From assembly GCA_949751835.1 (NCBI GenBank), contig CATKHK010000078.1, positions 149,711 to 213,710 on the forward strand: a stretch of 64,000 nucleotides of DNA, read 5' to 3'. The DNA is from Blepharisma japonicum (taxonomy: Eukaryota; Ciliophora; Heterotrichea; Heterotrichida; Blepharismidae). The notes under the pieces are model-generated. The model saw nothing but the letters and a program-made list of their open reading frames with translations, had not been told where the DNA came from and searched no databases. Shown in pieces: positions 1 through 64,000 of the stretch; within the stretch, counting starts at the first letter, position 1; each line of letters begins with the position of its first letter. Made by a program: the position numbers and the translations under genes.

Positions 1-128
1 ATACTACTTTTATTTTGATATAAGCTTTTAATAATGAAGATCCAACAAATCACTAAAAACTTTCCTTATAATATATTTATAATATAAAATTATTAGATAT
101 TAATATATTCACCTATCTTGTGGACAAA

Positions 129-2003
129 TTATGAAATATTTGATAGTCTCTTACCTACATCAATAATTGCAATTCTGTTTCTGCTCTTATAAATCAAGCA
201 ATCTCTCATCAGATCTACCAGCTCAGAAAAGTTTTCCTCAATTTTCCACGGAACAATTGGCTTTATATGCTCCTCACATATGGCAGTCTTCAAGTCGTTT
301 TCGTCAATTTTTTGTTCATAGTAATTATACCCAACAATAAAATAATAAATAATCATTCCTAGTGAAAAAATCACGCTTTTATCGTCAATCAAGCCTTGCA
401 ATATTTCAGGGGATTTTCAAAATGGTCTAGCTTTATCATGGCTAATGATCTTCAGCTTAATTTCATTTCGCTTATTCAGCATAATCAGTCCTAAATCTAC
501 ACAGAAAAATGGGATTTCTTTCATATACACATGCTTAAGTGCATACACAATTTGTGACAGCCATTCTTTTCTTTTATATTCAATTTGTGAATCATAAGGG
601 ATATTTTTATCATGCAAATACTCTTCAAGTGAATGTGAGCATTTTTCGAAAACTGCATAAATATTGGACTTGATTCTATACAGCCCAAAACATCTAAGTA
701 CGGAGTCATTATTTAAGCATAAATGGTAGTTATACATGCTCCAGTGCTCTTCAGCGATTTTTTGATCAGTCCCAATTCTTACTAAATCTACATCAGTATT
801 AAGCATTTCTTTTAGATGGGTTTTGGAGGCTTCTAGAGAATCATCTTCTACATCTAAAGCTGAGCATTTGATGAAGTCAATATCAGAAGCATAATTGGTA
901 GGATCATTCATAATCTCGCAGAGAATATCAGTCATTTCACTGTAGGTGTTTAGCAGCAAATCGTCTTCAGTAATATCGTCTGCTTTAGGGATTATAATTT
1001 CTTGGAGTTTTCCTTTGTAACAGACTTTTATATCGCTTTTGACAACTACCATGGATTTGTAAGGAATTCCATCAAAAACGTAGCCCAAGTCAAATAGCCC
1101 AAGAATGATGTCTTCTATAGAGTCTGAATAAGCCTTGTCTGTGTTTACTAAAGCTTTTACTAGTGGCGTGCCGCGCATATGACAGTACTCAATCATTTGA
1201 TGGCTGATTCTTTTTCCATCTAATTCGAATACACTTGATATAAATTCGTCTCTTGCAAGCTCTTCTATTAGATTGAGCTCGGCTTGGAATTGGGCTGGGC
1301 TATCGAAAACTGCCACATACCAGTCATTCAGATGCCTTGTGTCTCTATCCACGCTTTCACATGATTCATCTAAATGAAATGTTCTTGGAAGCACAGATGT
1401 AATACGGTCTTCACAAGTCATTATTAGTTGTATAGGATCTTGGTCTGGATTTTCATAAATTTTCACAAAGCCATACCCATAGATTTTGTATGAGTAAATA
1501 GCCTCCCCTATCATTTTTCTAAGGATCTCCAGGATATCCTTAGTTGTGAGTCCTATACAAGAAAACACGACTCTGTATAAAACTTGTCTCTTTACACAAT
1601 CCCATTGGAAATGGCCAATATCCGATTTGTAGTTAACTCTTATGAGGAACTCATTTGCTATATAAAAAGCTTCTTCATTGAAAATTGCTGCTTTGGAATT
1701 GATCGCTAAAAGAAGTCGAAGCTCCAAAATCCCATTCTTCGCCTCGAAAATGATGGGGAAATTTCCCCATTTCCCTTCATAGAGCTCGCTTTGGTCACCG
1801 ATTGCAATCATGATTAAGTATCTATCGTTTTCTTGTATCACTCTTGTTTTTTGGAATCCTAAGCCTTCTAGCCCTTTGCGGAGCAGAGGAAATAAGTCCT
1901 TTGCGAAGTATCCTTGGGACTGCAATGATTTGTTTGAAAAAGAACTTTGAAAAGAAGGGTTACTCTGGGGCTGGTTGCTTCTTGAATTTGAACGACTTGA
2001 CAT
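129..2003 (-). CDS. Pseudokinase-like protein (624 aa)
   Basis: The reading frame runs from ATG at 2003 to TAA at 129 with one in-frame TGA (Trp) near 417, which a standard-code reading takes as a stop. Residues 1-30 are a Ser/Asn/Gln-rich tail and about 30-390 match nothing I recognise. From about residue 400 to the end the layout is that of a protein kinase. There is an APE-like motif (KSPEILQG), followed by a DxxSLG-type helix F segment (DDKSVIFSLGMI) and an Arg-containing helix I region (YKSRNRIAI). The catalytic loop has no HRD: the place is taken by PFFCVDLGLIMLN. The DFG motif is absent (ISHDKARP there), and no glycine-rich loop is obvious. What I see is therefore a kinase fold without catalytic residues. 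A regulatory or scaffold role is inference. Kinase fold fairly sure, function unknown. Confidence 0.7.
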
Positions 2004-2281
2004 CTGCTTTTATATTATATTAATCAAGTTCAGGAAATAAGCTATTAGAAATTAAGGAGATTTAAAATAAAATAGACATGGGAAAGTAAAATTTCGATTC
2101 TATAAATTGAATTCATGATATAATAAAGAATAAAAAATACAATATTTAATGGCTTGTATCAGAATTCTAAAACATTCATAAAATAGTTCCATTATGAATT
2201 TATATAAAAACCTTTTATAGCCTTAATCATGCTGATTTTCCTATTGTAGTCGATGTCATTAATCGAGAAAATGAAAATAAA

Positions 2282-4639
2282 ATGAAATCAAAGAAAAAGC
2301 AATCACAGATCTCAGAAAGCCCTTCAAAGCTCAGGAGCTCCTTTCAGTATTCTTCTCTGCCTGATATTCATGGGTTTATAGGATTCAAAAATGAATTCGG
2401 GGAAATGAACTGTTTCTTAAACTCTGCCTTACAAGTTTTGTGACACTTACATTCTTTTCGGGATTTAATTCTAACTCGAAACCTCAAATGTGAGCTCCAG
2501 GATGATCATTATTGCCTAGTTTGTGGATTAAAGCAGCTTTTTATCCAAAGCCTACAAAATCTGCTTCAATCCCAAGAAAATACAATCGACATTTCTCTGT
2601 ATAGAAGACATTTATCAGAAGTTTATAAACCGATCAAAAGATTCGGAATCCATTCAGCTGACGACAGCATGGAAGCTTTAATGGCAATTTTAAAAGCTAT
2701 TCATTCTAATGAAGTTGGAGATACCAACGAGGGTGTTAACTCTGATATCTCAAATGCAAATTGTGGGAGATCTTGCATAGCACATCAAGTTATTGATCTG
2801 CAGGTCCATGAATCATTAATATGTGAGTGCGGGAGTAAAGTGGAAAATGATTGAGATTTTTCTTCTTTTTCTCATCCTTTCTATATCTATGATATTCTTG
2901 AAGAAACAAAAAAATTCCATCCAAAGAAGCTTATAAGAGAAGGTATAAGAGAAAATTTAGCAGAATGCTTGAAGCATTCCAGCGTAATACCTATTGAAGG
3001 GGCAATCCCAGAATTCATTAGAGGTCAATGAGAAAAAGCGACACTTGATATATGTCCAAATACTGAAAACTGCTGTGTAAATAAAAGTAAAAACTCACTG
3101 ATTTTGAGATCTCATCCAATCATTTTTACTATCCAATTAATTTGGCATGAAAAAAATCCAAGCTATCTTGAAATCCTTCAAATTTTATCATCAGTTCCTC
3201 AATTTTTGTCGCTTGACAGAATTTATGCAGAAGCTCATCATACAAATCATATACTAAAGGGAATGATTTTATATGGAGGATTTCACTACGTTTTTGTGGT
3301 AAAGCATTCAGATAATAATTTATGATACAAATTGGATGACGAAAATATATCATTACTAGGAAATGGATCATGAATACAAGCAATTGAAGAAATAATTAAT
3401 TGCAAACTTTATCCTGTAGGATTGTTCTATGAAGAATTAGGCCAGGCAGAGGATGCAGGTTTAAGAGATGTAGATTGAATTGAATTAGAAACCAAAGTCG
3501 TAAATAAAATGTGGAAGCGAAAGCGATTAGAGCCAATTTCTGAAAAAAAGTGCCTTACTCCAAAAATTCATCGATCAAGAGAAAGAATGATCTTTTTAAA
3601 GTCTCAGAGCCCTTGCATAAAGAATAGCGATTCTAATATGCAAATAGAGCAAGATGCTGAGCTATGGCGATGCAATTGTGGAAGAATCAATGAAATAAAT
3701 TGACAATGCTGCCCAAGCTGTAAAGAGTTAAAGCCTGGTGAGAGTGGATGAATTTGTAGAGATTGCACTTTTAAAAATGATCCTTATTTTCTTATATGCC
3801 AAGTGTGTGGAAGCATGAAAAAGGAATTAAAATCGCAAAGTCAAAATAATTCAGCTGGAAAGCCCAATATACCCTGACAATGCAAAATTTGTAAAGAATA
3901 TAGCAGTTCAAAATGCCAAGAATGCACTCATTGTTCTAAGAAAAAATCAAAAATACAAGGATCAAGCAGACTTCTTGCAAATGTATGATTATGCAAATTA
4001 TGTGGGGCATATAATACTCAAAGCTGTTGTAAGTGCCAATTTCGAACTCCTCCAAAAAATCGATGCATTAAGTGTGGCGAAGATATAGCAATAGGAGATA
4101 TTTGTCTTAGCTGCATATCAGAGAGATGCCAAATCTGTCATAAAACTATAGCAATTACTGATAAAAAATACTGCTGAAAATGCAAATCAGAATCATCTGG
4201 GAATCTTTGTCTAAAGTGCAACTATTATTTTGAAAACTGCAAGCTGTTGTGCAAAGGATGCATTCTACTAGTCTGGGAATGTGAAAATTGCAATAAGTTC
4301 AATTGGCCAACTGATAAAGAATGCTTTAACTGTAAAATTCTCCATAAAAGAGACCAAATTTCAGAGATTTCTTCCGCTCGCATAGAAGAAAATTATTATA
4401 GGGAGCTTTCATGCTGCTTTTGTGGTATGAAATTGGCTATGGGAGAATATAAAAATTGCTATTATTGTTTGAAGAAGACAAAAGACAATCATTGTGCAGT
4501 GTGCAATTTAGATTTGACTCCTGATAAGTATAGTTGCATGATGTGTAGAAAAACAAGATGAATTTGTAAATGTGGGCAAAAGCATTTAAATTCTAAGCCA
4601 ACGTGTATGAATTGTAATAGTTATAAAATCAGCATTTAA
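2282..4639 (+). CDS. USP53/54-like ubiquitin hydrolase with C-terminal zinc-finger array (785 aa)
   Basis: The frame is open from ATG 2282 to TAA 4637-4639 when its many TGAs are read as Trp. The N-terminal half is a ubiquitin-specific protease domain of the USP53/USP54 type. Its Cys box is GFKNEFGEMNCFLNSALQVL (catalytic Cys44) and its His box is YGGFHYVF (His335), followed by an acidic YKLDDEN stretch. A CxxC pair near residue 80 and others inside the domain could bind zinc. From about residue 460 to the end, many CxxC pairs occur, several preceded by Trp (WQC, WIC, WLC, WEC), like RanBP2-type or zinc-ribbon fingers; I estimate eight or more. The family removes ubiquitin or binds it; USP53/54 members are weak or chain-selective. 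Both catalytic residues are present, so activity is plausible. The upstream frame is also open, so a longer N-terminus or a missed first exon is possible. Confidence 0.8.
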
Positions 4640-4764
4640 AATAACAATGCTTTACATTTACTTTATACATTAATTATAGCCGCTTATTATGTAATATCAT
4701 TAATATCTTTTAGGAATTTTTAAAATAAAATCTACAAATCCAAAGCCTTCTAAAAAAAAGTCAT

Positions 4765-5378
4765 ATGAAACGCAATATAGGGTCTTTTATTTTTGGCTAT
4801 AACACTGATGGTTTTAATTCAAATCAATTGAATGTTTCAGCTACTTTAGATTGAGGAGAAAATAAAGAACTCTATATATCAATGATGGCAGTCATCATGC
4901 CTCTTGGTGCTTTATGTAGAGCTTTAATTGCTGGCTCTGTATCTAATAGAATAGGAAGGAGAAACGCACTTATGGTTGTTGACATCATAAATATCAGAGG
5001 TGGACTTCTATTTATTATTCCTGACACTTATGCTTTTGGAATTAAAAGATTGTAACTGGATTCCCATCTTGATGCTTTTATACTCTGACTCCACTTTATA
5101 TCGGACAAATCTCGCAAGCAGATATAGGTGGGCTAATCATTGATTCAGGGATATGGTTTGCTTATGTAATAGCTATCCCTTTACCTAAAAATGAAGAAAA
5201 CATAACTACAAATTCATTAGCAAAAGATGATGGGGATTTCTCATGAGAACAATTATTTATGCGCTCTAAAAAATCAAGGAAAATGCTTAGAATTGGAATT
5301 TTGATTGCAGTTGTTCGAGCAACACTAGGGATTGATGCATTCTTTGCATACACAACAAATATTTTTAGTAAATTTTAG
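4765..5378 (+). pseudogene. Broken MFS sugar-transporter-like gene
   Basis: From ATG 4765 the protein reads like the N-terminal part of a major facilitator sugar transporter. It has FGYNTDGFNSNQLN in the first helix region, ATLDWGENKELYIS, and the loop 2-3 signature VSNRIGRRNALMVV. At about 5050 the frame hits TAA. The homologous sequence continues one base out of register (from 5052: VTGF...TPLYIGQISQADI...YVIAIPLP) to TAG 5376-5378. A single lost base explains the break. The protein also stops after about half of the usual 12 membrane segments, and the segment around the GQIS motif looks shortened. No 15/16-nt intron would repair the frame. I call it a degenerate paralogue; an intact copy is expected elsewhere in the genome. 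Confidence 0.65.
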
Positions 5379-5490
5379 AATGCGAATTTAGAACTGCAAA
5401 ATGATAGAATATAAAATAATTACTGAAATATTTTTAATTGAGCATTCTAATTTGGAAATGCTCATTTATTCCATAAATTTAGAACTTAAT

Positions 5491-5679
5491 TTAGTGCTTA
5501 TGAGATGACCCTTGAGAAGATCCTTGTCTGCTCGAAGAGTAGCTAGGATTGTTAGGATTCATCTGATTGCTTCTGTTATCTGATGCAGCATGATGAGCAG
5601 CATTATTTGGGTTGTGTACATTTGATGATTGAGTATGGGCTTGATGGCTTTGACCTCCTTTGGATGATCCGTGCTTCAT
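5491..5679 (-). CDS. Small Ser/His/Asn-rich protein (62 aa)
   Basis: A short frame with an ATG start and TAA stop encodes a very hydrophilic, low-complexity protein rich in Ser, His, Asn and Gln. It begins MKHGSSKGGQSHQ and ends SSQGSSHKH. It has no membrane segment, cysteine or recognisable domain. The composition differs from the surrounding AT-rich spacer, which argues for real coding. It is isolated between the broken transporter and the acyl-CoA synthetase. Function unknown; a chance frame cannot be excluded. Confidence 0.45.
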   Translation of the reverse strand: MKHGSSKGGQSHQAHTQSSNVHNPNNAAHHAASDNRSNQMNPNNPSYSSSRQGSSQGSSHKH

Positions 5680-6075
5680 TTTTAAATTATTAAATTTTAA
5701 TGGCCATTTTTGTAATGATCAGAATATATGGAAGATTTAATGGATCTATATTAAAAATTGGACGATTATTCTTTTAATTAAAAGCTGTAATAATAAAACT
5801 TATTATAATCTTCTCAGATCATTATTCTTCTTAATTGGTTATTGATCATTATCAGTATCAATTATATCAGTATTTTTATAATTTGAAAGCCACTATAATC
5901 TAAATCAGATTGAATTAACTACTGAACATTTCTTGTTAGGGATTTAACAATTATTTAAGTAATTAGTGTCTGGATGCATAGAGAAAAGAATTTATTAAAA
6001 ATCGTCATAATTATAGACTAGAAATTGTTATTTTACATATTTACTTATTTCTGTTTATTTAAGTTGCTTCTTAAA
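5680..6075. other. AT-rich spacer
   Basis: I see no gene, RNA gene or clear repeat in this spacer between the small protein and the acyl-CoA synthetase, both on the minus strand. Confidence 0.5.
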
Positions 6076-8097
6076 TTATAAATTAGGATCAATAAAAAGC
6101 TGCTCAATTATTGCTCCATATTTCTTATGAACTACCTTTCTCTTGACCTTCATCGTAGGGGTCAGCTCACCACCTGCAATCGAAAAGTCTTGAGGCAAAA
6201 ATCCCCACTTTCTTATATGCTGGGCTCTGGAAGCTGCATGCTTGTTATATTTTTCAATACAGGATTGAATATACTTCTTCACTACTGGACATGCCAGTGC
6301 TTGACGATTTTCAATTGCAGGACTTCCATGAGCCTTAAAAACTTCTACTACCTCAGGAGTTAGTTTCTCACTGAATGACCCATCAGACTGCGGTACTTTT
6401 TTGAATGAAATTAAAGCTCCGAGATATTTTTTCCCTTCCCCGACTACCAGTACTGTATTGAAAACTTTTGAAATATCTTTGATTTGCTCTTCAATAAGGA
6501 AAGGAGGAATATTTTCACCTCCAGCTGTTATGATCAATTCCTTTATTCTGCCAGTAATAAATAAATTTCCTTCTCTATCTAAATATCCTTCATCTCCTGA
6601 GTGAATAAAGCCATTCTTATCAATACACTCTCTGGTTTCTTTTTCGTTTTTCAGATATCCAGCGAATTTATTTCTTCCTCTATAGCAGATTTCCCCAGTT
6701 TCACCTCTTGGTAGCTCGACCCCTTTAGAATTCATGATGACTAGTTCAGCACCTGGTAGCACAACTCCTTGGCTTCATATATTCCCATTTTTATACGACC
6801 CAAAAGTCATTGGTGCGGCAGATTCAGACATCCCATATCCAGCTATAATAGGCATATTCAATGATATAAAGAACTTTAATGTGCTTCTTGACAATGGAGC
6901 TGCTCCATACATAAGAGTTCTGCATCTATCAAAACCCAACATTTCTCTAAATTTATCTAAAAAGACTGCTTTGGCGACATAAAAGCTTTTTTCAACTGGC
7001 CGATTTTCTAGCTGATTCAAAACATTTCTATAAGCAACCTCTCTGGCCCAATCTACAATTTTTTTCTTGCTAGGTGGAAGTGAGTTGAACATGGCCTTGA
7101 TTTTTTCTTCAAATTTTTCATATACTCTTGGAACTCCAAAGAAAAAGGTTGGCCTTACTTCTTTTATTGTTTTGCCAAGTGATCCTTGTAACGCATCTTC
7201 ATCAGCAAAGTCAATACATACTTTGCCTTGGAGACAGCCAAAAAAGTCAATTGTTTGTTGGACTACGTGACTAAGTGGCAAATAAGAAACAGCATGCTCA
7301 TCATCACCAAATGGCTCAGATATATCTTTTAGTCTTCTTCCAGACCATGCTAAATTGTCATGACTCAATAAAACTCCTTTCGGAGGCCCAGTTGTTCCTG
7401 AAGTGTAGACAATTGTGGCACAGCTTGAAGGTCTAATTGAATTCATTCGGTTTTCAACTTCTCCTGGGTCAACATTTACCCCTAAATCTAAAAATTCAGT
7501 CCAGTTATAGATTGGCACAGGACTACTTATCTCTTTTAAGTTGCCTGTAGGCCAGTATACAACAAATGCTTTGATTTTTGGCAACTTATCAATGACTTTG
7601 AGGTATTTCATGAGATGTGATTCGTTTTGAGCTACAATTAACTCAGCTTCGCTATGATCTGCTATATAGTGGCAAGTTTCAGTGCCACTGGTGGTATAAA
7701 TCCCTGTAGGAATGCAATTAGCCAGAGCTGACCCTGCATATGACAGAATCCACTCAGGAGAATTAAAACCGATGATGTTGACGACCTTCCTTTGGGAGAT
7801 TCCTAGACTAATGAGAGAAGTGGCGAATAAAAGGGCGTCTGAATAATATTCTTGGAAAGTCCATGTTTTCCATTTGTCTCCTTTCTTAACTCTTAAGGCT
7901 GGCTTGTGAGGACACTCTATCACTGTTTTCTGGAAGAGTTCAACAAATGTTACCGGAGCCTCCTGGCCTTGCTTGTAAGGAAGCATACATATAGGAAGCT
8001 CTTCATTGATATCTGTAGTCCAATGCAAGTGCTTCCCATCAGGGTTTGAGGTCAAGGACTGAGCTGATTCTGAAAGCCAAAAAAATTTCGACTCCAT
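6076..8097 (-). CDS. Long-chain acyl-CoA synthetase, bubblegum (ACSBG) type (673 aa)
   Basis: The frame runs from ATG 8097 to TAA 6076 with one in-frame TGA near 6775 (GNIWSQG). It is an ANL-superfamily adenylating enzyme that activates fatty acids to acyl-CoA through an acyl-adenylate. The AMP-binding P-loop YTSGTTGPPKG lies near residue 230, followed by SYLPLSHV, the A5-type motif YGMSESAAP, the hinge region SGDEGYLDREGNLFITGR and IKELIITAGGENIPP. The last motif and the total length fit the bubblegum family, where this stretch is conserved. There is no N-terminal signal or membrane segment. The upstream spacer 8098-8475 holds nothing recognisable. All core motifs are intact, so an active enzyme is expected. 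Confidence 0.92.
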
Positions 8098-8475
8098 GTT
8101 TTATTGAACAAAACTGGTTTTATCCATTTTCAATATACTTCTTGTGACCGATTTCATAACTGAAGAAACATTAGAATAGTTAATTTCCTCAATTTATAAG
8201 CTTTTAGAAAGTTGGTTATTTATGAGCAAGAAAAATGAAAATTAGAAAAATATGCAACTGATGCATTTTTTTCCGACGAAGCAAATATAAAAATAAGAAA
8301 AGCGAATGTTAAATTTTGGATTAATTCAGAAAATGAGTCCTATTCAGTTTTAGCTTTTTAGGTTTTGTAAATCAAAGAAATGTCAGAGAGAAGATTTGAT
8401 GTTTCTTATAAATCTGTTATATGTTCAAGTTTATATGATATAATTTTAATTAAATTACATAAATTTAGTCTTTTT
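8098..8475. other. AT-rich spacer
   Basis: No coding or RNA feature could be supported in this spacer between two minus-strand genes. It should contain the promoter of the acyl-CoA synthetase, but I cannot define an element. Confidence 0.5.
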
Positions 8476-9321
8476 CTATTGTGCAATACTTGAAAGGCTT
8501 TTCTTATATATCATAATGGGTCTTTTAAATTTATCTTTTCCTTCGGTTGGAATTATTTTTGTGAGTAGCTCAAACTTCAAATGATTGACTAGATACTCTT
8601 CAAATTCGTTAGGCTTGAATAAAATTTTTTCATAATTTTCTCTGATCGTTTCTGTTCGATTTCTTGCTTTTTTGTAAGATTTTCACGGATGAGGTTCAAA
8701 TATAAAAATTCCATTAGGTTTCAAAGCTTTATAAATTTTATCAAAGCAAAGTGTTACAGCTTCATCCCCCCAGTTCAGATGAATTCATTTAATAGTAGAT
8801 AAAAGCAAAATTACATCATATTTGCTCTCTTCTTCAGGACTTTTCACATAATTTTCTTCTCTAAAGGCAACATTATTTGGAAAATTTGCTGAAGTGGCAG
8901 CGATATCAGTTCTGATTGCTTTCGTAGGAACTTTTAGATTTTCAGGGAGGCTAAAGAATTTTTGGAAGTTTGAAGGGTAAGATCTGACGTCTTTGATAAA
9001 CTCTTCTCTTTCCTTAAGTACTTTTGCCTGCTCTGTAGCTCTTTCTAGATAAGAAAGGTTGGTCTCAGCTTTGGTTATGAGCTTGTAATCTATATCTAGC
9101 CCTAAAATTCTCTTAGGATTGAATTTCGATGCGATAATAAGCGTGATTGTTCCATCATTGCATCCTATATCGAGAATATCCTTATTCTCAAACAGTTCTC
9201 TCTCCAAGATTTTTATTCTTGGGTCATTTCAATGTTCAGCATTTCTAAGGTTGTAGTATCGTTGATAATTCCCGTACTTAAATCTTTCCATCCCTCTAGG
9301 TTTTACCTTTGCATTTTTCAT
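8476..9321 (-). CDS. MEPCE: Bin3/MePCE-like RNA 5'-methylphosphate capping methyltransferase (281 aa)
   Basis: I start at ATG 9321 because it adds the diagnostic Bin3 N-terminal signature YGNYQRYYNLR (residues 16-26). The frame reads several TGAs as Trp and ends with TAG at 8476-8478. Motif I of the SAM-dependent methyltransferase fold is LDIGCNDG (50-57). The Bin3-specific block IHLNWGDE (180-187) and FEPHPWKSY (208-216) follow. This family methylates the gamma-phosphate at the 5' end of small RNAs (7SK, U6 or telomerase RNA, depending on the organism). No 7SK RNA is known to me in ciliates, so U6 or telomerase RNA is the likelier target; that is inference. Between motif I and the Bin3 block is a charged insert (about 75-115). 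The protein is compact, with no long disordered N-terminus as in the human enzyme. Confidence 0.9.
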
Positions 9322-9757
9322 ATTTAGGAATAACTATGTATATTACTTAGTTGATTAATAAATATAATCATATGTTTATTTTTTAATTCTTTATAGTAAA
9401 TAGAAGATAACAGAATTTTTATAAAATGGTATAAAATTATATATAGCAGGGTGAATTCTTGATAATATTAATTTATCAGTAATTATCCAAGAAAGTATTT
9501 GAATGATATAAGCATTATGTATTTATAAATTTATTAAATACTGAATTCTACTTAGAAGATTAGTTGGTAATAAATCCAGTAAAATTTGATGTAAAGATAA
9601 ATAATTAAATATGGGTAGATAAAGTTTAAATCTCAAAAGAAGAAGTTATAATAAATATAATTAAAACTACAATTTTTAGACTTTGATTAACTTCTCCATT
9701 CTTAAGTAGAAATAAAAACTTTTATTTTTCTTTGCAACAATCCTATTCATTTGTAAA
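9322..9757. other. Divergent intergenic region
   Basis: This AT-rich spacer lies between the outward-facing methyltransferase (-) and giant surface protein (+) genes, so it must hold both promoters. I cannot define any motif, and no open frame of note is present. Confidence 0.5.
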
Positions 9758-12700
9758 ATGAAGTCGTTATTTGTTGTCAAAATCCTATTTTTTGGTCTTA
9801 TCCTTGTCTATTCTCTAGATCCTTCAACCGTTGTTTTGGCTTTAAATTGTGGAACTTCTACTCCATATACGTCAACCTTTGGGTTTGTCTATGCCGCTGA
9901 TAATTATTTTACAACTGGGAGCTCCTATGCTTGTTCTTGCAGTATTGGACTGACTCAGAACCAGACCCCATATAAGGTTGAACGATTTAGCACAACAAGT
10001 CCTTCTTGAGGGTACAGAATTCCTATTTCAACTGATGGGACTTACGTAATAATCCTTCAGTTCGCAGAAATTTACTTTACAACAACAAATTCGCGGGTTT
10101 TCACAATTAAAATTGGAAATTATGTGGTTAAATCAAACTTAGACTTGGTGGCACAAGTAGGAGCCAAAAATGCTTGTGACCTTTTTGTCCAATTTACACT
10201 TACCTCTGGAGTTGTTTACATAAATGGAAGCTCTATAACAGGTGCATTCTCTAGTGGAAAGCTTGTACTTGATTTCTATAGGATTACTGAAAATCCTAAG
10301 ATTTCAGGAATTATATTGGTTAAAGGAGATTGCACAGTTGCTGACAATTGCAATATGTGCTATGATCTTAAATGTTTAACATGCAATTCTTCTACAGTTA
10401 CCTGTACAACTTGCATTGCAAATGCAACACCTGTTAGTGGAGTGTGCAAATGCAATGCTAATGCTTTTTATGTTACGGCTTCAAATACTTGTGTAATTTG
10501 TGATGATTTATGTGGGGCTTGCATCAGTTCAACCCCTTTTTTATGCACTACCTGCCCTTCTCCTTATTTTTTAGTTTCAAGTATTTGCTTGAGAGCTTGT
10601 CCCTATGGTTTTACAAGCCCTTGTGTTTCAGTTTCTTCAGTAGTTATTGACACAAACTTCGCGACCTATTTTTATGGGACTTATGGCCTTTTTAAAACAG
10701 GAACAAGTGGAAGCAGCTATTACTTTTTTAATTCCCCTGAAAGTTCTGCTGACCCAGTTCCTGTTAAGAGCCGTGGACTTTACTTTTCAGGAGGAACTTA
10801 TTTAGAAACAATTTCTGCTGTTTATTTTTCTCTCAATTTCTCTCTTGGTATGTGGGTTTGGATTATACCAGGGTCTGGAAATATACTTACCCACAGCAGC
10901 GGCTATAGAATTATTATCACAGAAACTGGTGTGCTTAAAATTATATTGGAAAATCAATTGGAAGCTACTATGCTCGTAACAACAAGTAGCTTGTCTCCTG
11001 CGAATAGCGCTTGGGTGTATCTTTCTTATGTCATATCTTTTACTTCTCCTTCCACAACAATCAAGCCTTATCTAAACAATGTAGCTCAAACATCGGCAAC
11101 CCAGTCTGGATATATTTATAGGGATCCTGTTAGCAATACTATAATTTTAGGCAAAAGCTCAGTATCAAACTTCAATGGCTATATTTACCAATTTCAACTA
11201 TGAAACTCAGCAGTGTCCAATTTTAATACACAATACTCAGATCAGATATGCGGGACTGGGGCCATAGCAAACTGCCTATGATCATGTGGATTTTTATATT
11301 GGATAAGCAGTGGGACGATTACAGCTTGTGATGGATCATGCCCAAATGGCTGCACAAGAAATGGGTCTTGCAATGTTTGCTATGATCCACTTTGTAGTGT
11401 TTGTAGAGGATTTATAGATGGATTGTGCGATCAATGCGTTACTAATGCATCTGGAACACCCTGTACCTGCAATCCAGGATATATGCTATCTCCATCTGGA
11501 TTTAGCTGCATTGCGTGCTCAACTGGCTGTTCTGCATGCACTGGAATTAGCTACTATCAATGTTCTTCGTGCTTTTCTGGGTATTTTTTATTGAAAACTC
11601 AATGCTTAACCTTTTGTCCCTCAGGATATACATCTAATTCATCATCAAATACATGCTCTCTCTCAAATTCAAATGTTTTGAGTCTAAATTTTCAAAATTT
11701 GATTCAATTGGATACAGTTAATGGAGTCACAGTTGGAGGTTCTATTACAAATACTTACCCAACCTGGGAATCAGGGAACAAAGATCCTATACCGTCAATA
11801 TATAGAGGCTACTATTTTACTGCAACAAGATATATGACAACAAGTTCGATAACCTTAGGACCATGATTTTCTTTATTATTTTGGGTTAGGGCAACTAATA
11901 ATGGAGTTATATTTTCAAAATATGATGGGGCAACCTGATGGCTAAAAATAGCCCTCGCCTCTTCTAAGCCTCAATTTACTACCCTTACTTTATCTGATAG
12001 TTCTACCACACTGTCAATCCTTGGCTCTTCTAGTATTGCAAACACTTGGGCTTACTTAGGCTTTACTTGTGGACTTAATGGATCAGGCCAAACAGTTATA
12101 ACCTTGGTAACAGGATCCACAACCTCAGCCACATCGGTAACTGGACCCACTTCTACTTCAACTTCTTCTTTATTTTATAATGATGCAGGAGCTCTTTATC
12201 TTGGGTCAATCTCTGGAGGATTTACTGGGTGAATTTGAAATTTCAACATATACAATGATAACACATATGCTCTGGCTGGATGAAGAACTTCAGGATGTAG
12301 TGCTGGATGCTCTAGCTGCCCTTTAGATTCATCCGTGTGCCCTGATAATTGCAATTGAAATTATTTCAATAATGCTGGAACTTGTTTTAATTGTGGTACT
12401 CTCAGCTGTAACCGTGGATGTCGAAACACTGAGTCGTGCAACTTATGCCTATATAAAGAATGCTTAGTTTGCACTTTATTCGACGGGCCCTGCACTTCAT
12501 GCATCACAAATGCTTATTTTCCATCTCCAGGAGTTTGTGCCTGCAAACTTAATGCATTCTGGGATACGTCCTCCCTTGCTTGCACAATTTGTGATACTCT
12601 CTGTGATCAGTGCCAAACAACTTTATTATTTTTATGTTCTACATGCAGCTCAGCATATGTACCAGTATCAAATGTATGCTTAAGAAGCTGCCCTTATGGA

Positions 12701-15700
12701 TTTGCAGCAGGCTGCACTCCTGTTTCAACCCCTGTCATTGATACCTCATTTAATGGTCTCTTTCTAGGTACTTATGGAATCTTTACGACAGGAACCTCAG
12801 CAAGCAAGTATCAATTCTTTTATAATCCAGAAGCAGTTGACCCGATACCTGTCAAGGATCGAGGGCTGTATTTTGATGGGCAAAGCTATTATCTGCAGTC
12901 AAATGTAAACGTTTACTTGTCTCATAGCTTTTCTTTGGGTGCTTGGATTTATGTTGTAGATGATGGTGATTTTGTGCAAAAACTTACAAGAGTTTTCTTT
13001 TCTTCCAAAGGGGATGTCAAGATTATATTAGAAGGTCCTACTACCTCTACTACTACAAAATCAATACCTGGCTCGGCTACTTCATTTACAAGTTGAACAT
13101 ATCTTTCATTGTCCTCATCGCTTGATTTAACAGCTATAGTTACCACTATTACAGTTTCAGTCAATAATGCTGTTTTCTCGACCCCTACCACTTACCAAAA
13201 ATTGATTTATAGAGACACGCTTAATACTAAATTAACAATAGGAAAGTCCACACAGAGTTATTTCCAAGGCTATATATTTGATTTTAAACTATGAAATGCG
13301 GCTGTAGACTTCACTACAACAATTGATAATGCATTCAGCCTTACCCCAGGCATGTTGTGCAATTTAACTCAATATTACGATGGAGCCGCTTGTGCAAATT
13401 GTGATATAAGCTGCACAATAGGGTGCACAAGGGCTGGATCTTGTAATCAATGCGATGATAAATTGTGTGCCATATGCACTGGATTTGCAGCTGGTCTTTG
13501 CACTCAATGCGTTTCTAATGCAGGAAATACCCCATGCGCTTGCAATCCTGGGTACACTGTTGACTCAAGTGGGTTTTCTTGCATCAAATTGGCTTTAACT
13601 TGTGCAACAGGAACAGGATCTCAATATAACCAATGTTTGACATGTAATAGTCCTTTCTATTTGCTGAATACAATCTGCACTAATGCGTGCCCTGATGGGT
13701 ATGATGATTCGTCGGGAATTAATTGTATTTCTACCTCCAACCCAAGCTTGAGTATTTCACTGAATGATATTATCCAATTGAACACTGTCAGCAATGTTGG
13801 AACTCTTGCAGTCGGCCTTGATAATACTAATCTCTATCCGCTATGAGAAAATAGTGATCCAAGTCCAGCCATAAATAGAGGCTATTACTTCAGCACTAAA
13901 AACTCACTTCAAGGTGGTACTTTTCTCATTAGTCCTTGATTTACTGTTTCGATTTGGATTCGCCCTGTTGCGGCGAGTGCTCAATATGTATTCTTAAAAA
14001 AAGATGGGACTCTTGAAATTCTGGCATTTAAAATTGCAAGCAGCACTGCAATATCATTAAAAATGAGCTTATCAGACCGAACTTTGCTTACTCTTACTCA
14101 AACCAGCGGGTCCTCTCTAAGTTCTAAGTGAAATTTAATGTCATTTACTGGACAAATAATTTCTTCAGGAGCATACCAAATCAATTCATACATAAATAAT
14201 GCTGCAAGTTCAGCAGTCACCGGCTCAGATCCTACAGTCTATTTCTTTGATTCAGGTAAACTTTATATTGGCTCAGATGCTTCAAGTCTAAATGGACTCA
14301 AGGGATTTATTTATACTCTCAAAATTTATACTGACCAAAACAAAAATACAGCTGATTGGTCTAGTTCTTGCTCTGGATGCACTAATTGTCCAGTTGGAGG
14401 AGTATGTCCCAACACATGCCAAATAGCTCAATATCCTGACGGTTCAGGGGGTTGCCCTAATTGTGATCCCGCACTTTCTTGCTCAAGGGGGTGCCGAAGC
14501 TGAGACACTTGCAGACTGTGCGCAGATAAAACATGTTATAGTTGCACTTCCTTCTCAGGGCCTTGTACTGGATGTATTCCCAACGCTTCTCAGTCAGGAT
14601 CCATTTGCGCTTGCAATGCGAACGCTATTTGGGTTCATGTGACTGAGAGTTGTGATATATGCGATAACCTATGCAGCCATTGTGCTTCAACAATTTACTT
14701 TGAATGCTCTCTTTGTGCAGGAAGCAACGTTTTAGTTGGGACTATTTGCTTACGAAGCTGCCCAACTGGTTTTTCAACTTCTCCATGCACAACTTCGAGC
14801 ACTCCATTGCTCAATGAACATTTTGATACAAGCTTTGAAGGCTCTTATGATATTTTAGTCACTTCAGCAGATGCAACTACATACCAATTCTTCCACTCCC
14901 CAGACTCTGCTGATCCCATTCCAGCTAAAAGCAGAGGGCTCTACTTTTCAGGAGCTCAGTATTTAGTTTCCAGTACGCCAATGTACCTTTCTCATGATTT
15001 TTCAGTAGGGTTGTGGGTTTATCCTATTTCTGGAGACATTTTTCAAAAAGATCCAATCATTTCTATGAATTCGAATGGAACTGCGTCATTTCTGCTTGAG
15101 ACTGAGCTTGAAGTGGACTCTCTTGAAACTTCAACAGTTGCAAATCTTCCTGATTGAGTGTATCTATCTGCCTCAGCCACTTATTCATCTGCCTCAACAA
15201 CTCTTAAGTTCTATATGAACAATGGAGTGTCCTGAACAGCTTCAATAATAAACTACATTGCCAGAGATCAACTTGGGAAGTATTTATATATTGGAAAAAG
15301 CCAAAATACATTTTTTGAGGGCTTTATTTATACCTTTAAACTATGAAATTATGCAGTGAGCAGCTTTTCAACTGAATACTCAGCTGATATTTGTGGAGGA
15401 TCTGGAATATCATGTCTATGAGATGCAGATATCACCTATTATGTCAGCTCTGGGACAAATAAGCCTTGCCTCACCTCATGTTCATATGGGTGTGTTCGAG
15501 GAACATCTTGTAATATATGTGACGACCCTTTGTGTAATAAATGCTCAAGCTTCTATGCTGGTGATTGCTATCAATGCGTTACTCATGCTAGTGGGGTACC
15601 ATGCACTTGCGAATCAACATACTATTTATCTTCAAGCGGCTCTACTTGCTTAGACTGCTTTTTGGGCTGTTCTGTATGCACATCTTCAGACTATAACACG

Positions 15701-18700
15701 TGTAGTCAATGTATATCTGGATACTATCTCTTTAATAATGTTTTATGTGATACTCAATGCCCTGATGGATTTATACAAAGTACAAATATTTGTCAGCTTG
15801 ATAAAAGCCTCATTATAGATTTGAGCTTAAATGATTACATAGTGCTTGATACCTTAAGCGGATTTAATGTTGGAGCTGATAACTCTGGTAAGTATCCAGA
15901 CTTTGATGCCAACGATCCAGTGCCTGCAATTAATAGAGGATACTTTTTCAATGGAAATAGTCTTATGAAAATGGCTTCTCAATCTATTTTTAGCCCTTAC
16001 TTTACCATTATAGCTTGAACTTACCCACAGAAACAAGGAGCGATACTTCTAAAATCAAACACATCAACTGATTTCCTCAAACTCACAATAGATTCTTCAG
16101 GATTTCTTACTCTAGTGATAACTCTCAATGACGCATCAACTCTTATATCTATTGCTTCCACAAATACTATGGGAAGCTGGCATTATTGTGCTTTCACAGC
16201 CTTTATTGAAACAAGTGGAGCCACTACAGTTAGCATTTATATTGATAGCTCTCTGCTTACCACCATGACTTCTACCTCAAAAACTTACTTTAGAGATGCT
16301 TCTTCAAGTTTGAACTTGGGGATGATATCTAGCTCGTCAACAGCTAGCTTTCAAGGATTTCTGTGAAGCTTGAAAATTTTTAATGACGAAACCCATAAAG
16401 ATAACGACTGGCCAGCGTCTAGTTGCACAAGCAGTCCTTGTATCAGTTGCCCCACTGGCTCATTTTGCCCTAGTTATTGCCCAATTTGGCAGTATCCTGA
16501 CACAACAACTTGCACAACCTGCAAAACTTCATGTGGAACTTACGGATGTCGAACCGATCAAACATGCAGGCTTTGTCTACAGAAAGAATGCTACTCTTGC
16601 ACATCATTTTCAGGCAACTGCTTGAAATGTATTACAAATGCTGACTTTGTAGGGACTCAGTGTCAATGCAATAAGAATGCATTATGAGTTGAAGCCACCG
16701 AGACTTGTGACTTGTGCAACTCGGTCTGTGAGTCATGCACAGATTTTACCTTTACAGGATGTGTTAAGTGTGAATCCCCTTTGCTTATGATTTCAAACGT
16801 TTGTGTTAGTTTTTGTCCGCTTGGATACAGCTCTTCGACAAACTCATGCACACTTAGCAATGATTTTGTATTTAGCTTTAAGCCACTTCAAATTAAAGAC
16901 CAAGTGATTGATTCTAAATCGAGCATTTCTTTATATGCTGGAGCTGATACCAGTTTTTATCCTTATTATAAGACATCAGATCCTTATGCTGCTGAATACA
17001 GAGGGTATTATTTTCGAGGAAGTTCATATATGAAATCCAAAGATACCACTCCATATTTGACTATAAGCCCGATATTCACTTTTGTAGCTTGGATTAGGCC
17101 TCATTCTGACTCAGGATGTATTTTCAGCAAGCAAGATAGTACAAGCTCAGTCGTAAACATTATTAATTTCTCATTGGCATCTGGTGGGTTTCCTTCTCTT
17201 ACAATAAAGTTGCAAAACGGGGCTTATGTTAGCTACACAAGCAGCTCTCTTTCAGTTACCCTTTCAACATGGAATTTCCTCATGGCTATCAGCATTATTA
17301 GTGGTACTCCAGAGCAGCAAATTCTCTTTTACGTGGACACCTCATTAGATAACTCTCCTGATCTCGGCGCATCCTGGTTTCAAGATATCCAATCCTCATT
17401 TTTCCTCTCAATTGGTGCTGCTCTTTCATCACTATCCTCTTCCACAAATTTCTACACAGGGTTTCTATGAAGCTTTGCCGTCTACAACTCTCAAAAAAGC
17501 GCTGCAGACCTTATTCTCTTTTCTTCATGCTCTGGCTGTTCTGTCTGTCCAATTGAGCTGGCAAATGTTTGCCTTCCTGACTGTGAACTTTCTAACTATT
17601 GGGATACGACTTCATGTCAAGCCTGCCAAGTTCAATGCAACTGGGGATGTGTGAGATATGATAAAAATTGCAATTTATGTCAAGATGTCATATGCAGTGT
17701 TTGTGACGATTACACCTCAGTTTGCATCACTTGCATGACAAATGCTCATTTATCTGGCAGTACATGTGTGTGTGATGATAATTATTTTTGGGACAGTACA
17801 AATGAGATTTGCAGTCAATGCGATGTTTCATGCAATAAATGCACAGCAGCAGGGAACAGCAACTGTGTTTCTTGCGCAAGCGATTATTTTACTAGTGCTG
17901 GAAAATGTATCGATACGTGCTCTGGTGGATTATTTTTGTATGCTGGGCAGTGTCTGGCAAGTTGTCCTGCTGGCTATGTTGGTAGTAACTATAAATGTGT
18001 CCTTGGGAAGACTTTCATTTTTGATCTTTCGTTCAGTTCTTTGAAAGGAATCCTTACTGACTCGCAAAGTCAGATCCAAGCCCTTACTGGAAATAGTCAA
18101 GATTTCTATCCAACCTATGACTCCGAGGATCCAATTGCAGCTCCTTTGAGAGGATTTTATTTCAATGGCTCCACTTCAATTATGCATCTCCCCAGTTTTC
18201 AAAACCTTACATCAGCAATTCTGAACTTTACAAGCTCATTCACCATAAGTATCTGAATCAATCCTGAACAAGATGATGGCGTGCTAATAATAAAACAAGA
18301 TACATCACTAAACACAGTTTTTTCAATAATGCTGAAGGCAGGATATGCGCAACTTGAGCTTCTATTTCTATCAAATGGGAAAACAGCTTTTACATCGCTC
18401 AATATTCCCAAAATTTCAGAATGAAATCATATAGCTTTTACAGCAGATTATCAGTCAGCAAATACAATAGTTAGTTCTTATATTAATGGAATTTTGGATA
18501 GTGCATCAGCTGCAATTAGTGACTATTTCAGTGATTTAAAAACTGGGGTCATAGTCACTATTGGGGCGCAGAAAGCAAGCAGCAAATATATAAACTTCTT
18601 CAAAGGATTCATTTATGAAATCCAAGGCTATAATATTGTAAAGACAATATCTAGCCTTGCACTTCCTCAATCTTCATGCAAAGAAGCCTGTCAGGCTTGC

Positions 18701-20794
18701 CCAATTGATGGAGTCTGCATTCCAAATTGCTTGATAAGCCAATTTTGGATTGGGCCTGCTTACAATAAGTGCTCAGCTTGCAATTCAAGCTGTAAAAGCT
18801 GCAAGGATTCAGGTAGTAAATGCAATTTATGTTATGATGAAAAATGCTTGGTCTGTGAATCATATAGCAGCGGATCTTGCACAACATGCAAAAATGGAAC
18901 TTCTAATCCTGCAGACTGTCAATGCGAAAACAACTTAGTCTGAAATTCAACAGCGGATTCTTGCCAATCTTGCCCATCAAATCAATATGCTAGCGAGTAC
19001 ATATGCCATGACTGCCCTAAATTATGTGCATCCTGCACAGGAGAGCTTGCATGCGAAAGTTGTGTCGAAAATGCAATGCTTGCCTCACAATTGTGCGTAT
19101 GCAAGCCAGGATATACTAAAAATTCAACCTCATGTCTCTATATTAGCTTTAGTGTTAACCTTACTGTAAACTACGACAATACTTTAGCTTTGAATTTTTC
19201 AGATGGCTTAATGAATAAACTGACTGAAAGCCAAATAACTATAAAAATCAGCAAAGGAGTCGTCATTTCGTGAAATATAACTATGATGAATGATACCTAT
19301 TATCTTATCACTTGCACCTTTGGGGCATCTGTAAGTTATGGGACTCAAATCACTATATCTTTCAACGATTTAACACAGGTGCTCTCAACTTCAAATGGAA
19401 TGCTTAAAGACTCAACTCTAACTGGGATTCTTAATAAATCCATTTTGACATCATCGCAGCAGCAAACCACTATCACTTCAAATCAGGTCTCTGCTACGAC
19501 CCAAGCAGTTATCGGGGTAAGTGCAGCTGTGTCTTGCTTGAATCCCAACTCATCGGGTCTATGGGCACTTTTGAATACAATATCTTATTTATATTTTATC
19601 CCAATCAGCGGTTTCCCAATTTCAGACAACATTTACGCCTTTTTTAACGCTATGAATAACGCGAATTTAATACCAAACTTTTTTGCATTCTTTGTAGACC
19701 AAAGTCAGGGGCACACACCTTATGCGGATGCTGTCAAATTTGGTTTCAGCAATGATTTGATTCTAATAAATGCAGGAAACCAACTAACTGTTTTATGTTA
19801 TATAGTTGGTATTTTTCCTATTGTATTTTTCCTTGCTAAATGTTCAGAAAGGTATATTGGCAAAAAATTTGACGCGATTCTCAAGCAGTACAAGTTCTCT
19901 ACTTTTTTGAGATTTTGGGTACAGTCTTACCTTGATATTGGATTTCCAGCTATAATTGGACTATTAACAGCGTTGCAAAACTGGAATTCGCTTCAAAGCA
20001 GTACTATAGAAATTGTAAACACCCTCATGTGTTTAATGTTTACAGTATGTTTTATTTAGGTATTATTAATTATTTCTCCTATTTCACTAGCTATTTTTTC
20101 ATATAGAAATATGCATAAAGTCACTGAAAAAAGAAATAAAACCTTTCATGATGTCTGGGGGTCATTTTTCTATGAATTTAAAAATGACAATGGCTTGCTC
20201 AGCACCCAGTACTACACTCTTTTCTTTTTAAGAAGAAATGTCTATTTCGTGTCTTTCATTTTTTTCAATGGCTCTCCTTATACTCAGCTAACAATTGGAG
20301 TTATTTTGTGCGTTGCAGTATTTTTTATTTAGTTCACTTTTTATATAATAGTTTATGCCCCTTTCGACGATCCTGTTATGCAGTGGTCCAATGCTTTGTC
20401 TGAAATCGGGATCACAGTAGTTTTCTTCATGCTCTCAGGATATTTGTTTAATATGAGTGGAGAGAGCCTAGGATATTTAGATAACTCTTTGATATATACG
20501 GTTATTGGAATTATGGGCATTCAAACAATGGCTCCTTTTATTATCTCAATCATTACATTAGTTCAAGTAATTAAGCAAAAATTGGAAGGAAAAGCAGGCT
20601 TACGCTCTCGACCGCTCAGATCTGCAAAGGTCAATCCAAAGAGGGTAGAAATAAACAACCTAAATGATTTTTTTGATGACAATCAATTTATTTCACTAAA
20701 TGCAGGCGATCAATCTCCAAGCACAATTTTAGGAGATGACACTAATACAATTTCTCAAAAGCCAATAAAATATTACTATCCATCAATGACTTAA
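9758..20794 (+). CDS. Giant malectin/LamG/cysteine-rich multi-pass membrane protein (about 3,668 aa)
   Basis: A single frame is open for 11 kb when TGA is Trp and two 15-nt introns (20045-20059 and 20318-20332, each ending in an in-frame TAG) are removed. Order: a signal peptide (residues 1 to about 20) and a malectin-like domain (about 28-190, with FAEIYF and RVFTIKIG). Next come cysteine-rich furin/GCC2-like repeats (CxxC pairs) alternating with eight LamG-like beta-sandwiches near residues 295, 638, 995, 1331, 1681, 2015, 2368 and 2748. Each LamG unit carries a D-P-x-P/A...RG-x-Y/F-F signature and ends in a GYIYxFxLWN-like strand. After residue 3200 there are about eight hydrophobic segments, then a short cytosolic tail. 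It resembles large ciliate cysteine-rich surface proteins with a TRP-like membrane end. A role in carbohydrate binding, adhesion or mechanosensation is inference. Further introns cannot be excluded. Confidence 0.85.
10640..18640 (+). repeat. Internal tandem repeats of LamG plus Cys-rich units
   Basis: Within the giant gene, two kinds of LamG-like unit alternate. Type A has GTYGIF-like and PIPVKSRGLYF signatures and starts near 10640, 12740 and 14800. Type B has the signature RGYYF or RGYFF and starts near 11670, 13750 and 15800, with two more B-like units near 16860 and 18000. A plus B with its Cys-rich linkers repeats at about 2.1 kb (about 700 aa), three times over. This indicates duplication of a two-domain block followed by divergence. 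Confidence 0.75.
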
Positions 20795-21117
20795 TAATTA
20801 ATTATTAATATAAGGCTTTAATGAATTTGTATATTAAATTCGAATAAAATTATTTCTGATTCTCTTTACTGTAATTGATTATAAGCTAAGCTATATTAAT
20901 TAGCTGTCTATAAAAAGCAATATTTTAAAACTTAATAATTAATCAGTGCTTATGCAATGAATTTATCCATACTTTTATTAGCTGATATTATATTATTCAT
21001 GATTTATTTATTTCCAGTAAGATGTTCAATTAATGTAATAAAATTGCAATTAGTGCTCTTAGTAAAAGAAATTCCATTTAAATAAAAAAGGAATAGCTTT
21101 AACCAGTATTCAATAAA
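20795..21117. other. AT-rich spacer
   Basis: Nothing recognisable. It lies between the stop of the giant gene and the start of the ubiquitin-like fusion, both on the plus strand. Confidence 0.5.
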
Positions 21118-23214
21118 ATGCAAATATACTTAAAAAAAATTGACGGAAAGCATTTAAGCATTGATGTATCACCTCAAGAAACTGTTTTAAACTTCAAAAT
21201 GAAGGTTTCTAGACTTACCAAAATTCCTATTAAAGAATTTTATCTGATTTCTCAAGCTAGAATCCTTGAAGATAAATACCAATTTCAGTTTTATAACTTA
21301 GACAATGGAAAAACTGTTTCGCTTAATTTAGCTATAAAAGGAGGAGGATGTGCGAGTTCAAGTTCAAGATCAGCTGTTAACTCAATAAAGCCAAACAGAA
21401 AAAAAATTAAAGGGTCAATATCTCTAGATAAAATCCCAGACATTGAATCAGCTGCAGAAAATACACTGGGTAGAACACCTCAAAATAAAGTAATTAATAC
21501 ACCAAGTTCAATGATAAATAAAGAATTTAAGGATCCATATAAAAATAATTACAGCCTAAGAAAACTCAATACTATTGAATTTGGAATTAGCCATATATTA
21601 TGTGAGGAACTCTTAGATAATTTTTTGGCTGACATGAAATCTGAATTCACATATTGGATCAATGAAGAAATGGAACTTCGAGAGCAAAAATTGTTCAGAG
21701 ACTCGTTTAGATGCTTGAGTTTAAAATCATTCGAACTCTTAGAAGCTTGCATCTGCGAAGCAATTTTAAGAGGCATGATCGAGTATATAATAAATGAAAC
21801 TAAGCTCGATGCTTTAGTTGAATCTTTATTTATTGAAGAAATTGAAACTAAAATTCGTGTATCAAAAAGTTTAGATGGAACCAAAATTCTTCAATCTCAA
21901 AAAAAATCAATTCTCGAAGAGAGACTTTCAAAATCAATATATGAAGCTATTTTAATAGATTTTGCTAACAGTTTGAATCTCAACAAAGTAGCAGAAAACC
22001 TAATAAGTTCTTGCCAATCTGAGAACAAAAAATCAATTTTAATTTCAAAATCCTCACTGGTGAGGATTGAAAGTGTAGATGTGGCAGAAGAATATATCGA
22101 TGAAATGTTTACCCCTGGAGAGCATAGCCCTAATGAGTATTCATTAAATTACAACTGAGAAGAAGAAAAAAAGGTTAAGGGAAAAGGTATTAATATAGTC
22201 AACGAAAAAATCACCGATCTTGCAAAACCAAAATATGAAAAAGGAAAAAATACAGAAATTCCTCACCAGTTTAGCTTGAGAGCAAGCTCTATAGTCGAGC
22301 TTTGTAATGAAAGAATTGAATCCCGAGACATTGTTTGTGAACAAATGCTGGAAATTGGGAATAGGCAGTGCTTATTGCATGGAATATTAAATATATTTGG
22401 GAGCGTTCCTAAAACTTCAATTCAATTATCCCAAAATGATGGAAGTCGGCTGAGAGAGGATATAACTAATATGATGGAAATTATTAATTCCGCTGACTCT
22501 TATAATTTTACAAATATAAAAGGCAAGGTATTATCAAAGCAAACGGAAAGTGAAAAATTCCTTCACAGCAATAAGTTCTCAGTTGATCTAGCTCCTAGTG
22601 GAAAATCCTCAATTTCAATCTTAGATCTATCGTTCAAATGAAAATCATGCTATGACTCAATTCAACTAATTTCAGGCACACCATATAGATTTTTGTGCTT
22701 TGATTCAAATGAGATTGAAGCTTTCAAATTATACAACCTAGAAATTTATAAAATTCCTACAAGCCAACCCTCATTGGTAGCAGTTTTTATTCAATCAGAT
22801 GATTTAAAGAGCGAGCTGAAATTGGGGACTAAAAGAAACAAAACAGATCTTTACAGCTATTTTGAAGATATTTTTGCTAATTTTGGTGAAAAAGGAGAAG
22901 CTCCTACTGAGTTATGGATTCCAGTATTCAAAAAACAAATTAATTATAAAATTCCATGAATTGAAGGCTATGAAATTCCTCCTCAAGGAAATGAGACTAA
23001 TAGTCAATTTATTAAAAAATGCAAGGAGACAGTTGATCTTGAATTTAATGTTAATAATCCCTCAGTAAATAGTTTACAAGCACTAAAGCAGAGAGGGAAA
23101 ATTTTCACAAATAGCTTTATTTTTGGCTTAATAAATCTCAATGCTAATAAGGGGTTCAGTGATCCATTATTTTTGTGCCTTGTTGAACGGAAAGATCTCA
23201 TTTCTGCCAGATAG
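21118..23214 (+). CDS. Protein with N-terminal ubiquitin-like domain and large unknown extension (698 aa)
   Basis: ATG 21118 to TAG 23212-23214, with TGA codons read as Trp near 22156, 22639 and 22957. Residues 1-76 align without gaps to the ubiquitin fold. The start is MQIYLKKIDGK, RILED sits where ubiquitin has the QLEDG turn, and the end is LNLAIKGG, placing Gly at 75 and 76 as in ubiquitin. Ubiquitin's Arg72 and Arg74 are Ala and Lys here. The chain then continues through a Ser/Lys-rich linker (about 77-140), a helical charged region (about 145-330) and a C-terminal part (about 480-698) that I do not recognise. Cleavage after the Gly pair could release the ubiquitin-like part, but this is inference; it may equally be a fixed UBL scaffold domain. 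Confidence 0.75.
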
Positions 23215-23458
23215 ACAAAGATGATTGTAATTTGACTTTAATTACTTTATTATGTTATCTAATAATTTTTTTCAGTTTCTTCATTGATTTTTTTCACGAC
23301 TAAATAGAAGTCCAGTGCCTATTTCTCTAAACATTATTTTGGCTCTAATATGAATCTCATTAAATATCTTTATTTTATGTGTTTTCACTTGAATCTAAAA
23401 TATAATAATATTAAAATTATATTATTAATTAAAAATCTATTGTTAAGGTGCCTTTTTC

Positions 23459-24376
23459 TTATCTAAATAACCCAAGAATTTTAAAAAAATAATAAATCAT
23501 TTGAATTTGAATGTAGCAAGCAAAAATATTCAAATAAAAATGAGAATGATAACTTGTTGAATCGAATGTTTCCCTAAGAAATAAGGCCCAGGCAAAGCAA
23601 GCTGAATATGAAAAAAGTATAAACTCAGTTGTCATTCATGATGGTCAATTAACTATAATCCAAAAAAAGATGCTAAACTGAACACAATAGCATAATGATC
23701 AGCTAGCCAATTTAATGTATCCATATTCTTTTTCTTCTAAAAATTCTAAAATTAGAGTGTTAAAATATTTCAAGTTTTTGTTGGAGGTAGTCGATTTTGA
23801 AAAAGATTTCATTATTAAGTAGAATGAAAAATAAGCAATGCTTGACAGGAATATTGCTTCATAAATCCAAAAGACACACCTCATAATAAATCATTCAAAA
23901 TATCAGGCTGTATAATAATTATAAAGAGATTGGATAATTATCATTCCTAAGTAAGCCAAAAATTGAATATTTATCACATCATTGAGTTTTGAAATAATAA
24001 ATATAGATAGTGCCATGATTCAATAAGAAAAGTATGATATTGCCATAAGAGAAATAAATGAGACTGAGCTGATCTGATCTTTTTGAGATAGAAATATAAA
24101 TAAATAGATTTGAAGTCAACAAAAAATTGGCAAACATACAAAATATACACATCACTTAGATTTATTTTCCAAAAAGATTTGATATTTTCCAATAATATTA
24201 ACACATTCGAAATACAATATAATTGAATAGAGAATACAAAGATTTTCTATCATCATTTTATTGCTTGCTGTAACTTGACTTATGCATAATAAAACTCTAA
24301 CAAGAATCATGAAAGGAAAAGCTGCTGATATACCGCTAAGTTCTTGATCACCTTGTTTTATAAGCATTGACAGCAT
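23459..24376 (-). CDS. Multi-pass membrane protein of unknown family (305 aa)
   Basis: From ATG 24376 the frame is open to TAA 23459-23461 once several TGAs are read as Trp, including two near 24152 and 23699 that would split it under the standard code. The protein is strongly hydrophobic, with about seven to eight likely membrane segments, for example MILVRVLLCISQV, CVYFVCLPIFCWL, ISLMAISYFSYWIMAL and FWIYEAIFLSSIAYFSFYLI. Short charged loops lie between them and an acidic stretch (ILEFLEEKEYG) in the second half. I recognise no signature. The tail-to-tail neighbour is the ubiquitin-like fusion gene, with an AT-rich gap of about 245 bp. Confidence 0.65.
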
Positions 24377-24499
24377 TTTAATTTTAATTATAACTTAGTG
24401 TGTTTAAATTGCTAAACTACAGATTATTTTTAATTTTCAAGAATTAAATAAACTCTTTTTGATCAGCAGCTATCTTCGTCTTGACTTCATCTTAGCGAA

Positions 24500-25150
24500 T
24501 TAATTAAAAATCGAAATAGATAGTCCACTAGAAGCTAATAAGACAGGAAATCCCATGAATAGGATAGCACAAATAATGATTTGTAAAATAATTTTAAAAT
24601 TTTGCCAATAGAGAGTTCTTCTCATTTTTATTGTTTGATTGCTCAAACTCACTGCATCGACACACATATTTTCAGTCTTCTTGACAAGAGTTTCTATTTT
24701 TCCTTCTTTTTCTATCACTTTCTCGATATTATCAAGCATAATTTCTTTAGCTTTATCAATTTTATCTTTCAGGACAATTATTTTATCTGGGGTGATGCTG
24801 AAATATTCCATCTGAGCTCTGATTATTTCTTCAAAATGACTCTTTTTCAATTCAAACTCTTTTTCATTTATTCACTTAAAAAACCTCTCTTCCAAATCAT
24901 ATAGAAACCCGAATGCTGCTCCTTTTGGGAATAAAGAGTCAGTGATGCAGAGAAATATATAACTTGCATCATTATGAAAGTGAAAAATGTAGGAGCCTTC
25001 ATAGAGATAGGAGATTGAAGAATTTGGATGAAGTTCCTTTAAGATATGCTGTATCATTGGCTGAAAATTACGAAACAGTGGATTGATTTCTAAGAGAGGA
25101 GATGAGCTAGCAAAGCTGGAAATAAATACATAAAGAATTGAAGATGGCAT
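24500..25150 (-). CDS. Longin-type R-SNARE (VAMP7-like, 216 aa)
   Basis: ATG 25150 to the stop at 24500, with a TGA Trp at residue 93. Residues 1 to about 120 fit a longin domain (start MPSSILYVFISSF, then the ITDSLFPKGAAFGFLYDLEE region). A synaptobrevin SNARE motif follows at about 127-185 and a single C-terminal membrane anchor at about 190-212. This is the VAMP7/Ykt6-like layout for vesicle fusion, probably on endolysosomal or secretory membranes. The heptad layers are well kept (DNIEKVIEKEGKIETL). The central ionic layer, normally Arg in R-SNAREs, is Lys148 here. No palmitoylation or prenylation motif is seen at the C-terminus, which favours VAMP7 over Ykt6. Confidence 0.85.
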
Positions 25151-25409
25151 TTATGGATTTTAGAGTTTTTAGAAAATAGGGAAAATAGCAAACAATATCA
25201 AATCATTACTATTATAAATTCAATATACAGTTCCTTAAGTAGTATATTTTAAGCGCATTTATTTTTGTAATTAAATTTTAATTTGGTGTGTCTGAATATA
25301 TTTTTTGCTTAGTAAGACTTCATTGGATGGTGCTAAGCTTAATATATAATTTGGCTTGCGAAACCAACTCAATATATTTTATATGCTAATATAGTAGAAA
25401 GAACTTAAT

Positions 25410-25928
25410 TTAAGCTTCAACTCCATTAATAATCTCTTTATCTTCACTATTTAAATTCTTAATCCAATTCAAATTTCCATATTTATCAGTATATTCTTTT
25501 ACTTTGCAATTATATGCAACTTTATCTGTTTCGCAAAGCTCTGTGGCTTGTCCTCTATATCCTGCTTGAGGCCTTGGCTCATTTAATAGACTTATAATAT
25601 AAGAAAAAATTGCCCTGACAGAAATAGTTGATTGCCAGCCTCTGTCAAAAACTTGGCAACACACTCGTCCATCACTTCTTATATTTGGATGGAACATTGG
25701 GGTAAGGAAATAAAAGTCCGGAGGAGATGCAGGATAATTTTCAGGAAAATCAATATGAAACACGAAAGTTCCACCTTCATATGGGGTAGATTCTGGACCC
25801 TTTATAATGCCAATTCAGTGGAAATAATCATTTTTAAGCGTCTGCACATAGATATGTTCATCAGCATCTGAGGTCGTTAGCGACAAAAACTCAGAAAACA
25901 GTCTCTCCATCGTGGCCGAGTTTTCCAT
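25410..25928 (-). CDS. Ubiquitin-conjugating enzyme E2 (172 aa)
   Basis: I start at ATG 25928, which restores the N-terminal helix; an internal TGA encodes Trp38. The UBC fold is complete: a PYEGGTF strand, the FPENYPASPP loop, the HPN motif at residues 80-82 and the catalytic Cys90 ten residues after His80, in GRVCCQVF. The next residue is also Cys (Cys91). WQST and SIISLLNEPRP follow, where the latter corresponds to the usual LLxxPNP element. The enzyme carries ubiquitin or a ubiquitin-like protein from E1 to E3. The subfamily is uncertain: the C-terminus extends slightly past the core and has no long tail. Start choice and function are well supported. Confidence 0.9.
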
Positions 25929-27367
25929 TTTTGTAGATTCCTATTTATAGAAAATAATAAAGCTTTGGAATAGGACATATATGATATTTCATTTCTTTAA
26001 ATTTAGAAATAAATGCTATATATTAGTGGGTTGCTAATCAGATTCATTACTGAGCTATAGTTGGAGATTTAAGACTTTAATTGTTTAAGGAAGTTAGAAT
26101 AGTTATAACTAAGTGATTCCTAAATTTTACTTTAATTTGATCCTGGTAGAAGATTATTATGTGATTATATCTTGAACAATTGATGGGCAAGTCTTATAGG
26201 GTATTTTGGAGTTTTAAGCTTCAAATTGAAATTTCATAAAATTGCAACAGTTAACTAGGGACCAGCAGAAGTGAGTTAGCTTATAAGTCCTAGCTGATGG
26301 CTTCTTTTATAGCCTATCATCTTTTGTCTAATGCTAAAAAAATGATCCTATGTGCATCAATATAATTCAAGAGACATGCTATTTTAATTTAAAGGTTATT
26401 TAAATTAAAGACAGAATGATTAAACTCTATATATTTTATCAATATTAAGATACCTTGGCCTAAAGAAAAAACAATGCTGCTTCATTCAATGATAAAGTCT
26501 GTAGAATCTGTGCATCTAAAAAAAATTATAGCCCTTTTAAAGATGATGACCATAATTACCGAATTTTAATAACTTATTTAATTCATCTTATTGCAATTTT
26601 AAATGAAAAAATTTCTACAAATCACTTCCTTACTTTATTGAATCAATTTCTTAAAAATAAATAGGTGAATGTATTTATAATGTAAATCTTTTATTTAATC
26701 AAAATTTATTATCCTGCCATCGTCCCTAGATAAGTCGTTCAAGTTTCCTGATTTTTCATTACATTGCTTTTTATTCTTATTTCAATCTCTGAGTGTAATA
26801 TAAACACTATTGCTTTTGTATAAAACTAGTATATGTACAACGACTTAATTAAATTTTCTAAAATAATGATAATTAACCTTAAGTTTTAATATGTTTTGTA
26901 TTCAAAACTTTAAAGAATTTTATTGAGAAAGCTCCCATAGATGCTTTTTCCCTTATTGCGAATTGCTAGCTCAATTGAAGAATTTTTAGCAGCATATTAT
27001 AATTGTCTTTGATAGAAATTACCTAAATTGGCTCTAATAGAAAATACTTAAAGCTAGAAATTAAGAAGTCCTCTAGCTGCCTTTCTTCATAAAACAACAC
27101 TATTCTAATACATTTGAAAGAGGTTTATATATTTATGTATTGTTAATCTTGAAATGATTTTACAAATATTTTAAACTTAGATAAACAATATTATTTCAAT
27201 CAAAAATTTCATCTTATATTCATAAAATGGAAAGCAAATTCTGCCTTCCTTTAGTGACAACATTTTGAATGTAAATAGCATTATTTTTGGAATCTAGAAA
27301 TATTAGGAATCTTAAAGTAATGGATCTAAGTGCAAATCCGCTTTTTGTACCCTAATACAATAGGTAA
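25929..27367. other. Long AT-rich region with weak gene debris
   Basis: No intact gene. A plus-strand frame at 26464-26664 (about 66 codons, no ATG, ending in TAG) has coding-like composition (for example KVCRICASKKNY and TLLNQFLKN) and may be a fragment of a lost gene. The rest is rich in stops in all frames and shows no RNA gene or repeat that I can recognise. Confidence 0.4.
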
Positions 27368-27910
27368 TTACTTGTGATTTTTTTTTCCATTTCTGATAAA
27401 GTTTGATTCTGATATAAATTTTATTTTTTTGATATAGGAACCTTCATTTTCTTTCTCATCACCAGGATTTAACTCTTTTTCAGTAAAAAGGACTTCATCA
27501 GAATTATTGATTTTTTAAGATAATTTGAAGAGGATCGATATCATCTAATATTTCTCCATCAAGCTGAACTATCACAATAAGTAATAGATCTTCTTTATCT
27601 CCAAAAATTCCTTTAAATTTATCTTCTTCTCCATTATCTGATTTATAAATTGCTTCAGAATGTTTCAAATAAATATAAAAATCATTTTCTGATAGATTTA
27701 TGCTAATTATTTCATCACATTCATATAAATCTGAATCAGATCAAGAGTAGATCAAAGCGATTATTTTGACAAGAATTTTCTACAATGATAAAAATGGTCT
27801 CTTCATTCAAGAATTATGAGTAGTGATAATGCAATGTGTGATCGGCGTGATGGAGCAATTATCCGGAAAGGGAATATCTAGAAATGATGTTGCCAGCAAA
27901 GTTCATTGAC
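27368..27910 (-). pseudogene. Decayed gene of unknown family
   Basis: The minus strand reads as a protein-like frame (SFLDIPFPDNC, HCIITTHNSW, MKRPFLSL, then after a TAG KILVKIIALIYSWSDSDLYE, DEIISINLSENDFYIYL and VQLDGEILDDIDPLQIIL). The frame then meets TAA, and the similar-looking continuation (NSDEVLFTEKELNPGDE) lies one base out of register, down to TAA at 27368. One nonsense codon and one frameshift in an otherwise coherent sequence suggest a relic rather than chance. No domain recognised. An adjacent minus-strand frame (27930-28112, 60 codons, ATG start) may be the 5' part of the same lost gene. Confidence 0.4.
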
Positions 27911-28478
27911 TAAAAGGGCAATATTACTACTAAGAAGTCAGGCTTTTGGCCTCGGCTTTGAGAAGCCAGAGTCGGAAGCCATCTGTTTGTTTGTGTTTAT
28001 GACAGCTGAGCAAGCCATATATAACACTGCCCGTTGAAGAAGAGATTATGTAATTTTTAGTAAGACCAGCTATAGCGAACTGGTAAAAATATGAAGTGGT
28101 ATATTTTTGCATTTTAACTTCAGCAAGTTGGAAATTTGTATTTGCAACTCTACTACAGAATGATGCAAGAAAAAGATTTTAATCTAAAAATTAACAATTT
28201 TCTGATTCTTATTTTGAAACTTAAGTCTTAATAATTTTTCCAAATATGAATGCAATAAAGAAAACTAAGACGATTTAATAAAAATGTAATTCAACAAGCG
28301 ATTCAAAACTTAATTATCTAACTTCTCAAATGTTGAATTAAAATGAATTAAGAGCAAGTTAAATTTAACGGTAAATACTGGACTTAAGAGTATTACTTTC
28401 AATAATATAAAATAAGGATTTTTAAATGGTATTTGCTTTATTTATAAACTCTCTTTCCTATTATAATATAAAATATAA

Positions 28479-28832
28479 ATGGAAAGAAATACCAATCAAG
28501 ATGCAGAATCCTCATTATCAAGAGCCCAAGCCAATGTATAATAAACTTAGGAATTTGAACAAAAAATGAGGAGCGATGGGCCTCCTAATCCAGTTGAAAG
28601 ACTAAGAGCTGAGTTGAGGAGTAAAAATAAAGCATTGAAGAGATGGCATAAAAAAGTTGTAATGAGTAAAGTCAAACGTCAAATTCATGATGAATTGAAA
28701 AGTGAGACTCAAAACCCATCATATGTGACTCAAGCTTTTTCTGTAATATCTTCAGACCAATCTGATTTATCTCAAGAGCTGAATGCAAAGATATTAGATC
28801 TATATACAGCATTTAAAATGGAGGATAAATAA
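28479..28832 (+). CDS. Small charged protein, two exons (112 aa)
   Basis: Exon 1 is 28479-28535 (19 codons from ATG), followed by a 15-nt intron 28536-28550 (GTATAATAAACTTAG) and exon 2, 28551-28832. The intron fits the window's consensus: GT start, TAG end, A six bases from the end. It contains in-frame TAA codons, so it must be removed for the upstream ATG to be used. The protein is hydrophilic and probably helical in the middle (ERLRAELRSKNKALKRWHKK), with no membrane segment or recognised domain. Without the intron a shorter 88-aa product from ATG 28566 would be possible. Function unknown. Confidence 0.6.
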
Positions 28833-29586
28833 CTGATTACTTAATAGATAATAAAAAATTAATTTACAATACTCACTTCTGCTGAAGTTAGGCATTTTAT
28901 TTTTTTGAATAGTTAATTTGAATAAACCCAGGCTCATATGTGTGGCTCTATCATTTTACGCAAATTATAGATAATAATGAATAAATGGAAAAGCAAATAA
29001 TAAACAATTTTGATAAGGTACTTAGTATTAGAATCTTCTTTAGTCAGAAATATATGTTTTGCTCAATTTATTTCCTTGCTTTAAATTACCACTGCTCGAC
29101 AGCTTAGCGCGAATTGAACATCAATATAAAAAAATTATACAGCAAATAAGATGTTTTAGCCTCTTTTTGGGCAATTCCTTAGGTGTGTTGATTAAGGTAT
29201 GAAGCTATCAATAACAAAAGTGTCTAAATCTGATTTACATTTTACAAAATATTGTCAAGATTTGTCATTTTATATCCTGGTGTGTCATAAATCATCATAG
29301 CTCATTCAACAACCTGAGTTGTTGCTTCAACAAAAAAAAAGAGGTGGCATCTGCCATAATAGTTTAAAGATGTATATAATTTTTACTATTTAATCAGTAG
29401 AGATCATTCAAATAAAATCTAATCCAATTCCCTTTTTCTAATAGACGTGAATTTGGCATAGATTAAGCATTTAAAGCTTATAAAGAGAAATTCAGTCATA
29501 AATATACTTTTATGCTCTATTCTTCTGAGTCTTTCTATTTTTTAATTTAAAATCGTTTAAAAATCATTATTTGTAAGTGAAGAAAG
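28833..29586. other. AT-rich spacer
   Basis: No gene supported. A short perfect hairpin (7-bp stem CAACAAC/GTTGTTG, loop CTGA) sits at 29307-29324 just before a run of A; it is too small to assign a role. Confidence 0.4.
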
Positions 29587-29891
29587 ATGAAAATTAGTGA
29601 ATTTGGTTCGGGTAATAAAATTCTCCAAGTCAATTTCATACACAGACAATCTCGCTCAATATTTTGACCTTGCAAATTGTTGATGAGACTGGAAATGCTG
29701 ATGTCCTAATAAATTTCACGAGTAAAGACATGCTTTAGCTAAAGTGAGCTGAATTCGGTCCTATATTAATTAAAATATGTCCAGATAAATTTAATATAAT
29801 GAGTTAAATATCATATAATTTAAATTGGATTGAAATCAATGATGCTTGGGAATTACCTAATCCATCTATTGATAGGAGATTATCCAAATAA
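29587..29891 (+). pseudogene. OB-fold (SSB/RPA-like) gene relic
   Basis: The relic opens with MKISEFGSGNKILQVNFI in one frame. It then shifts into a second frame reading LTLQIVDETGNADVLINF, TSKDML, then a TAG, LKWAEFGPILIKICPDKFN, then a TAA, and ISYNLNWIEIND, with a final TAA at 29889-29891. The order 'strand, DETG turn, LxxGPILIK strand, SYNLNW strand' resembles single-strand DNA-binding OB folds such as SOSS-B/RPA. It carries at least one frameshift and two internal stops, both at places where Gln would fit. The family assignment is from pattern only and is tentative. Confidence 0.45.
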
Positions 29892-30093
29892 GCAAATTTT
29901 AGTTTTTTAAAATAAAAATATAAAGCTAAGGCTTTCTTTAAAAAATACTTTAATTTCTGTGCATAATTTTAATAGCTAGGCTAGATTCCTCAAAATTTTT
30001 TAGCTTTGATACAATTTTCTTTGAACTCACTTAAATCTAGTTCCTTCTTTTATAAATGAACCTATTGATAAAATAAATTTGTGTTAAATTGGA

Positions 30094-30660
30094 ATGAGCT
30101 CAGTTTTAGAAAGCCAAGATTGTAGCGATGATGTGCATCGAACAGCAGAAGAAAAGTTTCGCAGCTCGATAGAAGGGTTTCTAATCAATTACATCAAGGA
30201 AGAAGGACCAAAAACATTTGATGAACTAACCCGACATATAACAGAGAATTTAAATTCTCTCCGAAACCCCAAAGGTGGGAAATATAAAAAAGATACAGCA
30301 ACACTGATGCAGACCGTCCTGTCAAAAAAGAAAGTGTTTTCAAAAAATCAAGAAGGTCAATGAATACTCAATGTAAGGTTTAAATAGAGCGACTCAGCTT
30401 TTACATATGAAATTGAACAAATAAGACTCATATCTGAAAATATAAGGCAAAGAAAGGAAAAGCATCAAAGTGTTATGGATCTTTTAAGCTCGAACACAAC
30501 TGTTAACTTGTTCGAGAAGACTGTAGAACAAGACATCACTGAAACTCTCAGAGAGCTGGATATGATTTTTGCAACAGAAGCTGGAGGACAAAGGCAGCAT
30601 CTTACTGCAGTTATTGAAGAGCACCTTGATTCTTTGGATGACCGGCATGAAGTAATTTAA
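30094..30660 (+). CDS. Small winged-helix-like protein, two exons (183 aa)
   Basis: Exon 1 is 30094-30372, a 15-nt intron lies at 30373-30387 (GTAAGGTTTAAATAG, containing the stop that would end exon 1), and exon 2 is 30388-30660. A TGA near 30361 encodes Trp. Residues about 25-93 look like a winged helix: helix FLINYIKEEG, helix TFDELTRHITENL, then a recognition-helix region and a GQWIL wing strand ending exactly at the intron. The second exon is helical and charged (IEQIRLISENIRQRKEKHQ, EQDITETLRELDMIF). A nuclear DNA-binding or chromatin role is inference from the fold resemblance only. It is followed after about 140 bp by the DRC3 gene on the same strand. Confidence 0.6.
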
Positions 30661-30800
30661 TACATTTTGATTTTTTACTTTTAATTCAAGCTTCAATACT
30701 TAGTTTCTATTAGAGTAATCTTTCCGCAAATTAAAATATTCTTAACTAATGTCTCATTCGCTTTGATTTTTGATTCTGATTTAGGGAGTTACTTATAATT

Positions 30801-32414
30801 ATGAAAAACGACGACAAAGAGATCAGCGAAGAAGTCATATTTTTCCAGTCCATAATTAAGCGTAAAGCAGACACTGTTGACCCCAATGTAATTGATGACG
30901 ATCTCATCAGAAAATATATCAAAGAATGAAACGCAGAGCGAAAAGTTTATGGGATGGATGACATGCCATTCTCTGACCTCCTTGAGCTTCGTTTAAGCTT
31001 CCAAAACATTTTAAAGATCCAAAACCTTCGCGGTCTTACCAGTCTTAAAAAACTTTGCCTTGACAACAACATAATCACCAAAATTGAAGGCCTAACTGAA
31101 GATTTAGTCAATCTTGAATGGCTTGATCTCTCATTTAACAACATAAAGGTGGTAGAAGGCTTAGAAGAGCTCATCAATCTTACTGATTTAAGTCTCTTTC
31201 ACAACCAAATTACAGAAGTCAGAGCTCCTTCGCTTGATTCATGCAAAAAGCTGAATGTAATTTCTTTAGGCGATAATATGATAACTAGCTATGAAGCAGT
31301 TATCCCTTATTTGCGAACTTTTCCAAACTTACAAGTGCTGAAGCTGGAAGGAAATAAAATCTGTGAGGATTCTGGCTATAAAAGCTACGTAATTGCATTT
31401 ATTTCACAGCTCAAATATTTAGATTATGTCTTATTGGAACCCCAAGAGATACAGAGAGCCAAAGAAGATCACAGAGGTGAAGATTTAGGAGTTAAAGATG
31501 CACAAGCTCAACAAGAAGAGGTGGAACGCGAATTAATTGAAAAAGCCAAAAAGGAACTTGATGATGCCTTTATTGGAGGAACTCACAAGTTTTTAGAGCA
31601 CTTAAAAGAAGAATTCGAAGACGAAGAGAAAAAAATCTGTGTGCTGCCTGAACAAGACAACCAATATGCAGAATTTGCAGAAAAAGTCAATGCAAGAATC
31701 CAAGATTTTCAGAAAACAATTATTGAAAAAAATGAGACCAGGTTACAAATTATTGATAAATTCAAGAGATCAGTACAGAAGGCAGAAGATGAAGTAGAAA
31801 ATGAGGCAATCAAGCTGATTGGGAACTATGAAAAAGAAGAAAAACAATCTATGAGAATTTTTGAACAAGACGTAGAGACTGATGAAGACTTGCTGAGAGA
31901 TTTAATACCGAAAATTGATGATTTAGAAGACCTACTGATAGAAAAAGAACTGAGTCTTGTGGAGAGGCTAAATGAAGCAATTGAAAGGTTTGATAAGAAA
32001 ATGAAGGATATAGTCTCTGAAATCAAAGAAGACACCAAAAACTTCTCTGAGGCAATCATTGGCTTGATGGATTTGTATTTCGGAGAACTCCAAAAGATCA
32101 AAGACGAGCAGATCAAACTATTTTATGCTGAAAATGTGAATATGGACAACTTTACTCCAGAACAAAAGGAAGTTTATCAAGACAGAGAAGGGTTGTTGAG
32201 TGCTCTGACTAACTTACAAGATGACTATAAGGAGCAGATTGGAACTGTAGAGGATGAGATTACTAAAGCTTATGATGGCGAAATGGAGAAGTTCATTGAA
32301 GAATTCAAGTACGAGAAGCATGAAAGAAACAGAACAAGAATTAGAGAAATTATGGAGTTGTCTCAAGAAAAGAGAGAAATTATAGAAAAAACTTTATCTG
32401 AAGATATAAGCTAA
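30801..32414 (+). CDS. DRC3: Dynein regulatory complex subunit 3 (LRRC48-like, 537 aa)
   Basis: ATG 30801 is chosen because it adds the conserved N-terminal IDDDLIRKYIKEW region; an in-frame TGA there encodes Trp. Residues about 58-190 form SDS22-like leucine-rich repeats (LRGLTSLKKLCLDNNIITKI, LEWLDLSFNNIKVVEG, LTDLSLFHNQITEV, LKLEGNKI) capped by an LRRcap-type YLDYVLL. The remainder is an acidic coiled coil up to about residue 535. Domain order and length match DRC3 of the nexin-dynein regulatory complex, which links doublet microtubules in motile cilia and controls axonemal bending. This fits a ciliated cell. No intron is needed. The start is well supported. Confidence 0.92.
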
Positions 32415-32837
32415 GCTAATATTTAGAAATTTAACTAAATCTAAATTTAAACAATTATTTTCTTCATGATCAGAGAGCTTTTCAATATTTAATATTAATC
32501 AGCCATAAATTCCAATCACTTATATAAAGCAAATAAATGAATAATAGAATATTTGATTAGTATATATCTCAGTATTTAAACAAAATATATTTATGATCCA
32601 ATGCGCAATAACCGTAATAAAATTAAATAAAGCCAAGAGTAGCTGTAATATTAATCAAGGTTTCAAAAGATATAAATTAAGTTAACTTTTTATCAATGCT
32701 AAGAAATAATATTATCAATTTAAAATTAAAATAATCAAAGCAAGAAATGAAAAAAAATTAATTATGAGTAAAATGCCATATTTTTCTAAATAATCAATGT
32801 TGGTATGATTCTATAAATTGGTGATAGTTACAATTAA
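32415..32837. other. AT-rich spacer
   Basis: Very AT-rich, with stops in all frames and no recognisable gene. It contains the 3' end of DRC3 and presumably the promoter of the next plus-strand gene. Confidence 0.5.
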
Positions 32838-33248
32838 ATGTCATTTTTCTCTGGATTTTCAAATTTGTTTTCTAAGCCCCAAAATAGTTCAAATTCAGGA
32901 TATAGAGGTGAAACAATAAGGAGTGCTGAGTATGTTACGAGACCAAAGCAGTCTCCGGAAGCTATAAACGTAGCTGACCATCATGGAGTTAGGATTACAA
33001 CTAATGAAGGTAATAAATACCTTGTGCATTCAACACCTTCCTCAGGTGTAGTAGTGACTGACGCTAAGAACATGTCTAATCAATGGCGTGTCGATCACCA
33101 AATTCCCGTTCAAGGCAGAATAACTGTTGGAGAAGCTCACACCCAAGCAAGTGGAAGAACAACTAACAGTTTTGCGAATTATGTGACTGGAGGTACATGC
33201 ATTGGAGCAGCCCAAAATGCTGAAAGGGCAATAAGACAGGCTAAATAA
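32838..33248 (+). CDS. Small NlpC/LRAT-like (permuted papain fold) protein (136 aa)
   Basis: ATG 32838 to TAA 33248, no intron or TGA needed. After a short N-terminal region (SFFSGFSNLFSKP) the protein has DHHGVRITTNEGNKYLVHST, then a strand-rich segment, then YVTGGTCIGAAQNAERAI. A His in an HxGV-type strand followed by a late Cys in a helix start is the order seen in NlpC/P60 and LRAT-type permuted papain folds. I infer a His/Cys catalytic pair, but this rests on pattern alone. There is no signal peptide or membrane anchor, although the N-terminus is somewhat hydrophobic. Similar small proteins of unknown function occur in several aquatic eukaryotes. Confidence 0.6.
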   Translation: MSFFSGFSNLFSKPQNSSNSGYRGETIRSAEYVTRPKQSPEAINVADHHGVRITTNEGNKYLVHSTPSSGVVVTDAKNMSNQWRVDHQIPVQGRITVGEAHTQASGRTTNSFANYVTGGTCIGAAQNAERAIRQAK

Positions 33249-33595
33249 AGCCTTAAATAAGAATTTAAGAACAAATTAAAAGGAATCATAATTAAAGTTT
33301 CTATAAAAAAGGTTTGATTGAAATTCAACAAAAGTTTTATCTTGCGAATTAAAATAAAGTAATATATGTACAAAACAAAATTGGAGGATTTTAAATCGAA
33401 ATGTTCTTTCAAAATTGTATTGGCTTCAATTTTTGTAACAATTCTACAAATTGCACTATAATTCAATAATAAGCCATGGAGATTACTGTAGAAATAAGAT
33501 CAACTCTTAATATTTAAATTCATGAAATAAAAATCATTGATTTTATTATTTAGAACATTATATAGAAAAAATAGCAACCTATATTATATATTAAT
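33249..33595. other. Convergent spacer
   Basis: AT-rich spacer between convergent genes. I see no gene in it; a minus-strand frame overlapping the preceding gene looks like a shadow. Confidence 0.5.
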
Positions 33596-34312
33596 CTATA
33601 ATCTTGTAGCATTATAAATCTTATATTGTTCCTCCAGCAGTTGAGATAATTCCATAAGCAAATTTGATCTATCTATTAATTCATTTTCGCATTTTTCTTG
33701 AAACCCCACCAATAATTGCCTTATTTCATCTTTACTCCATTTTGAGTGTTTTTTATGGTGATGGTGCCCAACAATGGAGTCAATTTTGTCTGCTTCTTTT
33801 AAATTTGCTTCAGAAAGGCACTCAACCGCAGCTAGTTTTTTTGTTACTTCAAAAAGCTGAATAAGCTCTACTCCAGTCTTCTTATCTTGAACAGTAAAAA
33901 TACCAGCTTGAATACTTTCCTTTATCTGAGAAATAAACTCTGGCACAAAGATGCACGTCCCAGGTCTTTCCCAAAGTAGAACGATTTTCCTAAGCTCTTC
34001 TAATAAATTTTCACTTTCTGTGTCAACAAGATGCCTTATAGCATCTTCTAAAATTGATGAAAACTCTAATAAATATTGGTTTCCTCTATCATCTTTTGAG
34101 CTTTTGATGAGAATGTCATTCATTACAAATAGATAAGCGAGTTTCTTTTTATCATCTTTTTGCTGGATAAATTCTTGAAACCATAAAGAAGTGAGGAAAT
34201 TGGAAGAAGATTCTTGGTGCGCGAGCATGATGTCAGATATTTCGAATATCTTGTCTTTTGAGGTAGAAATGCTGCGAGTTGAGTTGGTGAATTGAATTCG
34301 CGCTTCTTCCAT
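33596..34312 (-). CDS. CID-domain protein, RPRD1/Rtt103-like (238 aa)
   Basis: I start at ATG 34312 (MEEARIQFTNSTRS); the frame is open further upstream, but that stretch is AT-rich and not protein-like. Residues about 15-140 form an RNA polymerase II CTD-interacting domain: a helix with ISDIMLAHQESSSNFLTSLW, then LAYLFVMNDILIKSSKDDRG, and the closing VLLWERPG. The C-terminal part is helical and ends in a likely coiled coil (NELIDRSNLLMELSQLLEEQ), the RPRD/Rtt103 layout. Such proteins bind the phosphorylated polymerase tail and act in transcription termination or phosphatase recruitment. A short His stretch (GHHHHKKH) lies before the coiled coil. It is short but complete. Confidence 0.82.
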   Translation of the reverse strand: MEEARIQFTNSTRSISTSKDKIFEISDIMLAHQESSSNFLTSLWFQEFIQQKDDKKKLAYLFVMNDILIKSSKDDRGNQYLLEFSSILEDAIRHLVDTESENLLEELRKIVLLWERPGTCIFVPEFISQIKESIQAGIFTVQDKKTGVELIQLFEVTKKLAAVECLSEANLKEADKIDSIVGHHHHKKHSKWSKDEIRQLLVGFQEKCENELIDRSNLLMELSQLLEEQYKIYNATRL

Positions 34313-34614
34313 TAATTTATTATTTAATTTAAAAATGGGGCAAATGATTTCTGTTATTTTAATTAAAATCATTTTATTCAAAAAGGAATTACTTTAAATA
34401 AATTTTCGTTTTAATGATATAGCAATAAGAGTTTTAAAGATTTTTATCACATAAGCATTAGTAATTTTCAATTATTAAACATTAAACTCATTTACTAAGC
34501 CCATATAATTCATAAAATTCTTCTTTTGCTATAATTATTTTTGTGCTATATTTAGAAATAGTTTATAAAATAAATCCATAATTTAAGGAAAGCTAATCTT
34601 TTTTGCAGTTGAAT
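34313..34614. other. AT-rich spacer
   Basis: Upstream region of the CID gene. No gene or RNA feature could be supported. Confidence 0.5.
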
Positions 34615-35811
34615 ATGGATCTAAAGCAGAGCACATCAAGATACATATTAATTGATTTTTGCATGCCAACGTATGTCAATAATTGCATGAAATCATTTTA
34701 AATGGTGAATCATATTGAAAATGCTGATAATAAATCTTCTTCAGAAACTAGAAGTAGCCGAGTCCATTCAATTGAAGAATAACTTAAAATAGAAAACTTA
34801 AGTTAAACAAATCCCAAAAATCATGGAAATTCAAAATAAATCAATAGCTGAATTTTATGATTAAAATCACAGAAATATCAAAATATGAAAAATGATGATT
34901 TATTAAAATCGCGATTCTTATTCCTCATGCTCCAATCAAAATATAAGTAGCTTTATACCCTAAAAGATCAAGATGTGGAGGAAGCTGCTTTTATCTTCAA
35001 GCTAAAGTGATTTTAAGAAAGATCTTGACTATACAAAAGATAATATTTGAAAGGTAAAGAAAAATGAGGAAAGCATAGAAAATCTTTAGAAGAATCAGAG
35101 TTAAGTGATTATTTCTTAATGAATGCAATGTGTAGCAATAGCTACGTAGATGCTTTAGGAACAATTATTAATCATGGAAAAATATCAAATCAAATCATCT
35201 CAATTGAAATAGAGTAAAATCCCTCTCTAGTAGCTTCAAGCTTAAAAAATATATCATAAATAATTTTTGATAGAAAAAAATTGAAATGCAAAGAAAATTT
35301 ACTTAATATATAGGGACTTACTTGCATAAGCTATTTACCTTTACCTTCAAAAGATATTTGATTTTAAAGCTATTTTAATAGCTGGAGATCTATTCTTAAA
35401 GATAAGATAAATACAGATAAGTAAAATGAGATTTATAATTTTGAGAAGCAAGAAAATAGCAATAAATCATTGTGGAACTCATGCGATATTATCAAATTTG
35501 CCATAGTTGGATAAATTTGGCATCGATTGTGTTTCTGGAGGGAAAGGCTTTCACCGTATTATCCGATTTTAGGTGCTATATTGATGATCTACGCATTTTG
35601 GCTTAAGAGTAATGGTTTTTTTATTAAAATTTGATTTACAAATCCTGAATCTGATGGAAATAAAAAAGGAGGTAATAGCAAATTTATTATACTCAGTTTT
35701 ATATGCATGAAACAAATGAGTTAAGAATGGCCATATAAAATGCTATTTTGATATTTTATATTCATAGATGACATGACTTGATTTAATAAAGATTGAAACT
35801 TAATATTTTAA
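34615..35811 (+). pseudogene. Cryptic 400-codon frame with TAA/TAG at Gln-like positions
   Basis: From ATG 34615 one frame keeps protein-like content for about 400 codons without a frameshift (for example SDYFLMNAMCSNSYVDALGT, SLVASSLKNIS and FAFWLK-like hydrophobic segments), with TGA at Trp-like places. It is interrupted by 14 TAA/TAG codons. By my count the other two plus-strand frames carry about 32 and 24 TAA/TAG over the same span, so this frame is depleted but not free of them. Many interruptions fall where Gln would read naturally. I cannot assign a family. The likeliest explanation is an old gene decayed by CAA/CAG to TAA/TAG changes; chance is the main alternative. Confidence 0.35.
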
Positions 35812-36439
35812 GTGCGAACTATTTTATAATTTTACTTTTTAATCGTTAAAGTGAGATCTATATTCTTGGCAATAAATTGAAATTTTATTTACTTAAATTT
35901 TTATACTTAATTTCGCAAAGCGAATAATAGTTTTTGATGATTAACTTATCTAATTGTTAGAAGCTGTTGAAAAATGGTGATTTAATAGAAATCCAAAATT
36001 TTTATTTGTTTTTTATTGATTTTTAAAGGTTTGATTATCCAAAATATATTTTTATCTTTATTTAGGCCAAGGGTTTTCAAACCTGATATAAATTGCAAAT
36101 TTCATCATTCTATGAAAATCTACTTAATTATCATAGTTAACTAATGATATAATAAGCTTTTGTGTTATCTGCAAAAAGGCTCTCCACTAGGTATGAAATT
36201 GATAAATTGAACTCCCTATTTTCTTGTGTATTCATTAACCTGAAGCTTAACTCCGCTGCTTGAGAATCAAAAATGCTTCCTATATTTAATAGAAATAAAA
36301 GAAAGGTTTTTTAAAGAACTTATCTTTACAATTTTGTTGAATAGCTTGTAATATCCATTTAAGAATTTAATATTAAATTTTGCAAATTTCACTTACTTTT
36401 CATGGAACTTATGAGAGGTCATGGCTGGGAATAAAATTA
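35812..36439. other. AT-rich spacer before the PAS array
   Basis: No gene supported. It holds the 5' flank of the first array member. Confidence 0.5.
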
Positions 36440-39400
36440 ATGGAAGAAGAACTTCTGGAAGCTTCAAATTTCGAAACCTTGCATCATGAAATTGCTCTAG
36501 CTAACTGACATAAAATGCTGAAAATTATGAAAAATGTGATTTTTGGGTCATTTTCAAAGCTTTACAGGGAAAAGAAAAAAAAATCATCCTTCGATTATTT
36601 AAATCAAAAAATAGCCCAAGTGTTATCAAACCTTATTGTTTCGTTTCAGATTATAAGGTTCAACTGAGGTACAGATTTTAAATCAGACAATTATGCGGAA
36701 ACACATTGAAATGCTTTAGGCTATACAAGCATTGATCAAATCTGTGTTTACATAGGAATTCTAGACGGATGCTTTATAGGCTATAGCTGTTTTATTTTTT
36801 TAGTTATAGCGTCACTAATAATATTAGCAATAAAGAGCCACAAAGATGAAGAATTTAAGTCCCATTTTATTATTATCCCAAGCGCATTGATATCTATTCT
36901 CTCGACAATCTGGTTTATTCCAGCTACACTCATTTTTACGATGGCATTCAAATATTCAGTAATAAGTAAAAATGATGTGCTTGAATATGACTCATGCACC
37001 AATTGCAATTTGAATTTTGGTTGATTTGGCATTTTTGCCTCAGCCATAAGCCTATTCTTGCTGCCATTTTTAGTATATGGGAATGAAATTTTTCAAGCCG
37101 AACTAAGACATACTTTTGCACTCCAAAATTTAAAAGCAAGAGCTCATTCTATTATAAACATCGATATGGTGATTTTTTCATTTATTTTGCCAATTGTCTA
37201 TATTTTTTTGAGCAGCTTTAGTGCATATTTCCATCAAGCAATTCTTATTATATATCCACTATATATCATCATCAAAACAATAAAATACAATCCTTACTTT
37301 AATTCATTTTCAAATATAGTAATCATTGCTAGAAACTTAGCAATTTTACTAGCAACTTTAGGTTTTATTATAGGTGATGTAATTGATGATTCATTAGTTC
37401 CAATTATTTTTTTTTGATTCGTGAACCCTATATTGTTGTTTATATTGTTACATTATATATCAAAGAATTTACAAAAAACCACAAATTTGATATCGAATCA
37501 GTATGAATTTGAAAGGAAATTTAGATGTGTACTGATGGATGAAGCGATAGAAGACCCAGAAAAAGTGTTAAAAGAGTTTGAAGAGGCTTTGAAAAAACCT
37601 TGATTTAAATGTGATAAATTTTTTATCATTTGGCAAACAAATTATTGCCTTTATGTCCTTAAAAATGAAAGGCTTGCCAGAATCCGACTTCATAAAATTT
37701 TCTATTTTAAGTCTACAATAGAAGGCTACTACCAAGAATGAGTCCTTTCTTGTCTTCTCGAAAAAAATAACATCGGAAAGTATGAAGACATAGGCACAAT
37801 ATTTTATTTTCTGGAATTAGAAAAAATAAAAACTAAAGACAAAGTTCTATGTAATAAATTAGCTGATTTCTGAAATGAAGTTGTAGCTCAAAAGCCAAAC
37901 TTTGATAGACTTGAGGTCTTAGCAAATCATGTATCAATAAACTTAAACGCTGTTAATAAAGGATATTCATGCCTCACCAAAAAGTTTCCTAGCAGAACTG
38001 CTTGCCATGATCTTTACGGAACCCTTCAAGTCAATATCCTTCGAAAGCAAGAAAGTGGAAGCTACATGCTTTTAAAAAAAGGGAGTCTCTTTTCGAAAAG
38101 TATCCAAGAAAGCAAGCACAAATCCCTTCCATTTTCCGACTCAAACGGGTTTCTCATTATTTCTGCTGACAAGAGTTCACTTGGACTCATTGTCTATGCA
38201 AATAATGTGGCTGCAAATATTTTAAAGCAGCCAATAAATGGGATTGTAGGTTCAAATTTAAGTACTTATGTTCCATACCCGTATTCAACACATCATGATA
38301 AATACTTGAAAAACTTTATTACCGCTTGCACAGATCCTGAAGCAAGCATTGGGATGTCACATTTTCTCCAAACTGAAAGGGGATATTTAGTGGAATCCAA
38401 TTTTGAGTTACATTTTGTATCTTTAATTAAGCACATCTATTTTGTAGCCATAATGAAGCCAATGCTCAAAACCCGCGAATGTGCTGTGCTTTCTGATAAT
38501 GGAATGATTTATGCACATAGTGAACAATTTTTGCAATATATTGAGTGCCCAAAATCGACAGGAAGAGGCGAAAATATGGCTGATCTTGTTCCTGGCTTTG
38601 ATATTTCTCTTTTAAAATCAGTCTACCCAATTTTGGCAACTCAGAATAAGAAAATTATTTTATTTGTTTTGAAACAAATAGTCAAAAAATCAACAACCTT
38701 CAATTTATTGCTTTTAATTCATAAGAAAGAAGAAGTTGAAGAATGAAATAAAGCGGAGGACGAGTGGCAGAAAGAGTTAGAAGAAAGCTGGCCGAGCAAT
38801 TTCGAATGAAAAGATTTTATTTCTAAGGATAAGCTAATAAGCCATGAAGAAATAGATGAAGAAAACTTAGAATACCAAGATTTTATTGAAAAAGATAAGA
38901 TTGAGACTGTTGCAAGTCCAGCTCTCAATGGAAGCAGCCAATCATCTTCAATATCTTTCAGTAATTCCTATTTAGTTGTTGGAGAAAAAATTATGAAAAA
39001 AGCTCAATTAGTTCTAAAGTCAATTAAATGGTCTCTACTGATATCAATCATGGTCATAATTTCGACCAATCTTGGCATTTTAATATACATCTGAGCAGAA
39101 GTCAATCATTCTGATAACTTAACAAATATTGACCACCTTGCATCTTTAATGAGACATACAACTATTCTTGCTCATTTATCTCGAACAATAGATCTCGCTG
39201 CTGAATATCCTGCTCTCAATATGACTTTTTACAAAACCTCTTTAAAAGAAAGCATAAATATTCTAGACTCTTTGCATCATCCTATCTTGTCAGACTATAA
39301 AAAATGGGATTATTGCTCCAGCTCAGACATTATTAAACATAGTCGAATTCCAATGTGGAGTATGAATGCTTCATATCCTATTTATTACAATTTATATGAT

Positions 39401-40564
39401 ATGATAACTAATTTCATTGAGCATGTATAAGCTATTTAGGGAAAATCTTTTCTAAATTCGTTTGAAAAAAATTATGATTATCAAGATGATGAGTTTTTTT
39501 TAATAGTTAATAGCTTAGGCCAAAGCTATAAAACTTTGAACGACTCTCTTATTGGACTTATGGAATGTGAAATAAATAGAATAAAGGAAAGCGATGAAAT
39601 TATTGTTACTTTATATGTGATAGGGTTTTCTTTGATTGGGCTCGCTAGTGCAATATTTTTAATATTGATGATCAATTTGCATAGAAAATATAATCGAATT
39701 TGAAATTTTATCAGAAAATATGCAACATTTGCATACAAAGATCTTATTAAAAGTTGCTTCGAAAGGCTGACAACTATTCATGATAGCGATCATAGTCAGC
39801 AAGTTCTTAAAAAATTGAAGCAGCAAAAGAACTCTATAAGTGAAAAATTTTCAAAGAAATTTACTATTCTTTGCTCTATAATAGTTCTTATATCATTTTT
39901 GCAAAACTTTATTGTAGGATATGTATTATATCCTCCCTGCAAACAAAATTTAATAAATAGATACCGAGTTTTGGAGGCTTATCACGATCGTATTGGGCAA
40001 ATTTCGGAAGCCTGCTATTGAATTTCTGAATTGTCATTTGGGAAAAATAGCTCATCTAATAGCCTTCTTAATAGATTTTATAAGTTTCCTAATGCAAATG
40101 ATAGCATTTTTGATATCGTTAAAAGATATGAGAATACATTGCATACTACCTCAAACAAAAAATACTGAGGATTGTTTTCAAATACACTAAAAAAACAAGT
40201 TTTTGAATTAATACCAAATTCCTCAGATGATTATTTTGACTTAGGAATTTACTCTGCTTCTCTTCTTTTGAATCGGGAATTGATATTTTATGCCTACTCG
40301 AAAGGTGAATATATAGGTGAAGAAATTAATACATTTTTTGTAAGAGTGTGGAATTTGCAAAATATGATAAGTAGAGCAACTCCATTGCTTGTTTCAAGCT
40401 CAAAGAGTTATGTTAATGATCAAGTGAGCCATATAATTTACATAGCAATATTTTTTGGATTTTTTTATTTTCTAGCCTATTTTCTAATTTATTGGCCTGT
40501 CATCATAAAGGAAAATAATAAATTGCAAAAACTTTTTGAAATTTCCCAGCTTGTCCCTAGATAA
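36440..40564 (+). CDS. PAS multi-pass membrane protein, array copy 1 (1364 aa)
   Basis: ATG 36440 to TAA 40562-40564, with introns 38961-38975 and 39425-39439 (15 nt each). Order: a cytosolic N-terminus (about 1-100), then seven likely membrane helices (about 105-340) around the motif SCTNCNLNFG and a conserved AELRHTFAxxxLKARAHS loop. A cytosolic TmcB-like region follows (517-534, TACHDLYGTLQVNIL), then a PAS domain (about 565-678, FSDSNGFLII to YFVAIMKP). Helix 8 (about 859-881), an extracytosolic Cys-containing domain, helices 9 and 10 (about 1044-1069, 1131-1154), a second extracytosolic domain (EACYWISELSFGKN) and helix 11 close the protein, whose tail is LQKLFEISQLVPR. It matches the ciliate TmcB/PAS S-box membrane family. 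A sensory role is inference; no kinase, cyclase or channel signature is seen. Upstream ATG 36421 is in another frame. Confidence 0.85.
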
Positions 40565-41263
40565 TGACATTAATAAATTAATAGAATATTTCAATAAAAT
40601 AAGATTATATATATCAAAATGGCACATCAGAATCTTAAATTTGTTAAGATAGATCTAACATCTAGAAACCAATGCTGCTTATAAAGTGAGAGTTAAATAT
40701 TTTAGTTGAACTAATAATAATAAAATCAAGAATTATTTTTTTTAATAAAAAAATAATTCGGTTTATTTTAAATTTTCATAGTTAGAATGCAATTTATGAA
40801 GGCTAAAAAAATTATATAATAAATTTTTTTTCTTTTAATGAATCAGAAATATATCCGAAAATAATTAAATTTGCTTAAAAATTAACTTCTTTAATTTCAT
40901 ATTATATATTCATAGATTGACTTTTTAAAATTATTGTCAAAGCTATTAATAAAATGGATTGCTTGCTTTATACCTCATATATTTTAAATTTTGCCACTTT
41001 TGGAAAGGTCCATTTTGCTTTGAATTAATTTACGATATAAGAGGAAGTATAATATTTTGAAGACTTTAATGCTCCCTTAAAGCCTAGCTACAAAATAACA
41101 CCTGAAATCTTTTTTGCTTATTACGTTGTAAAAAGCTCGCCCATAATCTCAAGGTTGCTTCTATTTAATTCTTATAATTTATTATTATTCTTTGTTAAAT
41201 CTTTAGCATCAGAAATTTGTTTATATTTCGAATTTATTCAGCATTTTTTGAGTCATAACTATT
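40565..41263. other. Spacer between array copies 1 and 2
   Basis: AT-rich, with no gene found and no obvious remnant of the array gene. Confidence 0.5.
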
Positions 41264-44200
41264 ATGGAAGAAATAGACATCGGTTTTAAGAATTTTAAGG
41301 ATACCATATATGAAAAATCCTTAATTGGCTGATCCAAAAAAACTGAAAACGCAAAAAAGTCAATATTTGGAGCATTTTTGTTGCTTAGTGACTGGGACAA
41401 AAAGAACTCGACAGCAAGTCGTATATATGAAAAAATATCGCAGATTTTATTGAGTATTATTATTTTTCTTCAGATTGTAAGGTTCAATTGAACTGTAAGC
41501 TTTGAAACAGGAAGCTCTATTGATAAGCATTGAAGAAGTTTGGGCTACTCAAGTATGACTCAAATTTGTGCTGAAGCTGGAGGTTTATATAGCTGCTGTA
41601 CCAGCCTTTGATTCATAACTAGTTTAATTGCTATAATGGCACTATGTCTAGCTGTTATGGTTCATCAAAATAGACGCATTGATCCTTATTTAATCTTGAT
41701 TCCAAAAATCATTTTTTATTACCTTACAACAATTGGATTTATTCCATCTGTAGTCATTAGTATGCTAGGATTTAAATATTCTGCCATAAATCAAGATAAT
41801 GTTTCAGAGTATCAAGCTTGCACTAATTGCAATTTAAATCTTGGAGGTTTTGGTGTATTTATGTCAAGTATTACTTTAATTTTACTGCTATTATTTGCAT
41901 ATGGATATGAGATATGCTCTGCGGAACTGAGGCATACTTTTGCGTCAATCAATCTAAAAGCAAGAGCCCATTCTGATATAGATTTTGCAATTATTAAATT
42001 TTCATTTGCTTCAGCAGTTGTATATGTGCTAACGAATCAAAATAGCAATTATTTCCACCAAACAATTTTGGTATTTTATTCTGCACATATTCTTTATAAA
42101 ACAATAAAAAACCCTCCATATTACAATGCATTTTCAAATTCAATCATTATATGCAGACAATCTGGAATTATATTTATAACGCTGGCTTTTATTTTTGGTG
42201 ACATAATTGACGACCCTCTCATTATAATTTGGTTTTTTTGGTTAATTAACCCAATACTGATTTTTATAGCATTTTACTATGCTATGAAAACATTTAAAAA
42301 TGCCGGAAAAAATGAAAATTGACTGCTGGATCAATATAAGTTTGAGCTGCATTTCAGGCATTCATTAGTTGCTGGCTCTTCATCCGAATCATCAGAGATG
42401 ATAAAATATTTTGATCAAGCTTACAAAACTCAATTTTTTAAAGTTGATAAATTATTTTTAATATGAGAAACAAATTATTATATATACACGCTACAAAATG
42501 AAAGACTAGCAAGGCTAAAATTCCGGAAGATTTTCTATTTGAGCTCTAATAATGTTGAAGCCAGCTATCAAGAATGATTGATAGCAAGATTTTTTGAAAA
42601 AAAGAATATTGGAGTTCATGAAGACATTAGTACAATTTACTATCTTTTAGAATTAGAAAATATAAAGACTAAAGATCGGTATTTTTGCAATAAATTAATA
42701 GATTTTTGGAATGAAGTAGTTACTTCAAGTCCTAAAATAGAAAGGCTGAATTTGTTGTCAAAAAAAGTATCAGAAAATTTAGATGTGCTGGATGCTGGAT
42801 ACTCCAACCTTGTGAAGAAATTTCCTAATAGAATTGCTTGCCATTCGCTTTATGGTTCTCTGCAGGCTGATATCTTGAAAAGAGAAGAAAGCGGAGCTCA
42901 TTTAATACAAAAAAAGGAAAGTCTTCTTTCATTGCAACATCAAGAAAACCAAAATAAGTCACTATCATTTTCTGATTCTAATGGATTTTTAGTCATATCT
43001 GCAAATGAAAGTACGTTTGGAACAATTGTTTATGCAGATTCTATAGTATCGCTTATATTAAATCAAGATATAAACTCCATCATTGGATCAAAATATTATG
43101 CCTACATTCCAGAATATTTCGCGAAAAATCATGATAAGCATTTGGAAAATTGCATTGAAAATAATAAAAATTTAGAGTCAAGCTTATTTTTTATACACTT
43201 CATTATGACTGCTCGTGGAAGCTTAGTTGAATGCGCATGCGAAGCTCATTTAATTCCCTTAATTCAAGAAACTTATTTTGTTGCAGTAATGCAGCCAATC
43301 TCAAAAATGAGGGAGTGTGCTTTAATTTTAAAAGATGGAACTATTTGTGCACATAGTGAACGATTTTTAAACTTTATTCAAAGTCCTAAAATCTCAGGAA
43401 ATAATGAAAATATTGATGAACTTATTCCAAACCTCAATTTTTCTTCGCTTAAATCTCATGATTCAGTTCTGATTCATTACAGTAATAAGCCAATCTTATT
43501 TGTTTTAATAAACACAACAACAAAATCTACAATTTTCAACCTTCTGCTTTTAATCCATGATAAAAATGAGATTGAGGAGTGAAATCAAGGAAAAGATGCT
43601 TGGCAACAAGATTTAGCAGAGAAGTGTCCAAGAAGATTCCAAAAAATAAATTTTAATGAAAACAATGCTTATAAAGAAATCGAATATGAAGAAAAAAACG
43701 GCCTAGAAAATCGTGAATCGTTGATAAAGGAAGAAAATAAAATTAGTGAGAGGATAAATTCAAATACATTAGGAAGCAGCCATTCATCAATGAGTTTCTC
43801 AAGTAATTCCTTATTTAGGCATTGGAAAGAAAATGAAAAGAAACGCACAGGCTACTTTGAGTTGGATAAAATGGGCTTTACTTGCATCAATACTGATGAT
43901 TATCACTATGACTTGCGGGATTTTATTATATATCTGAAAAGAAATAAGCCACTCAAATGAAATAGAAAGTGTAGAAAATCTTGCTGGTTTACTTCATGAA
44001 ATGACCATTATGGCCCATTTAGCTCGAGCTATAGATCTTTCAACCAATTATTTAGATCTTAATACTTCTTTCTATTTATCATCGTTTAGCACAAGTGTAA
44101 ACTCATTGGATTCTCTTCAAAATACGATTCTGTCTGATTATGACAGTTGAAGCTACTGTTCCAGCTCAAATATTGTTAAAAATGAAATAATACCAATTTG

Positions 44201-45428
44201 AAATATTTGGGCTATACATCCTTTGCAATATTATACTCTTTATGACGCAATGGCTCTTTTTGTGAAACATGTAATACATATTCAGGGAAAATCATTTCTT
44301 GATGCCTATATAAGTAATAGTGACTACAAAGGTGATGAATTATTTTTAATCGCAAACGGTTTAGGCGATACATATAAAGTCCTGAGTTCCTCAGTTAAAG
44401 GGTATTTGAAATGCGAAACAGACAGAGTAAAAAATGATGATTCGCTAATTCTTCTTTTGCTACTCATGGATGGATTTTTATTAGTTTCTTTGAGCTTTGG
44501 AATGATTCTTCTGATAATTCAATTTCATAGGGCATATAATGGGATTTGAAATTTCATAAGAAAACAATCTAACGATGCATATATTGAGCTATTTCATAGC
44601 TGCATTGATAGACTTTCAACTGTTCACTGCTGCATCCCAGATCAGCAAGAAATTAGGAAAAAATGCAAAGGTATAGAAAAACCGATTAATGAAAATTTTT
44701 CAAAAAGATTCGCTGCTTCACTCTCTATAATTATCATATGCTTTGGTTTTTGTGTATGATCTATCGCTGATGAATACAACGCATCTTGCAAAGCTAATTT
44801 GATAAAAAGATATGAACTACTTGAAGCTTATTATATCAGAGTTAGCCAAATTTCAGAGGCTTGCTACTGGGTCTGTGAGTTATCTATTGGAAAAAATGAG
44901 ACAACTGAAGATATTTTTGATGGCATCTATGAATTTCCTAATGCTAATCACATGATTATTGATGTCACTGATAGATATACTCAAACATTACACATAACTT
45001 CAAATCTAAAATACAGAGAGCTATTTTCCAATAATTTGCACAAATCGTTTTTTGAGAAAGTTCCAAACGCACTTGATCATATTTTTGATTTTGGAACTTA
45101 TTATGGATCAATGATTATGAAAAATGAGTTCACCTTCTATGCTTATTCGAATGATTCAAATATTCCCAAAGAAATTAACAGGTTTTTGTTCCAGGCTGGA
45201 ACTTTGCAAAGCATGATAAAAAGTAAAACTCCAGTTTTCAATAAAGGGTCAAGAGATTTCGTGGATGCTCAGTTTAAAATTATTGTTTATGTAATGATAT
45301 GCTTTGCTATTTCTTCTCTTTTGGCATATTTTTTATTGTACTTACCTATGATAGTGAGAGAAAATCACAAACTGCAAAAACTTTATGAAATTTCTCAATT
45401 GATTCCGTCTACGAATAACAAAAAATAA
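41264..45428 (+). CDS. PAS multi-pass membrane protein, array copy 2 (1377 aa)
   Basis: ATG 41264 to TAA 45426-45428. The first intron (43803-43818, GTAATTCCTTATTTAG) is 16 nt. Removing it shifts the downstream frame by one and brings it into line with all the other copies; left in, the gene looks frameshifted and would end within 50 codons. The second intron (44271-44285, GTAATACATATTCAG) is 15 nt without a stop, recognised only from its paralogues. The PAS domain starts near residue 568 (FSDSNGFLVISAN). This is the most diverged member: its N-terminus differs (MEEIDIGFKNFKD), a CC pair precedes helix 1, and the PAS end reads FIMTARGSLVECAC where the others have FLQTERGYLVE. Function as for copy 1. 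Confidence 0.85.
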
Positions 45429-46582
45429 TTATGTAAAATATATGATTAAAATAGGCTAAACAGGCCTTTACGTCAGATAGCTAAACTGTTAATTAAATTT
45501 TTTATTTATTTTGCCTATTGAATTATTATTTTTTCTTTATTTTTTTAAAAATTAGGTTTGTTCTGATTTAAATGAACTTCAGTGCAGTCAGCATACATTT
45601 ACTATAAAAAAATTTTTTAGCTGCTTTATATATCTGATTCAATGATTATTTTGCTGCTGAAATTAGTTTTTAATCATTATTTATGAGAAAGAGAGCTTTA
45701 AATAATCAATTCTCTTCTAAAGAATATCCAAATTCTCAATTTTTATCTAATTTCAAAAAGCTATACAATAAACATATTCTAAAACCCTTTAAGATATTAT
45801 AAATATATATATGCTTGGTATTTATCGCTGAATAAATTTTCATAATAGAGAAATTAATTACTGTTCTGATATTAAGATTCTCTTCAATAAACGAATCTTC
45901 AATAAAAATGCTCTAATCTTTATATCTTTTTATTGCAAATTAAATGCTTATTATGAAATAGGTATGCTCATCTTTAAAATTACTCTTTCCCATGAAGTAT
46001 AGAGAATTGATTTCAAGTATTTATGAAAAACTATTTTTCAGATTTTTAACGCTCTTCTCATATTTTTTGTTCATATTTGTAAATTATATTAGAAGAAATA
46101 TCAAATTGCAAAAATTTTATGAAATTTGTCATTAATTTTATTCCTAAACTTAAAAAACTGAATTTTCTAATATTAATCTGCAATAGAAAATAGTGACCAT
46201 AAAATGAACATATATATTTAGCTTATCAAAATTGAATAAAATTGATTATTTTTCTTAGTTCTTATGCTTTCTAATAAAATTATGCAAAAATAAGAAGAAA
46301 AGTTGAGTTAATAATACGTATGCTTTACTTAATATGTATTATTGCTAAATACATTCTAATAAAATTTCTAAATAAATAATAGGAAAGTTATTTAACTGTA
46401 ATCCCCACTGAATGAAAAATAATCTAGCATTTTTGCTTAGTTGTATATCTTCTAAAAATTACCCTATAAAGTTTCATTCGAAAAAAATTCATAAAAAGTT
46501 CAATAAGCAATTTTAATCATAAAATAATTTAGATTAAGAATTTGACACTTTTTGTTGTAATAACTCCGAGCATAATAAATTA
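45429..46582. other. Spacer between array copies 2 and 3
   Basis: The longest spacer in the array. Apart from the C-terminal remnant at 46049-46135 I see no coding sequence. The region is AT-rich with stops in all frames. Confidence 0.5.
46049..46135 (+). pseudogene. Remnant of an array gene 3' end
   Basis: The stretch reads TLFSYFLFIFVNYI then RRNIKLQKFYEICH and TAA. It lines up with the extreme C-terminus of the array proteins (for example LAYFLLYLPMIV then RENHKLQKLYEISQ in copy 2). No matching upstream sequence is recognisable nearby, so this is the last trace of a lost copy or of an unequal exchange. Confidence 0.6.
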
Positions 46583-49500
46583 ATGGAAGAAGAACTTTCG
46601 GAGAGTTCGAATTTTAAGATAGATTCTTATATAAAGAGCTCAATGAGGTGATCGAACTTTATATTAGCTGCAAAAAATTCATTATTCGGCGCTTTCTCTA
46701 TTATTTATAATTGCAAAGAGAAAACTTTGATGGGAACTAAAATTAATGAAAAAATATCCCAGATTTGCGTAAATTCTGTGATCTGTCTTCAGCTGATAAG
46801 GTTAAATTGAGGAACAAACTTTGACACACAAAATAGTGTAGATAAGCATTGAAGAGTTTTAGGTTATGCGAGTTTTGATCAGATATTTGCAGATTCAGGA
46901 ATATTATTTTTAGGCTTTATAATCTGTGGAATTTTAATAATTACCCTTACAATTTTTATAGTATTGCTGGCTATAAAAAGTTATAAAGGATCAAGCTGAG
47001 ATTCGCATTTAATTTTTATCCCGAAAGTTTTATTGCATATTTTTTCTACTATTGGATTTATACCGTGCACACTTATTTTGATGCTAGCATTGAAATATTC
47101 TTTAATAAATGAAGACAGTATAAGTGAGTATGAGTCATGTGACGCATGCAATATGAATTTTGGGGTATTTGGGGTATTTTTCTCACTTATTAATTTGTTT
47201 TTATTGCCGTTTCTTGTATATGGCAGAGAAATTTGTTCAGCTGAATTAAGGCATACTTTTGCTTCAAATAGCCTCAATGCGAGAGCACATTCGCATATAG
47301 ATCTCGAAATGGTTACTTTTTCTTTTATTTCCCCAATTATTTACGTATTATTTAACCAATATCGATTTTATTATCATCAGATAATTCTTATTACTTATTC
47401 AGCCATTATTATTTACAAAACAATAAAGTATGTTCCTTATTTCAACTTATGTTCAAACGCATCAATTATTATCAGAAATTCAGAAATATGTTTTACAAGC
47501 ATAGCTTTTATATTTGGTAAAACTGTTGATAATTCTTCAGTGACAATTGCAATTTTTTGGATTATTAACCCAATATTGATCTATATAGCAACCAGCTATG
47601 CCATAAAGAAGTTTAATTCTGTAACAAAAAATAAATTGTTTTTTATAAACCAATATGAGTTTGAAAAGCATTATAGATATACTTTGATGGATGATTTGTG
47701 CACGGATAAGGAAAAAATGCTAGACGAGTTCTATAAAGGTAGAAAAACCAAAAAATTTAATGCAGATAAGCTTCTTATCATTTGAGAGACAAATTATTGT
47801 TTATATATTTTGCAAGATGAAAGATTAGCAAGGCTAAAATTTAATAAAAGTTTTGCTTTAAGATCACAGCTGGAAGGATGGTATCAAGAATGAAAAATGA
47901 AGAAATTACTCGAAAAAAATAATACTGGAGTATACGAGGATATTGGTACCATTTATTACTTTTTAGAGCTAGACAAAATTAAGAGAAAGGATGAAATTTT
48001 ATGCAATAAAATGATGGATTTTTGAAGTGAAATAATTTCTCAAAATCCAAGAATTGCCAAATTGAATTTACTTTTGAAGCATGTATGAGAAACTTTAGAT
48101 AAAGTCAATAAAGGATATGGCAATCTTCTAAAAAAATTCCCTGATAGGTCTGCCTGCCATGACCTTTATAACACTTTGGAGATTGAAATTCTTAGAAAAA
48201 ATAAAAATAGATCGTCTTTGTTTAAAAAAGAAAACCTATCTTTAGCAGGTCATCATGAAAGCAAAAATAAATTCATGCCATTTTCAGATTCAAATGGATT
48301 TCTCATTGTTTCTGCAGATAAAAGATCATTTGGAACTATTGTATATGTAAATTCAACTGCATCTCAAATCTTAAAGCAAACAATTTCTTCCATTATTGGC
48401 TCAAAACTTGAGGCCTACATTCCAGCTCCTTATTCATGGTCCCATACACGATTTATGAAAAATTGCCTCAAAAGCAGCCTTAACCTTCAATCAAGTATAA
48501 GAATGTCTCATTTTCTCCAAACAGAAAGAGGTTACATCGTCGAATGCTATTTTAGAGTCCACTTAGTTTCCTTAATTAAACATATATACTTTATCGCTGT
48601 AATGAAGCCAGTTTCTAAAAAACGAGAATGCGCGTTACTTTCTAATGATGGGCAGATTTATGCCCATAGTGAATCATTCTTACAGAAACTCCAATGCTCA
48701 AAGCTGACTGAAAAAAACGAAAATATCAAAGATCTTATTCCGAGTCTCAATTTTTCGCTGCTCTCATCACATGATCCTGTATTAATCACTCATGAAAATC
48801 AAGTTATACTTTGTGTTTTAATAAAAATTAAATTGAATTCGACATTTCTAAATCTATTTCTTTTGGTTCATGATGAAACTGAAATTGGAGAATGAAAAAA
48901 TGGAGATGACGATTGGCAAAAGACCTTAATTGAAAAATCACCCAATAATTTTGAAATAATAAAAAATTCAAATAGACTTACAATACATGAAGAAAGTGAA
49001 GAAGAAACTCGCTTAGGTAATACAGAGTTTTTTGAAAATAAAACAAATAATAAATCGAATACAAATACTGCTGAAAGCAGCTACTCGTTTATAAATATTT
49101 TAAGTAAATAATATTTAGATCTTGAAGAAAAGATGAAAAAAAGTGCAGAAAAGACATTGAAACTCATCAAATGAATTTTAATTGTATCGATTTTGATCAT
49201 TATTTTTATAAATATTGGACTTTTCCTTTATATATCAACAGAAGTAGAGCTTTCAAATGATTTAACCAATGTAAAAAACTTAGCTACTTATATTCAACAA
49301 ATTACTATTCTTGGCTATACTTCTCGAATGCTTGATCTTTCAAATAAATATCCAGGTATCAATGTAACATTTTATGAGTCAGCTTTCAATCAGAGCCTCA
49401 ATATTTTAGATTCTCTTCATGAAAATATAATTGATGATTATAATTTATGAAGTTATTGCTCATTTTCTGACGTGGTCAAGCAAGAATTAATTCCTGTGTG

Positions 49501-50746
49501 GTATCGTAATTCTTTAGATCCTCTCTCTTATCATACCTTCTATGACGTGATTTCTGAATTTATCAGCCATGTGATTTTTATTTAGGGAAAATTATTTCTT
49601 AATCTTTTTCAGCAAAATGATTACTATCTAGACTATGAATATTTTTTGATTATAAACGGTTTAGGTGAAAGCTATAAAATTCTGAATGGATCGTTATCAG
49701 GCCTTATTGAATGCGAGAAGAAGCGAGTAGAAGATGATGATGAAATGATCTTGATTTTGGTTTTTATAGCCATAATGTTGCTAATTATTATAAGCACAGT
49801 TTTGCTAGTTTTGGTAGCGAATTTCCATCAAAAAAATAATCAAATTTGAAATTATATCAGAAAAAAGGCTATCAAGGCACGTGTTGAGCTTTTTCAAATA
49901 TGCTTTGGCAGACTTTCATTAGTTCACAATTCAATTCCTGATCAGCAAGAATTTCAATTTAAAAAAAATTCCAAAATGCATTTGATCAATGAAAAATCCT
50001 TTATTAAATTTGTGCTTCTTTGTTCTATACTAATAATTGCATCTAACTTATGCGATATCCTTATTGGGTATTACTTCTATCCATCATGCAAAGATAATTT
50101 AATCAAAAGATACGAGCTTATAGAAGCTTATTATATCAGAGCTTCCGAAATTTCTGAAGCTTGCTATTGAGTAGCAGAGCTAGCACTTGGAAAAAATGAT
50201 TCTTCTGCTGAACTCCTTTATCCTCACTTTAGCTTTGCAGATCCTAGTCACATGCTTTTTGATGTTATTGATAGATATGATACATCAGTGCATATCACCT
50301 CAAATGAGAAATATAGAGAGCTATTTTCGAGGAAATTAGAAATTCTTTATTTTGAAAAATATTCTGATGCTCCAAATATAATTTATGATTTAGGTACTTA
50401 TATTGGAGCAATTCTTTTGAGGCGAGATTTTACATTCTATGCTTATTCTAATGTGAAAAATATTGTTGAACAGATAGATAAATTTATGAGCCGAGCTTGA
50501 GTATTACAAACTCTGATAAGAACACGAACTCCAGTATTTGATGAAGGATCCAAAGATTATGTGAATTCACAGGTTAATTATATTTTTAACGCTGTACTTT
50601 ACTTTGGAATTTTCTTTATAGTTACATATTTTATTCTGTATTGGCCAGTAATCGCAAGTGAAAATAAAAAATTACAAAAACTTTATGAAATTTCCCAACT
50701 TATACCTTTAGTGAACAGTAAAGATATTTTGCAGTCAGGTAAATAA
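46583..50746 (+). CDS. PAS multi-pass membrane protein, array copy 3 (1377 aa)
   Basis: ATG 46583 to TAA 50744-50746. Introns are 49104-49118 (GTAAATAATATTTAG) and 49571-49585 (GTGATTTTTATTTAG); both contain in-frame stops, which proves that splicing is needed. The same domain order as copy 1 is present, with SCDACNMNFG in the membrane core and the PAS domain from about residue 567 (FSDSNGFLIVSADK). The linker between the PAS domain and helix 8 is especially Asn/Glu-rich (ENKTNNKSNTNTAESS). The second extracytosolic part keeps EISEACYWVAELALGKN and the tail keeps LQKLYEISQLIP. The N-terminus (MEEELSESSNF) resembles copy 1, so copies 1 and 3 may be closer to each other than to copy 2. Confidence 0.85.
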
Positions 50747-51118
50747 CTTATAAAGTGTAAATAATCGTAAATATAAATTACGAAAAAGATATTTTATTTT
50801 ATTTTATTTAAGTTAAAAATAAAGAAATTTTAAGATAAAGTTCTACTCAAACTATAAAAACGATTAAAAATTCAATAATGTTTTAAAGATGATAATGATT
50901 AGATAGCATTTTTGATAGAAAGCTCAATTAAGATACATTTCAAATTCGCCGTTTAAGTGAAACTTCTAATTTTAAACGCTTAATAGCCTTAATTTTGACT
51001 TTCAAAATGTTTTCAATCATGTAACTTGGATTTTAATAGATTTAAAAATTAATCACGAATGCTTTAAAATTACCCATCACAGATTTACAACATATAATAT
51101 AATTTTTTCTGATAAAGA
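50747..51118. other. Spacer between array copies 3 and 4
   Basis: AT-rich and without coding sequence. This is the shortest spacer in the array. Confidence 0.5.
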
Positions 51119-54100
51119 ATGGAAGAACAAACAGAAAATTCGAATTTCAAAACAGTTTCGCCAGAAAATCATACGCTGAATTGGTCCAACATATTTGAAG
51201 TTGCCAAGAATTCATTATTCGGTGCATTTTCTTTTCTTTATGTCTCTCGAAAAAAAAAGTTCCATAAAAACAATTTAAACAAAAAGATATATCAAGGATG
51301 CATAAATCTAGTCCTTTCCTTGCAGATAATAAGGCTGAATTGAGGTTCAATTTTAAATCCTCATAACTACATGGAGCAACATTGGAATATTTTAGGATAT
51401 GTAAACCTTGATCAGATTTGTGCAGAATCAGAAAGTCTATTTGGTTGCCTTTTAGCTTTAAACGTTTTGATTTATTCATGTTTGATATTTATTTTATTGT
51501 TAGCTATAAGAAGCTGTAAAGGAAAAAGCTGTGAGTCTCAGTTATTATGAGTACCCAGAATTATTTTATATTTGCTTTCCACTGTTGGATTTATTCCATG
51601 CATCCTCATTTTTATGCTGACTTTGAAATATTCTCTTATAAATAAAAATAGAGTAGATGAATACGAGTCATGTGTAAGCTGCAATTTGAATTTTGGCTCA
51701 TTTGGTGTTCTTTTATCTGTTATTAATTTATTTATATTACCATTATTGGCATATGGAAGAGAAATTTTTTCTGCTGAATTAAGGCATACCTTTTCTACTG
51801 ATAATATAAAGGCAAGAGCTCATTCAATTATTGATATAGATATGATCACTTTTTCATATATTACATCAATTGTTTATGTGCTATTTAATCAATATACAAG
51901 TTATTTTCATCAAGTTATACTTTTAGTTTACCCAATCTGCATTGTTTACAAGACAATCAAATACATTCCTTACTTCAATTTATATATAAACTCTGTTATT
52001 ATTATCAGAAATTCATGCATTTTTTTTATGACTTTAGCTTTTCTATTTGGAGAAGCTATTGATAATTCCTTACTAGTGATAGGAATTTTTTGGATAATTA
52101 ATCCGATATTGACCTATATCATCATGAATTACATGTTAAAATGATTTTCTCGAGCAAAATGCGATAATTTAAAGAATCAGTATGACTTTGAGCAATATTA
52201 TCGAAACATTCTAATAGAAGAAGATTCTGAACATCTAGCAGATATGTCGAAGCAATTTAATAAAGCTCTAAAAAAAAACACTTTTAAAGCAGATAAGCTT
52301 TTATGCATTTGGGAAACAAATTATTGCCTTTATTCTGTGCAAGATGAAAGACTAGCAAGAGTAAAATTCCATAAAACTTTTTTATTTAAATCCACATTTG
52401 AGAGCTCTTATCAGGAATGAGCAATTACAAAGCTTTTAGAACAAAACAATACAGGTGTTTACGAAGACATAGGCACTATTTATTATTTTTTAGAGTTAGA
52501 CCATATAAAAGCAAAGGATAGAGTCTTATGCAATAAAATGCTCCATTTCTGAGCCGAATTATACTCCTCAAGGCCTAGAATTGAGAAGCTGAATTTATTA
52601 TCTAGTCAAGTCTCAGAAACATTGGATGAGGTAAATAAAGGGTATTCTACTCTTGTAAAAAAATTCCCAAATAGAGCAGCTTGTCATGACCTTTACGGCT
52701 CATTGCAAATAGATATACTGAAAAAAGATGAAATTGGGAGTAAATTACTTTTAAAAAAGGAAAGTCTTTATTTAAAGGATCTACAAGAAAACAGAAGCAA
52801 TTCTTTATCATTTTCGGACTCTAATGGATTTTTGATTATTTCAGGAGATCCGTCATCATTTGGGATAGTTGTATATTCAAATGCTATTGCTTCAACTATT
52901 CTAGGACAGTCTGTAAATAGTATTATTGGGTCAAAGCTTGATACTTACATCCCAGAGCCTTATTCGATCAACCACTTAAAATATATGAAGAAATACATTA
53001 AAAATTGCCTTAGTCCTGAATTCAGCCCAATAAAATCGCATTTTTTGCAAACTGAAAGAGGTTATCTTGTTGAGTGTCATTTTTCGGTCCATATGGTTTC
53101 TTTGATTAAGCATATCTATTTTGTTGCTATAATGAAATCAGTTTTAAAAAATAGAGAATGTGTACTGATTTCTGATGAAGGAGAAATTTATGCCCATAGC
53201 TCTCTGTTTTTGCAATATATCAAATGTGCGAAATCTTCAGTAAAAAATGAAAATATTAGCAGTCTTATTCCAGATCTCAATTTTTCTATGTTAAAATCGC
53301 AAACTCCAATATTAATAAGCCATAATGGAAAACCTCTACTGTTTGTACTTATAAAGACGATGATAAAATCTACAACTTTAAATCTTCTACTTTTGATTCA
53401 CAATAAAAGCGAGATTGATGAATGAGATAATGGAGAAGATGAATGGCAAAAAGAGCCTGCAGAAAACAATTTAAATGGAAGCCAGCTACTGCATGTTTAT
53501 AAAGGAATGTCGTCCTATCAGCATAGTACAGGGGATGCAGCCAATAATCAAGAAGAGGGTGAATTATTAGTAAAGTTCGAAGCCAAACTAAACGAGCAGG
53601 GATATTCAAATACAATTGCGAGCAGCCGCTCATCAATGGGCTTTATCAGTAATTATTATTTAGATTTTGGCGAAAAAATGAAAAAAAGTGCTCAATTTGT
53701 CTTAAAAGCAATTAATTGGACAATTATTGTTTCAATAATGGGAATCATCTTAATGAATATAGGGATCTTAATATATATTTGCACAGAAATTAACCATTCA
53801 AACGATCTAGGAAAGGTCGAGCATATTGCATCTTTTATGCAACAAATTTCAAATCTAGCTTTCAGGTCAAGGGCAATTGATCTTTCCACAAAATACCCTG
53901 AACTTGATATAGCATTTTATGAATCCTCACTTAATACAAGTATAAATGTCTTGAATTCTTTGCGAACTGGTATAGACTCTGACTATAGTCAATGAAGCTA
54001 TTGCCCAAGCTCAAGAATAGTAAAAAATGAAATAATTCCTACGTGAACCCGAAATGGTATTAATTACCATACTTTATATGATATGGTGAATGAGTTTATT

Positions 54101-55270
54101 AGCCATGTAACCTATATTCAGGCAAATTCCTTTCTAAAAGCTGTTAAAGAAAACAAGGATTATTATGATGACGAATTTTTTTTAATTAGGAACGGTCTTG
54201 GAACTAGCTACAAAATTATGAATTCTACATTGAGAGGACTTACAGAATGCGAAATTAATAGAATAAGTGATGATGATAACGTGATCCTTCTTTTGATTTC
54301 AATGAATTTTATGCTGCTCTGCATTATAAGTATAATTTTACTTATATTGATAATTAATTTCCACAAAAAATACAATGAAATTTGAAATTACATAAGGAAA
54401 AAAGTAAATTTGGTGAATTTTGAATTATATCAAAGCTGTTTGGATAGGCTATCTGCGGTTCATGATTGCATTCCAGATCAGAATGAATTTCAAAGAAAGC
54501 ATAAAGGAAAAGAAAAATCCATAAATGAAATATTCTCGAAATATTTTGCAATTTTATGCATTTTTCTCATTATGTCATCAATTCTCTATACTTTTCTTGT
54601 AGGTTTGTACTTATATCCTTCTTGCAAAAATAATTTAATAAAAAGATACAAACTACTTGAAGCATATTTTTATAGAGTAAGCGAGATTTCAGAAATTTGC
54701 TATTGAGCATCAGAAATGTCTATTGGAAAAAATTATTCGACTGTTGAAATCCTTAACCCTCACTATGGTTTTGCAGATCCAAACTTTATGATTTTTGATG
54801 CCGTTAAAAGATATAGTATATCAACGCATCTCACTTCAAGCGTGAAATACCGTGGATTATTTACTACTAGATTAAAGGGGCTATTTTTTGAGCATAGTCC
54901 TAATGCTCCAGATGTCATGTTTGATTTTGGGACTTATGCCGGAGCTATACTTTTGAAAAACGAGGCGACATTTTATGCATATTCAAACTCAGAAAATATT
55001 GTGAAAGAAATAAATAGGTACTGAAGCAGGCATATAAAGTTGCAAAACATGATAATTGCTAGAGTACCACTTTTCGATCAAAGCTCTAGGAATTATGTAA
55101 ACGTACAAGTAAGTTATATTATTTACTTAACTTCTTTCTTTGGGCTTTTTTATATTTTGATATATTTTTGCTTATATTGGCCTATAATAATAAGAGAAAA
55201 TCGTAAACTACAAAAACTTTATGAAATCTCTCAGCTTATTCCTTCAGCTAATAATCAAAGAGAAACTTAA
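51119..55270 (+). CDS. PAS multi-pass membrane protein, array copy 4 (1373 aa)
   Basis: ATG 51119 to TAA 55268-55270. Introns are 53649-53663 (GTAATTATTATTTAG) and 54107-54121 (GTAACCTATATTCAG); the second has no stop and stays in frame if retained. Domain order is as in copy 1, with the PAS domain from about residue 565 (FSDSNGFLIISGDPSSFG). It forms a close pair with copy 5: from about 51380 to 51845 (the membrane core) the two are almost identical, and the linker TGDAANNQEEGELL, the first extracytosolic domain and the C-terminal part are highly similar too. Other parts, such as the PAS end and the last cytosolic segment, have diverged more. Both copies keep all conserved cysteines, so both look functional. 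Confidence 0.86.
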
Positions 55271-55947
55271 TTTTATTGGATATATAAGCATTTAAAAATA
55301 ATCAAATCCATTTTTTCTTAACTGCAATTAAGCATTTAATTTTTATAATAAATTAAAATTTAATCCTAATTTTTCCTTATCATTCTCAAAAAAGAGAAAT
55401 CAAACGCATCAAAGCAGCCAGAAGAAGCATTTAATGCAAATTAATGAAGAAAGAAAGGCAGAATTTATTTCAACATCAGTTTACTATATTCTGAGCAATT
55501 GCCAAATAAATATCATGAAACTCAAACTCAGTATCTCTTTTTACTGAAGAATCCATTTTATTATCCTAAAATTTATTTTTGAATTATTTGAATGTTCGAA
55601 ATTAGAGAAAAAAGATTAAAATTATATGATTATCTGAAATGAAAATTAAAAATAATTTTTTATTTAAGGATTAATAATAAAGCTCTAAATTTTATTTAGT
55701 AAGAATATTTTTGATATAGATGTCATAATAAATATCATTTTGCTGCAAATAACACTATGGTAGTTTATGTTGCTGGCAAAAATTAAAATTTAATCTTTTC
55801 ACAATTAATGTTGCTTGGTGAATATGAATTCTGTTTATTTGAGTTTAAGTATAATAGATCCAGAAAGTTACAAATTTTGAATATTATTAAGTAAATTTTA
55901 TAGCTCTTAAAATAATTTTTTTATAATTATTTTTAAAAACTCAATAT
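55271..55947. other. Spacer between array copies 4 and 5
   Basis: Mostly AT-rich and non-coding. A short minus-strand frame from ATG 55556 (MDSSVKRDTEFEFHDIYLAI, about 42 codons) has protein-like composition but no other support; I do not call it a gene. Confidence 0.4.
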
Positions 55948-58900
55948 ATGGAAGGACAATCAGAAATTTCGAATTTCAAAGTAATTTCTGCAGAAAATAA
56001 TTTACTTACTTGATCAAACATATTTGAAATTGCTAAAAAATCGTTATTTGGAGCGTTTTCATTTCTTTACAAAGCAAGAAAAGCAAAGTTCCATACAAAC
56101 AACTTAAACAAAAAAATATATGAAGGATGCATAAATCTAGTTCTTTCCTTGCAGATAATAAGGCTAAATTGAGGTTCAATTTTAGATCCTCACAACAGCA
56201 TGGAATTACATTGGAATATTTTAGGATATGTAAACTTTGATCAGATTTGTGCAGAATCAGAAAGTCTATTTGGTTGCTTTTTAGCTTTAAACGTTTTGAT
56301 TTATTCATGTTTGATATTTATTTTATTGTTAGCTATAAGAAGCTGTAAAGGAAAAAGCTGTGAGCCTCAGTTATTATGAGTACCCAGAATTATTTTATAT
56401 TTGCTTTCCACTGTTGGATTTATTCCATGCATCCTCATTTTTATGCTGACTTTGAAATATTCTCTTATAAATAAAAATAGAGTAGATGAATACGAGTCAT
56501 GTGTAAGCTGTAACTTGAATTTTGGCTCATTTGGTGTTCTTTTATCTGCTATTAATTTATTTATATTACCATTATTGGCATATGGAAGAGAATTTTTTTC
56601 TGCTGAATTAAGGCATACCTTTTCTACTGATAATATAAAGGCAAGAGCTCATTCAATTATTGATATAGATATGATCACTTTTTCATCTATTGCCTCAGTT
56701 ACTTATGTGCTATTTAATCAATATACAAATTATTTTCATCAAGCTATTCTTTTAGCTTATTCTGCCTACATCGTTTATAAGACAATAAGGTACAATCCTT
56801 ATTACAATTTATATATAAATTCAATTTTTATCATCAGAAACTTAGGAATTTGTTTTATGACGTTAGCTTTTCTATTTGGAAAAGCCATTGACAATTCCTT
56901 GCTAGTAATTGGAATCTTTTGGATAATTAATCCTATTTTGACGTATATAATCATGAATAATATGCTAAAAAGATATTCCAGAGTCCAAAAAGATAATTTG
57001 CAGACCCAGTTTGATTTTGAGCAATATTACAGAAACATTTTAATGGAAGAAGATTCTGAGCACTTAGCAGAAATGTGCAAGCAATTCAATAAAGCTTTCA
57101 AAAAATTCTTTCATAAAACAGATAAACTTCTATGCATTTGAGAAACAAATTATTGCCTTTATTCTATTCAAAATGAAAGACTAGCAAGAGTAAAATTTAA
57201 TAAAATTTTCCTATTAAAATCTACTGTCGAAGGCTCTTATCAAGAATGGGTAATCTCCAAACATCTGGATGATAATAACACTGGGCTTTATGAAGACATA
57301 GGAACAATTTATTATTTTTTGGAATTAGACCATATTAAAGCGAAAGATAGATTTTTATGCAATAAATTGCTCGATTTCTGAGCCGAAGTTTACTCTTACT
57401 TACCAAGAATTGGGAAGCTAAATTTATTATCCAGTCAAGTTTCTGAAACACTAGATGAGGTAAATAAAGGGTATTCTACTCTTATAAAAAAATTCCCAAA
57501 TAGAGCAGCTTGTCATGACCTTTACGGCTCATTGTTATTAGATATACTGAAAAAAGATGAAATTGGGAGTAAATTACTTCGAAAAAAAGAAACTCTTTAT
57601 TTAAAGGATTTACAAGAAAACAGAAGCAATTCTTTAGCATTTTCGGATTCTAATGGATTTTTGGTAGTTTCAGGAGATCAATCATCATTTGGGATCCTTA
57701 TTTATGCAAATACAATTGCTGCAAGCATTTTAGGACAGTCTGTAAATAGCATTGTTGGATCAAAGCTTGAAACTTATATTCCAGAGCCTTATTCTATAAA
57801 CCATTCCAAATACTTGTTAAGATATATAAAAAATTGCTTAAACCCAGAAATCAGTCCTGTAAAATCTCCTATTTTGCAGACTGAAAGAGGTTACTTAGTA
57901 GAGTGCTCTCTTGCTGTCCATATGGTTTCTTTGATTAATCGCATATATTTTGTAGCTATAATGAAATCAGTTTTAAAAAAAAGAGAGTGCATTTTAATTT
58001 CTGAGGAAGGAGAAATCTATGCCTATAGTGCCAATTTTCTACAATATATCCAATGCGACAAACCCTCAGTAAAGCATGAAAATATAACCGATCTTATCCC
58101 AAACCTTAATTTTTCTATGTTAAAAACTCAAACTCCGATCCTTATAAATCATAATGGGAAGCCTCTGCTTTTTGTGCTTATTAAATTGGTAGTAAAATCT
58201 CACACTTTAAACTTGCTACTTTTAATCCACAATAAGAATGAAATTGATGAATGGGATAATGGAGAAGATGAATGGCAGCAAGAAGATGCTAAAAATAATT
58301 TAAACGGAAACCAGCTACTGCATGTTTATAGAGGCATGGAATCGTACCAGCATAGCACGGGGGATATGGCTAATAATCAAGAAGATGCTGAATTACTAGG
58401 CAAGTTTGAAATCAAAATCAATGAACAAGGAAACTCAAATACAATTACAAGCAGCCGCTCGTCAATAAGTATTATCAGTATTTACTATTTAGACATAAGT
58501 AAAAATATGAGACAGAGCGCTCAATTTGCTTTAAAAACTGTAAATTGGACACTTATAGTCTCGATTTTGGGAGTTATCCTAATGAATATAGGGATCTTAA
58601 TATATATTTACACAGAAGTTAGCCATTCAAATGACCTAGGAAAGGTCGAGCATATTGCATCTTTTATGCAACAAATTACAAATCTAGCTTTCAGGTCAAG
58701 GGCAATTGATCTAGCCACAAAATACCCTGAACTTGATATAGCATTTTATGAATCCTCACTTAATACAAGCATAAATGTCTTGAATTCTTTACGAACTGTT
58801 ATAGAAAATGACTATAGTCAATGAAGTTATTGCCCAAGCTCAAGAATAGTAAAAAATGAAATAATCCCTATATGAACCTGAAATGGTATTAATTATTATA

Positions 58901-60099
58901 ATTTATATGATATGGTGAATGAGTTTATTAACCATGTAACCTATATTTAGGCAAATTCCTTTCTAAAAGCTGTTAAAGAAAACAAGGATTATTATGATGA
59001 CGAATTTTTTTTAATTAGGAACGGCCTCGGAACTAGCTATAAAATTATGAATTCTACATTGACAGGGCTTGTTGAATGTGAATCAAATAGGATAAATGAA
59101 GATGATAATGCTATACTTATTTTTATTTTGATGGACTTTTTATTGCTATGCTTTATCAGCATAATATTAACAGTTCTTATAATTAATTTCCACAAAAAAT
59201 ACAATGAAATATGGAATTATATAAGAAAACAAGTAAATGCTGCACATTTTGAACTATATCAAAGCTGTATGGACAGACTATCTGCAATTCATGATTGCAT
59301 TCCAGACCAGAATGAATTTCAAAGAAAGCATAAAGGAAAAGAAAAATCTATAAATGAAAGATTCTCAAAATATTTCACAATTTTATGCTCATTTCTTATT
59401 ATGTCTTCAATTCTCCATACTTTTCTTGTAGGCTTGTACTTATATCCGTCTTGCAAAAATAATTTAATAAAAAGATTCAAATTACTTGAAGCATACTTTT
59501 CCAGAGTCAGTCAAATTTCAGAAGTGTGCTATTGAGCATCAGAAATGTCTATTGGAAAAAATTACTCGACTGTTGAAATCCTTAACCCTCATTATGGTTT
59601 TGCAGATCCAAACTTTATGATTTTTGATGCCATTGAAAGATATAGCATATCAACTCATACCACTTCTAGCATGAAATATCGTGGATTATTTACTAACACC
59701 TTAAAAGCACTGTTTTTTGAGAATAATCCTAACGCTCCAGATGTCATGTTTGATTTTGGGACTTATCCAGGGGCTATACTTTTAAAAAACGAGGCAACAT
59801 TTTATGCATATTCAAACTCAAAAAACATTGTGAAAGAAGTTGATAAGTTCTGGAATAGACAAATAGACTTGCAAAACATGATATTAGCTAGAACTCCTAT
59901 ATTTGATCAAAGCTCCAGGGATTATGTAAACGTGCAAGTAAGTTACATTATTTATTTTACTTCTTTCTTTGGGGTTTTTTATACTTTGACATATTTTTGT
60001 TTATATTTGCCTATAATAATAAGAGAAAATCGTAAGCTACAAAAGCTTTATGAAATTTCTCAACTTATTCCTACAGTCAGCAATCAAAGAGAAACCTAA
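55948..60099 (+). CDS. PAS multi-pass membrane protein, array copy 5 (1373 aa)
   Basis: ATG 55948 to TAA 60097-60099. Introns are 58478-58492 (GTATTTACTATTTAG) and 58936-58950 (GTAACCTATATTTAG). The protein has exactly the same length as copy 4. It uses TGG at several positions where copy 4 has TGA (for example EIWNYIR near 59211 against 54382 in copy 4), which directly shows that TGA is Trp. The PAS domain starts near residue 565 (FSDSNGFLVVSGDQSSFG). The second extracytosolic segment keeps EVCYWASEMSIGKN and the tail ends LQKLYEISQLIPTVSN. This is the last array member; the next gene is unrelated. Confidence 0.86.
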
Positions 60100-60378
60100 A
60101 TTTTATAGAATATATAAGCACTTTAAAGATAACTAAAAATTATACCTTAATTCTTAAAATTAATAAAGATATGTATAGTTCAATAGCACATAAATAGCTA
60201 TAGTCTTAGGAGTTATCGAGTTCAGAAAATTATTAGACCTAATATATAAAATATCCATCAGCTTGATAGCTTGCATTGAAGAGCAATTGCTCGATTTTAG
60301 AGAGCAATGAGGAAACTCTAAATGGTTCATAGCGATAAAAATACATTGAAAAAATTAAAAATTATTAATAATTCATAG

Positions 60379-62022
60379 ATGGAAATTCATAGGGAAGAAG
60401 ATTCAAAAGAAGTAGAAATACCTGAAGAAATCACCTTACTTTTTAACTGAGCCAGAGAAGTTGGAATCTACATTAACCTAAATTTGTTATACCCTGTGCA
60501 ATTTTCAAATAAAATTTATGGAATTCAAACTCAATCGCCCATGTTTGCTGGAGAATCTCTTTTAGTAGTCCCAAACAGTTCAATTTTTTCTTTAAATTTG
60601 CATACACCTCTTCAATTGGAAGAAATTTTTTCAGCACATCCTGAACATTTTTCTAATAAAGCTAGAGATCAAGAAGAAAATCGACTTATCACATTTTTAC
60701 TGTTTGAGATTGCAAAAGGCCCAGGATCATTTTGGTTTCCTTATTTCAATTCTATACCAAGAAATATTGAAAATTTACAGGATTGGGATGCAAGAGATTT
60801 ACTTGAGCTTCAAGATATTTCAATATTGTATGATACGAATTCTCGAAAAAAGAAAAGAAAAGCAGCTATTAAAGAACTAAACAGCATTTTAAAAGAATAT
60901 CCTCATATATTTATAGTTGAAGATATAGAAGAAGAAATAATCAATAAATGCTGAAAAATAATAGAGACAAGAGGTTTTCGTAAAGGATTGCCAAAATTAT
61001 CATTAGTGCCTCTTGCAGATTTATTTAATCATGGAAACAACTATGAAAGCTATATATATGGAAAAGAAAATGAGTGAAGTAGGATTGATGAAGAAAATAA
61101 CACAGATACTGAAGATGAGGATGAAGCTATAATTGAAGATCCTCCATGTTTAACTTTATCGAGTCAAAAGTTGCATAGATTAAACTTTGGAATATATGAT
61201 CATTTGACAGAATCAATGGAAAAAATCTCAAAAAAAATTGAAGCAGAAGCCAAAAAAATTGATGGAAAAATTTTTATGAAAAAACTTAAAGCTGCGTCTA
61301 GAGAAAAGGAAATTAAAAAACAATTTGATGAAGAAAGGAATTCATTTAGAATTTCTGTTGGAAGTTCTGAATCTTATGAAGCAGGGTCTCAAGTTTGTAT
61401 TTCTTATGGAAAATACTCTAACAGAGTTTTGCTTACGAATTATGGATTTGCTTTGAAAAATAATAAATACAATTATGCAAGAATCAAATTCACATTAAAC
61501 CAACTCTTGCAGCCAGTTCAAGTGGAAAAACTGAGTAAAAATTATAATGGAAAAATGCAAATGGCTTTTAAAATAAAAAGGTCTAAACTGAATTTGGAGC
61601 TTATAGGAGTTTTACGAGGTCTACTATGAGATATTTCTTGCAATAGGCTTAAATCTTTTTTTTACCCTTGTGATCTTGACCTCGAGATGGCAGTAATGCA
61701 GAAAATGAAGTCTTTGCTAAGCCAGTCACTTGAACAATATGCTACAACAACAGAATATGATGAAAAACTATTAGAAGTGGCTGAAGGTCGACAATATTAT
61801 GCTGTTTTATACAGATTAAATGTAAAAGATTGCATAATCGAAAATATTTCTTTGATAGATTATGCAATAAAGGTAATTGAAAGATTAAAAGAAACTATAC
61901 TTAGTGAGGGCGTAAATAAAAATACAAAACTTGACCCTTTTTCTATAGAAGGTAAAATATACATAGGCATTGATGAATTTCAAAATAAGATTAAGGAATA
62001 TTTAGAAACATATAATTATTAG
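60379..62022 (+). CDS. SETD3/LSMT-like SET-domain methyltransferase (547 aa)
   Basis: ATG 60379 to TAG 62022, with TGA codons read as Trp in several places (for example LFNWARE near residue 24). The N-terminal part of the split SET domain has GESLLVVPN (about 57-65). The core motif VPLADLFNHG lies near residues 212-221, and YGKYSNRVLLTNYGF (about 343-357) carries the catalytic-loop tyrosine. Between the two core motifs is a long charged insertion (about 230-330, acidic then Lys-rich helical). A helical C-terminal Rubis-subs-bind-like domain follows (about 370-547). This is the layout of SETD3/SETD4/Rubisco LSMT proteins, which methylate Lys or His on non-histone proteins. The substrate cannot be read from sequence. 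It lies 280 bp after the PAS array, same strand. Confidence 0.87.
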
Positions 62023-62253
62023 ATAATAATTAATTATAAATTGATTTAATAAATATATTTTTAATGTTTTCATAATTATAAGAAATGCGGTAATGAAGTT
62101 TTTTTAAATTATTTATTAAAATAAGTTTCATCTTAATATGCATAATTTATTCTAAAAAGTGCTAATGCTTATAAAGAGAGTATTAAAATAAAACAAAATT
62201 GTATTTAATTAAATAATTGTAAAAGAGGCAAATTAATTATTAAAAGATTTCTT
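62023..62253. other. Convergent AT-rich spacer
   Basis: Short non-coding gap between the SET gene and the end of the kelch-like relic on the opposite strand. Nothing recognised. Confidence 0.5.
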
Positions 62254-63609
62254 CTATACCTTTATTTTCAAATTTAACTTTTTCGTTTTTAAATTAAATT
62301 CGTATATGCTGCCTTCAGTATTAAAATAAAATGAATCTTCAAAATAAGTATTTCCTGAAATCAAATTAGACTCAATACTAAATTCTGCTGATATTTCTTC
62401 TCAACTAAAAGGATTTTTTAATTTACTAGAAAATATTCTCCCTCTCAAATATATCACATAAGCAATCCCATCATAACATGCTAAGACATTATCACCTCAA
62501 GCCTTAGATTTCAAGACTGTAGAATAAGCAATTTATTATATTAAGATAATAACGTTTTACGTCTGCTTGGATGCTACTATCATAAAAATTTCTTGCCATT
62601 TTGCACTTATGGCTTAAGGCACTGGATTGAGCTGTTTCTTAGGATAAAACTCTCATGAATGTGTAATGCTAGACAAGGTTTGCCACCCAGAAAATTTGAA
62701 GAAAAAAATATTTAGGCTGTCGATCAAGATGGAAGTTAAGCCCAGAAAGCACGCCTTGCACCATGCTAAGGGATTTGCCGAATTAGTCAAGTGAGTACCT
62801 CTCACCTTGCTGGGCTTCCCATTTCCAGTTCCTAAATCCATCTCTCTTGAGGTAAAAGCTTGGCTTGATAGTTTGCAGGTGGACTCCTGGCATTGCACTC
62901 CATCTCAAAGTAAACTGAGCATACACATTCCGAATGCCATTCTCTCTTCCAAAAAATCTATAGAGTTGTCCGGCTACAGATACTATAATGGTTGCCACCT
63001 TACTTGACCAGATTGGTGACTTGGATCTGCCCGACACTTTTATTTATAGGCAGAATAGGAGTTCAAACTTGGATCATAAGAGACCAATTCACCGTTCATA
63101 GATGAACATAAAATCAAGCCACAAAATTCCATAGATTCCACTCAAGTGCTACCTATTGGAATATATGGAATTGCTACTCACTTTTTCTTTGCTAAATTAT
63201 ACTTTAGAGCATAAGAAAATTCAGAAAAAGCACAAAACAGATAGATCCAGCCTCTTAAATAAGATGCTCTTCCATTTCAGACTGGGACAGCATCAGATAA
63301 TATCCTTGAACTAAAATTTTTATCAATAATAAATGCAGTGCCTGTCATACAGAAATAGTCAGGATTTACAACACAAAAGAGCTCATTGTTAGGAAGTTGA
63401 AATAGGCAATTTCATGAGCATAAGTCATCTGGGGAGTCAATTTCATTTTTGTCAGATTGCAAAGTATTTAAGTTTGTTGTTCTAACTGTTTTGGTCCCTT
63501 GGATAAAAGAAAAAATAAGAGAGCTTTTATGAGGATTTTGATAAATAATTTTAGACTTGAGTAAAGGACAATTTTTATTTTTTCCTATTTTTTTGTTGAG
63601 GTCTTCCAT
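62254..63609 (-). pseudogene. Kelch-like beta-propeller gene, apparently disrupted
   Basis: From ATG 63609 the minus strand encodes a kelch-like propeller (MEDLNKKIGKNK; LFQLPNNELFCVV; VPVWNGRASYLRGWIYLF; KYNLAKKKWVAIPYIP; LVSYDPSLNSYSAYK) to a TAA near 63050. The last part, down to TAG 62254-62256, is in the same frame (SKAWGDNVLACYDGIAYVIY; NPFSWEEISAEF; FYFNTEGSIYEFNLKTKKL). The middle has several TAA/TAG in that frame, and its best kelch-like reading (VSVAGQLYRFFGRENGIRNV) is in another frame. No 15/16-nt intron that I can find fixes this. Either the gene is a pseudogene or an insertion occupies the middle. Kelch assignment is by repeat pattern (aromatic-W and GxxY spacing). Confidence 0.5.
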
Positions 63610-64000
63610 TGTTTATATCATGCATTTAGTGTTTGCTTTTCTTTCAATTTATTACAAATGAATATTTTCAAAAAAAATGTATGTGCTTAAAAAAAGTTAA
63701 TTTCTACGTTACAAAATTTTGTTCCGCCTCAAGTGAGTAATGCACCTATAATATAACCCCCCAGATAAAAATGAAGGGCATTTATTTAATATTTAAAGGC
63801 TCCTTATGTATCTGATGCTTAAGTTGCCTTAAAGATATTATCTGCTTGCAAAATATGCATATCATTTCAGAAGTAATAAATTGTTTATTATGTTCATTCA
63901 TTAAATAACTTAAACATGCTGAGGTAAAAAATTGTAAGCTTTTATTCGATATTGGCCTAAATCTGAAAATTAGTGAAATTAGCTCTTCATTGAATCATTT
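63610..64000. other. AT-rich window end
   Basis: No gene could be supported; stops are frequent in all frames. Confidence 0.5.

What the first reader, a model, noticed from the sequence alone, without database searches (positions are those of the whole stretch)
36440..60099. Five-gene tandem array of PAS-containing 11-helix membrane proteins
About 24 kb, over a third of the window, is one expanding family. Each protein has a 7-helix-like block, a TmcB-like segment, a cytosolic PAS domain and two extracytosolic domains with conserved cysteines. There is no known catalytic or channel output. PAS ligand-side residues differ between copies while the membrane core is conserved, as expected for a receptor set with diversified inputs. 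Cell-type or mating-type-linked use is an open possibility.
Basis: partly seen in the sequence, partly recalled or inferred. Interest (0 to 1): 0.7.

Follow-up and report, generated by a model that had tools for sequence, protein, structure and literature searches.

The report
Tandem array of ciliate sensor-like receptors
Five neighbouring genes in a ciliate encode large membrane proteins that look like sensors, one small outpost of a very large receptor-like family whose internal sensor domain resembles bacterial oxygen sensors.

Summary
The array is real. Read with TGA=W and 15-16 nt introns (a Blepharisma-like code), 36440-60099 holds five intact same-strand genes (1369-1378 aa spliced), 46-54% identical except the last pair (83%; dN/dS 0.175); they are not assembly duplicates. 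All five carry the Pfam TmcB TPR domain above its cut-off. The array is one of many: the genome has at least 146 TmcB-domain loci, 112 of them within 8 kb of another. New leads: by sequence, PAS1 of this family is closest in the PDB to heme-PAS domains (FixL, DosP), and one of its most conserved motifs places a histidine at FixL's proximal heme ligand (5 of 5 window copies, 79 of 128 family members; 43 of the other 49 carry F/L/I/V, mainly in one clade). The first extracellular domain models, at low confidence, as a helical bundle continuous with its membrane helices, like bacterial chemoreceptor ligand domains. Best reading: multi-input membrane receptors of the TmcB-like family. Heme binding, ligand and output are untested.

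The parts
36440..40564 (+). Gene 1 (G1), TmcB-like receptor, 1369 aa, intron 39425-39439
   Evidence: TPR_TmcB 27.5 bits
41264..45428 (+). Gene 2 (G2), 1377 aa spliced; intron 43803-43818 and a stop-free 15-nt intron candidate 44271-44285
46583..50746 (+). Gene 3 (G3), 1377 aa; introns 49104-49118 and 49571-49585
51119..55270 (+). Gene 4 (G4), 1383 aa unspliced, 1378 aa if the stop-free intron candidate 54107-54121 is removed; reference copy for residue numbers
55948..60099 (+). Gene 5 (G5), 1378 aa, intron 58936-58950; 83% identical to G4
51284..52138 (+). G4 N-terminal block with 8 hydrophobic segments (residues 56-340)
   Evidence: averaged hydropathy of 29 family members
52496..52768 (+). 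G4 TPR_TmcB domain match (residues 460-550)
   Evidence: PF25474 E 2.9e-11
52814..53149 (+). G4 PAS1, FixL-like (residues 566-677)
52973..52975 (+). G4 His619 codon, aligned with the proximal heme histidine of FixL; same residue at 38294, 43130, 48443 and 57802 in G1, G2, G3 and G5
53159..53395 (+). G4 second PAS-like unit (residues 681-759)
   Evidence: strand and helix order, Foldseek spans and one VIA row
53789..54262 (+). G4 extracytosolic domain 1, modelled helical bundle (residues 891-1048, unspliced numbering), Cys962 and Cys1039 (spliced numbering)
54614..55117 (+). G4 extracytosolic domain 2 (residues 1161-1328, spliced numbering), Cys1164

Best explanation
The five genes encode multi-input membrane receptors of the TmcB-like family. 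Each protein has an 8-segment membrane block, a cytosolic TPR segment, two cytosolic PAS-like units and two membrane-anchored, mostly helical extracellular domains. Shown: gene structure, family membership, tandem array, purifying selection between G4 and G5. Supported by profile and low-confidence model: PAS fold, helical ECD1. Inferred: the extracellular domains bind external cues; PAS1 is a FixL-like domain that may hold heme or another ligand at His619 and report gas or redox state; the inputs converge on the conserved cytosolic loop and the TPR segment, which recruit a separate output protein (perhaps one of the many cyclases), since no output domain is fused. Copies arose by local tandem duplication with partial gene conversion.
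Against: Structure models are weak (mean pLDDT 42 and 55), because only window sequences could be aligned. Foldseek superpositions for the PAS model are poor over the whole (TM 0.14-0.19 by query length, rmsd above 10 A, except 1lt0: 4.4 A, TM by target 0.54). The ECD matches are not significant in Foldseek (0 at E 0.001 or better) and de novo bundles and talin score similarly in VIA. Structural ranking of PAS1 does not favour heme PAS over other PAS. The distal arginine of FixL/DosP is rare (4 of 79 in the His class, 0 of 5 in the window). G4 alone matches FixL only at E 0.49. No output domain, no expression or ligand data.
Confidence: 0.6

Rival explanations
1. PAS1 is a true heme-based gas or redox sensor (O2, NO, CO) with His619 as the proximal iron ligand, and loss of the histidine in the C38/C57 arrays marks a switch to another ligand.
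For: FixL and DosP are the top PDB relatives, and FixL and DosP models also appear, far below their full-length cut-offs, in NCBIfam for the two canonical members. The aligned histidine is the FixL ligand (His194 in S. meliloti, passages of PMC10765370 seen). Positions matching FixL Ile210, Leu230 and Val232 are hydrophobic in 76/79, 71/78 and 73/78 of the His class. His loss goes with Gly at the Leu230 position (35 of 48).
Against: Distal Arg rare, Ile209 position acidic in 52 of 79. The Ile210 and Val232 positions are hydrophobic in the no-His class too (46/49, 44/48), so they do not discriminate. The register beyond the histidine rests on the gap-free DosP alignment and on FixL numbering counted by me. 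The motif may be structural in this PAS subfamily. No spectroscopic data.
Confidence: 0.27
2. The family are chemoreceptors or gamone (mating pheromone) receptors, with specificity in the extracellular domains.
For: Two extracellular domains and a large tandemly expanded family; two mating types with gamones in Blepharisma (PMC9942806 passages); TmcB was named for a sexual phenotype in Dictyostelium (recalled, no call).
Against: ECD1 is not faster evolving than the rest in the window (mean 50%); family size (146 or more) fits general chemosensing better than two mating types; no expression data.
Confidence: 0.15
3. Membrane scaffolds that organise cyclases or channels without binding ligands; PAS and TPR serve only protein contacts.
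For: TPR segment, conserved cytosolic loop, no output domain; 87 cyclase-domain matches in the genome.
Against: Strong conservation of a pocket histidine and class-specific pocket residues.
Confidence: 0.15
4. Degenerate or redundant copies maintained only by duplication, or an assembly artefact.
For: G4/G5 share stretches of near identity.
Against: Five of five frames intact, dN/dS 0.175 for G4/G5, copies otherwise 46-54% identical.
Confidence: 0.03

Closest known systems
TmcB-like proteins (Pfam PF25474 TPR_TmcB; Dictyostelium 'tiny macrocysts' protein B recalled from memory)
   Same: TPR_TmcB domain over cut-off; same order membrane block, TPR, PAS, membrane-ECD-membrane, membrane-ECD-membrane as the canonical members L038 and L039
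   Different: Shorter (about 1380 against about 1,700 aa) and without the long acidic linker seen by eye; apart from the G4/G5 pair, G4's first exon is 25-54% identical to the other members compared
FixL and DosP heme-PAS oxygen sensors
   Same: PAS1 sequence similarity and position of the heme-ligand histidine
   Different: Distal arginine mostly missing, no kinase or phosphodiesterase domain, membrane protein with two extracellular domains
Bacterial chemoreceptor and sensor-kinase helical-bundle ligand domains (PcaY_PP, McpS, MCP2201, TorS)
   Different: No signalling domain recognised; no sequence similarity found; designed bundles and talin score in the same range

Membership tests
TmcB-like family (PF25474) | TPR_TmcB domain over the curated cut-off | tested here: met
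   5 of 5 window proteins over the cut-off; 29 of 29 family members match at E up to 0.1
TmcB-like family (PF25474) | Same overall domain order as canonical long members | tested here: met
   L038/L039 against the family: ECD1 97% probability, E 1.8e-11; ECD2 weak, 52%, E 1.4e-4
PAS domain superfamily | PAS fold of PAS1 | tested here: met
   Profile and fold matches to PAS structures, but on a model of mean pLDDT 42; window proteins are below the Pfam PAS cut-offs
PAS domain superfamily | PAS fold of the second unit (681-759) | tested here: inconclusive
   Strand/helix order and Foldseek spans fit; one VIA row only
FixL-type heme-PAS oxygen sensor | Proximal heme histidine | tested here: met
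   5 of 5 window copies, 79 of 128 family members
FixL-type heme-PAS oxygen sensor | Distal arginine (FixL Arg214/220, DosP Arg97; recalled) | tested here: not met
   4 of 79 His-class members, 0 of 5 window copies
FixL-type heme-PAS oxygen sensor | Heme binding | not testable with these tools
   needs purified protein and spectra
LOV photoreceptors | Flavin-binding cysteine motif (recalled: NCRFLQ) | tested here: not met
   0 of 29 members hold the motif or near variants
Seven-helix GPCRs | Seven-helix N-terminal bundle | tested here: inconclusive
   eight hydrophobic segments by averaged hydropathy, some weak; no PDB profile match for this block at E up to 1
Four-helix-bundle chemoreceptor ligand domains | Four-helix extracytosolic bundle continuous with membrane helices | tested here: inconclusive

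The most novel reading that the evidence does not exclude
A ciliate has built a very large eukaryotic set of FixL-like heme sensors: dozens to more than a hundred twelve-helix receptors that each join an internal heme-PAS gas/redox sensor to chemoreceptor-like extracellular domains, with one large clade having traded the heme histidine for a different ligand pocket.
Probability: 0.2. Interest if true: 0.82.

Novelty: new variant of a known kind. Interest (0 to 1): 0.52.

Why it matters
Receptors behind chemosensing, oxygen response and gamone response in heterotrich ciliates are, as far as I know (recalled), unidentified. A receptor-like family of at least 146 loci with a recognisable, testable ligand residue gives a direct entry: one PAS domain expressed in E. 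coli would show whether it binds heme. If it does, a eukaryote would have a greatly expanded heme-PAS receptor family outside the bacterial two-component world.

Tried and rejected
No relatives were found in viral contigs (3 pattern matches, 0 confirmed). Papers (10 searches, open-licence PMC library only): 0 papers for 'tiny macrocysts', 'TmcB' + 'ciliate', 'FixL' + 'ciliate' + 'heme', 'Blepharisma' + 'gamone receptor' and 'tiny macrocyst'. 'Blepharisma' + 'PAS domain' gave 1 review, seen as a listing. One search gave 127 papers; the 20 listed look unrelated by title. One search gave 28 papers, 20 listed. One search gave 44 papers; the 12 listed hold 'PAS domain' 0 times. One search gave 2 papers. 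PMC9942806, PMC10765370 and PMC13060918 were seen as passages only; all others as listings.

The 146 loci are those at E up to 0.001; 140 of them are over Pfam's cut-off; 150 of 174 candidates were scored, and window gene 1 itself is missing from that list, so the count is a lower bound. No two of the 146 lie closer than 3.5 kb. The two FixL controls are two of the seven PAS places, GAF-rich partial proteins, and in one of them no PAS structure was hit at all, so they are weak controls.

Full report
What is there. The window is the last 64 kb of contig C78 (149711-213710 of 213710) of a 45.2 Mb, 224-contig genome. Genes read cleanly with TGA as tryptophan and 15-16 nt GT..AG introns, the code and intron size described for Blepharisma stoltei (passages of PMC9942806); the species is not given, so this is an inference. 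The finding's coordinates are exactly the first ATG and last stop of five tandem genes on the + strand. G2 and G4 carry, at the intron position shared with the other copies, a stop-free 15-nt GT..AG stretch, probably also an intron.

Is it more than chance or artefact? The copies are 46-54% identical, G4/G5 83%, every frame is intact, and dN/dS is 0.175 for G4/G5; synonymous sites in the other pairs are near saturation (pS 0.64-0.70). In a midpoint-rooted tree of 29 full-length members the five form a clade (support 0.84) with a copy on contig C27 as sister (1.0). So the array grew by old local duplications, with one more recent pair. In that pair the third-position identity runs from 0.55 to 1.0 along the gene, with identical runs of up to 145 nt, which suggests partial gene conversion.

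Family size. A search with G4 gave 38 matching stretches with only 34 of 220 candidates scored. The TPR_TmcB model matches at 146 places at E up to 0.001 (140 over its cut-off; 150 of 174 candidates scored) and in 0 of 14 control genomes; the places are at least 3.5 kb apart. 112 of the 146 lie within 8 kb of another, in arrays on C38 (26 loci), C58 (24), C57 (16), C50 (11) and others. The window array is therefore a small one.

The PAS1 lead. The 29-member profile's best PDB match is FixL (E 0.002), followed by weak heme-PAS (YddU/DosP) and thermosome matches. G4 alone also has FixL as its best match, but at E 0.49. The canonical members of the same genome (L038, L039) match FixL at 5.9e-7 and 2.2e-7, then DosP, before any other protein. 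Two control proteins with PAS matches outside this family did not hit FixL, although in one of them no PAS structure was hit at all. The alignment puts family His619 on the FixL proximal histidine. It is present in all five window copies, 28 of 29 full-length members and 79 of 128 PAS1 sequences. The other 49 carry F 15, L 13, I 12, T 3, V 3, N 1 and a gap in 2; the state changes only 4 times on the PAS1 tree against a minimum of 33 in 200 shuffles, and one clade of 46 holds 45 of the 49. The no-His class also differs at other pocket positions, such as Gly at the Leu230 position (35 of 48). Against a FixL-type oxygen sensor: the distal arginine is found in only 4 of 79 and in none of the five, the Ile209 position is acidic in 52 of 79, and two of the three hydrophobic pocket positions are hydrophobic in both classes. 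Heme binding is thus plausible, not shown, and the protein should not be filed as a FixL-type oxygen sensor.

Of the large domains, PAS1 is the best conserved (56% in nine window pairs, 38.5% over 29) and the 8TM block is lower (51%, 31.5%); only the short C-tail (window) and TM9 (all 29) are higher. The apparent opposite pattern in G4/G5 follows silent divergence. Cell-type or mating-type use has no evidence for it here, and one search of the open-licence library for a Blepharisma gamone receptor found no paper.

Mechanism. I commit to a multi-input receptor. External cue binding by the extracellular domains and internal ligand or redox binding by PAS1 are inferred; both would act on the conserved cytosolic loop between membrane helices 10 and 11 (Trp1084, Leu1098, Arg1105, Leu1106 and His1110 in at least 90% of 29) and on the TPR segment, and a separate partner gives the output. 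The genome has 87 cyclase-domain matches, 39 pairs of them 1.2-1.8 kb apart, and these are candidate partners by inference only.

Verdict. A real and conserved array, ordinary in being a member of a known domain family, unusual in the size of the family and in the FixL-like PAS. New variant of a known kind.

Noticed in passing
44271-44285 and 54107-54121: Stop-free 15-nt GT..AG stretches in G2 and G4 exactly where the other three copies have a 15-nt intron with a stop; introns invisible to frame-based gene finding.
   Followed up: partly
51119-55270 against 55948-60099: Patchy silent divergence (third-position identity 0.55 to 1.0, identical runs up to 145 nt), suggesting gene conversion between neighbours.
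   Followed up: partly
9758-20794: Very long gene (about 3668 aa) with a malectin domain and six Laminin_G_3 stretches.
   Followed up: no
60379-62022: Gene downstream of the array with a sub-threshold Rubisco-LSMT substrate-binding match; possibly a SET-domain methyltransferase.
   Followed up: no
genome G000, e.g. C70, C29, C40, C86: 87 guanylate/adenylate cyclase domain matches, 39 pairs of them 1.2-1.8 kb apart, so perhaps about 40 two-domain cyclases.
   Followed up: partly
G000 contigs C38 and C57: Arrays of TmcB-like genes whose PAS1 lacks the heme-ligand histidine and has a different pocket pattern.
   Followed up: partly
window 64000: The window end is the contig end, 3.9 kb beyond the array; no telomere repeat was seen by eye in the last bases.
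   Followed up: no
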